NCBI GenBank assembly: GCA_021464415.1
Contig: CM038467.1
Location: forward strand, 67,833,159 to 67,897,158
DNA length: 64,000 nt
Source: Lonicera japonica
Taxonomy: Eukaryota > Streptophyta > Magnoliopsida > Dipsacales > Caprifoliaceae
Direction of reading: 5' to 3'
Both the position numbers and the translations under genes were made by a program. The notes beneath the pieces were generated by a model. It saw only the letters and a list, made by a program, of their open reading frames with translations. It ran no database searches and had not been told where the DNA came from. This document shows positions 1 through 64,000 of the stretch, in pieces. The first letter of the stretch is position 1. Every line of letters starts with the position of its first letter.

Positions 1-1185
1 AATCCGCAAATGCGACCCCCGGGTCTCGTCCCCGTTCGGTTGGGCGTCTGAAACGTCGGAATGGATTCCTTCGTTTCATTTGCTGGAGTTATTTTCGTTG
101 ATTCATTCATATCATGTGTCCCTATGTTCTATTTCTAGATGCAAGAGGGTTCGTTTAGAGTCGCCAGTACGTTTTACGAGAAAAACGGACAAAAACGTTT
201 GTGTAAGAAGAAAGGCTACAGATAAGCCTTTCTTTACACGTTTGTCTACGAAACCAGGATTCTATAAGGCTCGAAACTATATTAACGGTTTGGGAAGGTG
301 TTAAGCACCCATTCCGCCCTTTCGGTCTCTAGTGGTCTTTTTATATGTTTATTCTATTTGAAAAACTTGGATGCTTTTACCGACAGTCTACTACTTTCTA
401 AGTAAAGACCCCAATTCTTGGGAAAAAAGGGAAAAAGGGATGAAGACCTTGTATTCCGAGATCCGATGTTTCGTTTTGAGAAATGCAAATACAAGTGACA
501 AAAAATCATTTTTCTTTAGAGAAGGAGTTTCTCGTATTATTTCTCGGATAATGACGGTTTTCTCGGGTTTTGACTTGTTTTGGAAAAGTTCAAATCTTTT
601 AGTGGAACTAATTCAATATGGAATTGGAACTCTTGAGAGGGGTTCTCCCGGACGTACCACAATCTATGAAACAGATAGGATATACTGGGTTTTTAATTCC
701 TAAGTAAGTTTTACCGGTTCGGGTTTTGAAAACGGGATTTTATCCGGATGGTAATGCACTTACTCTTCTGGTTTTGCAAATGGTTTTATCAGGGTCTTTT
801 GTTTTGAAAACGATAGACTATTTGTAACTTGACAATAAGTTTATTCAAATAAAATGTGGACAAAACAACAGAAGTGAAACAAATACACGGATATTTAATG
901 TTAAATGCTAGAAGAGACTTTCTTTACCTTCCCGACGAGAATAATAATAAGAAAGAAAATATAATCCGGCGGAGAGATTTCCGGCGATAACAATCTTTTT
1001 CTTCTTTAAATTTTTTCGAGAATTCGATTCCAGAGACGGGACACGCCGAGTGTCGGGAATAGATTCGATGATTCTTCAGAAATAAGACGATAATAGAGAA
1101 TGTTTGATGAAAGACTAAAAAAACAGATTTAAAGCTAGAATCTTCAATCCTAAGTTGCTGCCTTGAACCCTTGGGGGTGTTGGCC

Positions 1186-1193
1186 TATTTATA
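1186..1193 (-). promoter_or_regulatory. TATA box of the 3' LTR
   Basis: The minus strand reads TATAAATA, 15 bp downstream of the nearest TGTCGCGCGACA palindrome. The same box is conserved in the right LTR (19947-19954) and in the solo LTR (61125-61132). Confidence 0.75.
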
Positions 1194-1208
1194 CTGCTCG
1201 GGGAAGAT

Positions 1209-1416
1209 TGTCGCGCGACACTTCTCCAAAAGGGGCATATGTCGCGCGACACAGAGGTGATTGTCGCGCGACAAACGGCTGAAGTGATGTTTCTGACAGA
1301 CTGATTAGTCAGAGAGTGGATGGTCGGGGTTAGAGGGGTTTGTCGCGCGACACAGAGGTGATTGTCGCGCGACATATCAGTGATTGCCGCGTGACACACT
1401 GATATGTCATGCGACA
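1209..1416. promoter_or_regulatory. Array of seven TGTCGCGCGACA palindromes in U3
   Basis: Five perfect 12-bp palindromes start at 1209, 1240, 1262, 1341 and 1363. Two degenerate ones start at 1385 (TGCCGCGTGACA) and 1405 (TGTCATGCGACA). Start-to-start spacings are 31, 22, 79, 22, 22 and 20 bp, so most are about two DNA turns apart. The array sits directly upstream of the LTR TATA box on the transcribed strand. The degenerate copies differ mainly by changes expected from deamination at CpG. A role as a transcription-factor binding array is inference. Confidence 0.8.
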
Positions 1417-1557
1417 ATCCCTCTTAAAAGCAGGTTTGTTAGCCAACAAACCCTTTTGGGGTAGTTTCGGGTGCTCGGGTGGGTCCCGAACTTCAAAAAT
1501 AGTAGTTCTCGTAGGTCGTTAGGGTTCTTGCGGGGGTCACGGATCGGGGTGTCTACA

Positions 1558-1739
1558 GACCCTCTCGACTCAAGCTCCTTGCTTGCAAGGAATTGAGGCG
1601 ACTGGAAGAGATCATGATCCATGGCTCCCGCATGAACTCTAAAGGAGTGTGTGTATGCAAAAACTATTCGTGAACGCCTCCGGAGAGGGCTTCGAGTTTG
1701 GCTTTGCCTCTGGAGAGGGCTTTTGTTACCTCGTTGCTT
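1558..1739 (-). other. Spacer next to 3' LTR, weak polypurine tract
   Basis: On the minus strand the bases just before the LTR read GAGTCGAGAGGGTC, the only purine-rich candidate for a polypurine tract, and a weak one. No gene is seen here. Confidence 0.3.
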
Positions 1740-2500
1740 CTTTCGAGGACTTTCATTTGCTCCACTCACCTCAGATGGGAGGACTACCATTGCTCCACTA
1801 GCCTCAGATGGGAGGACTACCTTTTGTTCCACTTTGCGCCTCAGGTGGGAGGACTACCACTGTGCCTCTCTAGGAGGGCTTTGCCTCAGGTGGGAGGACT
1901 ACCATTGCTCCACTTTGCCTCTCTGGGAGAGCTCAGCCTCAGGTGGGAGGATTACCGTGTGCCTCTCTGTGAGGGCTTCACCTCAGGTGGGAGGACTACC
2001 GTGTGCCTCTCTGGGAGGGCTTCGCCTCAGGTGGGAAGACTACCATTGCTCCACTTTGCCTCTCTGGGAGGGCTTCGCCTCAGGTGGGAGGACTACCGTG
2101 TGCCTCTCTGGGAGGACTTCGCCTCAAGTGGGAGGACTACCGTGTGCCTCTCTGGGAGGGCTTCGCCTCAGGTGGGAGGACTACCATTGCTCCACTTTGC
2201 CTCTCTGGGAGGGCTTCGCCTCAGGTGGGAGGACTACCGTGTGCCTCTCTGGGAAGGCTTTGCCTCAGGTGGGAGGACTACCATTGCTCCACTTTACCTC
2301 TCTGGGAGGGCTTCGCCTCAGGTGGAAGGATTACCGTGTGCCTCTCTGGGAGGACTTCGCCTCAGGTGGGAGGACTACCGTTGCTACACTTGTGCCTCTC
2401 TGGGAGGGCTTCGCCTCAGGTGGGAGGACTTCGCCTCAGGTGGGAGGACTACCGTGTGCCTCTCTGGGAGGGCTTCGAATCTGTAAGAAGAAAGAAAAAT
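1740..2500. repeat. GC-rich minisatellite, mixed 44- and 53-bp units
   Basis: The unit begins GCCTCAGGTGGGAGGACTAC and continues with GTGTGCCTCTCTGGGAGGGC (44-bp form) or carries an added ATTGCTCCACTTT segment (53-bp form). About 15 units alternate irregularly. Both lengths are 2 modulo 3, so the reading frame rotates from unit to unit and all three forward frames stay open for hundreds of bases. The long plus-strand ORFs at 1651-2541, 1698-2486 and 2003-2596 are therefore repeat artefacts, not genes. A simpler related repeat (GCCTCTGGAGAGGGCTTGTG) continues to about 2610. Confidence 0.9.
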
Positions 2501-2610
2501 TGCCTCTGGGAGGGCTTTGTGAGTACTTTTGCCTCTGGTGAGGGCTTGTGTTGTGGTTTGCCTCTGGAGAGGGCTTGTGTTGTAGTTTGCCTCTAGAGAG
2601 GGCTTGTGTT

Positions 2611-3430
2611 GTATTCCGGTGATTTTGATTGTTGTCTCTCTTAGACTGCTAGAGTGAGAGAGAGAAATTTTTGTGAGGGTAAAAAGAGCTTCTCAGGGTC
2701 TAATCCGGATGTCCGTTTCCCTGTATCTTTCTGAACTTTATCTCTCATGTTTTCCTCGAGTGAAGATACTTCTCTCAGAAGGCAGTTTTCGGATTTCTTT
2801 TGCTCTCCGCAGAGTGATGGTCCGAGGTTTTCCAAACCATCTCTTCTGTATTGTGCTGAAAAGAAAATTTGTTTGAAAGTTTAATCTCTGATCTCTTTCT
2901 CTTCTTATTTTTCTCTTTTGGTGGACCCACATCGTATTCTGTTTCTCGATGCCCTTATTTCTCCCTCTTTTTGGGAAAGACTTTTCCTGGCCTTTTTCTG
3001 TTTTTGACCAGGAGTCTTTTTACCCCTTTCTTGCGATCAAGAGCCTTACTCACCCAAAACGAAGCCCTGAGCCGGTTTTGGCCTAACTGTCACTTTTGGT
3101 GTGGCTCTCCCTGTCACTCTGCATTTCTGTTTCTCTCGCTCATTTTGGGCGTTCATGCGGGTTCTTTCTCTTTTCTACTCTTTCAATTCTTTCTATTCCC
3201 GTCTTATTTTGATATCCGCCTTTTTCTCATTTGACGGTCTCGGTCCTTTCTGGGAGATCAGAGACTACTTCATCTGTTCGCATTTTCAGAGAGATGATTT
3301 GGAAGTCTTTCCCTCGAATTCTCATCCTGGGTGTGCGGTTTTTGGCAATTATTTCGAAAACTGCTTCTCGGAAGTCCTCCTGTAGGAGATAAAATGAGAC
3401 AAAGGTCAAAACAAACTGGGGAGGGGGCTG
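2611..3430. other. Non-coding spacer of the Tat 3' tail
   Basis: Pyrimidine-rich sequence on the plus strand with only short unrelated ORFs. I see no domain, repeat or RNA. It lies upstream of the antisense PMD gene and may contain its distal promoter. Confidence 0.5.
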
Positions 3431-3432
3431 AT

Positions 3433-3515
3433 TGTCGCACGACACCTCGGGAGAGGGCTCTTTGTCGCGCGACAAAAAGGCTATATGTCGCGCGACATAT
3501 TGCTCCATTATATAA
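3433..3515 (+). promoter_or_regulatory. Promoter of antisense PMD gene: palindromes plus TATA
   Basis: TGTCGCACGACA (3433-3444), TGTCGCGCGACA (3463-3474) and TGTCGCGCGACA (3486-3497) are followed after 11 bp by TATATAA (3509-3515). A long CT-rich tract of the plant Y-patch kind then leads to the ATG at 3765. The same palindrome-then-TATA order occurs in the LTR and before the second antisense gene. Promoter function is inferred from this arrangement. Confidence 0.65.
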
Positions 3516-3690
3516 CCCTCTTTGCTGAGCTCATTCCACCTCATTCTCTCCTTTCTCTTTCTCTCTCTAGCTCTCTTTCTCTCTCTTTTGCGCGACATAT
3601 TGCTCCATCATATAACCCTCTTTGCTGAGCTCATTCCACCTCATTCTCTCCTTTCTCTTTCTCTCTCTAGCTCTCTTTCTCTCTCTTTTT
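3491..3690. repeat. 100-bp tandem duplication of the antisense core promoter
   Basis: The segment starting CGCGACATATTGCTCC at 3491 repeats at 3591 with exactly 100 bp period and almost no change. Each unit holds half of the palindrome, a TATATAA-type box (second one near 3609-3615) and the CTCTCT tract, so the core promoter and leader are doubled. Confidence 0.9.
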
Positions 3691-3764
3691 CTCTTCTCCC
3701 AAGTGCAGAAGCCCTGCCGCTTTTCCGACTTTTCCGACTTTTCTGATATTTTACTCATACTCAG

Positions 3765-6700
3765 ATGGATCCTGCCTAGCCAGATCGACTCGAGGGTGAC
3801 CAGGAGGAGGTCACCTTTACCGACGCTCAGGGCGTTCTCCGCTGCAGTCCTCATCATGATGATTGGGAGGACTTGGATTGGTATAGTGAGGATGGGGTGG
3901 ACCGCGGTCGAGCGGTGGTCTACCGAGAAGGGACCCGGGCTGCTCCAGTTCCGGACGTTCCGTGGCTCTTGATGGAGCCTGTCTCTCACGAGATCCGTCG
4001 TCGATCTCTGGTATGTCTTCTTTTCGTGTTTTTTTATCTGTTCGGTTACTTTTGTCGTTTCCTGCATGTATTTTAAACAAAGTTTAGTATGCATGACTAG
4101 AAATAATGCCTGATTTTAGCGAACACATACTTTTACCTGTGATACCTCTTAGGTTTTTTAAAAAACTACATAATGTACCCTCCTAATCCCATAACCCTCA
4201 TAACTTTCATAATTCACAACAAAGTACCCTTAGGTTTGGAAAATTACATAATTTACCCTTATAACCCTATAACTCTCATATTTACACCAAAGTACCCTCA
4301 GGTTTGGAAAATTACATAATTTACCCCTATAACCCTATATCTCTCATAATTACACCAAAGTACCCTCAGGTTTGGAAAATTACATAATTTACCCTTATAA
4401 CCCTATATCTCTCATATTTACACCAAAGTACCCTCAAGTTTGGAAAATTACATAATTTACCCTTATAACCCTTATATCTCTCATAATTACACCAAAGTAC
4501 CCTCAGGTTTGGAAAATTACATAATTTACCATTATAACCCTATATCTCTCATATTTACACCAAAGTACCCTCATGTTTGGAAAATTACATAATTTACCCT
4601 TATAACCCTATAACTCTCATAACGACAATAAAGTACCCTCAGGTTTGGAAAATTACATAATTTATCCTAATAACCCTATAGCTCTCATAATTACACCAAA
4701 GTACCCTCAGGTTGGAAAATACATATTTACCCTTTAACCCTATATCTCTCATATTTACACCAAAGTACCCTTAGGTTTGGAAAATTACATAATTTACCCT
4801 TATAACCCTTATATCTCTCATAATTACACCAAAGTACCCTCAGGTTTGGAAAATTATATAATTTACCCTTATAACCCTATATCTCTCATATTTACACCAA
4901 AGTACCCTCATGTTTGGAAAATTACATAATTTACCCTTATAACCCTTATATCTCTCATAATTACACCAAAGTACCCTCAGGTTTGGAAAATTACATAATT
5001 TACCATTATAACCCTATATCTCTCATATTTACACCAAAGTACCCTCATGTTTGGAAAATTACATAATTTACCCTTATAACCCTATAACTCTCATAACGAC
5101 AACAAAGTACCCTCAGGTTTGGAAAATTACATAATTTATCCTAATAACCCTATAGCTCTCATAATTACACCAAAGTACCCTCAGGTTTGGAAAATTACAT
5201 AATTTACCCTTATAACCCTATATCTCTCATATTTACACCAAAGTACCCTTAGGTTTGGAAAATTACATAATTTACCCTTATAACCCTTATATCTCTCATA
5301 ATTACACTAAAGTACCCTCAGGTTTGGAAAATTATATAATTTACCCTTATAACCCTATATCTCTCATATTTACACCAAAGTACCCTCATGTTTGGAAAAT
5401 TACATAATTTACCCTTATAACCCTATAACTCTCATAACGACACCAAAGTACCCTCAGGTTTGGAAAATTACATAATTTATCCTTATAACACTATAGCTCT
5501 CATAATTACACCAAAGTACCCTCAGGTTTGGAAAATTACATAACTTACCCTTATAACCCTATAACTCTCATAATTACACCAAAATACCCTCATGTTTGGA
5601 AAATTACATAATTTACCCTTATAACCCTATAACTCTCATAACGACACCAAAATACCCTCAGTTTTGGAAAATTACATAATTTACCTTTATAACTCTATAA
5701 CTCTCATAATTACACCAAAGTACCCTCCGATTTGGAAAATTACATAATTTACCCTTATAACTCTCATAATTACACCAAAGTACCCTCAGGTTTGGAAAAT
5801 TACATAATTTACCTTTATAACCCTTATATCTCTCATAATTACACCAAAGTACCCTCAGGTTTGAAAAATTACATAATTTACCCTTATAACCCTATATCTC
5901 TCATATTTACACCAAAGTACCCTCATGTTTGGAAAATTACATAATTTACCCTTATAACCCTATAACTCTCATAACGACACCAAAGTACCCTCAGGTTTGG
6001 AAAATTACATAATTTATCCTTATAACCCTATAGCTCTCATAATTACACCAAAGTACCCTCAGGTTTTGAAAATTACATAATTTACCCTTATAACCCTATA
6101 ACTCTCATAATTACACCAAAGTACCCTCAGGTTTGGAAAATTACATAATTTACCTTTATAACCCTTATATCTCTCATAGTTACACCAAAGTACCCTCAGG
6201 TTTGGAAAATTACATAATTTACCCTTATAACCCTATATCTCTCATATTTACACCAAAGTACCCTCATGTTTGGAAAATTACATAATTTACCCTTATAACC
6301 CTATAACTCTTATAACGACACCAAAGTACCCTCAAGTTTGGAAAATTACATAACTTATCCTTATAACCCTATAGCTCTCATAATTACACCAAAGTACCCT
6401 AAGGTTTGGAAAATTACATAATTTACCCTTATAACCCTATAACTCTCATAATTACACCAAAGTACCCTCAAGTTTAGAATATTATATAATTTACCCTTAT
6501 AACCCTATAACTCTCATAATTACACCAAAGTACCCTCAGTTTTGGAAAATTTCATAATTTACCCTTATAACCCTATAACTCTTATAATTACACCAAAGTA
6601 CCCTCATAATCCTGTATTCGTTCCTTTTTGTTTGCAGTGGGTTGGCCGTGGTTGGGGTTCTCCTAACACCATTTCTTTAGAGTGGCGACAGGCACCGGCT

Positions 6701-9179
6701 CCTGTTTAGGAGTTGCTTCTCGCGACTCATTTCGGCTCTCTCTTCGATGCCCTCCCGGAGCGGGTATCTAGGGCAGCTGTGTTGGTGTCAGCTCTGGCCT
6801 GTCACTGGTGGGACACCACTCACACTTTTCACTAGAGCTGGAGGGAGATGGCGATGACCCCCCTCGACTTATTCGCTTTGACCGGGATTCCTTCAGGGGG
6901 TCCCTATACAGATCGATGTCCCCTTGTGTCTAACAGCAGAAGGCATTGTCGGTGCATTAGGATGGTTTTCGGAGCGACGGAGTTCTGGTGATACGATTCC
7001 TCGGGCCGTCTTAGTTACTCGGCTAGCCACAGAGAGAGCTCGATTAGTTGCCTCAGGAGCGCCGATGACCCGCCAGGAGGCACGCCAGTATGCTCGCGTT
7101 CTTCTTCTACTGACGCTCCATGATCTATTCGAGGCCCGTGGGGGGGACACGACCCATCTATGGTGGCTGCCCTATCTCCGGGATTTTAGTATCATGTTCG
7201 ACTATGATTGGGGCAGTTTTATTCTTGCCGTCCTCTATGATGCTATGGACCAGGTTTCTCGCCACTTAGCCCTGAACCTTAAGGGCTTTTCTCTGCTATG
7301 GGAGGTATATACCTTTGTTCCCTTATCTTTGTTCCAGTTCTTTACTTTTATTTGTTGATTGTTGCTGATATTCTTTGTGTTTCCTCTTCAGAGTTGGTTT
7401 GTGGTGTATACTCGCTTGGGTCGCGCCTAGGTAGATCTCCTCGTCGAGAACGAGGATCAGTTCCATTTTCTCCGTCGATTCATTGCGGGGAACTACAGGG
7501 CTCCCTACGTATACCGGACTCGGAAGACCGGAGCTGCTGCTGTTTATGACCTGTTGGAGGAGCAGGTAAATATCTTAGTATTCTTTCTTTTTCATAAATA
7601 AATTGTGAATAAAATATAAATAACTGAAACAAATTCTTGTTCTCCTTATAGATTGAGTGGGCCCCCTGGGGTGATATGGGTCTTTATTTTGGATATGGCC
7701 GTGCTCTAACTGCCTCGAGGACCAGGCGACTGATTAGGGATGAGTACGGCCTTCACTTTTACTTAGGCGAGAGAGTTATTCGCCAGCACACACTGGCCTA
7801 GTGGCCTCGAGTTCCACTATTTCCCCCGATTTTAATGAGGCGGACGGGCGAGATTGATCTGGTGACGGTGCAGGCCTTGGTGGATGGTCTTGGCTTTCAG
7901 ACGTTCACTGAGGAGGGAGACTACGCCACTTTCGCTTCATGTTACTTGATGAGGGAGTCGAATGGGACTCGGGGACGGGTCTTCTACGAGAGATATCGGG
8001 CGTTGGGAGGTGATCCCCATTATATACGAGGACAGACCCATCTAGCCAGGACGGTTCCGGGTCACCCGCCCCCTGTCCCTGATCAGATGGACAATATTTT
8101 GGACTCTGGTGATGATGATCCTGAGGGAGAGAGGGACGTCCATGCTGGTGCTGAGGGAGGCGATGATAGGCCCGAGGGTGGTGAGGGAGGTGGAACAGCG
8201 GCTGTTCCAGAGGAGCCTTCTCAGACGACGCCTAGAGAGGAGCAGCCTGCTGAGGGTTTTGAGTTCCCCACCGGTCCATCGGTATCTCCGGGGGTAGTTT
8301 CTGAGCGGTCCTGGGAGCCTGCGGACTTCGGGGTCGACTATGAGCAGTTCGGGAGGACTTCTCCTGCTGCGGCGACCACTCCTTCTAGTGGAGTACCTCC
8401 TTTGAGGGCGACGGCCATGGAGGATCCTCCCGGTGTCCGTACCTACGCCACGCTGACTCCTCTTCTGACGACTGCTATGGGGCCTCCAGCCCGATCTCTA
8501 GGTTTTGGGGGTTCTTCATCTTGGCCTTCCTTGTTCCCGATCCGCGAGGAGGGGGGGTCCACTTCCGCTGATGTTCCGGTGGGGCCATCCATTCCTTGGG
8601 TAGATCTACCCCCATTCCCTAGAGATATTTCTTATGTCGGCGCTGGTTTGCGTCGATACACGGTTCCTGAGTATCCTCTTCTTGAGGATACTTTTGACTA
8701 CTTGGGGGGCGCCCTGGTGACGAGGTACTTTCTTGATCTTCTCTTGATTTTAACTGTACTTATTTATTCTCTTGACTGTGCTGATTCTCTTGTCTTATGT
8801 CTTTTTTCAGCGGGTGAGTGTACGGGTGGCGGATCTGCGAGCTTGGCACGCCCAGTACCTCTACAGCTGAAACCTGCTCCAGTATGTCGGTCGAGACCCT
8901 CCAGCTTATATGCGTGACTACCAGAGGGCTATCGACGTCTCCTTGCGGCCGGACGACCCCCTGACTTCTTCTCGTGCTCGGACAGAGTCTCGGAGGAGTA
9001 GCAGTCGGACCTCCAGGCGTTCGTGGTCGTCAGTGATCCGTCCTACGACTCCTATCCAGTCGACGGGGCCTTCCCAGGCGGTAGTTCCTCCTGTTCAGGG
9101 TGTCCCAGTGGTTGATCTTACTCCCGAGGAGGGCTCGGGTGAGAGTGGGAGTGTGTCAAAACGCTCTCGAGTATATTAG
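3765..9179 (+). pseudogene. Antisense spliced gene for plant mobile domain (PMD) protein, broken
   Basis: Five exons can be read by splice sites and frame: 3765-4010, 6638-7304, 7392-7565, 7652-8724 and 8811-9179. The first three introns are GT-AG and phase 0; the phase at the last junction does not fit, so an indel is likely there. The protein has an acidic N-terminus, then PMD hallmarks: THTFH-SWREM and PLDLFALTGIPSGG (exon 2), ARVLLLLTLHDLF and WLPYLRDFSIMFDYDWGSF, then YGRALTASRTRRLIRDEY and YLGERVIRQH (exon 4), followed by a Pro/Glu-rich and Ser/Arg-rich tail. PMD is known from transposons and from host silencing factors such as Arabidopsis MAIN and MAIL1. In-frame stops: TAG at 3777, 6707, 6833, 7428, 7799 and TGA at 8868; one 1-base loss in a G-run near 6896-6900. 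It lies on the strand opposite gag-pol, between integrase and 3' LTR. A role against host silencing would be inference. Confidence 0.8.
4150..6610. repeat. AT-rich 68-bp minisatellite filling intron 1 of the PMD gene
   Basis: About 36 tandem units of 68 bp, each with AAAGTACCCTCAGGTTTGGA and AATTACATAATTTACCC. A marked variant with CATAACGACA recurs at about 4619, 5092, 5435, 5637, 5969 and 6311, that is every 3, 5 or 7 units, showing higher-order amplification. The array starts 140 bp after the donor at 4011 and ends just before the acceptor at 6637, so it makes up nearly the whole intron. ORFs within it are artefacts. Confidence 0.93.
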
Positions 9180-9526
9180 TTTTTTTCTTTCTGCATTTTT
9201 GTTAGTTCAGACAGATATGTATTTATTTTTAGATATGCATAGACAGATTATGTAGTTTTTTGAAAACTGTTCTTTTATTGGATTTTATGAAAATCTTTAT
9301 TTGTGTCTGATGATATATACTATTATTCTCTGTCTGTGAAAGATATATATACACACATATATATATATGAGTCAGTGATTTAGAAGCCATACCTTGTAGT
9401 GTAGTGACATTTAGGTTTCCTGCAAAAGAACAAAGTGAGGACAAGAATGCATCCAGAAGTAATTCTTTTGGCAAGAATGACTCTTATGTGAAAGGAAAAC
9501 AAAAATAGGGTGGCCCTAAGTGGGTT
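9180..9526. other. AT-rich spacer between the two antisense genes
   Basis: T-rich sequence with a TA microsatellite at 9343-9368. It holds the presumed 3' end of the PMD gene and the upstream region of the next one. No gene is seen. Confidence 0.5.
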
Positions 9527-9604
9527 TGTCGCTCGACAATCCCTCCTGGGCATGGGTTTGTCGCGCGACAAACAGGCACAGGACCTTCCTTTTTTGCTAT
9601 AAAT
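9527..9604 (+). promoter_or_regulatory. Promoter of second antisense gene: palindromes plus TATA
   Basis: TGTCGCTCGACA (9527-9538) and the perfect TGTCGCGCGACA (9559-9570) are followed after 27 bp by TATAAAT (9598-9604). The ATG is 40 bp further at 9644. This is the third place in the element with palindromes directly upstream of a TATA box. Confidence 0.65.
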
Positions 9605-9643
9605 GCACCCATCTTCCTTCCTTCATCCCCACACCTCTCCAAA

Positions 9644-10900
9644 ATGTCTTTTTATCGCACAACATCTAATTTTTCTTACATTAATGCCCGAGATGCTCTG
9701 ATATCTTCTGAAAATGGTCTGAATTTTGGTGCATTTAGCTCTTTAGCGGGCTGGTGCCATCGTCCCGTCGATTTTTCCTTTATGTTAGCTGCTTTGTATT
9801 TCTAGAGTCCTGCGGACCATCTCTTCCGCTTTGGACTAGATGAGCTCTGTTCGACCTATGAGGAGTTCTCCTGGCTGTTATGTTCTGACGTTCGTCTCCC
9901 AATGGAAGTTCTCATGGAAGAAATCGATCCTCGCGATATGCTGATTGCTCTTTTAGCCATTCCCCAAGCGGCCTGTGATGGTTTTATTACCGACGGACTC
10001 ATTGACCTCCATAAGATGGTGAGGTTCTTTCATCATTACGAAGATAAAGCCTCTTATAGTGTGGGGCGAACTGCGGCGGCTTTGATCTGTCTTGTTTCGG
10101 ATATGTTACTGGTGACGGGCTCTTCTCGTGTTAATCCGACTATTCTAAATTTGATCTACCATGCTAGGAATGGGGAGTCCATAGTGCCCATCGTTCTTGC
10201 AGAGACTCTGAATGGTCTAGATGATATTCAAATGGGGGCCTCACCCTTCTTCAGAGGAAGTCCGCGTTTGCTATACATGTGGCTGTTGGAGCGTTTCTGA
10301 TCGGTGGGTTTCAACGGGGTTCGGCTCGACAACCCGACACACTTCCTCTATTGTCCTCTCTTCGGTGCTTTGACCATGTCTTCCTCTGATTGGACGGTGT
10401 GGTTTTTGGAAAACTTTCGTGCCATTCGGTGGAACATCCCTTGGTGGAAGTTGAGGTTGATGGTGCTTAGTACTGGAGGTCAGAACTACGTTCGGCTCCG
10501 CGGGCTCTGGTTTACCTCCTTTTATCTCACAGGACGTCTTCTTCGGCAGTTTAACGTTCCTCAAGAAATTCCCCTTGGTCTGAACAACTTCTCCCCTGAG
10601 TCCAAGTTTGTGACCCCGCACGTTTCTTCATCAGTAGAGAGGATGTGGCGTGCTCGGCTGACTCGGCAGTTCAACTATGCCTATTTCGGTATTTTCAGGC
10701 CCCTTCGGGCTGACATTATTCGCTCTTGCTGGCGATCTCTAGAAGAAGAGCTGATTGATGACCCCTTTCAAATGGAGTGGTTCCGATTCATGAATTTTGA
10801 GCCTACAGAGGATAACATTGTCTTTGCGTATCAAATCCTGGACGAGGCTCGAATTGATTTGGCCACCGAGGACCTGGTGTGGCTAACCCCTAGGGATTAG
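9644..10900 (+). pseudogene. Second antisense ORF, mobile-domain-like transposon protein, broken
   Basis: One frame is readable from ATG 9644 to the stop at 10898-10900 (about 418 codons) with only two internal stops, TAG near 9803 and TGA at 10298. Visible segments include SIVPIVLAETLNGLDD, SPRLLYMWLLERF, WNIPWWKLRLMVL and a closing YLTGRLLRQFNVPQEIP. This order (a block near 'LAETL', a 'LYMWL' block, a W-rich block, then R-RQF-x-QxIP) resembles accessory ORFs of plant gypsy elements related to PMD or DUF7745 proteins. That assignment comes from memory of the motif pattern and is tentative. The gene faces integrase tail to tail, 214 bp apart, and has its own palindrome/TATA promoter. AATAAA near 10973 could serve as its poly(A) signal. 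Confidence 0.6.
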
Positions 10901-11114
10901 TTTCTTCTTGTATGTTGTATTTCCTTTGTAACTTTCGGTGTTCTGAACCACTTCTTAATAATATACGAGGGAAAATAAATTTCTTTACAAAGTTTAAACC
11001 GGGCCTGAAGTCACTTCTCAGGTTGCCTACGTTCCCCCTTTTTTGATTTTTTCAAAAACACAAATTTTGAATTGGGGCTCAGGTTTACGTAGTTCTTATA
11101 TATACATGTTATTC
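10901..11114. other. Convergent 3' ends of antisense gene 2 and pol
   Basis: Short AT-rich interval between two stop codons on opposite strands. It contains AATAAA (+) near 10973. No further feature is seen. Confidence 0.5.
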
Positions 11115-12434
11115 CTATTGATAATACTTCTTCAGTCGGTCCATGTTGACTGGTGAATGCAGTAATTGCCCGTCTAAGTCAGCGAGTATAGCGGCACCCC
11201 CCGTATCAATTTCCTTGACGATATATGGCCCTGCCCACTTCTGCCCGAACTTACCCCTTGGATCTCTGGCTGGCTCTCGAATTTCTTTCAATACGATGTC
11301 GTTCTCATTGATACCCCGAGTCTTTACTTTCTGGTTAAATGCTCGAGCGATTCTCTTCTGATACCCTTGGTGGTGGTATGCGGCTTTCAATCTCTTCTCA
11401 TTTAGTAGGGCTAGCTCGTTATGACGTGCCTGGACCCACTCCAGTTCATTGACTTGATTTTTTAGTATTACCCTGAGAGAGGGGACCTCTAATTCAACAG
11501 GCAGGACTGCTTCCATTCCGTATGTAAGAGAGAACGGGGTTGCCCCGGTGGAGACCCTCTCAGTGGTGCAGTATCCCCACAATGCATATGGTAATTTCTC
11601 TGGCCAGTCCCGGCAAGTGTTGGTCATTTTTCTTAGGATATTCTTCAAATTCTTGTTGGCGGCCTCGACTGCGCCATTGGTTTGCGGTCTGTATGGCGAA
11701 GATCTGTGTCGGGTAATACCGTATTCTTCCATGACGAAATTAGCCTCCCCCTCGAAGTGAGTGTCGTTGTCCGAGATGATCTCGTGTGGGACCCCATACC
11801 GGCAGATGATGTTCCGTCGGATGAATCGGGCAACCTTTCTGGCGTCAAGGGTTTGGAAAGACTTGGCTTCTACCCATTTGGTGAAGTAGTCGATGGCCAC
11901 TAATATGAATTCATGGCCGTTGCTGGCTTTGGGTGAAATCTTTCCGATGATGTCGATTCCACAGGTTGCAAATGGCCAGGGAGCAGTCATGTTGTACAAC
12001 TCTTTCGGAGGCAATTTTTGAGATTTAGCATAAATCTGGCATTTGTGGCAATGGTGTACGTGGTTAACGCAGTCGTTCTATAGGGTAGACCAGTAATAGC
12101 CTTGCCTGATGATCTTGCGGGCAAGTGTATGGCCGCTCATGTGAGGCCCACAATCATCCCCATGTATCTGATCCATCATTTTGACGAACTTTTTTTCTGC
12201 CAGACATTAAAGATGGGTCCCGTCGTAGTTCCTCTTGTATAGCCTGCCGGCACAAAGTATGAACCCTGATGCTAATCTCCTGAGTGTGACCCGTGTCTTC
12301 TTGTCTGTTTGCTCGGGATACTGGTGATTTTTCAGCAGGTTCCAGATATCGTAAAACCAAGTGGTTGAGTCCTTATTCTCTCCATTCTCTATCTCAAGGG
12401 CCATGCAGTGTGCTGGTTCGGATTTTTTTTGCAC
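11115..12434 (-). CDS. Integrase of the Tat element (partly broken)
   Basis: The core (11115-12014, 299 codons) is open and ends HSPVNMDRLKKYYQ. It has the catalytic core start CGIDIIGKISPKASNGHEF, the second Asp region in IISDNDTHFEGE, SPYRPQTNGAVEAANKNLK with the Glu, and the C-terminal GPYIVKEIDTGGAAILADLDG. Upstream in the same frame are the zinc-binding segment (CGPHMSGHTLARKI, then HVHHCHKCQIYA) and a linker to RNase H, interrupted by stops near 12205 and 12080. Integrase inserts element cDNA into host DNA. There is no chromodomain, as expected for Tat. Confidence 0.9.
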
Positions 12435-12446
12435 TGTAAGAGTTAT

Positions 12447-13007
12447 TTATTTCATCCCCTCCGGGATATCTATCATAGATGCCAGGGTTGCTAGTGCATC
12501 AGCAAAACTATTCTGCGACCTGGGGGCATAGTAAAATTTTGCATGCTCAAATCTTCCTGCGACATCCTCCAGTCGGGTGAGGTAAGGGACTAATTTCTCA
12601 TCTCTAATCTTCCATTCCTTCAGAACTTGGTGGACCACTAGTGCTGAATCTCCGTATACCTGTATTCTTTTTATACCCCTTTGGAGTGCGATCTCCAACC
12701 TGATGATGCAAGCTTCATATTCGGCCATGTTGTTGGTGCAGAAGAAGTCCAGACGATATGATACCGGGGAGTAAGTTTGGTCTGGAGAGACTAACAGAAT
12801 ACCTATCCTGTTTCCGTTTCGGTTGGCGGCCCCGTCAAAATACAATTTCCAGTCTTCATCGACCTCGACATTCATGATAGTTTCATCTGGGAACTTGGCT
12901 TCTTCTAGCATGTCCCCCAATATCGGATTGTGGGCTAGGTAATCAGCTATGATCTTGCCTTTGATCGCCTTCTGCGTCATGTAGGTGATGTCGAATTCAG
13001 AGAGCAT
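12447..13007 (-). CDS. Second (archaeal-type) RNase H domain of Tat pol
   Basis: It contains WKLYFDGAANRNGNRIGILL, NNMAEYEACIIRLEIALQRG and IQVYGDSALVVHQVLKEWKI, giving the Asp-Glu-Asp catalytic set of RNase H. Its position between RT/RNase H and integrase is diagnostic for the Tat lineage, which carries two RNase H domains. The domain itself is open; the stop at 12447-12449 separates it from the linker to integrase, which continues in the same frame. The join to RT upstream (about 13020) needs a one-base frame change. Confidence 0.9.
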   Translation of the reverse strand: MLSEFDITYMTQKAIKGKIIADYLAHNPILGDMLEEAKFPDETIMNVEVDEDWKLYFDGAANRNGNRIGILLVSPDQTYSPVSYRLDFFCTNNMAEYEACIIRLEIALQRGIKRIQVYGDSALVVHQVLKEWKIRDEKLVPYLTRLEDVAGRFEHAKFYYAPRSQNSFADALATLASMIDIPEGMK

Positions 13008-14784
13008 GAATAACCATTTACCATACGGTTCGAGAGAGCTGGTTTCTCGAAGAGGTATTTCAACGGATCAATTCGTGATGCCTGGATGACTGGGAAAACC
13101 AGCATGTAATGTCGTAATTTCTGTGTTACCCAGACGAGAACGGTGCATGATTTCTCCAATGGTGTATAGTTTATCTCAAACGGGGACAGCTTCTTGCTGA
13201 TGTAATAGATGGCCTGCTCTTTTTGGGTATCGGTCAGGTGTTGGGCTAGCATGGCTCCTGCAGTTGAATCAATGACGGTCAGGTATAGGATTAGTGGTAG
13301 TCCGGTCTGTGGTGGGGCTAAAACTGGGGGGTTGGAAAGGTAATTCTTAATTCTGTCAAAAGCCTCTTGGCACTGCTCGTCCCATTCTCCTGGTGAAGAC
13401 TTCCTCAGGAGTTTGAAGATGGGTTCGCAAGTTTGAGTAAGCTGAGAGATGAACCTGCTGATGTACTGTAAATTTCCCAAAAATCCTCGGACCTTTTTCT
13501 CGGTACGAGGCTCGGGCATGTCTTGGATAGCTCGAACTTTGGCAGGGTCTACCTCGATCCCCTTCTTACTGACGACATATCCCAGGAGTTTTCCTTTGGT
13601 TACTCCGAACACACATTTCTGCGGATTGATTCTCATCTGATACTGGCGGAGTCGGTCAAAGAAGGCTCGCAAGGCTGGTACATGGCCTTCTCTCTCCTTC
13701 AACTTGATTATCATGTCATCCACATACACCTCTACCTCTTTGTGAATCATGTTGTGGAAGATAGCTGTGCTGCCCTCTGATACGTTGCTCTAGCATTCTT
13801 CAGCCCGAATGGCATAACGGTGTAGTAGTATGTCCCCCATGGTATGATAAACGCTGTTTTCTCTTGGTGATCCGAATGCATTTTGATCTAATTATATCCG
13901 GCGAAACTATCTACGAATGACTTCAGGGCATGATTGGCGGTGTTATCCACTATCAAATCAATGTTGGGCAATGGGAAATCGTCTTTTGGGCAAGCTTTAT
14001 TGAGATCTCGATAATCCACACACATGCAAACTTTCCCATTTGCTTTCGGGACGGGTACAATGTTGGCCAACCATGAAGGGTACTCGATCACCCACAAGAA
14101 CCCCACACTCAGTTGTTTCATCACTTCTTCTTTTACTTTCAGGGACCATTCAGGCGTAAGTTTTCTCAACTTCTGCTTAATGGGCCTAAACTCCGGCTTA
14201 GTGTGTATCTCGTGCATGACTATCTGGCTGTTCAAACCCGGCATATCAGCATAGGACCAGGCGAAGACATCCACGTACTCATTCAGAGTTTGTGTGAATT
14301 CTTCTCTTTCTGTCTCATTTAGACTTGTCCCAATACGGACCTCTTTTCTTTCCTCCTCTGTCCCGAGGTTAACCACAAGAGTGTCTCCTTCCTCGCTCTG
14401 TATACGTTGCTCCTCCCGTTCTGGGTATTCGTTTAGTTTCTCCAACTCCGTATAAGCAATTACAGAATTAAAATCAACAGGATAATGCAAAATAGAGTTT
14501 TCTTCATTGATAATAGTGTTTACAGGTACAAGTTTAAAAAGTAAATCTAGGAGTGACTCCTCCCTAGCCCTACCCTCATTCTTATCTCTCACCCTTACAA
14601 TTTCGCTCTTTCCCCCTTTGTAATTTGGATCAGTGTGTATCAAGTGTACAGGGTCGTCTCCTGGCTCATCGTCCCCTAGAGCCATGATGTCGAAGAGATC
14701 TCCAATCATTTCTTCCTCTTCCTCTTCTTTGTCTTTATTTTCTTCCCTCGACCCGATCGTTAGTTTGGTAGAGAAACTGTGCAC
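12977..14784 (-). CDS. Reverse transcriptase and first RNase H of the Tat element (frameshifted)
   Basis: Two ORFs together form the domain. 13888-14784 holds an acidic linker and the RT fingers (PEFRPIKQKLRKLTPEWSLK, SWLANIVPVPKANGKVCMCV, DYRDLNKACPKDDFPLPNID). 12977-13750 holds VYVDDMIIK with the YVDD active site, GKLLGYVVSKKGIEVDP, RGFLGNLQYISRFISQLT and the RNase H start. Between them lie a TAG at 13888-13890 (where CAG would fit) and a one-base loss near 13765-13775. The family's usual MPFGLKNA motif is visible at about 13810. The YVDD and linker Asp/Glu residues are present, but the gene cannot make a full protein. Confidence 0.9.
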
Positions 14785-15836
14785 AATGTTTCCTTGATAT
14801 AAAGGTCCTCTTCATATAAGATTTCCCATCCTGGAAGGTTCTCTCCGTCGCTATTTCTCCAGGGCTCTTGAAAGCCGCAAAAAGGAAAGTCCTCTCCTTC
14901 TTTGACGAAAAACCCATTCAGATAGCTAAAGCTCAGATACTGATGCCCTCGACTTCTTTTCTCTTGGTCGTCTTCTTTGGTGTGCTGGTACCCCAAACCC
15001 TCCTTTTCGTGCCTCATCACTAGATCTAAGGCCTGGAGTAACCCTGGCTGTCCCATTCCTAAACTGGCCCCGGGTAAGTACTTCATCATTCTCAGCATAT
15101 TGGTGATCTTGGTGTTGAGACCGGGGATATTATCAGGGGGTAGGTACTTGATTTTCTGGTTGGTGAGAGTTTGTACTTGAGACTCGTAAGAAAAGCCTCC
15201 CAGCTGTATACTCTGGCTCCCGATGCCTAATACGGGTAACTCCAGATCCGCCAAGGTCCTTTCAGGATCTCCTTGGATGGTGATTACATTCCCTTCGAAT
15301 GGTATTTTGATCTTCTGGTGTAAGGAGGAGGGGAGTGCTCCTATGTCTTGTAGCCATGCTCTTCCCAACAGGAGGTTAAAACTAGAGGGAATGTCTATGA
15401 TTTGAAAGTCGGCCGGAAAATTTCCGGAACCGACCATGAGATCAAGCCTTAGAGAACCCATAACGGCCCTCCTAGTGTTGTCATAGGCTCTACCAGTCAC
15501 AGCTAATGGGGAAAGTTCTGAGTCTAAGATACTCAGACATCTGGCGGTCTTCAGGGGGCAGACGTTTATGGTTGACCCATTGTCGATGAGGACTTGTGGA
15601 AGGATTTTCCCTCGGGTTCGGACGGTGATATGGAGGGCCAGGCTGTGTTTCCTCCCCAATGGAGACAAGTCTTCATCTGAAAATAATAGACTTCTTTGGA
15701 CTGTGAGTGACCCGATCATGTTTGGCAGTTGTTCGGGTGTGGAGTCTGGTGATATGACGGCCTCGTCTAGAAGTTTGACGAAGGCGGTCCTGTGAGGTTT
15801 GGAGGCAACCAAGAGGCCCCAAATGGTGATGTGTGC
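14760..15836 (-). CDS. Aspartic protease of the Tat element
   Basis: The open stretch 14760-15812 (350 codons) contains LALHITVRTRGKILPQ followed by VLIDNGSTINVCPL, where D-N-G-S is the catalytic loop of retroviral-type aspartic proteases. SFNLLLGRAWLQDIGALPSS further on is typical of the Tat/gypsy protease C-terminal part. It is in the same frame as gag, separated from it by a TAG at 15837-15839, and out of frame with RT, overlapping it slightly. It would cleave the gag-pol precursor. Confidence 0.88.
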   Translation of the reverse strand, partial: AHITIWGLLVASKPHRTAFVKLLDEAVISPDSTPEQLPNMIGSLTVQRSLLFSDEDLSPLGRKHSLALHITVRTRGKILPQVLIDNGSTINVCPLKTARCLSILDSELSPLAVTGRAYDNTRRAVMGSLRLDLMVGSGNFPADFQIIDIPSSFNLLLGRAWLQDIGALPSSLHQKIKIPFEGNVITIQGDPERTLADLELPVLGIGSQSIQLGGFSYESQVQTLTNQKIKYLPPDNIPGLNTKITNMLRMMKYLPGASLGMGQPGLLQALDLVMRHEKEGLGYQHTKEDDQEKRSRGHQYLSFSYLNGFFVKEGEDFPFCGFQEPWRNSDGENLPGWEILYEEDLYIKETLCTVSLPN

Positions 15837-18143
15837 CTAGGTTTTCTTCAACTGCTCAAGTACTCGATCTTCTCCTATTTCTTTAGGAGGTGGTGATTTC
15901 TCGGCATCCATCGGTGGTGGCTGGTATACCCTTCCTGAACTGGTGATTTGTTGGATCCAAAGGGATGCTGGGTCTGATCCCTCTGAAGTTTCTGATGACT
16001 CTAGCTCTGTCGACCAACTAAAAGTCCCAGGGGAGGTTTCTGTCATACAGATTGTCTCCTTCGGGGGGCCTTGGGGTTTCCATGGCTGTTTCTTCTTCTC
16101 TTAGGTCCATCATATCCCAGATTTTCTAGGATTGGTTTTGATTGTAAGTGGCTGTGGGATCCCTTGATTTGCCTTTCCTAAACCCTGCTCGGGTAGGAAG
16201 TTCATCTTAGCCATCCATTGGTCGATTATCGGATTGAGGCTTGGGGCAACTTGAGCCTTTGCTGGTAGCATAACGGGCGTCTTATAGGCTGGGTCATTCC
16301 GAATGAGTCTTATGGGGTCAAAGCCTTTTTCATCAGTGGTCAAGGCGTTAATTCCCGCAGGTGGGGCATGGTTAGAAAGTGGATTGTTGGTAACATTGGG
16401 ACCGCCGGGTGCGGGAATGGTTCCGGCTTCAATGAGGTCCTGGATACAATGGCGAAGAGCCAAGCAGCGTTCCGTGTCATGGCCCGCTGCTTGATGGTAT
16501 GCACAGTTTTCATTCATTCTCTAGGTGCTGGGAATAGGGTTTGGTGGTGGGCGCGGGTTGAGTGGAGTGATCAGTCCGGCCTTTCGGAGTAATTCCAGGC
16601 TTTTGACCAGGGTAGTGGGGAGGGTGCAGAAGTTTCTCCTCCTCTTAGCCTCGGTGTTTGAAGAGTCTCCTTGTGCAGGCCAACTCATCGGAGGGGTTTG
16701 TTGTGATTGTTGGAATGGGTTTTGTTGATATGGGTACGAGCTTAGTTGATTCACGGCTGGAGTGGCTGTCTTTCTCCCAGTGTATGAGGCTTTTTTGGTA
16801 TCTGTTTCTGCCTTCTTGGCCAGTTCTTCCTCTTCTTGCGACCCTATACTCAACAGGGCTCTGAAGTGTGGGAATACATGCCTTCCCATGCAACTCAGTA
16901 CGGTCGGGGTGAAATTCTTCTGTATGATCTCCAGCTGTTCTTCTTCATCAGGTCGCTTGGACATTTGGGAAGCCATCTTTCTCCAGCGTGTGACGAAATC
17001 GCTGAAACTCTCTTTCTCGCCCTGCTTAGCCATTTTCAGGTGTTTACGGGTTATTTCCAAATCTTTGTTGGACCCGTATTTGGCCATGAACTCCTTGACG
17101 ATATCTCCCCAAGTCTTCGTGTGGTGTCTTTCCAGATCGAAAAACCATCTCAGGGCGGCCCCCGTGAGAGTCATATGAAAGGCTTGAGCCAACTCCGGCT
17201 CCCCACAGCCTGATACTTGCATGGATCTGATGTAGGATTGAAGATGGGTTTTGGGGGGTGTGGTTCCTGTGAATTTGGTGATGGAAGGGAGCTTGAATCC
17301 CTGAGGCAGTCTTGTTTCTGGGTAGAGGGAGAAAGCATTCATATCTGTAATCTCGTCTGCCCATTTTATCAGAGAAATTCCTCTTTGCAGAACCTTCATC
17401 TGTTCTTTCAGTTTCTTCATCTCTTCGCTCTCTCTTGACGCCTCATCGGACTGTTCCCGAGCTATAACCGATTTTGCATACACTGCCCGAAGTCGATTGA
17501 TGTCTGGGTATTCATTGGGAGGGGCTACTGGGGAGGGTGGTGGAATAAGTCTTGCAGGGACTTGTGGCCATGGCTGGTATTGAGGGTCGAATCCGGGTTG
17601 TACTTGGGGTTGCGGGCAAACTATGGGTGGCTCTTGTTGCTGATAAGTGGGGCCTGAATCCGGGGCCTATTAATTCTGGTTGTTGGGATCGATTTGAACA
17701 GGACCGGCTATGATGGGACCCGTTGGTGGTGGGTTGGTTCCTTGGACCGGGGGAAGCACCTGTGAAGACTGCCCTTGGTTCGGATCTCAATTCGGTGGTA
17801 GTCGTTCAAAATCCGGTGGTGCGGCTCGTTCGGCTAACAACTCCTCTATTCGGACACGGGTATTCTGTTGCTCGTTTGTGAGGCTTGCTAGGTTCATGCT
17901 GACGGTCGTCAACAGTCGATGCATCTCGGCTAAAGTTGGCTGAACTGCAGATGCCTCGGCTAGGCTCTGATCTGTCTCTTGATTCTCACGTCCCTCGGCC
18001 ATTTCGGGTGTGCTTGGTCTTACTAGTCTTCCGGTGTGATCTCGACCGGCCCAACCTTCCAGATTGTCGTCGCTTTTCGGCTGTAGACGAAACCACGTGG
18101 CGAAGATGAAGGAAGACTGTGATGCGACTCGATTTTTTGCCAA
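15837..18143 (-). pseudogene. gag of the Tat element, interrupted by stops
   Basis: All parts lie in one frame from ATG at 18143 to the protease. The N-terminal part (17787-18143) has a coiled-coil-like EMHRLLTTVSMNLASLTNEQ, then a Pro/Gln-rich linker. The capsid part (16521-17483) has TGTTPPKTHLQSYIRSMQ, LTGAALRWFFDLERHH and ESFSDFVTRWRKMASQM. 16110-16517 holds CAYHQAAGHDTERCLALRHC, the cysteine/histidine segment of Tat gag. In-frame stops are TGA 17787, TAA 17670, TAG 17667, TAG 16521, TGA 16110, TAA 16101 and TAG 15837. Each fits a single C-to-T change in CAA, CAG or CGA. Confidence 0.85.
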
Positions 18144-18733
18144 AAGAAATACTAAAAATTACCGAGAAAAGCCTCGAATTTAAAAAGGTGTTGGAAAGTA
18201 AGCCGTAAGGTGGTACATCCCCTATGGCTGTTTGACAAGTGTTTAGCCGACTCAATCTTATATGCAGCGCAGGTGTACGAACGGTTAAGGCTTCAGGCTC
18301 CCTCCTATTTGGAAAGACCTTGCGATATACCCCAAAGGCGGGTACGTGCAAGAGCCTTTTGATATACTTCCCGGGTACGTGAGTGTTCTCGTCACTTGAT
18401 ATACCTCGGGGGCGTACTTGGCCAAGGAGAGTGAAAGTAAATGCTTTCGGTTTATGTTGGCCCAAGCAAGCCAACTCCCTACTCACTTATAATACTTCCG
18501 AGGGTTTGGGGTAAATTCTCACTCGTAGAACAAATGCATGATTTGTGATAGTGCGTGTAAAGTTCGAAAGGTTGATTTCACAAATATCATTATCTTTATT
18601 ACATATTTTGGAAAACTCCCATTTTTAGAAAAAGGTTTCTTCTCGATCAATTAACATAAGTAGGGAAAGCAGTAAAAACAAGTATTCAACAAATAAACAA
18701 AAGTCTACATATAAGAGTCTAGTTTTCTAACAG
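18144..18733 (-). other. Untranslated leader between primer site and gag
   Basis: No ORF of the Ogre 'ORF1' kind lies upstream of gag. Three GATATAC motifs, each near GGGTACGT or GGCGTAC, recur at 18310-18420 with spacings of about 40-50 bp. The function is unknown; packaging signals would be expected in such a leader. Confidence 0.5.
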
Positions 18734-18751
18734 TCCCCAGCGGAGTCGCCA
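18734..18751 (-). other. Primer binding site, tRNA-Arg type
   Basis: One base inside the 5' LTR, the minus strand reads TGGCGACTCCGCTGGGGA (18 nt). It starts with TGG, complementary to a tRNA CCA end, and fits the tRNA-Arg primer reported for Tat/Ogre elements. This fixes the direction of the element. Confidence 0.75.
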
Positions 18752-19946
18752 CTGTGAGAATCCGCAAATGCGACCTCCGGGTCTCGTCCCCGTTCAGTTG
18801 GGCGTCTAAAACGTTGGAACGGATTTCGTCGTTTCATTTGCTGGAGTTATTTTCGTTGATTCATTCATATCATGTGTCCCTATGTTCTATTTCTAGATGC
18901 AAGAGGGTTCGTTTAGAGTCGCCATCCCTGTTTTACGAGAAAAATGGACAAAAACGTTTGTGTAAGAGGAAAGGCTACAGATAAGCCTTTCTTTACACGT
19001 TTGTCTACGAAACCAGGATTCTATAGGGCTCGGAAACTATATTATGGTTTGGGAAGGTGTTAAGCACCCATTCCGCCCTTTCGGTCTCTAGTGGTCTTTT
19101 ATATGTTTATTCTATGTTGAAAAACTTGGATGCTTTTACCGACAGTCTACTACTTTCTAAGTAAAGACACTAATTCTTTGGGAAAAAGGGAAAAAGGGAT
19201 GAAGACCTTTGTGTTCCGAGATCCGATGTTTCTTTTTGAGAAATGCAAATACAAGTGACAAAAAATCATTTTTCTTTAGAGAAGGAGTTTCCCGTATTAT
19301 TTCTCGGATAATGACGGTTTTCTCGGGTTTTGACTTGTTTTGGAAAAGTTCGGATCTTTTAGTGGAACTAATTCAATATGGAATTGGAACTCTTGAGAGG
19401 GGTTCTCCCGGACGTATCACAATCTATGAAACAGATAGGATATACTGGGTTTTTAATTCTTAAGTAAGTTTTACCGGACCGGGTTTTGAAAATAGGATTT
19501 TATTCGGATGGTAATGCACTTACTCTTCTGGTTTTGTAAATGGTTTTATCAGAGTCTTTTGTTTTGAAAACGATAGACTATTTGTAACTTGGCAATAAGT
19601 TTATTCAAATAAAACGTGGACAAAACAACAGAAGTGAAACAAATACACAGATATTTAATGTTAAATGCTAGAAGAGACTTTCTTTACCTTCCCAACGAGA
19701 ATAATAATAAGAAAGAAAATATAATCCGGTGGAGAGATTTCCGGCGATAATAATCTTTTCCTTCTTCAGATTTTTCCGAGAATTCGATTCCAGAGACGGG
19801 ACACGCCGAGTGTCGGGAATAGATTCAATGATTCTTCCGAAATAAGACGATAATAGAGAATGCTTGATGAAAGACTAAAAAAACAGATTTAAAGCTTAGA
19901 ATCTTCGATCCTAAGTTGCCACCTTGAACCCTTAGGGGTGTTGGCC

Positions 19947-19954
19947 TATTTATA
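19947..19954 (-). promoter_or_regulatory. TATA box of the 5' LTR
   Basis: TATAAATA on the minus strand, 15 bp downstream of the first palindrome (19970). It would start the genomic transcript of the element. Confidence 0.75.
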
Positions 19955-19969
19955 CTACTCGGGGAAGAT

Positions 19970-20177
19970 TGCCGCGTGACACTTCTCCAAAAGAGGCATA
20001 TGTCGCGCGACACAGAGGTGATTGTCGCGCGACAAACGGCTGAAGTGATGTTTCTGACAGACTGATTTGTCAGAGAGTGGATGGTCGGGGTCAGAGGGGT
20101 TTGTCGCGCGACACAGAGGTGATTGTCGCGCAACATATCAGTGATTGTCGCGCGACACACTGATATGTCGTGCGACA
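19970..20177. promoter_or_regulatory. Palindrome array in U3 of the 5' LTR
   Basis: Seven sites start at 19970, 20001, 20023, 20102, 20124, 20146 and 20166. Those at 20001, 20023, 20102 and 20146 are perfect TGTCGCGCGACA; the others carry one or two changes (for example TGTCGCGCAACA, TGTCGTGCGACA). Spacings 31, 22, 79, 22, 22 and 20 are identical to the left LTR. Confidence 0.8.
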
Positions 20178-20318
20178 ATCCCTCTTAAAAACAGGTTTAT
20201 TGGCCAACAAACCCTTTCGAGGTAGTTTCGGGTGCTCAGGTGGGTCCCGAACTCCAAAAATAGTAGTTCTTGTAGGTCGTTAGGGTTCTTGCAGGGGTCA
20301 CGGATCGGGGTGTCTACA

Positions 20319-22480
20319 GTAGTGGACGTGTATCTTCCTGTTTGCACATAATTTCCACAATACCATACTTTGATAGGAACTTGAGCTTTTTGTGGTAAGC
20401 GGAGGCAACGGCTCTCATCTGGCCTAATTAACTTCGGTCGATAATTGCATTGTATGGGGAGTCAATATTTATAATAACGAACTCCATTGTTTTCTTGATA
20501 AGGCCTATTCTGATTAGCACTTTAGCAATGACTATTGGGCATATAACCTTTCCATTAAAACTAAACATAGGAGTATCGGCACTTCACACCTGAGATGCTG
20601 GAAGTTTTAGTTTCTCATAGAGACTGTGGTACATGATCTCTCCATGGGTCTATCAACATTCTTTTAACATCAAAATTGTTGATATTTATAATCAGACCAG
20701 AGCATCATTGTGCGATGCATCAGCTATGTACCTGTCTTTCTTAGTGAAGTGTTCATAAGCCTCCTTGGCTTCTTGACTTTTCTTGCAAGCAGTAATTGAC
20801 ACGACCTTTGCTGAAAATGCTTTATCCACAAACTAGGCATGTTTGATATGCACTTTGATTGCATTCTTGGTAACTATTTCTCAATTGCTCACTCTGTAAA
20901 TTTCCTCTATCAGGCTGGTTATAATCTTATTTGCTAGTCTCTTCATTGGCTCTTTATCCTCTTCATCATCACCATCATCGGTCCTTGTTGTTTCCCCTTT
21001 TTTCATGTACTCGGCTAAGTATCCCATAGTTACCAACCCCTCTAAAATCTGCTTAAGGGTCTTACACGCAATTTTCATTTTTGTAGTTGTGGTCCTTATG
21101 GTAAGAACAATGGAGCTTGGAATTTTTTGTGCTAAAGTTACCCCCAATTGGCTGAGGCTATTTAAAGAAGGGCTTGTGTTATATATCAAACATTATCTCA
21201 TGAATAGGTTTGGTAAAAACAATATTTATTCCCTTGTACCCATCTTTGCTTACTTTGTTCAGCTTTCCTTTCCTCTTCCTCTTCAAGTTATCAAATTTTC
21301 CAGATCTTCCTCTCTTCTCATCCCCAACATTTGCAGCTATCTCATTATCTCCACACGAGCATATTTGTTTATTCGAGACACAATTTAATTAAAGGTGTAA
21401 AGAGGGATTTTGATGGGGGGAATTGTAAATACTGTTGTTGTCATGAGGCAGAGCACATTTGAAAGTGTTTCTTGATACACTTTCTAGTACCTCAAAGAAT
21501 ATGTTCACAGAGGTTCTCATTTATTCTGTGTCATATTCGTTAAGGCCTCAAGGCCCTTTCTGAAATCGTCTATTTGCTTGGCAGGTAGCCAAATAAAACA
21601 ATCTTAATGCAGTTTCCCCCAAACTCGCCGGGAACATGTGGCACATGACTACATTATCAGATATCCAGTATGCCATCACTTGCTGGTATCTCATATAGTC
21701 GCCCGTGTTTGTTCGACCATTGTATATGTTGAACTTCAGCATTAAAAACTTTTTTAGCGAGGGAGCTTCAGCTGTCTTTTAAGTGAATGGAGACCTATTT
21801 TATTCTCTCAAGGACTTTTTCCAAGCCTCTTGGGGTGTGGGCAATTGCCTTTCCAATAACAATAGAATCAATCAACTTTACAAGTCATTTTGTGCCCATG
21901 TTTTTGGGTGCCCATCTTGTTTGGTTAGTCTGTCAAAGACGCTTAGTCTATCCTGCACCGGTACCATCGATGTCTTTATGGGTGTTGCTTGTTACATGGC
22001 CTTAGCCTTTTTGACTGCTCGGCCGTCAAGATTTACTAGAGCTAGTTGGATTACGGCTTGTGTAACTAATATCCGAGCATAAGATGCTTTCAAAGTAGTT
22101 TCTAGCTTTTTGGCAGTACATTACCTAATTTCCTCCTTGAGAAGTTGTATGAGAGCTTGGTTTTCCGCCTTCAACTACATGAGCTCACTTTGAGAGTCCC
22201 CTACACTTTTCGTAGAATAGTTGTTATCATACCTGCCTTTGTCCTGGGCTGCTGGCACAGCAAGATCCACTGGTAGTGGAAGGAGTGCATTTCCATCCCC
22301 ACCTTCCAGATGGATGGAAAGTGATGGTTGAGGACCTTGTAATCTTCTGTGTGTTTGAACCATGATCGGATGGTAGCTAGATGATGAAGTAAATATGTTT
22401 TTATAGGACAAAAAAAAAACAAAAGGGGGCTGCAAAGTGCTTAAGTAATCGATTCCCATAAATAGCGCCAATTATGGGTG
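20319..22480 (-). pseudogene. Decayed gypsy gag-protease region
   Basis: On the minus strand 21548-21742 reads as capsid: FNIYNGRTNTGDYMRYQQVM, then VVMCHMFPASLGETALRLFY. Around 20640-20700 a broken protease-like stretch is readable (DASHNDAL, later a VDQG-like position lost, then MYHSLYEKLKLP). Near 22455-22480 the minus strand reads ATTGGCGCTATTTATGGGAA, close to the TTGGCGCCGTCTGTGGGA segment that follows the 5' LTR in many plant gypsy elements. Many stops and indels. The giant Tat element abuts it at 20318, probably having inserted into it. Confidence 0.6.
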
Positions 22481-22800
22481 CCAAAATTGGTGAATGAGAT
22501 TAATAATGAATGAATGAGGATGATATTTTGATTGGTTGGTAGGTTCTCTAGTAGCACTTATACTATTCCTACAACACGTCCTCCTTTTTATATATATGTA
22601 TTGGTATATATGCTCAAAGGCAATAAATTTAAAGAATAATATAAGTAAGCTACCAACTTTCTCTATCTATAATTACTTACCTAAAATTCATGACCCTTGT
22701 AATGAGCCTCCTGTATTTTATTTATATAAATAGAATTAGGGTTACAAATTCTCCATTAAGGTAAATAGTAAAAGACTAAAAACGAAAAAAAAAAATTGAC
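22481..22800 (-). repeat. LTR remnant of the decayed gypsy element
   Basis: It follows the primer-site-like segment. It resembles 36760-37075 in order and spacing: GTAGGTTC, then ACACGTCCTCC (here) or GTACGTCCTCC (there), then TTTATATAAATAGAATTAGG, a TATA box on the minus strand. The outer end is not found. Confidence 0.45.
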
Positions 22801-24700
22801 ATTACTCCAACACTTTACGAGTGGGTATATCTTTATCTTGAATACAAAAGTGTCCTTTCCATATCATCACTACCATGTCAGCCAAAACACCTTGTCAACA
22901 TGTGAACACCTCATTTTGCGACTCTTGCAAAAATCCCGAACTCTAGAAAAATGAGAACGCATGCATGCATAAGCATTTTTAGATGCACACATACTATGTA
23001 CATGTTATACAGGTTAAAGAAGGAAGCTGAAAAGGCACCTGGATGAGAAGTTACGAGAATTACCAAAAACTACTGAAACCGAAAACCGTCAAAACTCCTG
23101 AAAACTTGTGAAAGGAGAGTTACCCAAAATTGATCATCCTCAAATTTTTACTATTGTTATACATTATCATAAGGTGTAGCATACTCGGAAATCAGCTCGA
23201 TTCGACGGTCGAATCTCCGAAAATTCAAAAAACTGGGAGTTCGTTTCGGGTGATCAAATGGAGGCCTTCCTGAAGTCAAATTGAGCTCCAATATGGTCAA
23301 TATATAGTTATTATTATGGGGAAGAACATATCCAAAATTCATCTTTATCGTACATGGGATCATTAAGAATTAATTCATTTATCGTGCAATTTTAATTGAA
23401 ATGTCCTTCGTAGCAATTAGAGTAAATGGAGGTCTTCCCGAACTCTGATCAATCTCAAATTTGGATACAAGCTTTGGAGGGAAAACATATCCAAAATTCC
23501 AACGGCTAGAAGTTGACTTGTTGGATAATAAGTGATCTTGTCTACAACAAGTACGTTTCCTACGCGGGAACAACTCTTTGTACCAATCCGAGGAGACCGA
23601 GTCCTTCCCGAACTCCGATCGTCTTAAAAATTTTCTAGGGCCTATAATACTTCTATTTACAATGCATATCAAAAAATCGGTATCATCCAACGGTTAGAAC
23701 TTGACTTGTTGTACAAACATGTGACATTGTCTACAATAAGTACCTTTCCTACGCGAAAATAAACTTTTCGTACCAATCAGAGAAAAATGAGTCCTTCCCG
23801 AACTCCGATCGACCTAAAATTTTTACATGATCTATAAGACTTCTATTCTCAACACATATCCAAAAATTAGCATGATCCAAAGGTGGAAAGACTTCTCGAT
23901 AAGTTCCAAGAGTCTTGATTGCAATATCTTTTCTTGCTCTCCAATAAGTTGACATGTAATGAGATGTTTTTCATCTCATGCTAATTTTTATAAGTAGATG
24001 TCCTCTTTTATTATTTTTCATGAAATTTTTTTCTTTCTCAACCATTAAAGAATAATTTTCCATAGGAAAGGAAACAAAATAAAAAGGCATACCACAAAAT
24101 ATTTCAACTTAATTTCCCAATTCTCATAAAATTCAATTAAATTTTTATTTTCCTTTTTTATTTTATAAAACATACCATCATCTAGAGACCCTTGAGCTCC
24201 GTTTAATAACAAAATGATAAAAAAAATAAGTTGAAATATGTGAAAAAATGCTTTCCATGTCATACTCATTTTTATGAATAGATGTCTTCCATCTTTCATT
24301 AATTTTTTTCAAAAAATTTTCTTCCTAAATCACCAACGAAAAATTTTCCATTGAAAAAATTACAAAATAAGAAAATATCTCACATATATCTCAATCAACT
24401 TATTCTCCTCCCCCACTCCCCTTTTTTCCGGGGACCCACATTGAATCCCCCACTAGAGCACATAAACATTCAATAGTTATTTGCGCGAAGAACACCTTCA
24501 GCAAAAGTAAAAAAAAAATATATATCGCCAGTACTTATATTACAGTATTAAACCCCTTTCGAAGTTGATCAGCGTTGAATTTCGTATCAATCTTAAGTGG
24601 AATTATTTGAAGAGTTAATATAAAATGAAGAGTAAAAAGTTTAAAGACCAAGGAAACAAATAACAGGAAATATATACAAATTGCAAGCAAAAGTAAAATA
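22801..24700. other. AT-rich intergenic stretch with degenerate repeats
   Basis: Three to four degraded units with CTTCCCGAACTCCGATC lie at about 23265, 23433, 23603 and 23793 (periods about 170-190 bp). They carry a second shared part, TTGACTTGTTG...GTCTACAA-AAGTAC. They could be LTR debris. The rest shows no gene. Confidence 0.5.
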
Positions 24701-24876
24701 AAAGATAAATTTGGAGTCGTCCTGCAATCCTTAGCTGATATATGCTTTAGGAAGATATCCTCTCCCTGCTATCTCATTTTGCCATGCGCCGCTGTGATTG
24801 GCAAGAGTGCGCTTCTGCATTTGCTGCGTGTCCTTAAAGTAGTGCGCTCTCTAGTTAGTAAGACGATATTTCCTGA

Positions 24877-25491
24877 TTAAGAAAAATTTAGAACAGTGCA
24901 AATACATAATAAACAAGTTAGCAAAGTATTATAACTACTCAATTCCAATTCTATAATACGAGGAGGAACAAACCTTTGTTTATTACAACAGCGAAAGATA
25001 TCCATCCCAGAGTCCCACGAATAATACAAAGCGTTGAAGTATTTTTGTATATCTTCATCTTCTTCAAAGTACAAAATTTCTACTCCACATTCCTTTATTT
25101 GTCCCTCTACTTTTGTACTAGTAGAAACAAGATTCATGTAGAAAGAAACTTCCACTTGATCGCCCTGTTTAAAAAGATTCTCCCACAACATAGAAGACCA
25201 GTGGGTTAACCACACCACATCTCCATTTACTTCGGAAATGCCGTAGCACCTTGGTTCATATTTGATCTTCGCATCGTTGGTAGTGTTCTTGATTTGAACA
25301 GATATAGGAGTTGGCATCCATTCTGTTTCTGACATTGTGTACAACAAGCATAGATTCAAGCCTCTCAATTTGAGAGATGGATGTGAAGGAACAGGGAAAG
25401 ATATAGTAGACCCTGTCGTCTTGAGGTTAAACCAGTGTGGAACTTCTCTCCCAGGAAAATATGTGCTAAATACACCAGATTCATACACTAT
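24877..25491 (-). CDS. C-JID exon of TNL copy A
   Basis: It starts after TTTTGCAG at 25492 and is open for about 204 codons. It has YFPGREVPHWFNLKTTGSTI and FPVPSHPSLKLRGLNLCLLY, the signature of the post-LRR C-JID (jelly-roll/Ig-like) domain of TNL receptors, known in ROQ1 and RPP1 to help bind effectors. CGVEILYFEED near the end is typical of the domain's last strand. The ORF ends at TAA 24877-24879; a possible donor (AAG/GTTTGT) near 24973 could give a further exon that I cannot identify. Confidence 0.8.
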   Translation of the reverse strand: MVYESGVFSTYFPGREVPHWFNLKTTGSTISFPVPSHPSLKLRGLNLCLLYTMSETEWMPTPISVQIKNTTNDAKIKYEPRCYGISEVNGDVVWLTHWSSMLWENLFKQGDQVEVSFYMNLVSTSTKVEGQIKECGVEILYFEEDEDIQKYFNALYYSWDSGMDIFRCCNKQRFVPPRIIELELSSYNTLLTCLLCICTVLNFS

Positions 25492-26421
25492 CTGCAAAAT
25501 TAATTAATGCACGGAAGTGTTACCTGTAATATATATAATATATATATAAATGTAGGAACATATTAACACACTATTTGTAGAAAAAAAATAAAAATTAAAC
25601 ACACGTGATAAACAGGGCACAAATTTTAACACAAGTTATTCTTTTTCTTATCTAACAATGTGTCCTTAGGGTATAAGTTGACATTTTCCATATACATAGA
25701 AGAGCGTTAGGCTCTAAATAAGGATTTTCTTTCTCTTTTTATAAAAAGAAAGGGACATCCTTTTAGGCCGGTAAAAAGAAGAATTTTTATGAATATTTGT
25801 AGAGATGATTTATATGCTAACCTCCACCAAATTTCAACCAAAAATTTAATTTAAAAGTGGGTGGAGTAAACTGCAACTATGGCCATTAAACTGTCTGGCT
25901 GTTTCAATTTACCAATTAAACTTTCAAAATTTTATAATTTACTGACTCTATTTTTTATTTGTTTTAATCAGCCCATTCCATCCAATTCCATTGGCCAATA
26001 GAGACCAAGTGTGCATCACATTGGTGGCTATTTTTGCCATTTACCTACTAAAATGACTATACTTCATGCTTAAATGATTGAGGGAGAGTATTGTATTTAG
26101 GGCTTTTTTACTTTTAGTGATCAAATGAGGAAAATGAAAACCGTTATAAGTGTAATGAGTCATTTTAGTAAATAAATGATGAAAATAGCTTAATTCTAAA
26201 TTGAATTCTTAAATGAACATTTTGTGGAGATAATCTTAATCATTATAGATATCATCTCCACCAAGTTTCATGCTAATATATATGACAATCAAAGGTCCTA
26301 CTTTCCTCGATTAAAGAGAGGACTGTCCTAGCTAGAGCTGGCCTGCTAATATATATATAACTGTATGCGTAAACGAATAGAAGTGGATAAACATTAATTT
26401 AGACAAGGGGTGAGAGATGAC
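25492..26421 (-). other. Intron between LRR and C-JID exons, copy A
   Basis: AT-rich non-coding sequence, closely matched by 43650-44560 in copy B. The donor side is GTCATC, a weak GT donor. No other feature seen. Confidence 0.6.
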
Positions 26422-27326
26422 CTGGAGGGGACACTTCTTTTTGCTCCATACAATTCTATTAGCAATCATCACCTCGATGGTTTCTATGGAGACCAATTCA
26501 GAGAAGCCAAAATTCTGAGCACTTTCCTATCAACTTTGGCTACGGCTTCTATCTTGAAGCCTTCTTGAACATAATCTAGACTCATGCAAGCACCATGTAA
26601 GATAGATTGTGGACGGCCCGATGTCTCGTATGTTATTTTTTTCAAGGATCGGCATTCCGTAACAATCAATTCCTGTACATTTATTGACGGCCATATAATT
26701 TGTTGAAGCCTTGGACACCAAGATAAATCAAGTTTCTCTAGCCTCCCGAGATTTCTAACGCATTCTGGAAGGTTAGTGATTGGATTTCCTCCTAGATACA
26801 AGTGCTTTAACATGGGGAGATTACTACCGAGATTCATTGGAAAAGAATCGTCGGACAGATTTGATCCCATTAGAGTTAAGGTCACTAAAGAGCTTGGTAA
26901 AGACCACCGAGATATTTCAGGATTTTTACATGGTTTTGTCAAGCAAGATATTAATTTGTACCAAATTGAAAAAGTATCCTCAGAGAGTACTTGACGTATT
27001 TCAATTCTATTAGCATTAAGGACTTTCAGTGATTGCATCTTCTCCAGTTCATTTGCCACCCCAACAAGGTTTGAACAACCGGAAATAATAAGTTGCTCAA
27101 GAGACTTAACCATGCCAATGCTCCTCGGAAGCTTCCTCAGATTTTTGCAATCTCTTAAATTCACCAAAATAAGCCTTTCTAGGTTCCCAAGGGACTCATC
27201 AACCTCGACCAAACGTGGGCAGTCTTTAAGAATTAATTTCTCTAAATTGGGAGTGCTTGAGAAGTCTGGGGTTTTCACAAGCTCAGTGGAATGACTGAGA
27301 TTAAGGACTTTGAGTGATTCAAGAAC
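26422..27326 (-). CDS. LRR exon of TNL copy A, with one-base loss
   Basis: It begins after TCTGAATAG as VLESLKVLNLSHSTELVKTP and continues with repeats such as LEKLILKDCPRLVEVDESLG, LVNLRDCKNLRKLPRSIG and LEQLIISGCSNLVGVANELE. These are the LxxLxLxxC..L..LP units of TNL leucine-rich repeats, about seven to eight units. A TAG at 26484-26486 follows NWSP; shifting by one base restores the expected continuation to the donor at 26421. This loss is shared with copy B. Confidence 0.8.
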
Positions 27327-28274
27327 CTATTCAGATAATAAAGAGGAGAAAGTTTGGTTAGTATTTCACATAAGTAATTAAGAATTCCGGAATATGGATT
27401 TTTTTTAATTTTTTTTTTCAGAAGGATGGTTCAAGTCTCTTCATTTAACTACAAATAAGAAAAATTCCCCGTCGAGACCCAAATGTGGGAGTTTGAGTGG
27501 GTGCCTTTCCTGGTCAGCTAGGCTAGCCACTTGCTCTTGGACTCAAATAGATCTTTGCATGAGATTTTTATATTTTTTTTTTCTGAGAAAAAGGTGAGGA
27601 ATTATATTATTTATTTTGAAATAAGAGCCTATTTAATATATAAAGGAATAAACAAATATTGTACCACTCCAAAAATCCATCACAAATGCATGTGATGTAT
27701 TCCAAAAAAATCATTAATAGTGTCCTAAAGACCATAGGTGGGCGCTAATTACACACACCACTTTACTCGTTAACACTCCATCTCATTTACTTGGTCCTAT
27801 TGCACCAAGTATGTGCACATAACCTCGGTCCTATATTGGCTCGGCCATATATGACCGTGGTAATGTGTACATACTCCTATACAGCCGAGCCAATGTTATT
27901 GTTATAGAGTGTTTTGGTATGATTAATTAGCGCCACCCAATACCATATTGTAGTTTTAATAGCCATGCCTTTGTATAATGGTGGTAAAAGTAGGGACCAA
28001 TTTTGCAATGTTCTAAAATGACAATTTTGACCAATATTAAAGATTCTACAATTATTAAGTTAATTTTATATATTGCCTATATATATATATATGTTTAGTA
28101 AAACAATGAAGAGTATTTTAGGAATTTGAAAATGAAACAGAAGGGCAGGAGCCACAACATGGCCAGGTGTGTAAAAAATAAGCCCTTGTTTCGAAAGTCA
28201 TAAATTGATCAAATACTTGTAGTATTTTTCATTTTTTGTTAAGAATTTTATTAATTAAAAAAAATGTATCATAC
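27327..28274 (-). other. Intron between the two LRR exons, copy A
   Basis: AT-rich intron containing a MITE-like element (27737-27938) also present in copy B. No coding sequence. Confidence 0.6.
27737..27938. mobile_element. MITE-like element in TNL intron, copy A
   Basis: Terminal inverted repeats are GGTGGGCGCTAATTA at the left and the reverse complement of GGGTGGCGCTAATTA at the right (13 of 15 match). Inside is an 11-bp perfect inverted repeat, ATTGGCTCGGC (27835-27845) and GCCGAGCCAAT (27884-27894). ACCATA occurs just left and, after AAT, just right, a possible target duplication. The same element at 45872-46074 shows it inserted before the gene was duplicated. Confidence 0.6.
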
Positions 28275-28577
28275 CTTAGTTGCCTTCCAAAATTGTTTCA
28301 AAGAGCTGTTACGCATGTCAAGAACAACCAAGTACTCTAGAGGAAAGCCATCAGGTAAAGAATTCAAACGAAAACCACGCCAAGACAACCATTTTATCTT
28401 TTTTGGTAATACCTCATATGTTCCAAAAAGTTGTATACTACTAATCTTAAGTAATCTAAGGTTGCGCATCTTTTCAAATGAATGAGTTTCCAAGACTTCA
28501 TCGCCTGAATTTCTTCGAGATTTACTCTTTTTCACCATATTCATGTTAAGGATCATACCTTCTATTCTGCTCGTACC
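28275..28577 (-). CDS. First LRR exon of TNL copy A
   Basis: It starts after TTTCTTAG as GTSRIEGMILNMN, the standard start of the exon following NB-ARC in TNL genes, and ends at AAG/GTATGA. It contains SFEKMRNLRLLKISSIQLFG and IKWLSWRGFRLNSLPDGFPL, the N-terminal LRR units. 101 codons, open, phase 0 at the start. Confidence 0.85.
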
Positions 28578-28670
28578 CTAAGAAATAAGAAAATAATATA
28601 TAGAATGTTAGATGATCAGTTAGCAAACATGGAAAACAACACAAAATCCAAATGAGTCCACGTTACTTAC

Positions 28671-29766
28671 AATTTTTCCTTTCAAGATATTGAAAGATTC
28701 CTCATGTTGCCAGAGTCTACTATGTTCCTCGGGATACTTTGATTCTTCACGAACAATTTGTCTTCCCATGTCTTGAAGCAACTGGTGCATTCCCAACCTA
28801 TCATTTTCAACTATTAAGAGATTTCGGTCAATGAGATTCTGAATCCCATATGCCGTATGGTAATTAAATCCATCTAAAATCGTCAACAAGTCATTTTTCT
28901 TCTTTCCAACAAAGAAACAAGCTATATCCAGGAATAGATATCTGTCGTCGTCATCTTGTAAAGAATCATAGCTTATTTTAAGCTTTTCTAAAACTTTCAT
29001 GTTGGGTTTTGCTTCTAATTTTTTCAATGCACTCTCCCATACATCTAAACTTCTGCCATAAACAGAAGAACCCAAAACTTCAAGAGCTAAAGGAATCCCT
29101 CCACAATGGTGTACAAACCTTTGTGAGTGCACCATGTAACCTTCAGCCGGATGGCTTTGTCCAAAAGCATGGCAACTAAAAAGCTCAAGTGATTCACGTT
29201 CAGTAAGTTCTTCAATCCTCTGCACTTGATAAAGTTCACTAACAGTTAAGAAGTGCTCCCGCCTAGTTGTCACTATAATTTTGCTTCCCTGAGTAAACCA
29301 ACTTCGTGTACCAAGTATTGCATCTAATTGTTCCACTTCATCAACGTCATCTAGAACAAGAAAAACCCTTCTGTTCCTTACGGCACTTCTAATTCTCCGA
29401 AGCCCATCATCAATGTCATAAAATTTATTGTCTTGTTTACATAGAATCTTTGTCAGGAGTTGTCTTTGCAGACGAACTAATCCCTTGGGGTCTTTAGAAG
29501 CATCTCTAACATTTCCAAGAAAACAACTAGCATCAAATCTATGATAGTTTGAATTATATACAAACTTTGCAATAGTTGTCTTCCCTAACCCGCCCATTCC
29601 ACATATCATCATTAGCATGTTCTTGGTTGACTTGTCTTCTAACCACAGATTAATGCCTTCCACTCTAGAATCCAAACCAATAAGATGGTGGCCCATGGGT
29701 AACGCCTTGAGTGATAGATTGGTTTCAACCACTTCAACAATTTGAGTGATGAAGTTGGACTTGTAC
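28671..29766 (-). CDS. NB-ARC exon of TNL copy A
   Basis: It starts after TTTACTTAG as YKSNFITQIVEVVE, the usual start of TNL exon 2, and ends at GGAAAAATT/GTAAGT. NB-ARC motifs in order, with approximate exon residue: P-loop GMGGLGKTT (55), kinase-2 VFLVLDDVDE (134), RNBS-B GSKIIVTTRREH (162), GLPL-type CGGIPLALEVLGSS (225), RNBS-D LFLDIACFFVGKKK (276) and the MHD site (320). The last Trp of kinase-2 is replaced by Glu (LDDVDE), matching TNL rather than CNL. MHD reads MHQ. The exon is fully open. It would bind and exchange ADP/ATP as the switch of the receptor. Confidence 0.9.
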
Positions 29767-32700
29767 CTAAGTAAAGTGAAAAATACAAATGAAGCGTAAC
29801 CAGAATGGCAAGAATGAGAAAAACAGGTTACAAGCGTATTCGGAAATGGCCAATTAGAACAACTATTTGGTATATAATTTTTATCATTATTTATCTCTGC
29901 TTTTTTTTTATTTGATTGTATGATAATTAATATGGAGTTCAAAAAGAAGGGAACAAGCACATAAAATGCATATCATATATACCAAAGAGAAATTCAATGT
30001 CTACATACATAGCATGTTGGAGAAATATCCAAACATCCAACTTAATTGTCTTGAAGCTTATAAAAAAGTGAAAGGCTTGAAAAGCCTCCAAACCAGAAGT
30101 GCTTCTCATAATTTACAAACATAAAAATAAAAAAATATCATGATAACAAAATTGAATAAATCGTGTAACTTTTTGAAAACCTGAACTCAAAGGGAAAATT
30201 TGAAATTAAGTTGGAAAGTTATTAATTAAGAAAAAAAGGTCTTTATTTTCTCTTAAAAAAATGTCTATAATTCTAGCCATCTATCAAATATATTTTAGCA
30301 CCAAATAGGAGATTCGAAAGGTTCAAAACCTCTGAATAAATAATTTCAAGATATTCGAATGTTTTGTGGTTAAAAGATGTACTGGGAAATAGGGGTTGTG
30401 TACATGGACTTATTGGACCGCAAGAAGTCTTAATTGGAATAAGTGATCTCATTTCTACTCTTGCTAGCGACAGAGTTCAAATGACATGGACCTGGGCTAG
30501 TTTGATCAGAATTGACCCAAAATAACTAAAGTACGTTGCCACTTAGCTACAGAGCACGCTGTCTTTAGGACAACTGGAGTAGTTTAAGCCTTAAAAAGGG
30601 CGAATTTACCATATTTAGTAATAACTTTAGTTAGGAAATTCATAATTGATTTAAGTATTTTCAGAATCTTTCATTATTTGGCAAGTAATGGGCTGCATAT
30701 GGCTTTATGTTAAGTTCGCCCTTCTCATAAGAGAGAGGGCTGCACGTTTGAAACAGAGGAGACAAGTTTCATCTCGTAATGAAGCATGGACTATTCCAGA
30801 AGATTACGACATATTCAGAATGAAAATAAGTTTTCACAGAAAAATAAAGGGCGAATAAAGGAGATGCGAAGTCAAATCACGACATGAGGGACAATTTTCT
30901 AACAAAAATTTTTGATGTAATCCTTGATTGTAGTTGCTTTTATAATAAAACTATAGTATATTCCTATGATATATATTACAAATATAATATTTCTACATTA
31001 TTAGTTTAATTCATATTAGTATGATTATACCACTTTCTTTGTACAATTCCTTTTTCTTTGTGACAAATTAAGATCATTTTTATCATATTCAAATTAATGT
31101 GCTATCAAGGAAAATTATGTTTTCTTTTTCATTTTTTCTAAGTGAATATTTGTCACTCCACAATGATAAATGTGCATAATTGCCTATATTCTCTGTATGG
31201 CTAAATTAACTTGTCACCATTAATCGGAGTACAAAAGCCAAAACTGATGTTCCGTTTATCACTGTCATTGGCTGCGACAACTTGTTACATATAAAAACAA
31301 CCGCAATGGTCTGATAATGTTGGAAAATATTACTGTATTTAGATTCCAAAGAAAATAAATTGTCCACAGTTAATTGCTCAAAATTGTAACGTAAAATAAT
31401 GAGATCAAATAAGAGTAAGAACAGAAACTTATCGAATTGAGAATTGGCAATTAAGGCTACTGTTGACACTATGTCATTAACATTTTCGCCTTTACTACAG
31501 TGCCTCACAAACTTGTTCACAGAACGGGAGAGAAACACTTTGAACAAAAACTAAACCGAAACTTAAACTTTGCCATCCAAACAAATCCCAAATCCATAGC
31601 CATAGAGCAGTAGAGGAGGAAAAAATGTTGAAAAAGTAGATAATTTTAAATTTTAAATAATAATAAAAAATAAAGAACCGGTTTAAATTGTATATATATA
31701 AAACAGGACTTCTTTATTGAATTGGGTTTGTTAAATCTAATCCAAATTTGACGCAAACATGTTTACAATAAGTATGTGTCAAGTTTGTGTGAGTCTCTAA
31801 GATAGGGTAACACACTGTGAGCCCTACGAAGAAACGAACCACTTTAAAGAAGGGAAAAAAATCGGCACAATTTCAAATAAGGAACCAACCTAACAGAAAT
31901 GCACCAAGCACCTGCATCTACACTACCATGTCACATCTAGCGCCATTACCTTACCATTACCATCACCAACACAACATGAAACAGTAAGAAACACAATTTA
32001 TTGAGGCAAAGTTGTATTTAGCACCATGACTACAATTTATTAAGACAAATTGTTTCTCTTTTAATTAGCATGCAGAGCAGTACTTCAATTACTCATAGTT
32101 CCAAATCTTGCAACTAAAGAGTTCTACAATCTACATCTAAATAAGCACCCTAGAGTTGTTTCGCTAAAGATTAAAGTCGGAAAATGTGATATGTTCAAAA
32201 CTCATAAAGTGAAAACATCATGCATGTAAGTAAGAATGTATCTATTGATATGGGCTTGTTTATTAGGCAGATCACTAACCAAAAAAATTAGAGGAAGGCA
32301 CTGACCGAAAAAATCACCTCGCGAAATGTATTATCAGCTGGATTGATGTACTCCTATACTTGAAATTCTCTGTTCGAAAGGGCAAAAATGCTCTCTTTAT
32401 TCTGATTTCGTCAACTACAGAAAAAAGAGAAAAATTAAATTAAAATCGAACAGAGGATAATCCCGGCAATCCATCCAAATAAGTAGGAAAGTTAAAGAAT
32501 CGATGATCTACAAATTCAGTAAATATAGCGACATTAATTCAGAATTATCAAATCAAACTAATGGAAGATAAAGAGTGACCTGATCTAAAAAATAAATTCA
32601 GAATAGAACATCTGAAAGTTTCATTAATATCTAGTTTAGTTCAGAAGCCCCAAATTACAATTACAAAGAAGAATCGAAACAGCTCTATTAATTAATATCT

Positions 32701-32807
32701 AGTTTAGTTTAGTTCAAAAGCCCTAAATTACAATTACAATTACAATTACAAAGAAGAATAGATGGAGGAGTGAGCGTACACAGAGAGAGAAAGGGGGAAT
32801 TACGTAC
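29767..32807 (-). other. Upstream intron-like region of TNL copy A
   Basis: AT-rich, no TIR motif on either strand. Most of it matches 50925-52625 in copy B, but about 965 bp (30770-31735) and about 375 bp (32265-32640) are missing from B. The first A-only part holds a 113-codon minus-strand ORF (31206-31547) that I do not recognise and think is chance. Confidence 0.5.
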
Positions 32808-32927
32808 CAGAGAGAGAAGGTGAATGATGTTCTGCTACGGTGGTGCGAGCTGGTCGATCAGTCGACGGAGTCTTCGTCGTCGTCGTCGATGAAAGCCAAA
32901 GTAGCAGTGTCAGCGTGAGGGAAAGAG

Positions 32928-32935
<8 letters not shown>
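32808..32935 (-). other. Presumed non-coding first exon and promoter end, copy A
   Basis: On the minus strand a GC-richer stretch with GACGACGACGACGAAGAC ends at CTCTG/GTACGTAA, a good donor. TA and GA microsatellites (32926-32958) lie just upstream. Copy B has the same block at 52626-52760. No long ORF, so it is best read as a 5' UTR exon. This is inference from splice signal and conservation. Confidence 0.4.
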
Positions 32936-32959
<24 letters not shown>

Positions 32960-34756
32960 TGCGACTACTTTTCTTAAGTTACAAAGAAGCGTTCTTAAGT
33001 TACAAAGAAGAGAGACAATGTGACTACTTTTGCTGAGACATCTTCAATAGTATTTTTTATAAAATTATTTTTATTATCATTTTTTTAATATATTTTTATA
33101 TTTATTTGATATTCCTTCCATCCTAATTTAATTATCACATTTTAAAAAATTAAAAATTAAAGAAACATAATAATTATTACAAAAGAAAATACTTATTTTT
33201 AAAAATATCCTTTACTTTTCTTTCAATAAAAATAGGTGGCGGGACCCGAAATAAAGAAAGTGGGAGAAGCTTAAAGGGTAATAGTAGAAATAAAAAAATT
33301 ATTGTAATTAATGACATGCATAATGTAAAAAGTGGACAATTATTTTGGGATAGAATAGTGAACAATTAAATTGGGACATAAGGGGTAATATAATTATATA
33401 ATTAAAAAGTTTTAAATAAATTTTTTTCAATAATATTATTTTTATCTTACTTTTTTATTTTATTTGTCATTTATTTAAGAATGAAAAAAAATTAATGACT
33501 TTTTTATATTTAATGAGAATATACTATGCGACTAACTTCTACTTCATATAGAAATAATTATAAAAAATTCAATTGAAAAATATTTTTTTTATTTTTTTCT
33601 ATTATAAAAAGTTATATGAATAGAAATGATAATCGAAGATGGCTTAAATTACAAAGAAGATAGACAAAATGTGACTACTTTTGTTAAGTTACAAAGAAAA
33701 GAGAGAGAATGCGAGTACTTTTGTTAAGTTACGGAGAAAATGTCGAGAATGTGACTACTTTTGTTAAGTTACCGAGAAAATGTTGAGAATGTGACTACTT
33801 TTGTTAAGTTACAAAGAAAATGTAACGAAATTGCTTTTAAACATTTAGTTGGTGGAATAATTTGTCTTTTTGGGTTAAAATATTACCTTCTTTTGTTTTT
33901 GTTGTTATAGATTATATATTATGAGTTAGTTATAATGAGGGATTTTTTTTAATAAAAAAATGTTTTTCTTATTTATAAATTTTATCACATATTTTTATTA
34001 GTTGTATTAAATAAGTTATACGCTTATTGTATTTTATAAAGAGGCACAATTTATGTATTGCACTTGATAAAAATAGGTGGTAAAATTTGTATATAAGTAT
34101 AGCATTGCTCTTGATAAAAAAAATGTATAATTATTTGGAAGGGTAATTTGATGAATTTTTTTTCATAAGATTTTTTGTATAAATGATCTCTATATTATGA
34201 GTGGATCACATCCATCAAATTTCATAAAAAAATTCAACTTATTAGTGGATGAGACGATCATCAAGAATTTTAACGGCCGAAAATGTACATATATATCAAT
34301 TTTTTAAAACATCAACTTCTAACTTCTAAGTTGAATTTTTTTTTTATAAATTTTTGTGGAGGTAATCTACTTACTATGTGGATTGTCTTTACAAAATCTA
34401 ATGAAAAATCCATTCAATTACCCTTCTAAACATCTTTTTTTTAAAATGAATAAATCCATCTTTATAACGTAACTTTATATTATATTATAATTATAAATAT
34501 ACATAGAAGATAAATACGAGGCCATTCATAAAGTTAGAATTTTAGTTGTCAATAGTATTACAGTCAATCGACATTTGTCATATTTTTGTAATGAGAATGT
34601 CCCAAATTTAACTTATTTAAAAGTAGTTGTCGAATATTTTGTTAAATTATATGTTTTACTTTCATTGTAGTGGTTGTTATGAATTTAAAATTTATATCAA
34701 AAATGTTATATTATATAAAAAAAAAGTTGTCAATAAATTTATCGTTTTATAAAAAA
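32936..34756. repeat. AT-rich upstream region with 40-bp tandem repeat
   Basis: Four units of 40 bp, GTGACTACTTTTGTTAAGTT plus ACAAAGAAAA, start at 33671, 33711, 33751 and 33791. Single relatives occur at about 32960, 33018, 34907, 35340, 52777 and 52860, always near TNL upstream sequence. The rest is AT-rich without genes. Confidence 0.7.
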
Positions 34757-35739
34757 AAATGTTTGGGTTGAACCGGGGCAATCGAAAAAGTGGAAGATTC
34801 TCACCTCCTTTATTCTTAATTTTTTTAGTCGTCGTCCTTGTCGATGAAAGTAGAAGCACGCAGCATCAGCCTGAGGGAAAGATATATATATATATATATA
34901 GAGAATGTGGCTACTTCTTTGTTAAGTTACCAAGAAAACACACCGACGGCCACCAATGTCCCAAAATTTGGACCGACGGTCAAGATTGCTTTTAAACATT
35001 TGGTTGGTGGAATAATTTGTGGGGTTAAAATATTACTCTCTTTTGTTATTATATTATAAATAAATTATATATTATATATAAATTATAGATATGGATATAT
35101 ATGGAAGATAGATATATTATAGATATGAATTACGCTATAAAAAATGATGGAAATTAAAAGAAGGGATGTTTATTTAAAATGGTAAATAGATGAATTTTTT
35201 TCTAAAATTTTATATAGATGATTTATATAGTGAGTAAATCACTTTCAATAAATTTCATAAAAAAACTCAATAAAACTCAACGTACAAGTGGTTGTATTGA
35301 AAATTTGATATATATATATATATATATATGTATAGAGAGAATGTGGCTACTTCTTTGTTAAGTTACAAAGAAAACACACCAACAGCCACCAATGTCCCAA
35401 AATTTGGACCGACGATCAAGATTGCTTTTAAACATTTGGTTGGTGGAATAATTTGTGGGGTTAAAATATTACTCTCTTTTGTTATTATATTATAAATAAA
35501 TTATATATTATATATAAATTATAGATATGGATATATATATATGTGGAAGATAGATGTATTATAGATATGAGGTACGCTATAGAAAATGATGAAGTTAAAA
35601 GAAGGGGTGTTTATTTAAAATAGTAAATAGATGATTTTTTTTAAAAAAAAAATTATATAGATGATTTATATAATGAGTAAATCACTTTCAATAAATTTCA
35701 TAAAAAACTCAATGTAGAAGTGGTTGTATTGAAAATTTG

Positions 35740-35745
<6 letters not shown>
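34757..35745. repeat. Direct duplication upstream of TNL copy A
   Basis: A segment of about 430 bp beginning near 34903 (GAATGTGGCTACTTCTTTGT) recurs at 35336 with few changes, including CCACCAATGTCCCAAAATTT and the AT-rich tail. A third, more diverged part lies at about 35980-36650. TA microsatellites sit at the joints. Confidence 0.75.
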
Positions 35746-35770
<25 letters not shown>

Positions 35771-36759
35771 CATTTTTAACTATTAAAATTTTTAATGATC
35801 ATCTCACCAACTTCTAGGTTAAATTTTTTAATGAAATTCCGTGGAGATATGATCTATTCGTGATATAAATCATGTCTACAATATTCAAAAAATAATTCAT
35901 CAATTTACCTCTTTAAATGAGATTCTCTTTGTTTTGTTAGTAGTGGATTCCCTCTTTATAGCATAACTCATAGTCATATATATATATATATAGTAGATAG
36001 ATATATTATAGATATGAGTTACGCTATAAAAAGCGATGAAGCTAAAAGAAATGATACAGAAATTTTGTAGAGATAATCTATATAGTAAGAATATCACCTT
36101 CACTTAATTTCATAAAAAAACTCAACTTAAAAGTGGGTGTATTGAAAGATTTATATTTACGCACATTTTCGACTGTTGAAATTTTTGATGTCATCTCACA
36201 TATTTTTAAGTTGATTTTTTTAATAAAATTTGGTGGAGATGATCTATTCATAATATAGATCATCTCTACAAAATTCTAAAAATTAATTAATCAATTACCC
36301 CTCTAAATGAAAATTACTTCTTTTTGTTAAAGTGATAGAATCTCTCTTTATAAACTAGCTCTATAAATATAAGGCGGTTGACAAAGTTGGAATTTCAGTT
36401 GCCAATAGTGTTGTAGCCCGTTGACCTTCATCATATTTTCGTAATAAGAATGTCTCAGATTTAACTTATTTGGAAGTAGTTTTGAATTTTTTGTTAATCC
36501 ACCCCTATGATAATTATATGTTTTATTTTTATCATAGTGGTTGTTATGAATTTAAAATTTATATCAAAAATATTATATTGCATTAAATAATTGTGAATAA
36601 ATTTAACGTTTTGTAAAAAATAAAAATGGTTTAGGTTGAACTAGGGCTTTATTGGTGTATGTGGCGTAAATTTTATAGCCCAACCCATTAAGATAATTTG
36701 ATAAACGAGTTAGAATGAAAGGAAAAGAAGGTGAGATATGACAAGAGATTTTTTTGGGT
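35746..36759. other. AT-rich intergenic tail of the copy A duplication unit
   Basis: It contains a diverged third copy of the repeat above. It ends near GGTTGAACTAGGGC (36632), matched by GGTTGAACTGGGGT near 53860 in copy B, probably the outer edge of the duplicated block. No gene. Confidence 0.5.
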
Positions 36760-37090
36760 ACGGTAGGTTCCTCCGGCAGCGTTTATGCTGATCCAGTAGT
36801 ACGTCCTCCGTTTTTTTGTTGTTGTTATTGTATTGAGCTCTTAAGGCGGTATCAATGGTGTTACAAGTTTTCTCTCTCTAAAACAGATTAAGTAAACTAA
36901 CAACTATTCGCCCCAATATTCAGCAACCAACCAACCCCCTTTTCCGAGCATCCCAAATTCTATTTATATGTATAGAATTAAGGTTACGCTTGCTCATTAG
37001 GGTTTATAATAAAATGACTAAAGAAGGTAAGACTTGGATAATACTCCAGCCTTCATTCCCTTATCCACTACTAACAACTTCTGAATTCGT
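36760..37090 (-). repeat. LTR remnant related to 22481-22800
   Basis: It shares GTAGGTTC, GTACGTCCTCC and the TTTATATGTATAGAATTAAGG block with 22481-22800. On the minus strand the latter contains a TATA box. With the plus-strand ORF that follows it mimics, in small, the 3' LTR plus antisense gene arrangement of the giant Tat element. Confidence 0.4.
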
Positions 37091-37806
37091 ATGTTGGTAA
37101 TGGAGTAGTGGAGATCTGTATGATTCTATATAGATCCGTATGATTTGACGTGATCCTCTCCACGTATTTTTCACACGTTCTACACATGTTATGGCACGTG
37201 CACCCTTCCCAAGGGTCTCGGCCTCGACTGTCCGTCTCGGCGTGCCCAGACGCCCTTACTTCAGCATGTCTTCTAGTTGTTCTTCTTCGTTTGGGCATGG
37301 TTCGTTAATTTGGCCCAGGGTATGAGCCTCTAAGCAGGTTGGACCGGCCTAGTTCACCTTAACCAAATTTTATGCTCCCTCGATTGACCCCTCAAGCATG
37401 TGATCTGATCAAATATGATGTGAATCACGCGCTTAAGCCTAATCTTCGACCGGAAGCTTTCTCAAATGACTCGGCTCGATTCCACATGTCGATTATTGGT
37501 CTGGTTACTTAACAATTTAAGGCTTAATTCACTCCTTTCGGATTTGTGATTCTTTTTCCTTTCATTGCGTGCTTTCTAAAGGTATAACTGCCTTTTGAAT
37601 ATTGCATTGAATATGTATCATTATCGTGCGCCTGTTCTTCCAAAAAGAAAAAACTCTTGCTCTTAAAAACATCCCCCGCCTCTGCTCTAGGGTTTTACCA
37701 AGTCAGTCACTCCCAACCTATTCATCTTTCTCGAGTTTATCTCGTGCTTTACTTTTTGTTGGCTTAATCGTTATCTCTGTTACACGTCTCCTCAAAAGCC
37801 CTAGAA
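37091..37806. other. Spacer before the gypsy-type accessory ORF
   Basis: No gene seen. The last 150 bases (CT-rich, then AAAAGCCCTAGAAATGG) look like a leader of the ORF at 37807. Confidence 0.4.
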
Positions 37807-39655
37807 ATGGGTCGTTGTCGATTGGGAACCGAGGAGAAAAAGAAAGAATTTCACCACAATTTTCTTCCTAAGCAGTTCGAATGGGAGGAACTCGAAAGTT
37901 ATGGAGACATGATTTTAGAAAAAATTGCGTTCGACGCCGGTACATATCCATATACATGTCCTATTTTGGGCAAGCCAGATTGCAGGTTCCTTTTGACCCA
38001 CTATTAGTCAATTTTCTTCATCGAACTCGCCTTCACTTGAGCCAAGTGGCTCCCAACACAGTCAAGATTATATTGGGTTTGGCCAAGGTGAATAGGAGAT
38101 TCAATATGCAGCTCGACTTTTGGGACATCACGTACTGTTATTCTTTTAATTTTTCCCAATCTGAGTGTAGATGGAATTTGAAGAGGAAACCGAAGACTCT
38201 AGCCCTAATTCTTGGCTTATAAGATTCTTGTAAGTATATGTATGGCGATGCGGTGGTTCTAAAGGGGAATGTGGACCCCAATCCCACCGAATTCTCAGTT
38301 CCCAAGCAGTGCGGTCGACCTGGTAAGTCATCGGCGAACCCTATATAGCATTAAATAACATTTTTGCTTTTCGATTTTTGTCTGAGTGTTGCTTTCACCT
38401 TTTATAGATGAGAGGTTGTTTACTAGACCTACTTTGAGTATCGTTCATTACGATCAACTAAATGCCATCACCTGTCACACCAGAAATGGTGATGGCTTTA
38501 TAATGAATCATCCCAGGGCGGCCCATAACCTTCTGGGTTATCGCCTAGAGTGTACGTCTTTTCTCGATTGGACGTCCCCGGGCAACTGAATAGGAGACAA
38601 GCTAAAATCTCCTTCTTAATATCAATTGTTCGCCCAGTATCATATCTTTAACCAAGACGTTTGGGCCAACGATAACTTCGAGTTAGTCGCAGAAAAAGCG
38701 CCAAAAAAGTAGGGCCCATAAGTCGGCTAAAGTGAACGTTTTGGCAATTCCCACTGTCAACGAGGGTTCGACTGCTCCTGTTACATTCGACGCACCGATT
38801 CCATCGTCGCTTCAAGTTACCCTCGCAGACAATATCCCGACCGCGGCTCCTCTTTCGAAGTCAAATCGAGGGGTTGTAGTTCCAGTCGAAGGTCTAGACG
38901 ACCCCAATATATACAATAAGGGGGAGGACCCAGAGATCGAGCAATGTTTTGATGACGTTGGGTTTGCCGACCAAATTGGTCTTTCTGGCACGATGCCTTC
39001 TACTGAATCAAGGAATCTCCTCCCCACCACCACTGTACAGGGGCAGGTCGACTTGGACGCAGAAATCGTACGTCCCGTTTCCCCGCTGGCCACAGATAGG
39101 TCTGACAACCCTATTCCAAACAAAGGTGTTTTTCCCATTTTTTCTCCTTCTTCCAGTGTTAATTTCTTCGAAGATTTCTTTTCGTGACCCACCAATGTTA
39201 GGAAGCGCCTGATAAGGCAAGTTCGCATACTGAAATAAAATAAGGCGGTGTCTGCTTCTGAAATTGACAAGCTTGCTACCCCTTTAAAGAAGAATAGAAA
39301 GAAGGGTGTGCCTCACGAAAGTGATGTGGAGGCAGTCCCGTCTAAGGTTCCCCGAGTTGATCATAGAGTTTCGTCGTCGGATGCTACTCCGAATGTTGCA
39401 ATTATTGCTCCCATTGTCTCTGAGGCTGTAACTTCTGTTGAGGGTGGCTCTCCTACCGACTTGGCCATTGCAAGCGATATTGGTCCTGACCCGTCTATTG
39501 ATAAGGGCAAGGAGAAAGTTTTTGTGGCGGAGCCGAGATTATGCTTCCTTGATAGGCTTATCATTGTGGAAGATTCGGCCATTAGCGATCCAGAAGTTGC
39601 TCGCGCCTTGATTACATATATGTCCCTCCCCAAGGATCAAGAATTGTTACAGTAA
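37807..39655 (+). pseudogene. 'Putative gypsy-type transposon' accessory ORF, decayed
   Basis: It starts MGRCRLGTEEKKKEFHHNFL. After a frame change near 37985 it reads VPFDPLLVNFLHRTRLHLSQ, VAPNTVKIILGLAKVNRRFN and LDFWDITYCYSFNFS, the pattern I know from plant proteins labelled putative gypsy-type transposon (PF04195). An intron seems to run from about 38321 (GGTAAGT) to 38407 (TTTTATAG). Later open parts (38732-39187, 39248-39655) are low-complexity tails, the last with a nuclear-signal-like KKNRKKG. Several stops and frame changes. Function of the family is unknown. Confidence 0.55.
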
Positions 39656-39923
39656 GAAGACCCTTCTAACCTAGGGATGGGAGTTTTTAGATGCCTTGCT
39701 GAGGTAAAATACCCCTATCACTTTTATCTTTCATCATCGGTGTAAGGAAAAGTAAAATAAAAGATAAATTTGTAGTTGTCTTGCAATCCTTAGCTGATAT
39801 ATGCTTTAGGAAGATATTCTCTCCCTATTATCGCGCCGAGGTGATTGGCGAGAGTGTGCTTCTGCATTTGTCGTGTGTCCTTAAAGTAGTGCATACTCTA
39901 GTTAGTAAGACGACGTTTCTTGA

Positions 39924-40357
39924 TTAAGAAAAATTTAAAATAGTGCAAATACGTAATAAATAAGTTAGCATAGTATTATTACTACTCAATTCAATTCTAT
40001 AATACGAGGAGGAACACACTTTTTTCTATTACAACAGCTAAAGATATCCATCCCAGAATCCCACGAATAATAGAAAGTGTTGAATTACTTTTGTACATCT
40101 TCGTCTTCTTCAAAGAACAAAATTTGTACTCCATATTCCTTTATTTGGCCCTCTACTTTTGTACTAGTAGAAACAAGATTCATGTAGAAAGAAATTTCCA
40201 CTTGATCGCCCCTTTTAGAAAGATTCTCCCATAACTTAAAAGACCAATGACTTAACCACACCACATCTCCATTTACTTCGGAAATGCCGTAGCACCTTGG
40301 TTCATATTCGATTTTCGCGTGGTTGCTAGTGTTTTTGATTTGAACAGATATAGGAGT
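39924..40357 (-). pseudogene. C-JID exon of copy B, 3' part
   Basis: Matches 24877-25315 of copy A with substitutions and stops. It is cut at 40357 by the insertion; the 5' part resumes at 43475. Confidence 0.8.
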
Positions 40358-43300
40358 TGATGCGTCGAGGAATTGGTATAATATATTATGTTAATTTATA
40401 ATTTGAAGAGCATATATTATTACTAATATTTATATTTTTAATGTTTTTCAGGTGTTAGAAAAGATTTGAAGAAGATTGAGAAAAATAGAGAAATTAAAGC
40501 TTGTGAAGACACCTAAAAGTGTTAAATACTTTCAGAGGCATAAATTTTTACTCATAACTCCAAATGATGCAATTCTTGAGCCTAAATTGAAGAGAATTTC
40601 GAGAGCTACAACTTCCCAGTTCAGCATTTTGTCAAATTTAGCCATATCGGAGTTCGAAATTGCGACGCAAAATACTGCAGTTAATAAGGACGAAAATTTA
40701 AATTGTATTTTAATATGGGCCCAAGATCATATGCTACAACAGCCAGCCCATTTATCTCTAATAAGTGCAGCCCATGTGAAAGTGAGTCAAAGAAAAGGAA
40801 ACAAATCACTCAAGCCCATCTAAAGCCCAAAGGCCATTAGCCCATTTTATTAATTCAAGAAGTGTCCTAATCTTAATTAAATGAGGAGAACTCACATTAT
40901 ATAAAGAAGGCATCTAATTGGAATTGGAGCAGCAACAACAGCCGAGCAGCAGCAGTGCCTGCCGAGCACTATTCCTCTCTTCTTTTCTTTTTCTTTCTTT
41001 TCCTTTTATTTTATTTTGCTTTGAAGACTAAACGATTGAAGATTTAATTTTATATTTTAATGTCAAGTAAGTTTTCTTTCAATCTTATTTATTATTTAAT
41101 TTTTATCATGCTATCGTAAATTTGTGCTAAGGTTAGGATCAGAGCCGGCTAAGAGGGCATGCAACCTAGGCATTTGCCTAGGGCCCCACATGGAGAGGGG
41201 CACCAAAAAAAAAAAGGTAGGTATCTAATTGTAAGGAATTAAAGTTGAGGGGGCAGTTTGAAAAGTGGAATAAATTGTGTTAAGAAGAGAGGCAGAGAGC
41301 AGCTACCTTATTTTCCTTTCTTCCTTTTCTTTTCCGTTGGAGCCTCTGTGCTCTTTCTCTATTTTTTTCTTCCGGTTTCCCTTCTTTCTCCTCTCCGACC
41401 GGCCACCGCTCCACCTCCACGGCTCCACCCACCGGCCACGTGACTGAGCGTCTAAGCCTTTGAAAGTCCACCAAGGGCACCAATTTTATCATCAAAGGTT
41501 AAGATTCTTAAGCCCTAATTTTTTAATTTTTCATTTACTCTTTTCCATTTCTTCCATATTTCTTGATTTTTAATTATGTAGCAATTAGCATGATATTGAT
41601 TTGTTGACTGTTGATTTTTTGATTTTTTATTGATTTTATTCCATATTTCTTGATTTATAATTATTTAGCATGATATTGATTTATTGATTTATTTTTGCTA
41701 AATCTAGTTTAGACTTTAGTTTAATTAAATCCTATACGAGTTTTGCCAATAGCTACATTTAGCATGATATTGATTTTATGATTATTTAGAATTTATTATT
41801 TATGATATTTCTTGAATCTTGATTTATGATTATTTAGCCCTAATTTTATATTATTAGATTTATCTATTTAGACTTTACTTGTTAAATATTAGTTTTATTC
41901 TTGATTAGTTGTATAATATTAGGTGTATTTATTGTCATTGATTAATTGATTATTTGTAATTTTGTATATTTGTACTAGTCTTTATTATATGCACACCCGC
42001 ATTTTTATTATATGCACACGAGCCATGCATTATGTTCCCTACAACACACATGTATGTACACGCACCATGCATTAGATTACCACTACATACACGCGCCCAT
42101 GTGTGTTAGATTCCTTTAGCACACACGCCATGCGTTACGTTCTTTCTTTCTTGTTTCAGCATTTGATACTGGTTTGACCACGTACACCCATACAAATTCA
42201 AGCTTCAAGAGTATAAATTTATTTCCATTTTCCTACAGTTATAGATATCCTATAACTTGTTTTCACAAAAAGCATGCCAACAAATTAACTTTGATACTTT
42301 CCTCTAATATCCTCTGTCATGCTTGTGGAAGTGTGTACACATTTAAACTAAAACAAGTTTGCCATTAATTGGACTAAATCATCAAGTGCTTAATGTATAC
42401 ATAATCCAGGGTTGCCCAAGAGATGTTGGTGCCCTAGCTAGGGCAAAAGATTGTGATAAGGGACCCCCGATCAAATATTAAATAATTTTTGCAGTGTTAA
42501 TATATTATACTTTTGAAGACCACACTATCGATATCTATTTGTTAAATGAAAAATAAATTAGAATCCGGTTCATATTTTTGAAATTTTTTGGATCTGTTTT
42601 TTTTTTTTTAAAAAAGAAGCTTTTGGTCCCTTCTTTTTTAAATAATGCGGTCCCTCATGTTCAGTGTATATGATTTCTTATTCATAAGTACCGTATCTAT
42701 TATCATTGGACCGAAATTTATCGGTCACAAATAGTGTACCTATTACAATTATTCATACAGGGCCCCAATTTTCGTAAATATTAAATTTCGCTTGGGGCAT
42801 CACATTCCCTCAAGCCGGCCCTGGTTAGGATGAGTATATTTAATTGATTCCATTGCACGTATTCATGCCAATTGACTCTATCAATTTAATGCTATAATGT
42901 TAAATAAAATTTTTCCTATTGGATGCCCGCTTTAATTGATAAAAAATAAAGTTGGATTTTCATTATTTTTTGTTGGATTCACCTTATGATTTGTTGAGAG
43001 CGGATATAGGGTGTGTTTTGACGGATATAGTGAGTGTTTTGATTTTATACATTAGTTTGGCTGTGGAAGAATTACAATTGGATTTTAGTGATTTTATTTT
43101 CCGCATTTAATAGAGTCGAGAGACCAAATTAGTGCGAGATAAGAGTAGAGTTTATGCGCATGAATACTAAGGAAGATGATATTAAATATATGACACCAAA
43201 ACCTTAGTAAATTTTTATTATCTTGCTTAATATTCTTTAATTTAGTTTCATTAATTTAATTTAATTTACTTGCTTTACTTTATTTTATTTAATTTGATTT

Positions 43301-43474
43301 ATTTAATTAGTTTGATTCTCATCAATTATTCTTGGCTAGATTAAGAATTAGTGAAATATTAACAAGACAAAATTTAAAACATACTGTTTGAGTCTCTGTG
43401 GGATCGACCTCGCTTATACACTATATTATAAATTGATTCGTGCACTTGCGAGTATATTAAAATTTATCACAACA
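40358..43474 (+). mobile_element. LTR-like insertion (probable solo LTR) in C-JID exon of copy B
   Basis: Comparison with copy A places an insertion between AGGAGTTG and CATCCATTC. It starts TGATGCGTCGAGG and ends TATCACAACA, TG...CA ends as in LTRs. The right end contains ACTCGCAAGTGCACGAATC and GTCGATCCCACAGAGA (minus strand), sequence I associate with plant LTRs. A TATATAAAG box is at about 40897. Without the nested hAT element it is about 1.4 kb and has no protein domains, so a solo LTR is likely. I find no clear target duplication, so the ends are uncertain by a few bases. ORF 40476-40823 is not recognised. Confidence 0.55.
41140..42823. mobile_element. Non-autonomous hAT element with 8-bp target duplication
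   Basis: Perfect 8-bp direct repeats GTTAGGAT flank it (41132-41139 and 42824-42831). Terminal inverted repeats are CAGAGCCGGCT at the left and CAGGGCCGGCT at the right (reverse complement), typical of hAT elements. No transposase is readable, so it needs a helper. It is nested in the LTR-like insertion. Confidence 0.9.
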
Positions 43475-43649
43475 TCCATTCTATTTTTGACATTGTGTAC
43501 AACATGCACATATTCAAGCCTCGCAATTTGAGAGATGGATGTGAAAGAACAGGGAAAGATATAGTAGACCTTGTCGTCTTGAGGTTAAACCAGTGTGGAA
43601 CTTCACTTCTAGGAAAATATGTGCTAAATACACCAAATTCATACACTAT
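43475..43649 (-). pseudogene. C-JID exon of copy B, 5' part
   Basis: Matches 25316-25491 of copy A. The acceptor reads TTTTGTAG in place of TTTTGCAG. Confidence 0.8.
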
Positions 43650-44560
43650 CTACAAAATTACTTAATGCACAAAAGTTTTTCCTTTATATATGTAAATGTA
43701 GGAACATGTTAACACACTAATTGTAGGAAAAAAACAAAAATTAAAGACAAGTCAAACAGGGCACAAATTTTAACACAAGTTAGTCTCTTTCTTATATAAC
43801 ATGTGTCCTTAGGGCATAAGTATATTAGGGAGAGCGTTAGGCTTTAAATAAGGATTTTCTTTCTCTTTTTTTAAAAATAAAAAGGATGTCCTTTTAGACC
43901 AGTAAAAAGATGATTTTTTATTAGTATTTGTTGAGATGATTTATATGCAAACCTCCACCAAATTTCAACCAAAAATTTAATTCAAAAGTAGATGGTGTAA
44001 ACTGCAACTATGGCCATTATATTGTTAGTCTGTTTCAATTTACCAATTAAAATTTCAAATTTTTCTAATTTACTGACTATTTTTTATTTGTTTCAACCAG
44101 CCCATTCCATCCAATTCGACCGGCCAATAGAGACCAAGTGTGCATCACGTTGGTGCCTATTTTTGCCATTTACCTACTAAATTGACTATACTTAACGCTT
44201 AAATGATTGAAGAAGAGTGTTATATTTACGGCTTTTTTTTCTTTTAGTGATCAAAAGAGGAAAAAAAAAACCGTTATAAGTGTAATGAGTCATTTTAGTA
44301 AATAAATGATGAAAATAGCCCACTTCTGAATTGAATTCTTAAATAAAATTTTGTGGAGATGATCTAATCATTATAGATATCATCTCCACCAAGTTTCATG
44401 CTAATATATATAAAAATCAAAGATCCTTCTTTCCTTAATTAAAGAGAGTATTGTCCTGCCCTCTCTAGAGCTGGCCTGCTAATATATAAATATATATAAC
44501 TGTGCGTGTAAAAGAATAAAAGAGGATAATAATTAATTTAAACAAGGGGTGAGAGATGAC

Positions 44561-45468
44561 CTGGAAGGGACACTTCTTTTTTGCTCCACACAATTCTATT
44601 AGTAATCATCACCTCGATAGTTTCCATGGAGACCAATTTAGAGAAGCCAAAATTCATGTGTACTTCCCTATCAACTTTGGCTACGGCTTCTATCTTGAAG
44701 CCTTCTTAAACATAATCTAGACTCATGCAAGCACCGTGCAGGATAAATTGTGGACGGCCCGATGTCTCGTATGTTATTTTTTAAAAAAATTGGCACTCTG
44801 AAACAATCAATTTATATACATTTATTGAGGGGCATATAATTGGTTGAAGCCTTGGACACCAAGATTAATCAAGCTTCTCGAGCCTCTCGAGATTTCTAAC
44901 GCATTCTGGAATGTTACTAATTGGATTTCCTCCTAGATATAAGTGCTTTAACATGGGGAGATTACTACCGAGATTCATTAGAAAAGAATCGTCGGACAGA
45001 TTTGATCCTATTAGAGTTAAGGTCACTAAAGAGCTTGGTAAAGCCCACCATGATATTTCAGGATTTTTACATGGTTTTGTCAAGCAAGATATTAATTTGT
45101 ACCAAATTGAAAAAGTATCCTCAGAGAGTACTTGACGTATTTCAATTCTATTAGCATTAAGGACACTCAGTGATTGCATCTTCTCCAGTTCATTTGCCAC
45201 CCCAACAAGGTTTGAACAACCTGAAAATAATAAGTTGTTCAAGAGACTTAACCATGCCAATGCTCCTCGAAAGCTTCCTTAGATTTTTGAAATCTCTTAA
45301 ATTCACAAAAATAAGCATTTTTAGGTTCCCAATGGACTCATCAACCTCGACCAAACGTGGGCAGTCTTTAAGAATTAATTTCTCTAAATTAGGAGTGCTT
45401 GAGAAGTCTAGGGTTTTCACAAGCTCCGTGGAATGACTGAGATTAAGGACTTTAAGTGATTCAAGAAC
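44561..45468 (-). pseudogene. LRR exon of copy B
   Basis: Readable in two frames (45190-45420 and 44865-45260) joined by a one-base gain near 45225. A stop follows LEKLD where copy A continues LSWCPRLQQ. The NWSP frame loss of copy A is also present here. Confidence 0.85.
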
Positions 45469-45871
45469 CTATTCAGATAGTAAAGAGGAGAACATTTGGT
45501 TAGTCTTTCACATAAATAATTAAGAATTATGGAATATGGATTTTTTTTTTCCAAAAGGATGGTTCAAGTCTCTTCATTTAATTACAAATAAGAAAAATTC
45601 CCTGTCGAGAGACTCAAATGTGGGAGTTGTGAGTGGGTGCCTTTCCCGACCAGCTAGGCTAGCCACTTACTCTTGGACTCAAATAGATTCTTTGCATAGA
45701 GATTTTTATTTTTTTCTGAGAAAAAGGTGAGGAATTATATTATTTATTTTAAAATAAAGGCCTATTTAATATATAAAGGTATAAACAAATACTATACCAG
45801 CTCCAAAAATCCATCACAAATGCATGTCATGTATTCCAAAAAAATTCATTAATAGTGTCCTAAAGACCATA

Positions 45872-46074
45872 GGTGGGCGCTAATTACACACCCCACTTTA
45901 CTCGATAACAGTCCATCTCATTTTCTCGGACCTATTGCACTAAGTATGTGCACATTACCTCGGTCCTATATTGGCTCGGCCGTATATGACCGTGGTAATG
46001 TGTACATACTCCTATACAGCCAAGCCAATGTTATTGTTATAGAGTGTTTTGGATATGTTTAATTAGCGCCACCC
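45872..46074. mobile_element. MITE-like element, copy B
   Basis: Counterpart of 27737-27938, same position in the intron and same terminal repeats. Confidence 0.6.
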
Positions 46075-46358
46075 AATACCATATTGTAGTTTTAATAGCC
46101 ATGCCTTTGTATAATGGTGGTAAAAGTTAGGGACCATATTTTGCAATGTTCTAAAATGACGATTTTGACCAATATTAAAGATTCTACATTTATTAAGTTA
46201 AATTTTATATATTGCCTATATATATACACAAATATTTTTAGTAAAACAATGAAGAGTATTTTATGAATTTGAAAATGAAACAGAAGGGCAGGTGGCACAA
46301 CATAGCCTGGTGTGTAAAAAATATGTCCTTGTTTCGAAAGTCATTAATTGATCATATT

Positions 46359-49300
46359 TGACGTCCCAAATCCCGTTATGAGGTTTGGACCTCCAAGACC
46401 CAGTTAATCACGGTGCCGTGCATGACGGCGGGTTGGAATGCAATAACTTAGAACTGATATAATAGAAATTTTCAAAGTAAGGACCGCACTTTTTAGAAAA
46501 AAAAATTCAGCATGTGGAGTTCGTAAGTTTAACAAATCCGAACCTGTAAATATGAAAATAAAGTTTATCTAAAACTTTAACTCCACATCTTTAAGTCAAA
46601 TGAAAATCAATAAACCAATACGAGGCAATTCCTTAAACGAGGTCCCAATTTTAATAAAAAGTCCTTTACAAATCATACGAATTGAAATGAATGCAATTTA
46701 ATAATACAAAATAGTACTAATGGTAATAAATATATATAATTCCTAAGTTGCAAGTCGTTCTCGGATGACTACGAAGGTTTATGGTCATCAGAGATTCTAA
46801 TTCCATACTCGCATCGTCCTAAAGAAGTACCTGCAAAATTGTTGAAAAATAGGAGTGAGCCAAACATGGGCTCAGTGGAAACTATAAGGTTTTGGTATAC
46901 CAAATAATTTCTAAAACCATACATGCGATGCATCATAATGAAAATAGTTTTGTTATGATCGTGCATATATATATATATATATATCTATATATGTCATTCC
47001 TATAACTCATTATAGATATTTATAATATATATATATATATATCTTTATGCAATGAAAATCATTTTTCATGCAATGCGTACCAAGTGCTTTCCCATCCTTG
47101 AAAATAAGAGAAAACATATATTCAAAAGTACTGTCATGATATTCGTAATCGTGATAACAAGGTATATACGTCTTTAAAATAGGATAAACCAAAATGAGGA
47201 AGTATATCATATTAAGAAAGAGCATAAGGGAGTATAGTCGTAAAACAGACGTAGGCACCTAATCTCATTCCAACTGCTCATCCTCGTATCCAATCATCTA
47301 ACATCTAGGGTTTACTCAACAAGTGCATTGCGATTCCGAATCTAAGCCCCCAAGGCTAGGGTATGCAGCCCCCAAGGTTGGGTCCCCCCGTGGACCACCT
47401 AGATGGTGTAGGGTATGCCGCATCGCAGGGTCCCCCTACGGACCATAGAGTATGTCGCTCTTAAAGCGGGGTCCCTCTACACGGACTAGGGTATGTAGCC
47501 GCCAGGAGCTAAGGTCAACCCCATTGACCACTAGTGCCTTACAAAACTAAGGAAAGTAATAAAACGTATTCTCCTGAAAGAATATACTTATATATAGTAC
47601 GCATACATGTACACACACACACACTCATATATATATGCATATATATCTCCAATCTTCCTACTAGTCTCCACGTACACAAACTATATATGTATCACCAGAT
47701 ATGTGTATGTGGTAGATATATATATTCCACTTCATAAAGTATTTAATATACATGTGCCCTTGAAGAAACAAATGCTCCTTCACATGCAAATATCCGTGAG
47801 ATGAACAATTATGATAAGTAGGCCAATAATCCATAAGTAATAAACCTTTGACTTGATAAAAAATCATTCATAGAGAAATTTGTCTACTCAATGGCGGATG
47901 TCTCTTATGGATATTCAACATCATGACTTTTGGTAGAGAAAGCATTTGTATATATATAGATCAAACCCAAAAGAATGGGTTTTCACCAAAGCAATGATGT
48001 TAAAGAACCAAAGGCATATGTATATTATATACATCAAGCAAGTCTAATATATATATATATATATATATAATTCCAACTCATTTTATTAGTAGTATATTTC
48101 TTAGATAACTCCCTTAACACTTCAAACATATATCCGAACATACACATATGTAAGGTACTTAATGCTAGGCACAAATCATACAAATATCCTCTTGCGTGAA
48201 TCATAATAGCAAGTATATAGTCCCAAAATGAGTCTATGCGCATACGCGCTGATAGATATCGACTCAAACTTATAATCATTTAGTATATAATGAGATTCCT
48301 TCATAATAACTTAGTATAACAACAAATACATGTATAATCCAAGTAAAATAACAACAAATTACAACCCAATACCCCATGTATGCATATATCAATCATTTTG
48401 ATAGAAAATCTCCTTACTCACTTTGAAAATGAAGGTTCAACGCATAAGAGTAGAAATTGAGTTTGGGTATTAGTGTTCCCACCTTAGTTAGGCCGACAAT
48501 CGAAGCTTTTAAGCTCTGGTTTGAGCAGTGGTCCGAGAAATTGTGAAATCTCCAAAGTTGCGCTCAAAACCCTCATTAATGAAGGAAAGAAATTAAAGAG
48601 GAAGATAATGATGGTGATGATTTAAATGATGAATCATATGTATAGGTGAGCAAACCCTCTCTAAATCTCCCATAATAGCCCACCAATCACCCTCTCAAAG
48701 CTCTCAAGGTTGGTGTATAAGTTAGGGATGAAATGTTCTTTGTTTGGGCTTTATAATCACATTCAGGACCCCATCAGTCGACTGATGGGTGAATCTGGTG
48801 CACTATTTGTGTTTGGGCTGTAACTTCTTACTCGGAACTTCGATTGAGGTGATATTTATGTCCACAAAAAGGTAATTCAAAGCTCTACAACTTCCGAGAA
48901 GGAAGTTTCCTCCAATTATGGATGGATCATCCCCAGAAATTCACCGAAGATAGCGCTCTGTCGAATTGTTCCAAAAACCAGATTTCAACAATTCACTTAC
49001 TTTGCAAGCTGATTCGACCATCGAGGAATGTGATTTGGCTTTTGGTTAAAACATGAAAGTTGTATAGGGTATTGAGATGAAGACGTGGCCACAAACAGGG
49101 AATCATTTGGACGTCGGATGAAAAAGTTATGGCCTCCCAAAGTTGACCAAAAATTAACTTTTCCAATAAGTACAAAATACGCGATTTACTACTCATTTTC
49201 AATTCGGGCCACCCGGATAATGAAACGATTAATCTCACAAACTTAATATAACTAATATAATATGTTGGAGGTGTCGGTTAAATTTCAAGAGGCTCGAAAC

Positions 49301-49383
49301 ACAATGTTCACAATCTAACAGTGATAAAGCCTTAACCGGGCTGAAGAGGAGATTGGTTTGAAAACGAAATACGAGATGTTACA
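46359..49383 (-). mobile_element. 3.0 kb LTR-like insertion in intron of copy B
   Basis: Copy A is continuous here (AATTGATCAAATACTTG). The insertion reads TGTAACATCTCGTATTTCG at its start and GGGACGTCA at its end on the minus strand, so TG...CA ends. A TATAAAG box (minus, about 48749-48755) 14 bp after a 20-bp palindrome marks a promoter. No gag or pol is readable, so a long solo LTR is the best reading. Flanking 5-mers ATATT and AAATA match at only three positions. Short cysteine-free repeats with GGGTCCCCC lie at 47340-47520. Confidence 0.6.
48749..48789 (-). promoter_or_regulatory. Palindrome and TATA box of the 3.0 kb LTR
   Basis: CCCATCAGTCGACTGATGGG (48770-48789) is a perfect 20-bp palindrome centred on CG. 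On the minus strand it is followed after 14 bp by TATAAAG. This is the same design as in the Tat LTR with an unrelated palindrome. Confidence 0.6.
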
Positions 49384-49447
49384 AAATACTTGTAGTATTT
49401 TCCATTTTTTGTTAAGAATTTTATTAATTAAAAAATATGTATCATAC

Positions 49448-49738
49448 CTTAGTTGCCTTCCAGAATTGTTTCAAAAAGCTGTTACGCATGTCAAGAACAA
49501 CCAAGTTCTCTAGAGGAAAGCCATCAGGTAAATAATTCAAATGAAAACCACGCCAAGACAACCATTTTATCTTTTCGCATGTTCCAGAAAGTTGTATACT
49601 ACTAATCTTAAGTAATCTGAGGTTGCACATCTTTTCAAATGAATGAGCTTCCAAGACTTCATTGCCTGAATTTCTTCGAGACTTACTCTTTTTCACCATA
49701 TTCATGTTAAGGATCATACCTTCTATTATGTTCGTACC
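49448..49738 (-). pseudogene. First LRR exon of copy B
   Basis: Matches 28275-28577 with a short in-frame loss. The acceptor is destroyed: TTTCTTAGGG of copy A is TTTCTTGGG here. Confidence 0.85.
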
Positions 49739-49830
49739 CAAGAAATAAGAAAATAATATATAGAATGTTAGATGACCAGTTAGCAAACATGGAAAACAAC
49801 ACAAAATCCAAATGAGTCCACGTTACTTAC

Positions 49831-50924
49831 AATTTTTCCTTTCAAGATATTGAAAGATTCCTCATGTTGCCAGAGTCTACTATGTTCCTCAGGATACTTT
49901 GATTCTTCACGAACAATTTGTCTTCCCATGTCTTGAAGCAACTGGTGCATTCCCAACCTATCATTTTCAACTATTAAGAGATTTCGGTCAATGAGATTCT
50001 GAATCCCATTTACCGTATGGTAATTAAATCCATCTAAAATCATCAACAAGTCATTTTTCTTCTTTCCAACAAAGAAACATGCTATATCCAGGAATAAATA
50101 TATGTCATCGTCATCTTGTAAAGAATCATAGCTTATTTTAAGCTTTTCTAAAACTTTCGTGTTGGGTTTTGCTTCTAATTTTTTCCATGCACTCTCCCAT
50201 ACATCTAAACTTCTGCCAGAAACAGAAGAACCCAAAACTCAAGAGCTAAAGGAATCCCTCCACAATGGCGTACAACCTTTGTGAGTGCACCATGTAACCT
50301 TCAGCCGGATGGCTTTGTCCAAAAGCATGGCAACTAAAAAGCTCAAGTGATTCACGTTCAGTAAGTTCTTCAATCCTCTGCACTTGATAAAGTTCACTAA
50401 CAGTTAAGAAATGCTCCCGCCTAGTTGTCACTATAATTTTGCTTCCCTGAGTAAACCAACTCCGTGTACCAAGTATTGCATCTAATTGTTCCACTTCATC
50501 AACGTCATCTAGAACAAGAAAAACCCTTTTGTTCTTTACGGCACTTCTAATTCTTCGAAGCCCATCATCAATGTCATAAAATTTATTGTCTTGTTTACAT
50601 AGAATATTTGTCAAGAGTCGTCTTTGCAGACGAACTAATCCCCTGGGGTCTTTAGAAGCATCTCTAACATTTCCAAGAAAATAACCAGTATCGAATCTAT
50701 GATAGTTTGAATTATATATGAACTTTGCAATAGTTGTCTTCCCTAACCCGCCCATTCCACATATCATCATCAGCATGTTCTTGGTTGATTGGTCTTTTAA
50801 CCACAGATTAACGCCTTCTACTCTAGAATCCATACCAATAAGATGGCAGCCCATGGGTAACGCCTTGAAAGGTAGTTTGGTTTCAACCACTTCAACAATT
50901 TGAGTGATGAAGTCGGACTTGTAC
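49831..50924 (-). pseudogene. NB-ARC exon of copy B
   Basis: P-loop GMGGLGKTT, kinase-2 VFLVLDDVDE, RNBS-B and RNBS-D are all present and very close to copy A, including MHQ in place of MHD. Two one-base losses around the GLPL motif (about 50238 and 50275) split it into two frames. Confidence 0.9.
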
Positions 50925-52625
50925 CTAAAGTGAAGTGAAAAATACAAATGAAGCATAACCAGAATGGCAAGAATTAGAAAAACAAATTACAAGTGTGGGA
51001 AAATGGCCAATTAGAACAACTGTTTGGTATAGAATTCTATCATTATTTATCTCAGCTTTTTTTTTATTGTAGGATAACTACTGTGGAGTTCAAAAAGAAG
51101 GGAACAAGTACATAAAAAGCATATCATATATACCAAAGAGAAATTCAATGTCTACAAATATAGCATGTTGAAATAATGTAAGGAGGTCGGAGAAATATCC
51201 AAACATCCAACTTAATTGTCTTGAAGCTTATGAAAAAGTGAAAGGCTTGAAAAGGCTCCAAACCAGAAGTGCTTCTCGTAATTTACAAACATATAAAAAA
51301 AATCATTGTAACAAATTTGAATAAATCGTGTAACTTTTTGAAAACCTGAACTCAAAGGGAAAATTTGAAATTAAGTTGGAAAGTTATTAATTAAGAAAAA
51401 AATTCTCTAAAAAAAATGTCTATAATTCTAGCCATCTATCAAATATACTGTAGCATGGAATAGGAGATTCGAGAGCTTCAAAACCTCTGAATAAATAATT
51501 TCAAGATATTTTAATGTTTTGAGGTTAAATGATCTATGGAGAAATAGGGGTCGCGTACATGGACTTATTGGACCGCAAGAAGTCTTAATTGGAAGAAGTG
51601 ATCTCATTTTTACCCTTGCTGGCAACAGAGTCGGACATGGACCTGGGCTAGTTTGATCAGAATTGACCCAAAATAACTAATGTATGCTGTCACAAAGCAC
51701 ACCGTCTTTCTGACAACTGGAGTAGTTTAAGCCTTAAAAAGGGAAAATTTACCATATTTAGTAATAACTTTAGTTAGGAACTTCATAATTGATTTAAGTA
51801 TTTTTAGAATCTTTCATTAGTTGGCAATTAATGGGCTGCAAATGGCTTTATGGTAAGTTCGCCCTTCTCATAAGCAAATGGGCTACACGTGCGTTTGAAA
51901 TAGATGAGACAAGTCCAATCCAAATTTGGCACAAACATGTTTACAATAAGTACGTGTCAAGTTCGTGTGAGGCTCTAAGATAGGGTAATACACTGCGAGC
52001 CCTACTAAGAAATGAACCATTTTAAAGAAGGGAAAAAAATAAGCACAATTTCAAATAAGGAACCAATCCAACATAAATGCAACAAGCACCTGCACCCACA
52101 CTACCATATCACATGTAGCACCATTACCTTACCGTTACCATCACCAACACAATTCGGAACAGTAAGAAACACAATTTATTGAGGCAAAGTTGTCTTTAGC
52201 ACCATATAATTTATTGAGCCAAACGGTTTCTTTTAATTAGCATGCAAAGCAGTACTTCATTACTCATAGTTCCAAATCTTGCCACTACAGAGTTCTACAA
52301 TCTACATCTAAATTAGCACCCTAGAGTTCTTTCGCTAAAGATTAAAGTTGGAAACTGAGATATGTTCAAAACTCATAAAGTGAAAACATTACTAATGCAT
52401 GTAAGAATATTGAAATGAGATTTAGTATATTTGTATCTATTGATATGGGCTTTTGTCTATTTAAGTTTAGAAGCCCCAAATAACAATTACAAAGAAAAAT
52501 CGAAACAGCTCCATTAATTAATATCTAGTTCAGTTCAGAAGCCCTAAATTACAATTACAATTACAAAGAAGAATATATGGATGACTGAGTGCACAGAAAG
52601 AGAGAGAAATGGAGGAAGTACGTAC
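50925..52625 (-). other. Upstream intron-like region of copy B
   Basis: Counterpart of 29767-32807 with two large gaps. No TIR motif is seen here either. Confidence 0.5.
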
Positions 52626-52760
52626 CAGAGAGAGAAGCTGAATGATGTGCTACGGTGGTGCGAGCTGATTGATCAGTCGACAGAGTCTTCGTCGTCCTCG
52701 TTGTCGCTGTTCGATGTTGAAAGCCAGAGTAGCAGTGTCAGCCTCAGGGAAAGAGATATA
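52626..52760 (-). other. Presumed non-coding first exon, copy B
   Basis: Counterpart of 32808-32935 with the donor CTG/GTACGT conserved, followed upstream by the same GA and TA runs. Confidence 0.4.
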
Positions 52761-55370
52761 TAGATATAGAGAGAGAATGTGACTAATTTTGTTAAGCTAC
52801 AAAGAAGAGAGAGAGAGAGAGAAACTGCCTTTGTTAAGTTATAAAGAAAATGTCGGGAATGTGGCTACTTTTATTAAGTTACGAGGAAAATCTCCCAAAA
52901 TTCGGACGGACAGTCCAGATTACTTTTAAACATTTGGTTGGGGGAATAATTTGTCTTGGCGGTTAAAATACAGTTATTCTATTTTTATTTTTAATAAGTT
53001 TTAATTTTATCCTCACTTTTTATTTAGTTATTGACTATTTAGTAAAAAAAAAATTTTTAGGTGATATTTTGTTGATAGAATTTAGAAGTACGTTGAAAAA
53101 TAAATTTAGTTTTTATTTGAGTTTTTTTCAACTAATTAAAAAATCGCATAAAAACATTTCAAAACATAGTCACAATTGATCTTATTTTATAGATCTTATT
53201 TTATAGATCTCGACAAGTATGTTTCAAAAATATTTTTTTTTTTATCTAATTTTGATTTTTAGATTTAAAGTTATGGTATTTTAAAAGTTTTTTTAGAGAG
53301 AGAAAGTAAAGTGAAATAAATTTTGAAAAGTGTAAAAATAAAGTTGATTTTAAGTTGAATTTTTAAAATTTGAAAAAATAAAAATCCACCAAACATACCC
53401 TAATTTTTAAAGTTCGAGTATAGATTTTAAAATGCATTACTCGATCTATAAATAACATGTTCTTATTCGGTATTGAAGGACCTAATAAAAGGTGATAGTA
53501 AAAACTAACATTACTGAAAGTGAAAATAAAATCACCCTAAAATACTACTCTCTTTCTGTTTATTGTTATTATAGATTATATAGCATAGATAGAAGATACA
53601 TATAGATAGTTTACAGATATAAGGCCATTGAAAAAGTCGATAATTTTTATGTTCTCGAAATAAAGAGGTATTATATTTGATGTATTTAGAAGTAGTTATT
53701 GAATTTTTTGTTGGTTCATTTTTATTGCGGTGGATAGTTTATTTTCATTGTGGTGGTGTTGTCAATTTAAAATTAATATAAAAAATATTATATTGTATAA
53801 AAAGAATTGTCAATAAATTTATTGCTCCGTAAAAAGAAAAAATCAAATTTGATTTTTTAGGTTGAACTGGGGTAGTCGAAAAAGTCCTCCCTTTCACCCA
53901 GAATTTCCTTTTTATTTTGTGCAATTAATTTTGATTGGTATTTCTTATCCTTTGAATATGTCTATTTGACAGTTCCTTTAATTAATTTGACCAAATTAAT
54001 CACAATACTTCTAGAAGATTTTGATTAAAATAGAAGTAAAAGCGGACACACGTGTGTGATGCGTGCATATTTGAACTTTAATTTATAATTTCTATTTTAA
54101 ATAAAATTTGTATTGTCAAAAAAATATTTGTCAAGATCTATATTCTTTTTAATTTTTTATTAAAAAATTCGATAAATAATGTCAATAATAATTTTATTGA
54201 CAATACCATTGAAAATGATTCTTTTAAAACTTGACCCTAAACAAAATTTTCAATATCACATAGGAACTATGTCTTTATACATTCTTATATTTCCATATTT
54301 TTCATAGATCTAATTCATATTAGCATTCGTGATGTTGTTAGTTTGGCAACAAGGTTCAAGCATATTATTTCAAAATCTGAAAGCTCTCAAGTGTACTTAT
54401 TGTCCTATAACGAGTTTGGTGTTTAAGGCTGTAACTACACAATTTTAGAAGTAATACTTCTCATGGACAATACGTGTAAAAGATATATCTAGTAACACTC
54501 TAAAATTTAAATACAAAATATTTATTAAATTAGTAAACACAGTACTTAATTTTCCTATTAAAAGTTTATTAAAATTTCAAAATTCTCGAATATAATACTC
54601 CTTCGTTTCTTATTTATTATTCCTCATTCTATAGCTTAATTTATCCACCACCTTGTAGACTCCCTCAAAAATCATTATGACAAGGGTGAGCTTCAAAGGC
54701 CAGTGAGAAATGCTCAATTTTTATTCTAGGGTTAGCAAAATATTATTAGATCATAAATTATAAATCTAAAAGACATTTTAAAATAATTTATCACATAATC
54801 ATAAATATTGAAATAATTTATTATATGATATTCCACTTCTAAGGTCAATGAATAACCCCTATTGATCGGAGTCCGATATTCTACTTCCCAATCAAATGAT
54901 CGGCCAATAATGAATTAGTTCAGAACAACGCTAGTGTTCGTCATGCTACTTAATTATTACAAAGATGGTACAGGTCCAATCATAAAAGTGGTTTTTCAAT
55001 GAAAATATGACATCCTTAAAGATAACATTGTAATCAATAATAAACAATTGAATTATAAATGTATACAATAATATATTACATAAGCTTTAAAATAGAGAAT
55101 ATATACTACGCACCTTTCTGCACTTAAAATTTTCTCTGATACATAATTATTGATCATAAAATTAATATTGATTTAATAAATTAGAAACTTAACAAAATTC
55201 TAAATTATTATTATTACCTATTTTATAACTAAACTATTTAAATACCATAAAATGAATTAAGTAACCATAACAGTTATTTATTATTAGGCACGTGTGCAAA
55301 TATGTGGTATGTACTTTTTCTTAAAAGTACGCTCAATTATATTTATAAGATTGCAACATTACATGTATAG
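52761..55370. other. AT-rich intergenic stretch
   Basis: The first 1.1 kb resembles the TNL upstream repeats of copy A (ending near 53890). The rest is AT-rich without a recognisable gene; part may belong to the LTR that ends at 55922. Confidence 0.5.
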
Positions 55371-55414
55371 ATATATATATATATATATATATGTATGCTA
55401 TGTACTTTAGTTAA

Positions 55415-55455
<41 letters not shown>

Positions 55456-55922
55456 GACACAAATATATATATATATATAAATAAGACAAAAAGATCGAAC
55501 ATCCTTACCTCTTTCTTTTGTAAACCCACAACAGCAAACTATTTCTCTCTTTCTCACCTTTTGACCAATTTTTAGTGTAAAATTGTAGTCCTAAAATTGT
55601 CCTTTATATAGTACAAATTTGAGCCTTGTCAATCATTGCTTAAGAGATATATGTTTGGCCAAAAATACCAGATTCCATCTTTACTTGACACCTATTTCCT
55701 TTAAGTTTTTCATTTGTTGCCACGTATGACTTTATCAACTTTCTTCATTTATCTTTTTGTATACCAACTATTTACTCAATGTGTACAAATAAATGCACTA
55801 AATTTTAAGGAACTAATTATTTTAGTGTAACCAAATTTCATAATATAAGTTTCTAAATTTTTCATCTAATACTAATTTTGCGTACCCAAATTTACTTTTG
55901 TTTTTTTAAATTGGGTATTACA
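55371..55922 (-). repeat. Start of the 3' LTR of a chromovirus-type element, with microsatellites
   Basis: On the minus strand AAAGGAAGAAT is directly followed by TGTAATACCCAATTT (from 55922 leftwards), a polypurine tract and LTR start right after the end of pol. TA (55371-55392) and ATT (about 55415-55456) microsatellites lie inside. The far end of the LTR is not found. Confidence 0.5.
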
Positions 55923-57091
55923 ATTCTTCCTTTCGTCCTCGAAATTTTAACTTATAAACGTGTATAGGTTATATATTATATTTACCTTACTCGTGAAAAA
56001 AGTGAGGATACTTTTCTCGTATCTCGCCTTCTCGTTACCACGTTGCCTCCTCTATCGAATGATTTTCCTATAATACTTTCATTAGAAGGATTGAATTATT
56101 TTTTAAGACTTGATCTCTTCTATCCAATATTTGTATAGGATGCTCGACGTAGGTGAGATCTTCTTGGATTTGGAGTGGCTCATATTTTAAAATATGAGAT
56201 GGACCAACCACATATTTACACGTCATAGAAACGTGAAATACATTATGGATATTGGATAGGGCAGGTGGTAAGGCGATTTTATATGCCACGGGTCTAATTC
56301 TTTTTAGAATTTCATATGGTTTAATGTAACTTGGGCTAAGTTTCCCCTTTTTTCTGAAACGAAATGCTTCATTTGTTGGTGAAATTTGTAGGAATATTTT
56401 ATCCCCGACCGCAAATTCGAAGTGCTTTTGTTGGGTATCAACATAATTTTTTTGACAGCTTTGCAGTATGGAGTCAGTCCTGTATTCATTGATTTTTCTT
56501 TGTTGTCGCTTGTACGAGTTTAGGTCCTAATAGCTTCCATTCTCTTACCTCTGTCCAACATACTGGTGACCAACATTTCCTTCCATATAGAGCCTCGTAT
56601 GATGCCATTCGTATACTTGTCTGATAACTATTATTGTAAGAGAATTCTATTATTGCAAGTGTTTATCCCAATTTTCTCCATAGTCAAATGAGCAAGCTCG
56701 CAGCATATCTTCCACAATTTAGATTACCCTTTCTGATTGTTCGTCAATCTAAAGGTGAAATGCCGTGCTAAACTTAAGTGATGTCCCTATTACTTGTTGT
56801 AAATTGTTCCAAAATTTCAAGACAAATCTAGAATCCCTATCTGATACTATCAACACATGTGCGCTATGCAATCTCATTATCTCTCGGACATATAATTTTG
56901 CTAATTGGGTTAACAACCATGTGATTTTGATGGGTAGAAAATGGGATGATTTGGTGAGCCTGTCAATAATGACCCATGTTGCATTATTTCCTAAGGTGGT
57001 TCGTGGTAATCCTATGAAAAAATCCATAGTGATATGATCTCACTTCCATTCGAGTATAGGAAGAGACTGAAGTAATCTAGAGGGTCTTTGG

Positions 57092-59287
57092 TGTCACACC
57101 CGAACAACAAAAATAAGACTTACTTAAAAATACAATTAAATTAAGAAAACATAATAATATTATTATTTCTAGAATCAACATCATCTCATATAAACCTTCT
57201 ATAAACAAAAACGACGTAGTGTCTTTTTTTCTATAAACCTTCCCATCCATCCTAGACCTGGCAGTGAACATCCTTTCTTGATACCTGTAAAGAGAAACAT
57301 ATATAAAGGTATGAGCTATAGGCTCAGTGAATGCATCACTTCCTCAACAGTAATCTGTAAAAGTATATATGTATATACACACATAATATATAATCACATT
57401 CAATTCCCATCCTCTAGCCATCATATAAGGCATCAGATGTACCACACACATAACCACTCTATAGCCTCAATTATTAGGTATCAAGCATCCATTCCATATA
57501 CACATCATCTAGCCCTATATATATTGGGCATCAGATGTATCACATACATAACCGCTCTATAACCTTAATTATTAGGCATCAAGCATCCATTCCATATACA
57601 CATCCTCTAGCCCTATATATACTGGGCATCAGATGTATCACATACATAACCGCTCTATAGCCTCAATTATTAGGCAACAAGCATCCATTCCATATACACA
57701 TCCTCTAGCCCTATATATACTGGGCATCAGATGTATCACATACATAACCGCTCTATAGCCTTAATTATTAGGCATCAAGCATCCATTCCATATACACATC
57801 CTCTAACCCTATATATACTGGGCATCAGATGTATCACATACATAACTGCTCTATAGCCTTAATTATTAGGCATCAAGCATCCATTCCATATACACATCCT
57901 CTAGCCCTATATATACTAGGCATCAGATGTATCACATACATATTCTTCTTTCAATCAAGTCACGACTCAACTCCACTTTACCAAACATGATAATATCAAT
58001 ATACATATTCCACATCACCCTTCACATTTATACATTCAAATGTATATAAATTCCAAGTGAGTACACTCACCTCAAGTCCACACCAACGTAGTTTCAAGTT
58101 CTATTTTCTCGATGCGTTAGAAGTATCCGTTCCTTCACCTACCAATCTAACATAATTAGTATTCAAATTTTACCTCAATATAATCATTTATAAGTGTGCT
58201 AAATACACTAACAATTACATAAATGTATACCCTTATACACTTGTTAATTTACAACATTTCAGAATTAGATGCAGTCCGAATCCCCTGCACATACTAGGTA
58301 CTTTTCGTTCTCCGATCATTCCCAAATTTTTATAGTAGTTACACAACATGTTTATAAACAATATTCCAGAATTTGAGCATAATCCAACGGCTAACAAATC
58401 GGACATTCACAAAACAACACAGTAGAAACATGCTGTCCAGAATAAAACGTATGACAATAGTCCAACTTCACGGATTAAACTGTACCAATTGGCTGAGAGC
58501 TAGGTGCTCTACCATATATTTCTGGAAAGCTCTGTGTGTCTACTTTTTAATGCAATTTACGGTGCATAAATCGGAATTTTCTACAAGGAGTTATAGCAAT
58601 TCTCCCACAGGGACACCAATCTGCCAGAATTATGAACTTATAGATTTTTAGCATGATTTCTACTTATATCATCTATTATTGTCTCTTCATGATCAAGAAA
58701 ATTCAATTATATCATCACAACACACAAGAACACTAAGAAACAAATTCAAAACCATCTTTCAATCATAATTTTCCAATTTCAATTGCTACAAACACAATAA
58801 AATGATGATTAAAAACATAAATAGCATAGTTTAAACTTACCAAAATTTAATTCTCCAATTTTCCTTATTTTTCTCTTCTTCTCCCTCTTTTCTTCTTCCT
58901 CTCTTTGTTTTTCTCTCCTTCTCCCTGTGTTTCTCTTGATTTTTTTTTCCAGAATATCAATGACCCCCAATCATACACATATAATTTCATTTACACACTA
59001 CCCCCTCAACTTCTAGTTCATACAACTAAATCCACTTACATAATTCATTTTTAAATAAGTCCCTCGTGAATTAATATTCGAACATTAGTTCTTATAATAT
59101 AAACAAATTTAACTCACATTCTTCCTACAAAATCAAACAACATGGCAAAATGTGAAATTCCACTATTCACCACACATTAAGAATAAATTGATATTATTAA
59201 ATGCACAAACATGATTGTAAATACTAATAAATATTTGAACATGTTTAACTAATACTAAAATATTGTTTTAAGATTCGGAATGTCACA
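57092..59287. mobile_element. 2.2 kb solo LTR with 5-bp target duplication
   Basis: TTTGG flanks it on both sides (57087-57091 and 59288-59292). It starts TGTCACACCC and ends GGAATGTCACA. It splits the integrase/RNase H interval of the chromovirus pol. No protein domain is visible, so it is a solo LTR or very short non-autonomous element. Confidence 0.8.
57400..57950. repeat. Tandem repeat of about 110-120 bp in the solo LTR
   Basis: About five units with CATCCATTCCATATACACAT, CCTCTAGCCCTATATATACT and GGGCATCAGATGTATCACAT, nearly identical, at roughly constant spacing. Confidence 0.85.
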
Positions 59288-60782
59288 TTTGGTGTTCTAC
59301 TTTTACTTGCTTACATAATAAACAACGAGCCACAAATTTTGAAACATCATTCTTCATCCGTTGCCACCAAAATGTCTCAGGCAAATCTTGGTATATTTTA
59401 CTATTACCCTGGTGGATAGAGAATAGCGATTGATGAGCTTATGCCAAAATTTTTTGCTTGAGTTATTAATCGTTTAGCACATGTATTCATGTCTCATATT
59501 TTAGTATTATATCATGTATTTTAAATTATGGCTCTTCTTCTTTCACCATTTTCTCTTTAATCTTTTCCAACTAGGGTTCAGTACCTCGCTTTTATTTTAC
59601 ACTGTCAAGTAACGACGGCGTAGCAGAAATAACGAATAAGCTTTTCCCAACTTATAATCCTCGGATTTCCAATTTTAATTTCCTTATTTCCTTAACTAAT
59701 TGAGGTTGTATTTTTAGCAAACATACTAGATTGATAGGTGGCTTTTGATTTAAAGCATCTGCTACAACGTTGGCCTTGCTTGAATGATACTGAATTGATG
59801 CATTATAGTCCTTGAATAGCTTTAGCCATATTCTTTGTCTCATATTTAATTCATTTTTCATAAAAATATAATTTAAGCTCTTGTGATCATTAAATATTTT
59901 AATACGTTCTTCATAGAAGTAATGCCTCCAAATTTTAAGGGCTAAAATAATTGCTACCTATTTCAAATCATGAGTTGGGTAATTGAGTTCATATGATTTT
60001 AATTACCTTGTGCCATAGGAAATCACCTTTCCATTTTACATTAACATGCACCCTTAGTCCATTCTTCAAGGCATCACTATATAGGACAAAGTTACATGTA
60101 TCTGATGGGATAGTTAGAATAGGAGTGGATAAGAATCTATCTCTAAGATCTTGGAAGCCTTTCTCACATTCACTAGACCAATTAAACTTGACATTTTTCT
60201 GAGTTAATTAGGTTAAAGGCTTTGCAATCCTTGAAAATCCCTAGATAAATCAACGATAATATCCTGCTAAACTCGGAAAACTCCAAATTTTGGATACTAA
60301 CGTTGGTCGAGCCTAATTCCTAATTCACTTTTATATAGCTATTCTTCTTTTGATACCACATGACCCAAGAATGTCACATCGGGCAACCAAAGTTCACATT
60401 TCTTTAGTTTAGCATAGATTTTTTCCTTTTTAGTGGTTCTAAAACTATCCTTAAATGTCCCTTATGCTTAACATGATTCTTAGAGTAGATTAATATATCA
60501 TCAATGAAAACCACTACAAACTGATCCATATAGGGTTTGAAGACTCTATTCATTAAATCCATAAAAACCGCAGGGTATTGGTTAGTCCAAATCGCATTAC
60601 CAAAAATTCATAATAACCATATCTTGTCCAGGAAGCGGTTATAAGAACATCTTCTTTCTTAACTCTTAATTTATGGTATTTTGAGCTTAAATTAATCTTT
60701 GAAAATAATGCCACTCCTTGCAAATGATCAAACAAAAGCACTAGTGGGACATGTCATTTTCTAAAACACGCACTAGTATCTT

Positions 60783-62315
60783 TGTAGACACCCCGATCCG
60801 TGACCCCCGCAAGAACCCTAACGACCTTCGAGAAGTACTATTTTTGGAGTCCGGGACCCACCCGAGCACCCGAAACTGACCCGAAAGGGTTTGTTGGTCA
60901 ACAAACCTGTTTTTAAGTGGGATTGTCGCACGACATATCAGTGTGTCGCGCGACAATCACTGTTATGTCGCGCAACAATCACCTTTGGCCCAGACCATCC
61001 ACTCTCTGACATATCAGTCTGTTAGAGACATCACTTCAGCCGTTTATTGCTCGACATTGGTCAACATGTCGCGCGACACTTGCCCTTTCTGGAGAAATGT
61101 CGCACGACATTCTTTCCCGAGCAGTATAAATAGGCCAACACCCCCAAGGGTTCAAAGACAGCAACTTGGAATTGGAAAATTATTGGCTTATATCTGATTT
61201 TATACTCTTTCGTCAAGTATTTTCTGTTATAATCTTATTTCTAAGGAATTATCGAATCTATTCACGACACTCGACGTGTCCCGTTTCTGGAATCGAATTC
61301 TCGAAAATATCTAAAAAAGGAATAGATCATTATCGCCGGAGATCTCTCTGCCGCATTATATTTTCTTTCTTATTATTATTCTCGTCGGGAAGGTAAATAA
61401 TATATCTTCTAGTATTTAAGTTATATATCTGTGTACTTGTTTTACTTCTGTTGTTCTGTCCACGTTTTATTTGAATAAACTTATTGTCAAGTTACAAAGT
61501 AGTCTACTGTTTTCAAAACAAAAGACCCTGATAAAACCATTTGCAAAATCAGAAGAATAAGTACATTATCATCCGGATAAAATCTTGTTTTCAAAACTTG
61601 GACTGATAAAATTATCTAGGAATTAAAATCAACATATCCTGTCTTTTTAGACTGCGACGTGTCTGATAAAACTCCCCTCAAAGAGTTCTAATTCCATATT
61701 AAATTAGTCCCGATACAAGATTCGAACTTTTACAAAAGTATTCAAAACACGAGAAAACCGTCATTATCTGAGGAAATAATACGGGAAACTCTCTCTCTTA
61801 AAATAAAACAACTTTTATCACTTGTAGTTACATCTTCCAAAAATAAAAACATTGGATCTCGAAACACAAAGGTTTTCATCCCTTTTTCCGTTTTCCCAAA
61901 AATTAGGGTTTTCTTCATTTGGGAAGTAGTAGACTGTTAGTAAAAGTATCTAAGTTTTTCAACATAAAATAAACATATAAAAGACCACTAGAGACCGAAA
62001 GGGCGGAATGGGTGCTTAACACCTTCCCAAACCGTAATATAATTTTCGAACCCTATAGAATCCTGGTTTCGCAGACAAATGTGTAAAGAGATGCTTATCT
62101 GTAACCCTTCCTCTTACACAACTGTTTTGTCCGTTTTCTCGTAAAACATACTGGCGACTTTGAACGAACCCTTTTGCATCTAGAAATAGAACATAGGGAC
62201 ACATGATATGATTTATCAACCGATTGAAGCAAATGGAACGACGGAATCCTCTCCGACGTTTCAAATGCCCAAGGACGGGATCGAAACCCGGGGGTCGCAT
62301 TTGCGGATTCTCACA
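60783..62315 (+). mobile_element. Solo LTR of the Tat family, 5-bp target duplication ATCTT
   Basis: 1533 bp, TGTAGACACCCC to TCTCACA, same family as 1-1557 and 18753-20318 but more diverged. ATCTT is present on both sides (60778-60782 and 62316-62320) and lies within the Copia reading frame, so the insertion point is exact. It arose by recombination between the two LTRs of a full element. Confidence 0.95.
60924..61132 (+). promoter_or_regulatory. Palindromes and TATA box of the solo LTR
   Basis: Perfect TGTCGCGCGACA at 60944-60955 and 61067-61078. Degenerate forms at 60924 (TGTCGCACGACA), 60966 (TGTCGCGCAACA) and 61098 (TGTCGCACGACA). TATAAATA is at 61125-61132. The spacing 60924-60944-60966 (20, 22) is kept. 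Confidence 0.75.
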
Positions 62316-62696
62316 ATCTTGGTTAAGTAAAAACAAAATTCGGTGGCCCTTTCAACGGCCGAAGTAGAATATATGACGGCCGGAAGTTGTTGTGCACAAA
62401 CTTTATATATTAAACAACAACTAGAAGACTTTGGAATTAGTCTTAACTACATTCCCATTAAATGTGACAACACATGTGCTATTAGCTTGACCAAGAACCC
62501 AATACAACATTCACGTACTAAGCACATTGAGATAATATATCATTTTATTCGTGATCATGTGCAAAAAGGTGATGTTAAAATTGAATTCGTTAGCACTGAA
62601 TTGCAATTTGCGAACATTTTCACCAAACCATTACCATGTGATCGTTTTTGTACTATTCGTCGTAAACTTGGTATGACTAGAGTTTGTAATATCTAG

Positions 62697-62927
62697 TTTG
62701 ATCCAAAAATGTTCATATATATATATATGATCACAAGTGCTTAATTTTGAGCACACATTATTTATGTTAATTGTGCGTATTTTTTTTAATTAATCTTGCT
62801 TGTCTTAATCTTATATGTTACTGTGAAGATTAAAAAGTGTTCTTGCAGTTTTGGAATGTTATTTGATGATGGATTTGCAAAAAAGAATGTTGGTGCAAAA
62901 ATAAGCAAATTAGGCAGAAAATTGGGT
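62697..62927 (+). other. Spacer after Copia pol
   Basis: AT-rich, TA run at 62717-62729. No clear polypurine tract or LTR start. Confidence 0.4.
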
Positions 62928-63027
62928 AGTGTAGTCGACTACACTGAGAACCATGTAGTCGACTACATGGTTGAGTTGACTCACTGCTTTGCTGCTGAGT
63001 TGACTCACGAGATTTCTCTCTTATACA
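62928..63027 (+). promoter_or_regulatory. Palindrome cluster and TATA-like box before the Copia accessory ORF
   Basis: An 18-bp perfect palindrome (AGTGTAGTCGACTACACT, 62928-62945) and a 24-bp perfect palindrome (62949-62972, core TGTAGTCGACTACA) are followed by two GAGTTGACTCAC motifs (62973-62984, 62997-63008). The four AGTYGACT cores are centred 24, 17 and 24 bp apart. TTATACA follows at 63021-63027. Promoter function is inferred. Confidence 0.55.
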
Positions 63028-63422
63028 CACAATTTTCTTTTATTTTCTTCATCTTCCTCACACAAAACCCATGAAATCCTCCATGGCTACACACCCATAA
63101 CCTTTGAAAACTCAATTTTGCCTCAAAATCTTGCTAAACAATAACTATCCATCATTTATCCATCACTTATACCCATCAAATCTTTCAAAATCCATCCAAA
63201 ATCAACCCAAATCACCATATTTTCTTTCTTTACACCAAACCCTAAACCCATTTTTCTACAATATCCATTTTTCTTCAAATTTTTACCAATCTCTTTACAA
63301 CATCATCATAAAATCTCATTTAAACCTTATTCCATTATTTTCCTCTCATATTCCCACTACTAAAATTTCAAAAATCCCAAATTTTCAAAAACCTATTCAA
63401 AACTCTTACATACCTTTCAAAT

Positions 63423-64000
63423 ATGGCTTCTCACTCACGAAGGAATACTCGGAGATGTGTTCGAGAAACGAAAACCTCTACGCAACCGGATCAAGGGGAT
63501 GCACCTCCTCTTTTCCTCACCCAAGAACTAGAAGCTCGCTTTTATAATGATTTTACAAATTGAGCCATCATTGAAGGTAAACTCTTCAATTCCGTGTTAT
63601 TTTTCGAGAATGGGCTAAGAATTACTCATGTTTTTCGTAGACAAGGCATTCTAAACTTTCTTTGCATCAAAGAAAACATATATCCTAGATTGGTTAGATT
63701 ATTTTATGCAAATTTGCATCATCCTACTTCTCCCCAAGGAAATTTGGATAAATCTTGTCTTAGAACTCTCGTCAAGGGAAATTTGATTACAATTTCACTC
63801 TTACTCACCATTTTTAGTTCAGTTGTCTAGGTACTACAACCATTACACCAAATTATGAAGGGGTCTTTGAATATAACCGACAAACCGCAATTGGCCCATT
63901 CTTGAAACGTCGATTTAGGAATGTAGGAGCCAATTGGGATGATAGAATCTCCTTGACCTATTCTCACCCTTCATGCATGCCTCATTCATCCTATTGTGAC
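63423..64000 (+). pseudogene. Plant transposon accessory ORF (PF20167-like), broken, runs off window
   Basis: ATG at 63423 opens MASHSRRNTRRCVRETKTST, then LTQELEARFYNDFTN and a TGA at 63561. The frame continues through GLRITHVFRRQGILNFLCIK and YPRLVRLFYANLHHPTSP, where L-V-R-x-F-Y-A-N-L is the hallmark I know from the 'putative plant transposon protein' family. A TAG at 63828 and a frame change at about 63826 precede YEGVFEYNRQTAIGPFLKRR. It sits downstream of Copia pol, where SIRE-like elements carry extra ORFs. The leader from 63028 to 63422 is A/C/T-rich with a chance ORF in another frame. Function unknown. Confidence 0.55.

What the first reader, a model, noticed from the sequence alone, without database searches (positions are those of the whole stretch)
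3433..9604. One 12-bp palindrome marks all three promoters of a retrotransposon, including two antisense genes
TGTCGCGCGACA occurs in the LTR U3 (1209-1416, 19970-20177), before the antisense PMD gene (3463, 3486) and before the second antisense gene (9559). In each case a TATA box lies 11-27 bp further in the direction of transcription. I saw no other clusters in the element. Sharing one operator-like site between sense and two antisense promoters suggests coordinated control, possibly by a factor encoded by the element itself, as in VANDAL elements whose VANC protein binds short repeated motifs.
Basis: partly seen in the sequence, partly recalled or inferred. Interest (0 to 1): 0.88.

Follow-up and report, generated by a model that had tools for sequence, protein, structure and literature searches.

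The report
Shared palindrome before three retrotransposon promoters
In one jumping gene, evidently from a plant, the same 12-letter palindrome is repeated in front of its predicted main promoter and in front of the predicted promoters of two genes on its opposite strand, so one protein would likely control all three; similar palindrome arrays are already known from an unrelated group of plant retrotransposons.

Summary
TGTCGCGCGACA occurs 14 times exactly and 25 times with up to 2 mismatches (0.4 expected). All 25 lie in the U3 of three LTRs (two of the element, plus a solo LTR that the finding does not mention) or upstream of two antisense genes (one of these is a degenerate site in a promoter duplication). 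Predicted TATA boxes follow the nearest site after 15, 11 and 27 bp. The element is a 20-kb Ty3/gypsy of the Tat clade, most likely Ogre. One antisense gene has a plant mobile domain and four intron-like GT-AG gaps; the other is weakly PMD/DUF7745-like. Best reading: a dyad cis-regulatory site for one dimeric factor, probably of the host, that would couple sense and antisense transcription. An element-encoded factor is possible but has no direct support; RNA hairpins/siRNA targeting and passive repeat spread are live rivals. A close precedent exists: Sirevirus (Ty1/copia) palindromes in U3 before TATA and before ENV (PMC2829016). What looks new is the Ty3/gypsy setting and the link to two antisense promoters. 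Limits: one internal copy, no transcript data, and a genome-wide search that did not complete.

The parts
18753..20318 (-). 5' LTR (1566 bp); the element lies on the minus strand
   Evidence: TGTAGACACC...TCTCACA ends; a candidate primer binding site follows, GTGGCGACTCCGCTGGGGA on the minus strand (tRNA not identified)
1..1557 (-). 3' LTR, cut by the window edge
   Evidence: aligned with the 5' LTR
60783..62315 (+). solo LTR of the same family with flanking repeat ATCTT
19970..20177 (-). U3 palindrome array of the 5' LTR, 7 sites (4 exact)
1209..1416 (-). U3 palindrome array of the 3' LTR, 7 sites (5 exact)
60924..61109 (+). U3 palindrome array of the solo LTR, 5 sites at up to 1 mismatch, one site with 3 mismatches (61045), one position deleted
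3433..3497 (+). three palindromes upstream of the antisense PMD gene
3509..3515 (+). predicted TATA box of the PMD gene (TATATAA), 11 bp after the last palindrome
3490..3689 (+). two 100-bp copies of the PMD core promoter and 5' leader, 99% identical; the second follows a degenerate site at 3586
3765..9179 (+). antisense gene with plant mobile domain, degenerate in this copy, four introns suggested by GT-AG boundaries
   Evidence: PF10536 on piece 6882-7355, below the gathering score; splice contexts
9527..9570 (+). two palindromes upstream of aORF2
9598..9604 (+). predicted TATA box of aORF2 (TATAAAT), 27 bp after the last palindrome
9644..10900 (+). aORF2, degenerate (two in-frame stops), weakly PMD/DUF7745-like
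11118..17666 (-). gag-pol remnants: gag, RT, RNase H, second RNase H, integrase

Best explanation
TGTCGCGCGACA is repeated in the U3 of all three LTR copies in the window and just upstream of predicted TATA boxes of two antisense genes of one Tat-clade retrotransposon, and it is likely a dyad binding site for one dimeric, probably host-encoded, transcription factor that would switch sense and antisense transcription together. Shown: the sites, their clustering, the lack of other close matches in the element, and their place 11-27 bp before TATA-like boxes. Inferred: that the boxes are used; that a symmetric protein binds; that the number of sites (7, 3 and 2) sets the strength of response; that methylation of the three CpGs in each site would block binding, so that silencing of the LTR would also silence the antisense genes.
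For: 25 matches at up to 2 mismatches against 0.4 expected, none outside U3s and the two antisense upstream regions. In the 17.2-kb internal region the nearest site of each of the two clusters falls 0-40 bp upstream of a TATAWAW on the antisense genes' strand; 4.0% of positions do so counting both strands, giving 0.0016 for two clusters (the 40-bp limit was chosen after seeing the data). The 12-mer is shared where flanks mostly are not: the best 10-bp flank match between an antisense site and a U3 site is 9 of 10, for the aORF2 site 9527 (29 of 2000 shuffles reach 9 or more); the other antisense sites reach 7 or fewer. Sites are CpG-rich and their flanks CpG-poor: 62 of 75 site CpGs intact in 25 sites, flanks 7 CpG to 68 TpG+CpA (partly circular, as sites are defined by the motif). 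Between the two LTRs, site CpGs changed much like others (4 of 40 against 21 of 155 CpG columns), so the good state of the sites likely goes back to upkeep in the active lineage (inference). The solo LTR, 11-15% diverged from the other two, keeps the array. Precedent: palindromic U3 arrays before TATA in Sireviruses (PMC2829016); an antisense gene with its own promoter in Grande (PMC7264820).
Against: No transcript, binding or methylation data. The antisense promoters are seen in one element copy only. Conservation of the sites within LTRs is not shown: sites differ at 6 of 84 positions between the two LTRs against 13 of 280 in the rest of U3. The gaps between sites (20-23 or 30-32 bp in 8 of 9) hint at helical phasing, but after removing a duplicated gap a Rayleigh test at 10.5 bp gives p about 0.09 (statistic 2.4; 3.2 with all 9). 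CpG enrichment of the region marks the U3 arrays (rank 0.96-0.97 among windows of the element) but not the aORF2 promoter (0.26) and weakly the PMD promoter (0.75). No host factor for this site was identified. The same sites give strong predicted RNA hairpins.
Confidence: 0.5

Rival explanations
1. The factor is encoded by the element itself: the antisense PMD protein or aORF2 protein binds the palindrome as a dimer and feeds back on its own promoter and on the LTR, as an activator, repressor or anti-silencer.
For: The sites sit at the two antisense genes and the LTR. Host PMD proteins MAIN and MAIL1 are needed for expression of genes that carry a promoter motif (DOWN motif; PMC7156037 and PMC9899485 passages), although direct binding is unproved there. 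TRP28 proteins on the antisense strand of related Retand elements are predicted to bind DNA (PMC11963269). In Sireviruses, internal palindromes were found only in elements with ENV (PMC2829016).
Against: No DNA-binding domain found in the pieces scanned; structure models unusable. The DOWN motif is not enriched here (3 one-mismatch matches, 4.3 expected). Both genes are broken in this copy.
Confidence: 0.2
2. The palindromes act in RNA: the repeated dyads fold into long hairpins in the genomic RNA, serving an RNA function or being structures that feed small-RNA production.
For: U3 sense RNA is predicted to fold at -104.9 kcal/mol, z -10.1; scrambling the sites raises it to -65.7 on average. 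Both internal clusters also fold strongly, z -6.2 and -4.3. Palindrome-rich LTR regions of maize Sireviruses are small-RNA hotspots (PMC5311732 and PMC10760457 passages).
Against: An RNA role gives no reason for the internal sites to lie next to antisense TATA-like boxes. Any array of one palindrome would fold this way, so the folding does not by itself show an RNA role.
Confidence: 0.15
3. The palindromes are a passive repeat that spread by local duplication and conversion, with no shared regulation.
For: Local duplication is visible: 22-bp units in U3 and a 100-bp promoter duplication; aORF2 site 9527 shares a 9-of-10 flank with site 1 of the solo LTR's U3 and 8 of 10 with that of the other two; the same double change occurs at two different U3 sites (1385 and 19970).
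Against: The sites are found at three promoter-like places only; flanks mostly differ while the 12-mer stays; CpG-rich dyads are kept in CpG-poor surroundings.
Confidence: 0.1

Closest known systems
Sirevirus repeated motifs (RM boxes), Ty1/copia (Bousios 2010, PMC2829016; passages and section 9 seen)
   Same: High-copy palindromes in U3 upstream of TATA, with further copies upstream of a gene between pol and 3' LTR
   Different: Ty1/copia, CGG-CCG core in 12 of 13, ENV gene with no promoter conclusively identified; here Ty3/gypsy, a TCGCGCGA core, two antisense genes each with a TATA-like box
Grande gene23 and antisense ORFs of Retand elements (PMC7264820 parts 1-2 of 3, PMC11963269 parts 1-3 of 5 seen)
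   Same: [quoted passage not shown] in Grande transcribed from an own upstream promoter
   Different: No motif shared between LTR and antisense promoter is mentioned in the parts seen; Retand genes carry TRP28, which was not found here
VANDAL / VANC anti-silencing (PMC5735166 passages, PMC10398659 abstract seen)
   Same: Element-specific short motif repeated in noncoding regions, grown by tandem duplication
   Different: DNA transposon (recalled), 9-mer motif in one orientation, known binding protein
MAIN/MAIL1 and the DOWN motif (PMC7156037, PMC9899485; passages seen)
   Same: PMD proteins linked to a promoter motif
   Different: Motif CATGCAGTTT (as printed for the MORC1 promoter) is unrelated and not enriched here; direct binding unproved

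Membership tests
Ogre lineage (Tat clade, Ty3/gypsy) | second RNase H (aRH) between RH and integrase (shared with Retand) | tested here: met
   RT_RNaseH_2 at 12980-13789, RVT_3 at 12450-13067, rve at 11118-12077 (rve below its gathering score), minus strand; criterion from PMC6317226 passages
Ogre lineage (Tat clade, Ty3/gypsy) | eORF with plant mobile domain (57% of Ogre elements) | tested here: met
   PF10536, E 1.1e-5, below Pfam's gathering score (25.3 of 34.9 bits), on piece 6882-7355; of three relatives scanned, P0007 passes it, P0006 and P0008 match below it
Ogre lineage (Tat clade, Ty3/gypsy) | position in an RT tree | not tested
Retand lineage | TRP28 (PF04195) antisense ORF in 97% of clusters; LTR 315-1194 bp, internal region 7.4-12.9 kb in the recently active elements surveyed | tested here: not met
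   no PF04195 in the antisense pieces scanned; LTR 1566 bp, internal 17195 bp; ranges from PMC11963269
Sirevirus RM boxes | repeated palindromes in U3 upstream of TATA | tested here: met
Sirevirus RM boxes | CGG-CCG core, Ty1/copia genome | tested here: not met
   site TGTCGCGCGACA; integrase lies after RT and RNase H, the Ty3/gypsy order (recalled)
VANDAL / VANC system | DNA transposon encoding a VANC protein | tested here: not met
   LTR retrotransposon with gag-pol; no VANC query was run
antisense gene with own promoter (Grande gene23 type) | transcription from a promoter upstream of the antisense gene | not testable with these tools
   only TATA-like boxes and splice-like boundaries seen

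The most novel reading that the evidence does not exclude
A plant Ty3/gypsy element runs its own regulatory circuit: an antisense PMD-family protein binds an element-specific palindrome at the LTR and at both antisense promoters, so that one self-encoded factor tunes or shields all three transcription units, like a retroviral transactivator encoded in reverse.
Probability: 0.2. Interest if true: 0.85.

Novelty: new variant of a known kind. Interest (0 to 1): 0.55.

Why it matters
The function of antisense genes in plant LTR retrotransposons is called unknown in both papers on them that I read in part (PMC7264820, PMC11963269). A motif shared by the LTR and both antisense promoters gives a concrete, testable handle: which protein binds it, and whether the antisense genes and the genomic RNA rise and fall together. 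If the factor proves to be the PMD protein, it would also bear on how host PMD genes such as MAIN and MAIL1 came to act at promoters.

Tried and rejected
Genome-wide count of the palindrome: the same genome search was sent 20 times and never answered, so prevalence in the family is unknown. Pairs of exact sites 6-26 bp apart: 0 stretches in viral contigs, 4 in genome contigs, all titled as bacterial MAGs; I took these for chance from their titles and did not study them. Integrase relatives in viral contigs: 10 stretches matched a pattern, none confirmed. Protein relatives at E up to 0.001: 5 of 59 candidates for the aORF2 piece, 5 of 170 for the PMD piece, on contigs of at most 3.4 kb, no DNA context. 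Profile comparison of aORF2 with PMD pieces: no relation (probability 0.1%; different parts of the proteins). Structure models too poor (pLDDT 41.0 and 45.6), so no fold search was made. DOWN motif: not enriched. Helical phasing: not significant after removing a duplicated gap. Extended flank motif: best-oriented flank information 12.9 bits against a null of 6.6, sd 0.8, 200 draws; not used as evidence, because duplicated units inflate it and the null was oriented by a greedy, not an exhaustive, search. Auxin-response-factor, CAMTA and E2F sites were considered from memory only and not tested. Paper searches: the 12-mer gave one unrelated paper; searches on Ogre with PMD or palindromes gave lists with no title on the point.

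Full report
What is there. The window holds a nearly complete LTR retrotransposon on the minus strand: 5' LTR 18753-20318 (1566 bp), 3' LTR 1-1557 (cut by the window edge), internal region 17195 bp. Pfam finds gag and, in this order, reverse transcriptase with RNase H, a second RNase H and integrase. A second RNase H between RH and integrase marks the angiosperm Tat lineages Ogre and Retand (PMC6317226 passages). A plant mobile domain (PF10536) on an antisense piece, though below the gathering score, no TRP28 domain in the antisense pieces scanned, and sizes outside the ranges given for recently active Retand elements (PMC11963269) favour Ogre; no tree was made. The two LTRs differ at 76 of 1556 aligned positions (sum), so the copy is not recent, and its genes are broken by stops and frame changes.

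The palindrome. TGTCGCGCGACA has 14 exact matches and 25 matches at up to 2 mismatches in 64 kb, 0.40 expected for the latter. All 25 are in U3 of the three LTRs or upstream of the two antisense genes; one of them, at 3586, belongs to a 100-bp tandem copy of the PMD core promoter. Besides AT runs it is the commonest perfect 12-bp palindrome of the window. An unbiased k-mer comparison finds pieces of this same word as the only words of 9-13 bp shared by U3 and both antisense promoter regions. The third LTR, a solo LTR at 60783-62315 with a 5-bp flanking repeat, is not mentioned in the finding; of seven array positions five match at up to 1 mismatch, one has 3 mismatches, one is deleted.

Promoter position. 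From the last site to a TATA-like box are 15 bp in the LTR (counted on the sequence printed), 11 bp before the PMD gene and 27 bp before aORF2. In the internal region there are 25 TATAWAW words on both strands; 4.0% of positions have one 0-40 bp downstream. The ATGs lie 267 and 73 bp after the last sites. The PMD gene has four GT-AG gaps, and the similarity of relatives ends at the second donor in the three of five that reach it (P0006, P0007, P0009; FSLLWEV). Introns on this strand would survive in an element whose genomic RNA runs the other way. This supports, without proving, a separately transcribed antisense gene.

Is it kept by selection? Mixed. Sites are CpG-dense (62 of 75 site CpGs intact, 25 sites) within CpG-poor flanks (7 CpG to 68 TpG+CpA), though sites are chosen by their motif. 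Between the two LTRs, site CpG columns changed at 4 of 40 and others at 21 of 155, as neutral decay after insertion would give. Between the 3' LTR and the solo LTR, non-CpG site positions changed at 2 of 38 compared with 32 of 246 in the rest of U3, too few to be decisive. Overall, site divergence between the two LTRs (6 of 84) is not lower than in the rest of U3 (13 of 280). The U3 arrays stand out for CpG content, the aORF2 promoter does not.

How it may work. The symmetric 12-mer, its number and its place suggest a dimeric DNA-binding protein acting on three promoters. I commit to a host factor as most likely, because LTRs are described as recruiting host transcription factors through such motifs (ONSEN and HSFA2; PMC12786077 passage) and no DNA-binding domain was found in the pieces of the antisense products scanned. 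A self-encoded factor stays open. RNA hairpins are a serious rival: the U3 array folds with z -10.1, the internal clusters with z -6.2 and -4.3, and palindrome-rich Sirevirus LTRs are small-RNA hotspots (PMC5311732, PMC10760457 passages). What RNA folding does not explain is the place next to antisense TATA-like boxes. Passive spread explains some features (22-bp units and the 100-bp duplication; one shared flank; the same double change at sites 1385 and 19970).

Known or new. Palindromic repeated motifs in U3 before TATA, with further copies before a gene between pol and the 3' LTR, were described for Sireviruses, and called absent from the other Ty1/copia elements compared (PMC2829016). An antisense gene with its own promoter was described for Grande (PMC7264820). 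I found no report of a motif shared by an LTR and antisense promoters, but this rests on ten paper searches in an open-licence library and on papers seen in part. So I call it a new variant of a known kind.

Limits. One internal copy, three LTRs, no plant genome searchable, no expression or methylation data, species unknown; that it is a plant is inferred from the Tat-type pol and the plant mobile domain.

Noticed in passing
62930-62967: TGTAGTCGACTACA occurs twice exactly, 24 bp apart, in a remnant that reads like the end of a copia RNase H (my reading; no such Pfam match) followed by a coding stretch near 63423-63827 with a weak Transposase_32 match; it recalls Sirevirus palindromes before ENV.
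   Followed up: partly
1385 and 19970: The same two-base change appears at different U3 sites of the two LTRs (site 2 of one, site 7 of the other), suggesting conversion between sites.
   Followed up: no
4191-6606: The first intron-like gap of the antisense PMD gene is filled by about 36 copies of a 68-bp tandem repeat.
   Followed up: no
1745-2613: Tandem repeats with units of 33, 44, 97, 141 and 29 bp near the 3' LTR; about half of the Retand elements surveyed in PMC11963269 have arrays between pol and 3' LTR.
   Followed up: no
24946-32016 and 39992-52194: Long direct repeats 15 to 21 kb apart, 87-98% identical, probably other repeated elements.
   Followed up: no
60783-62315: Solo LTR of the same family, with flanking repeat ATCTT.
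   Followed up: yes
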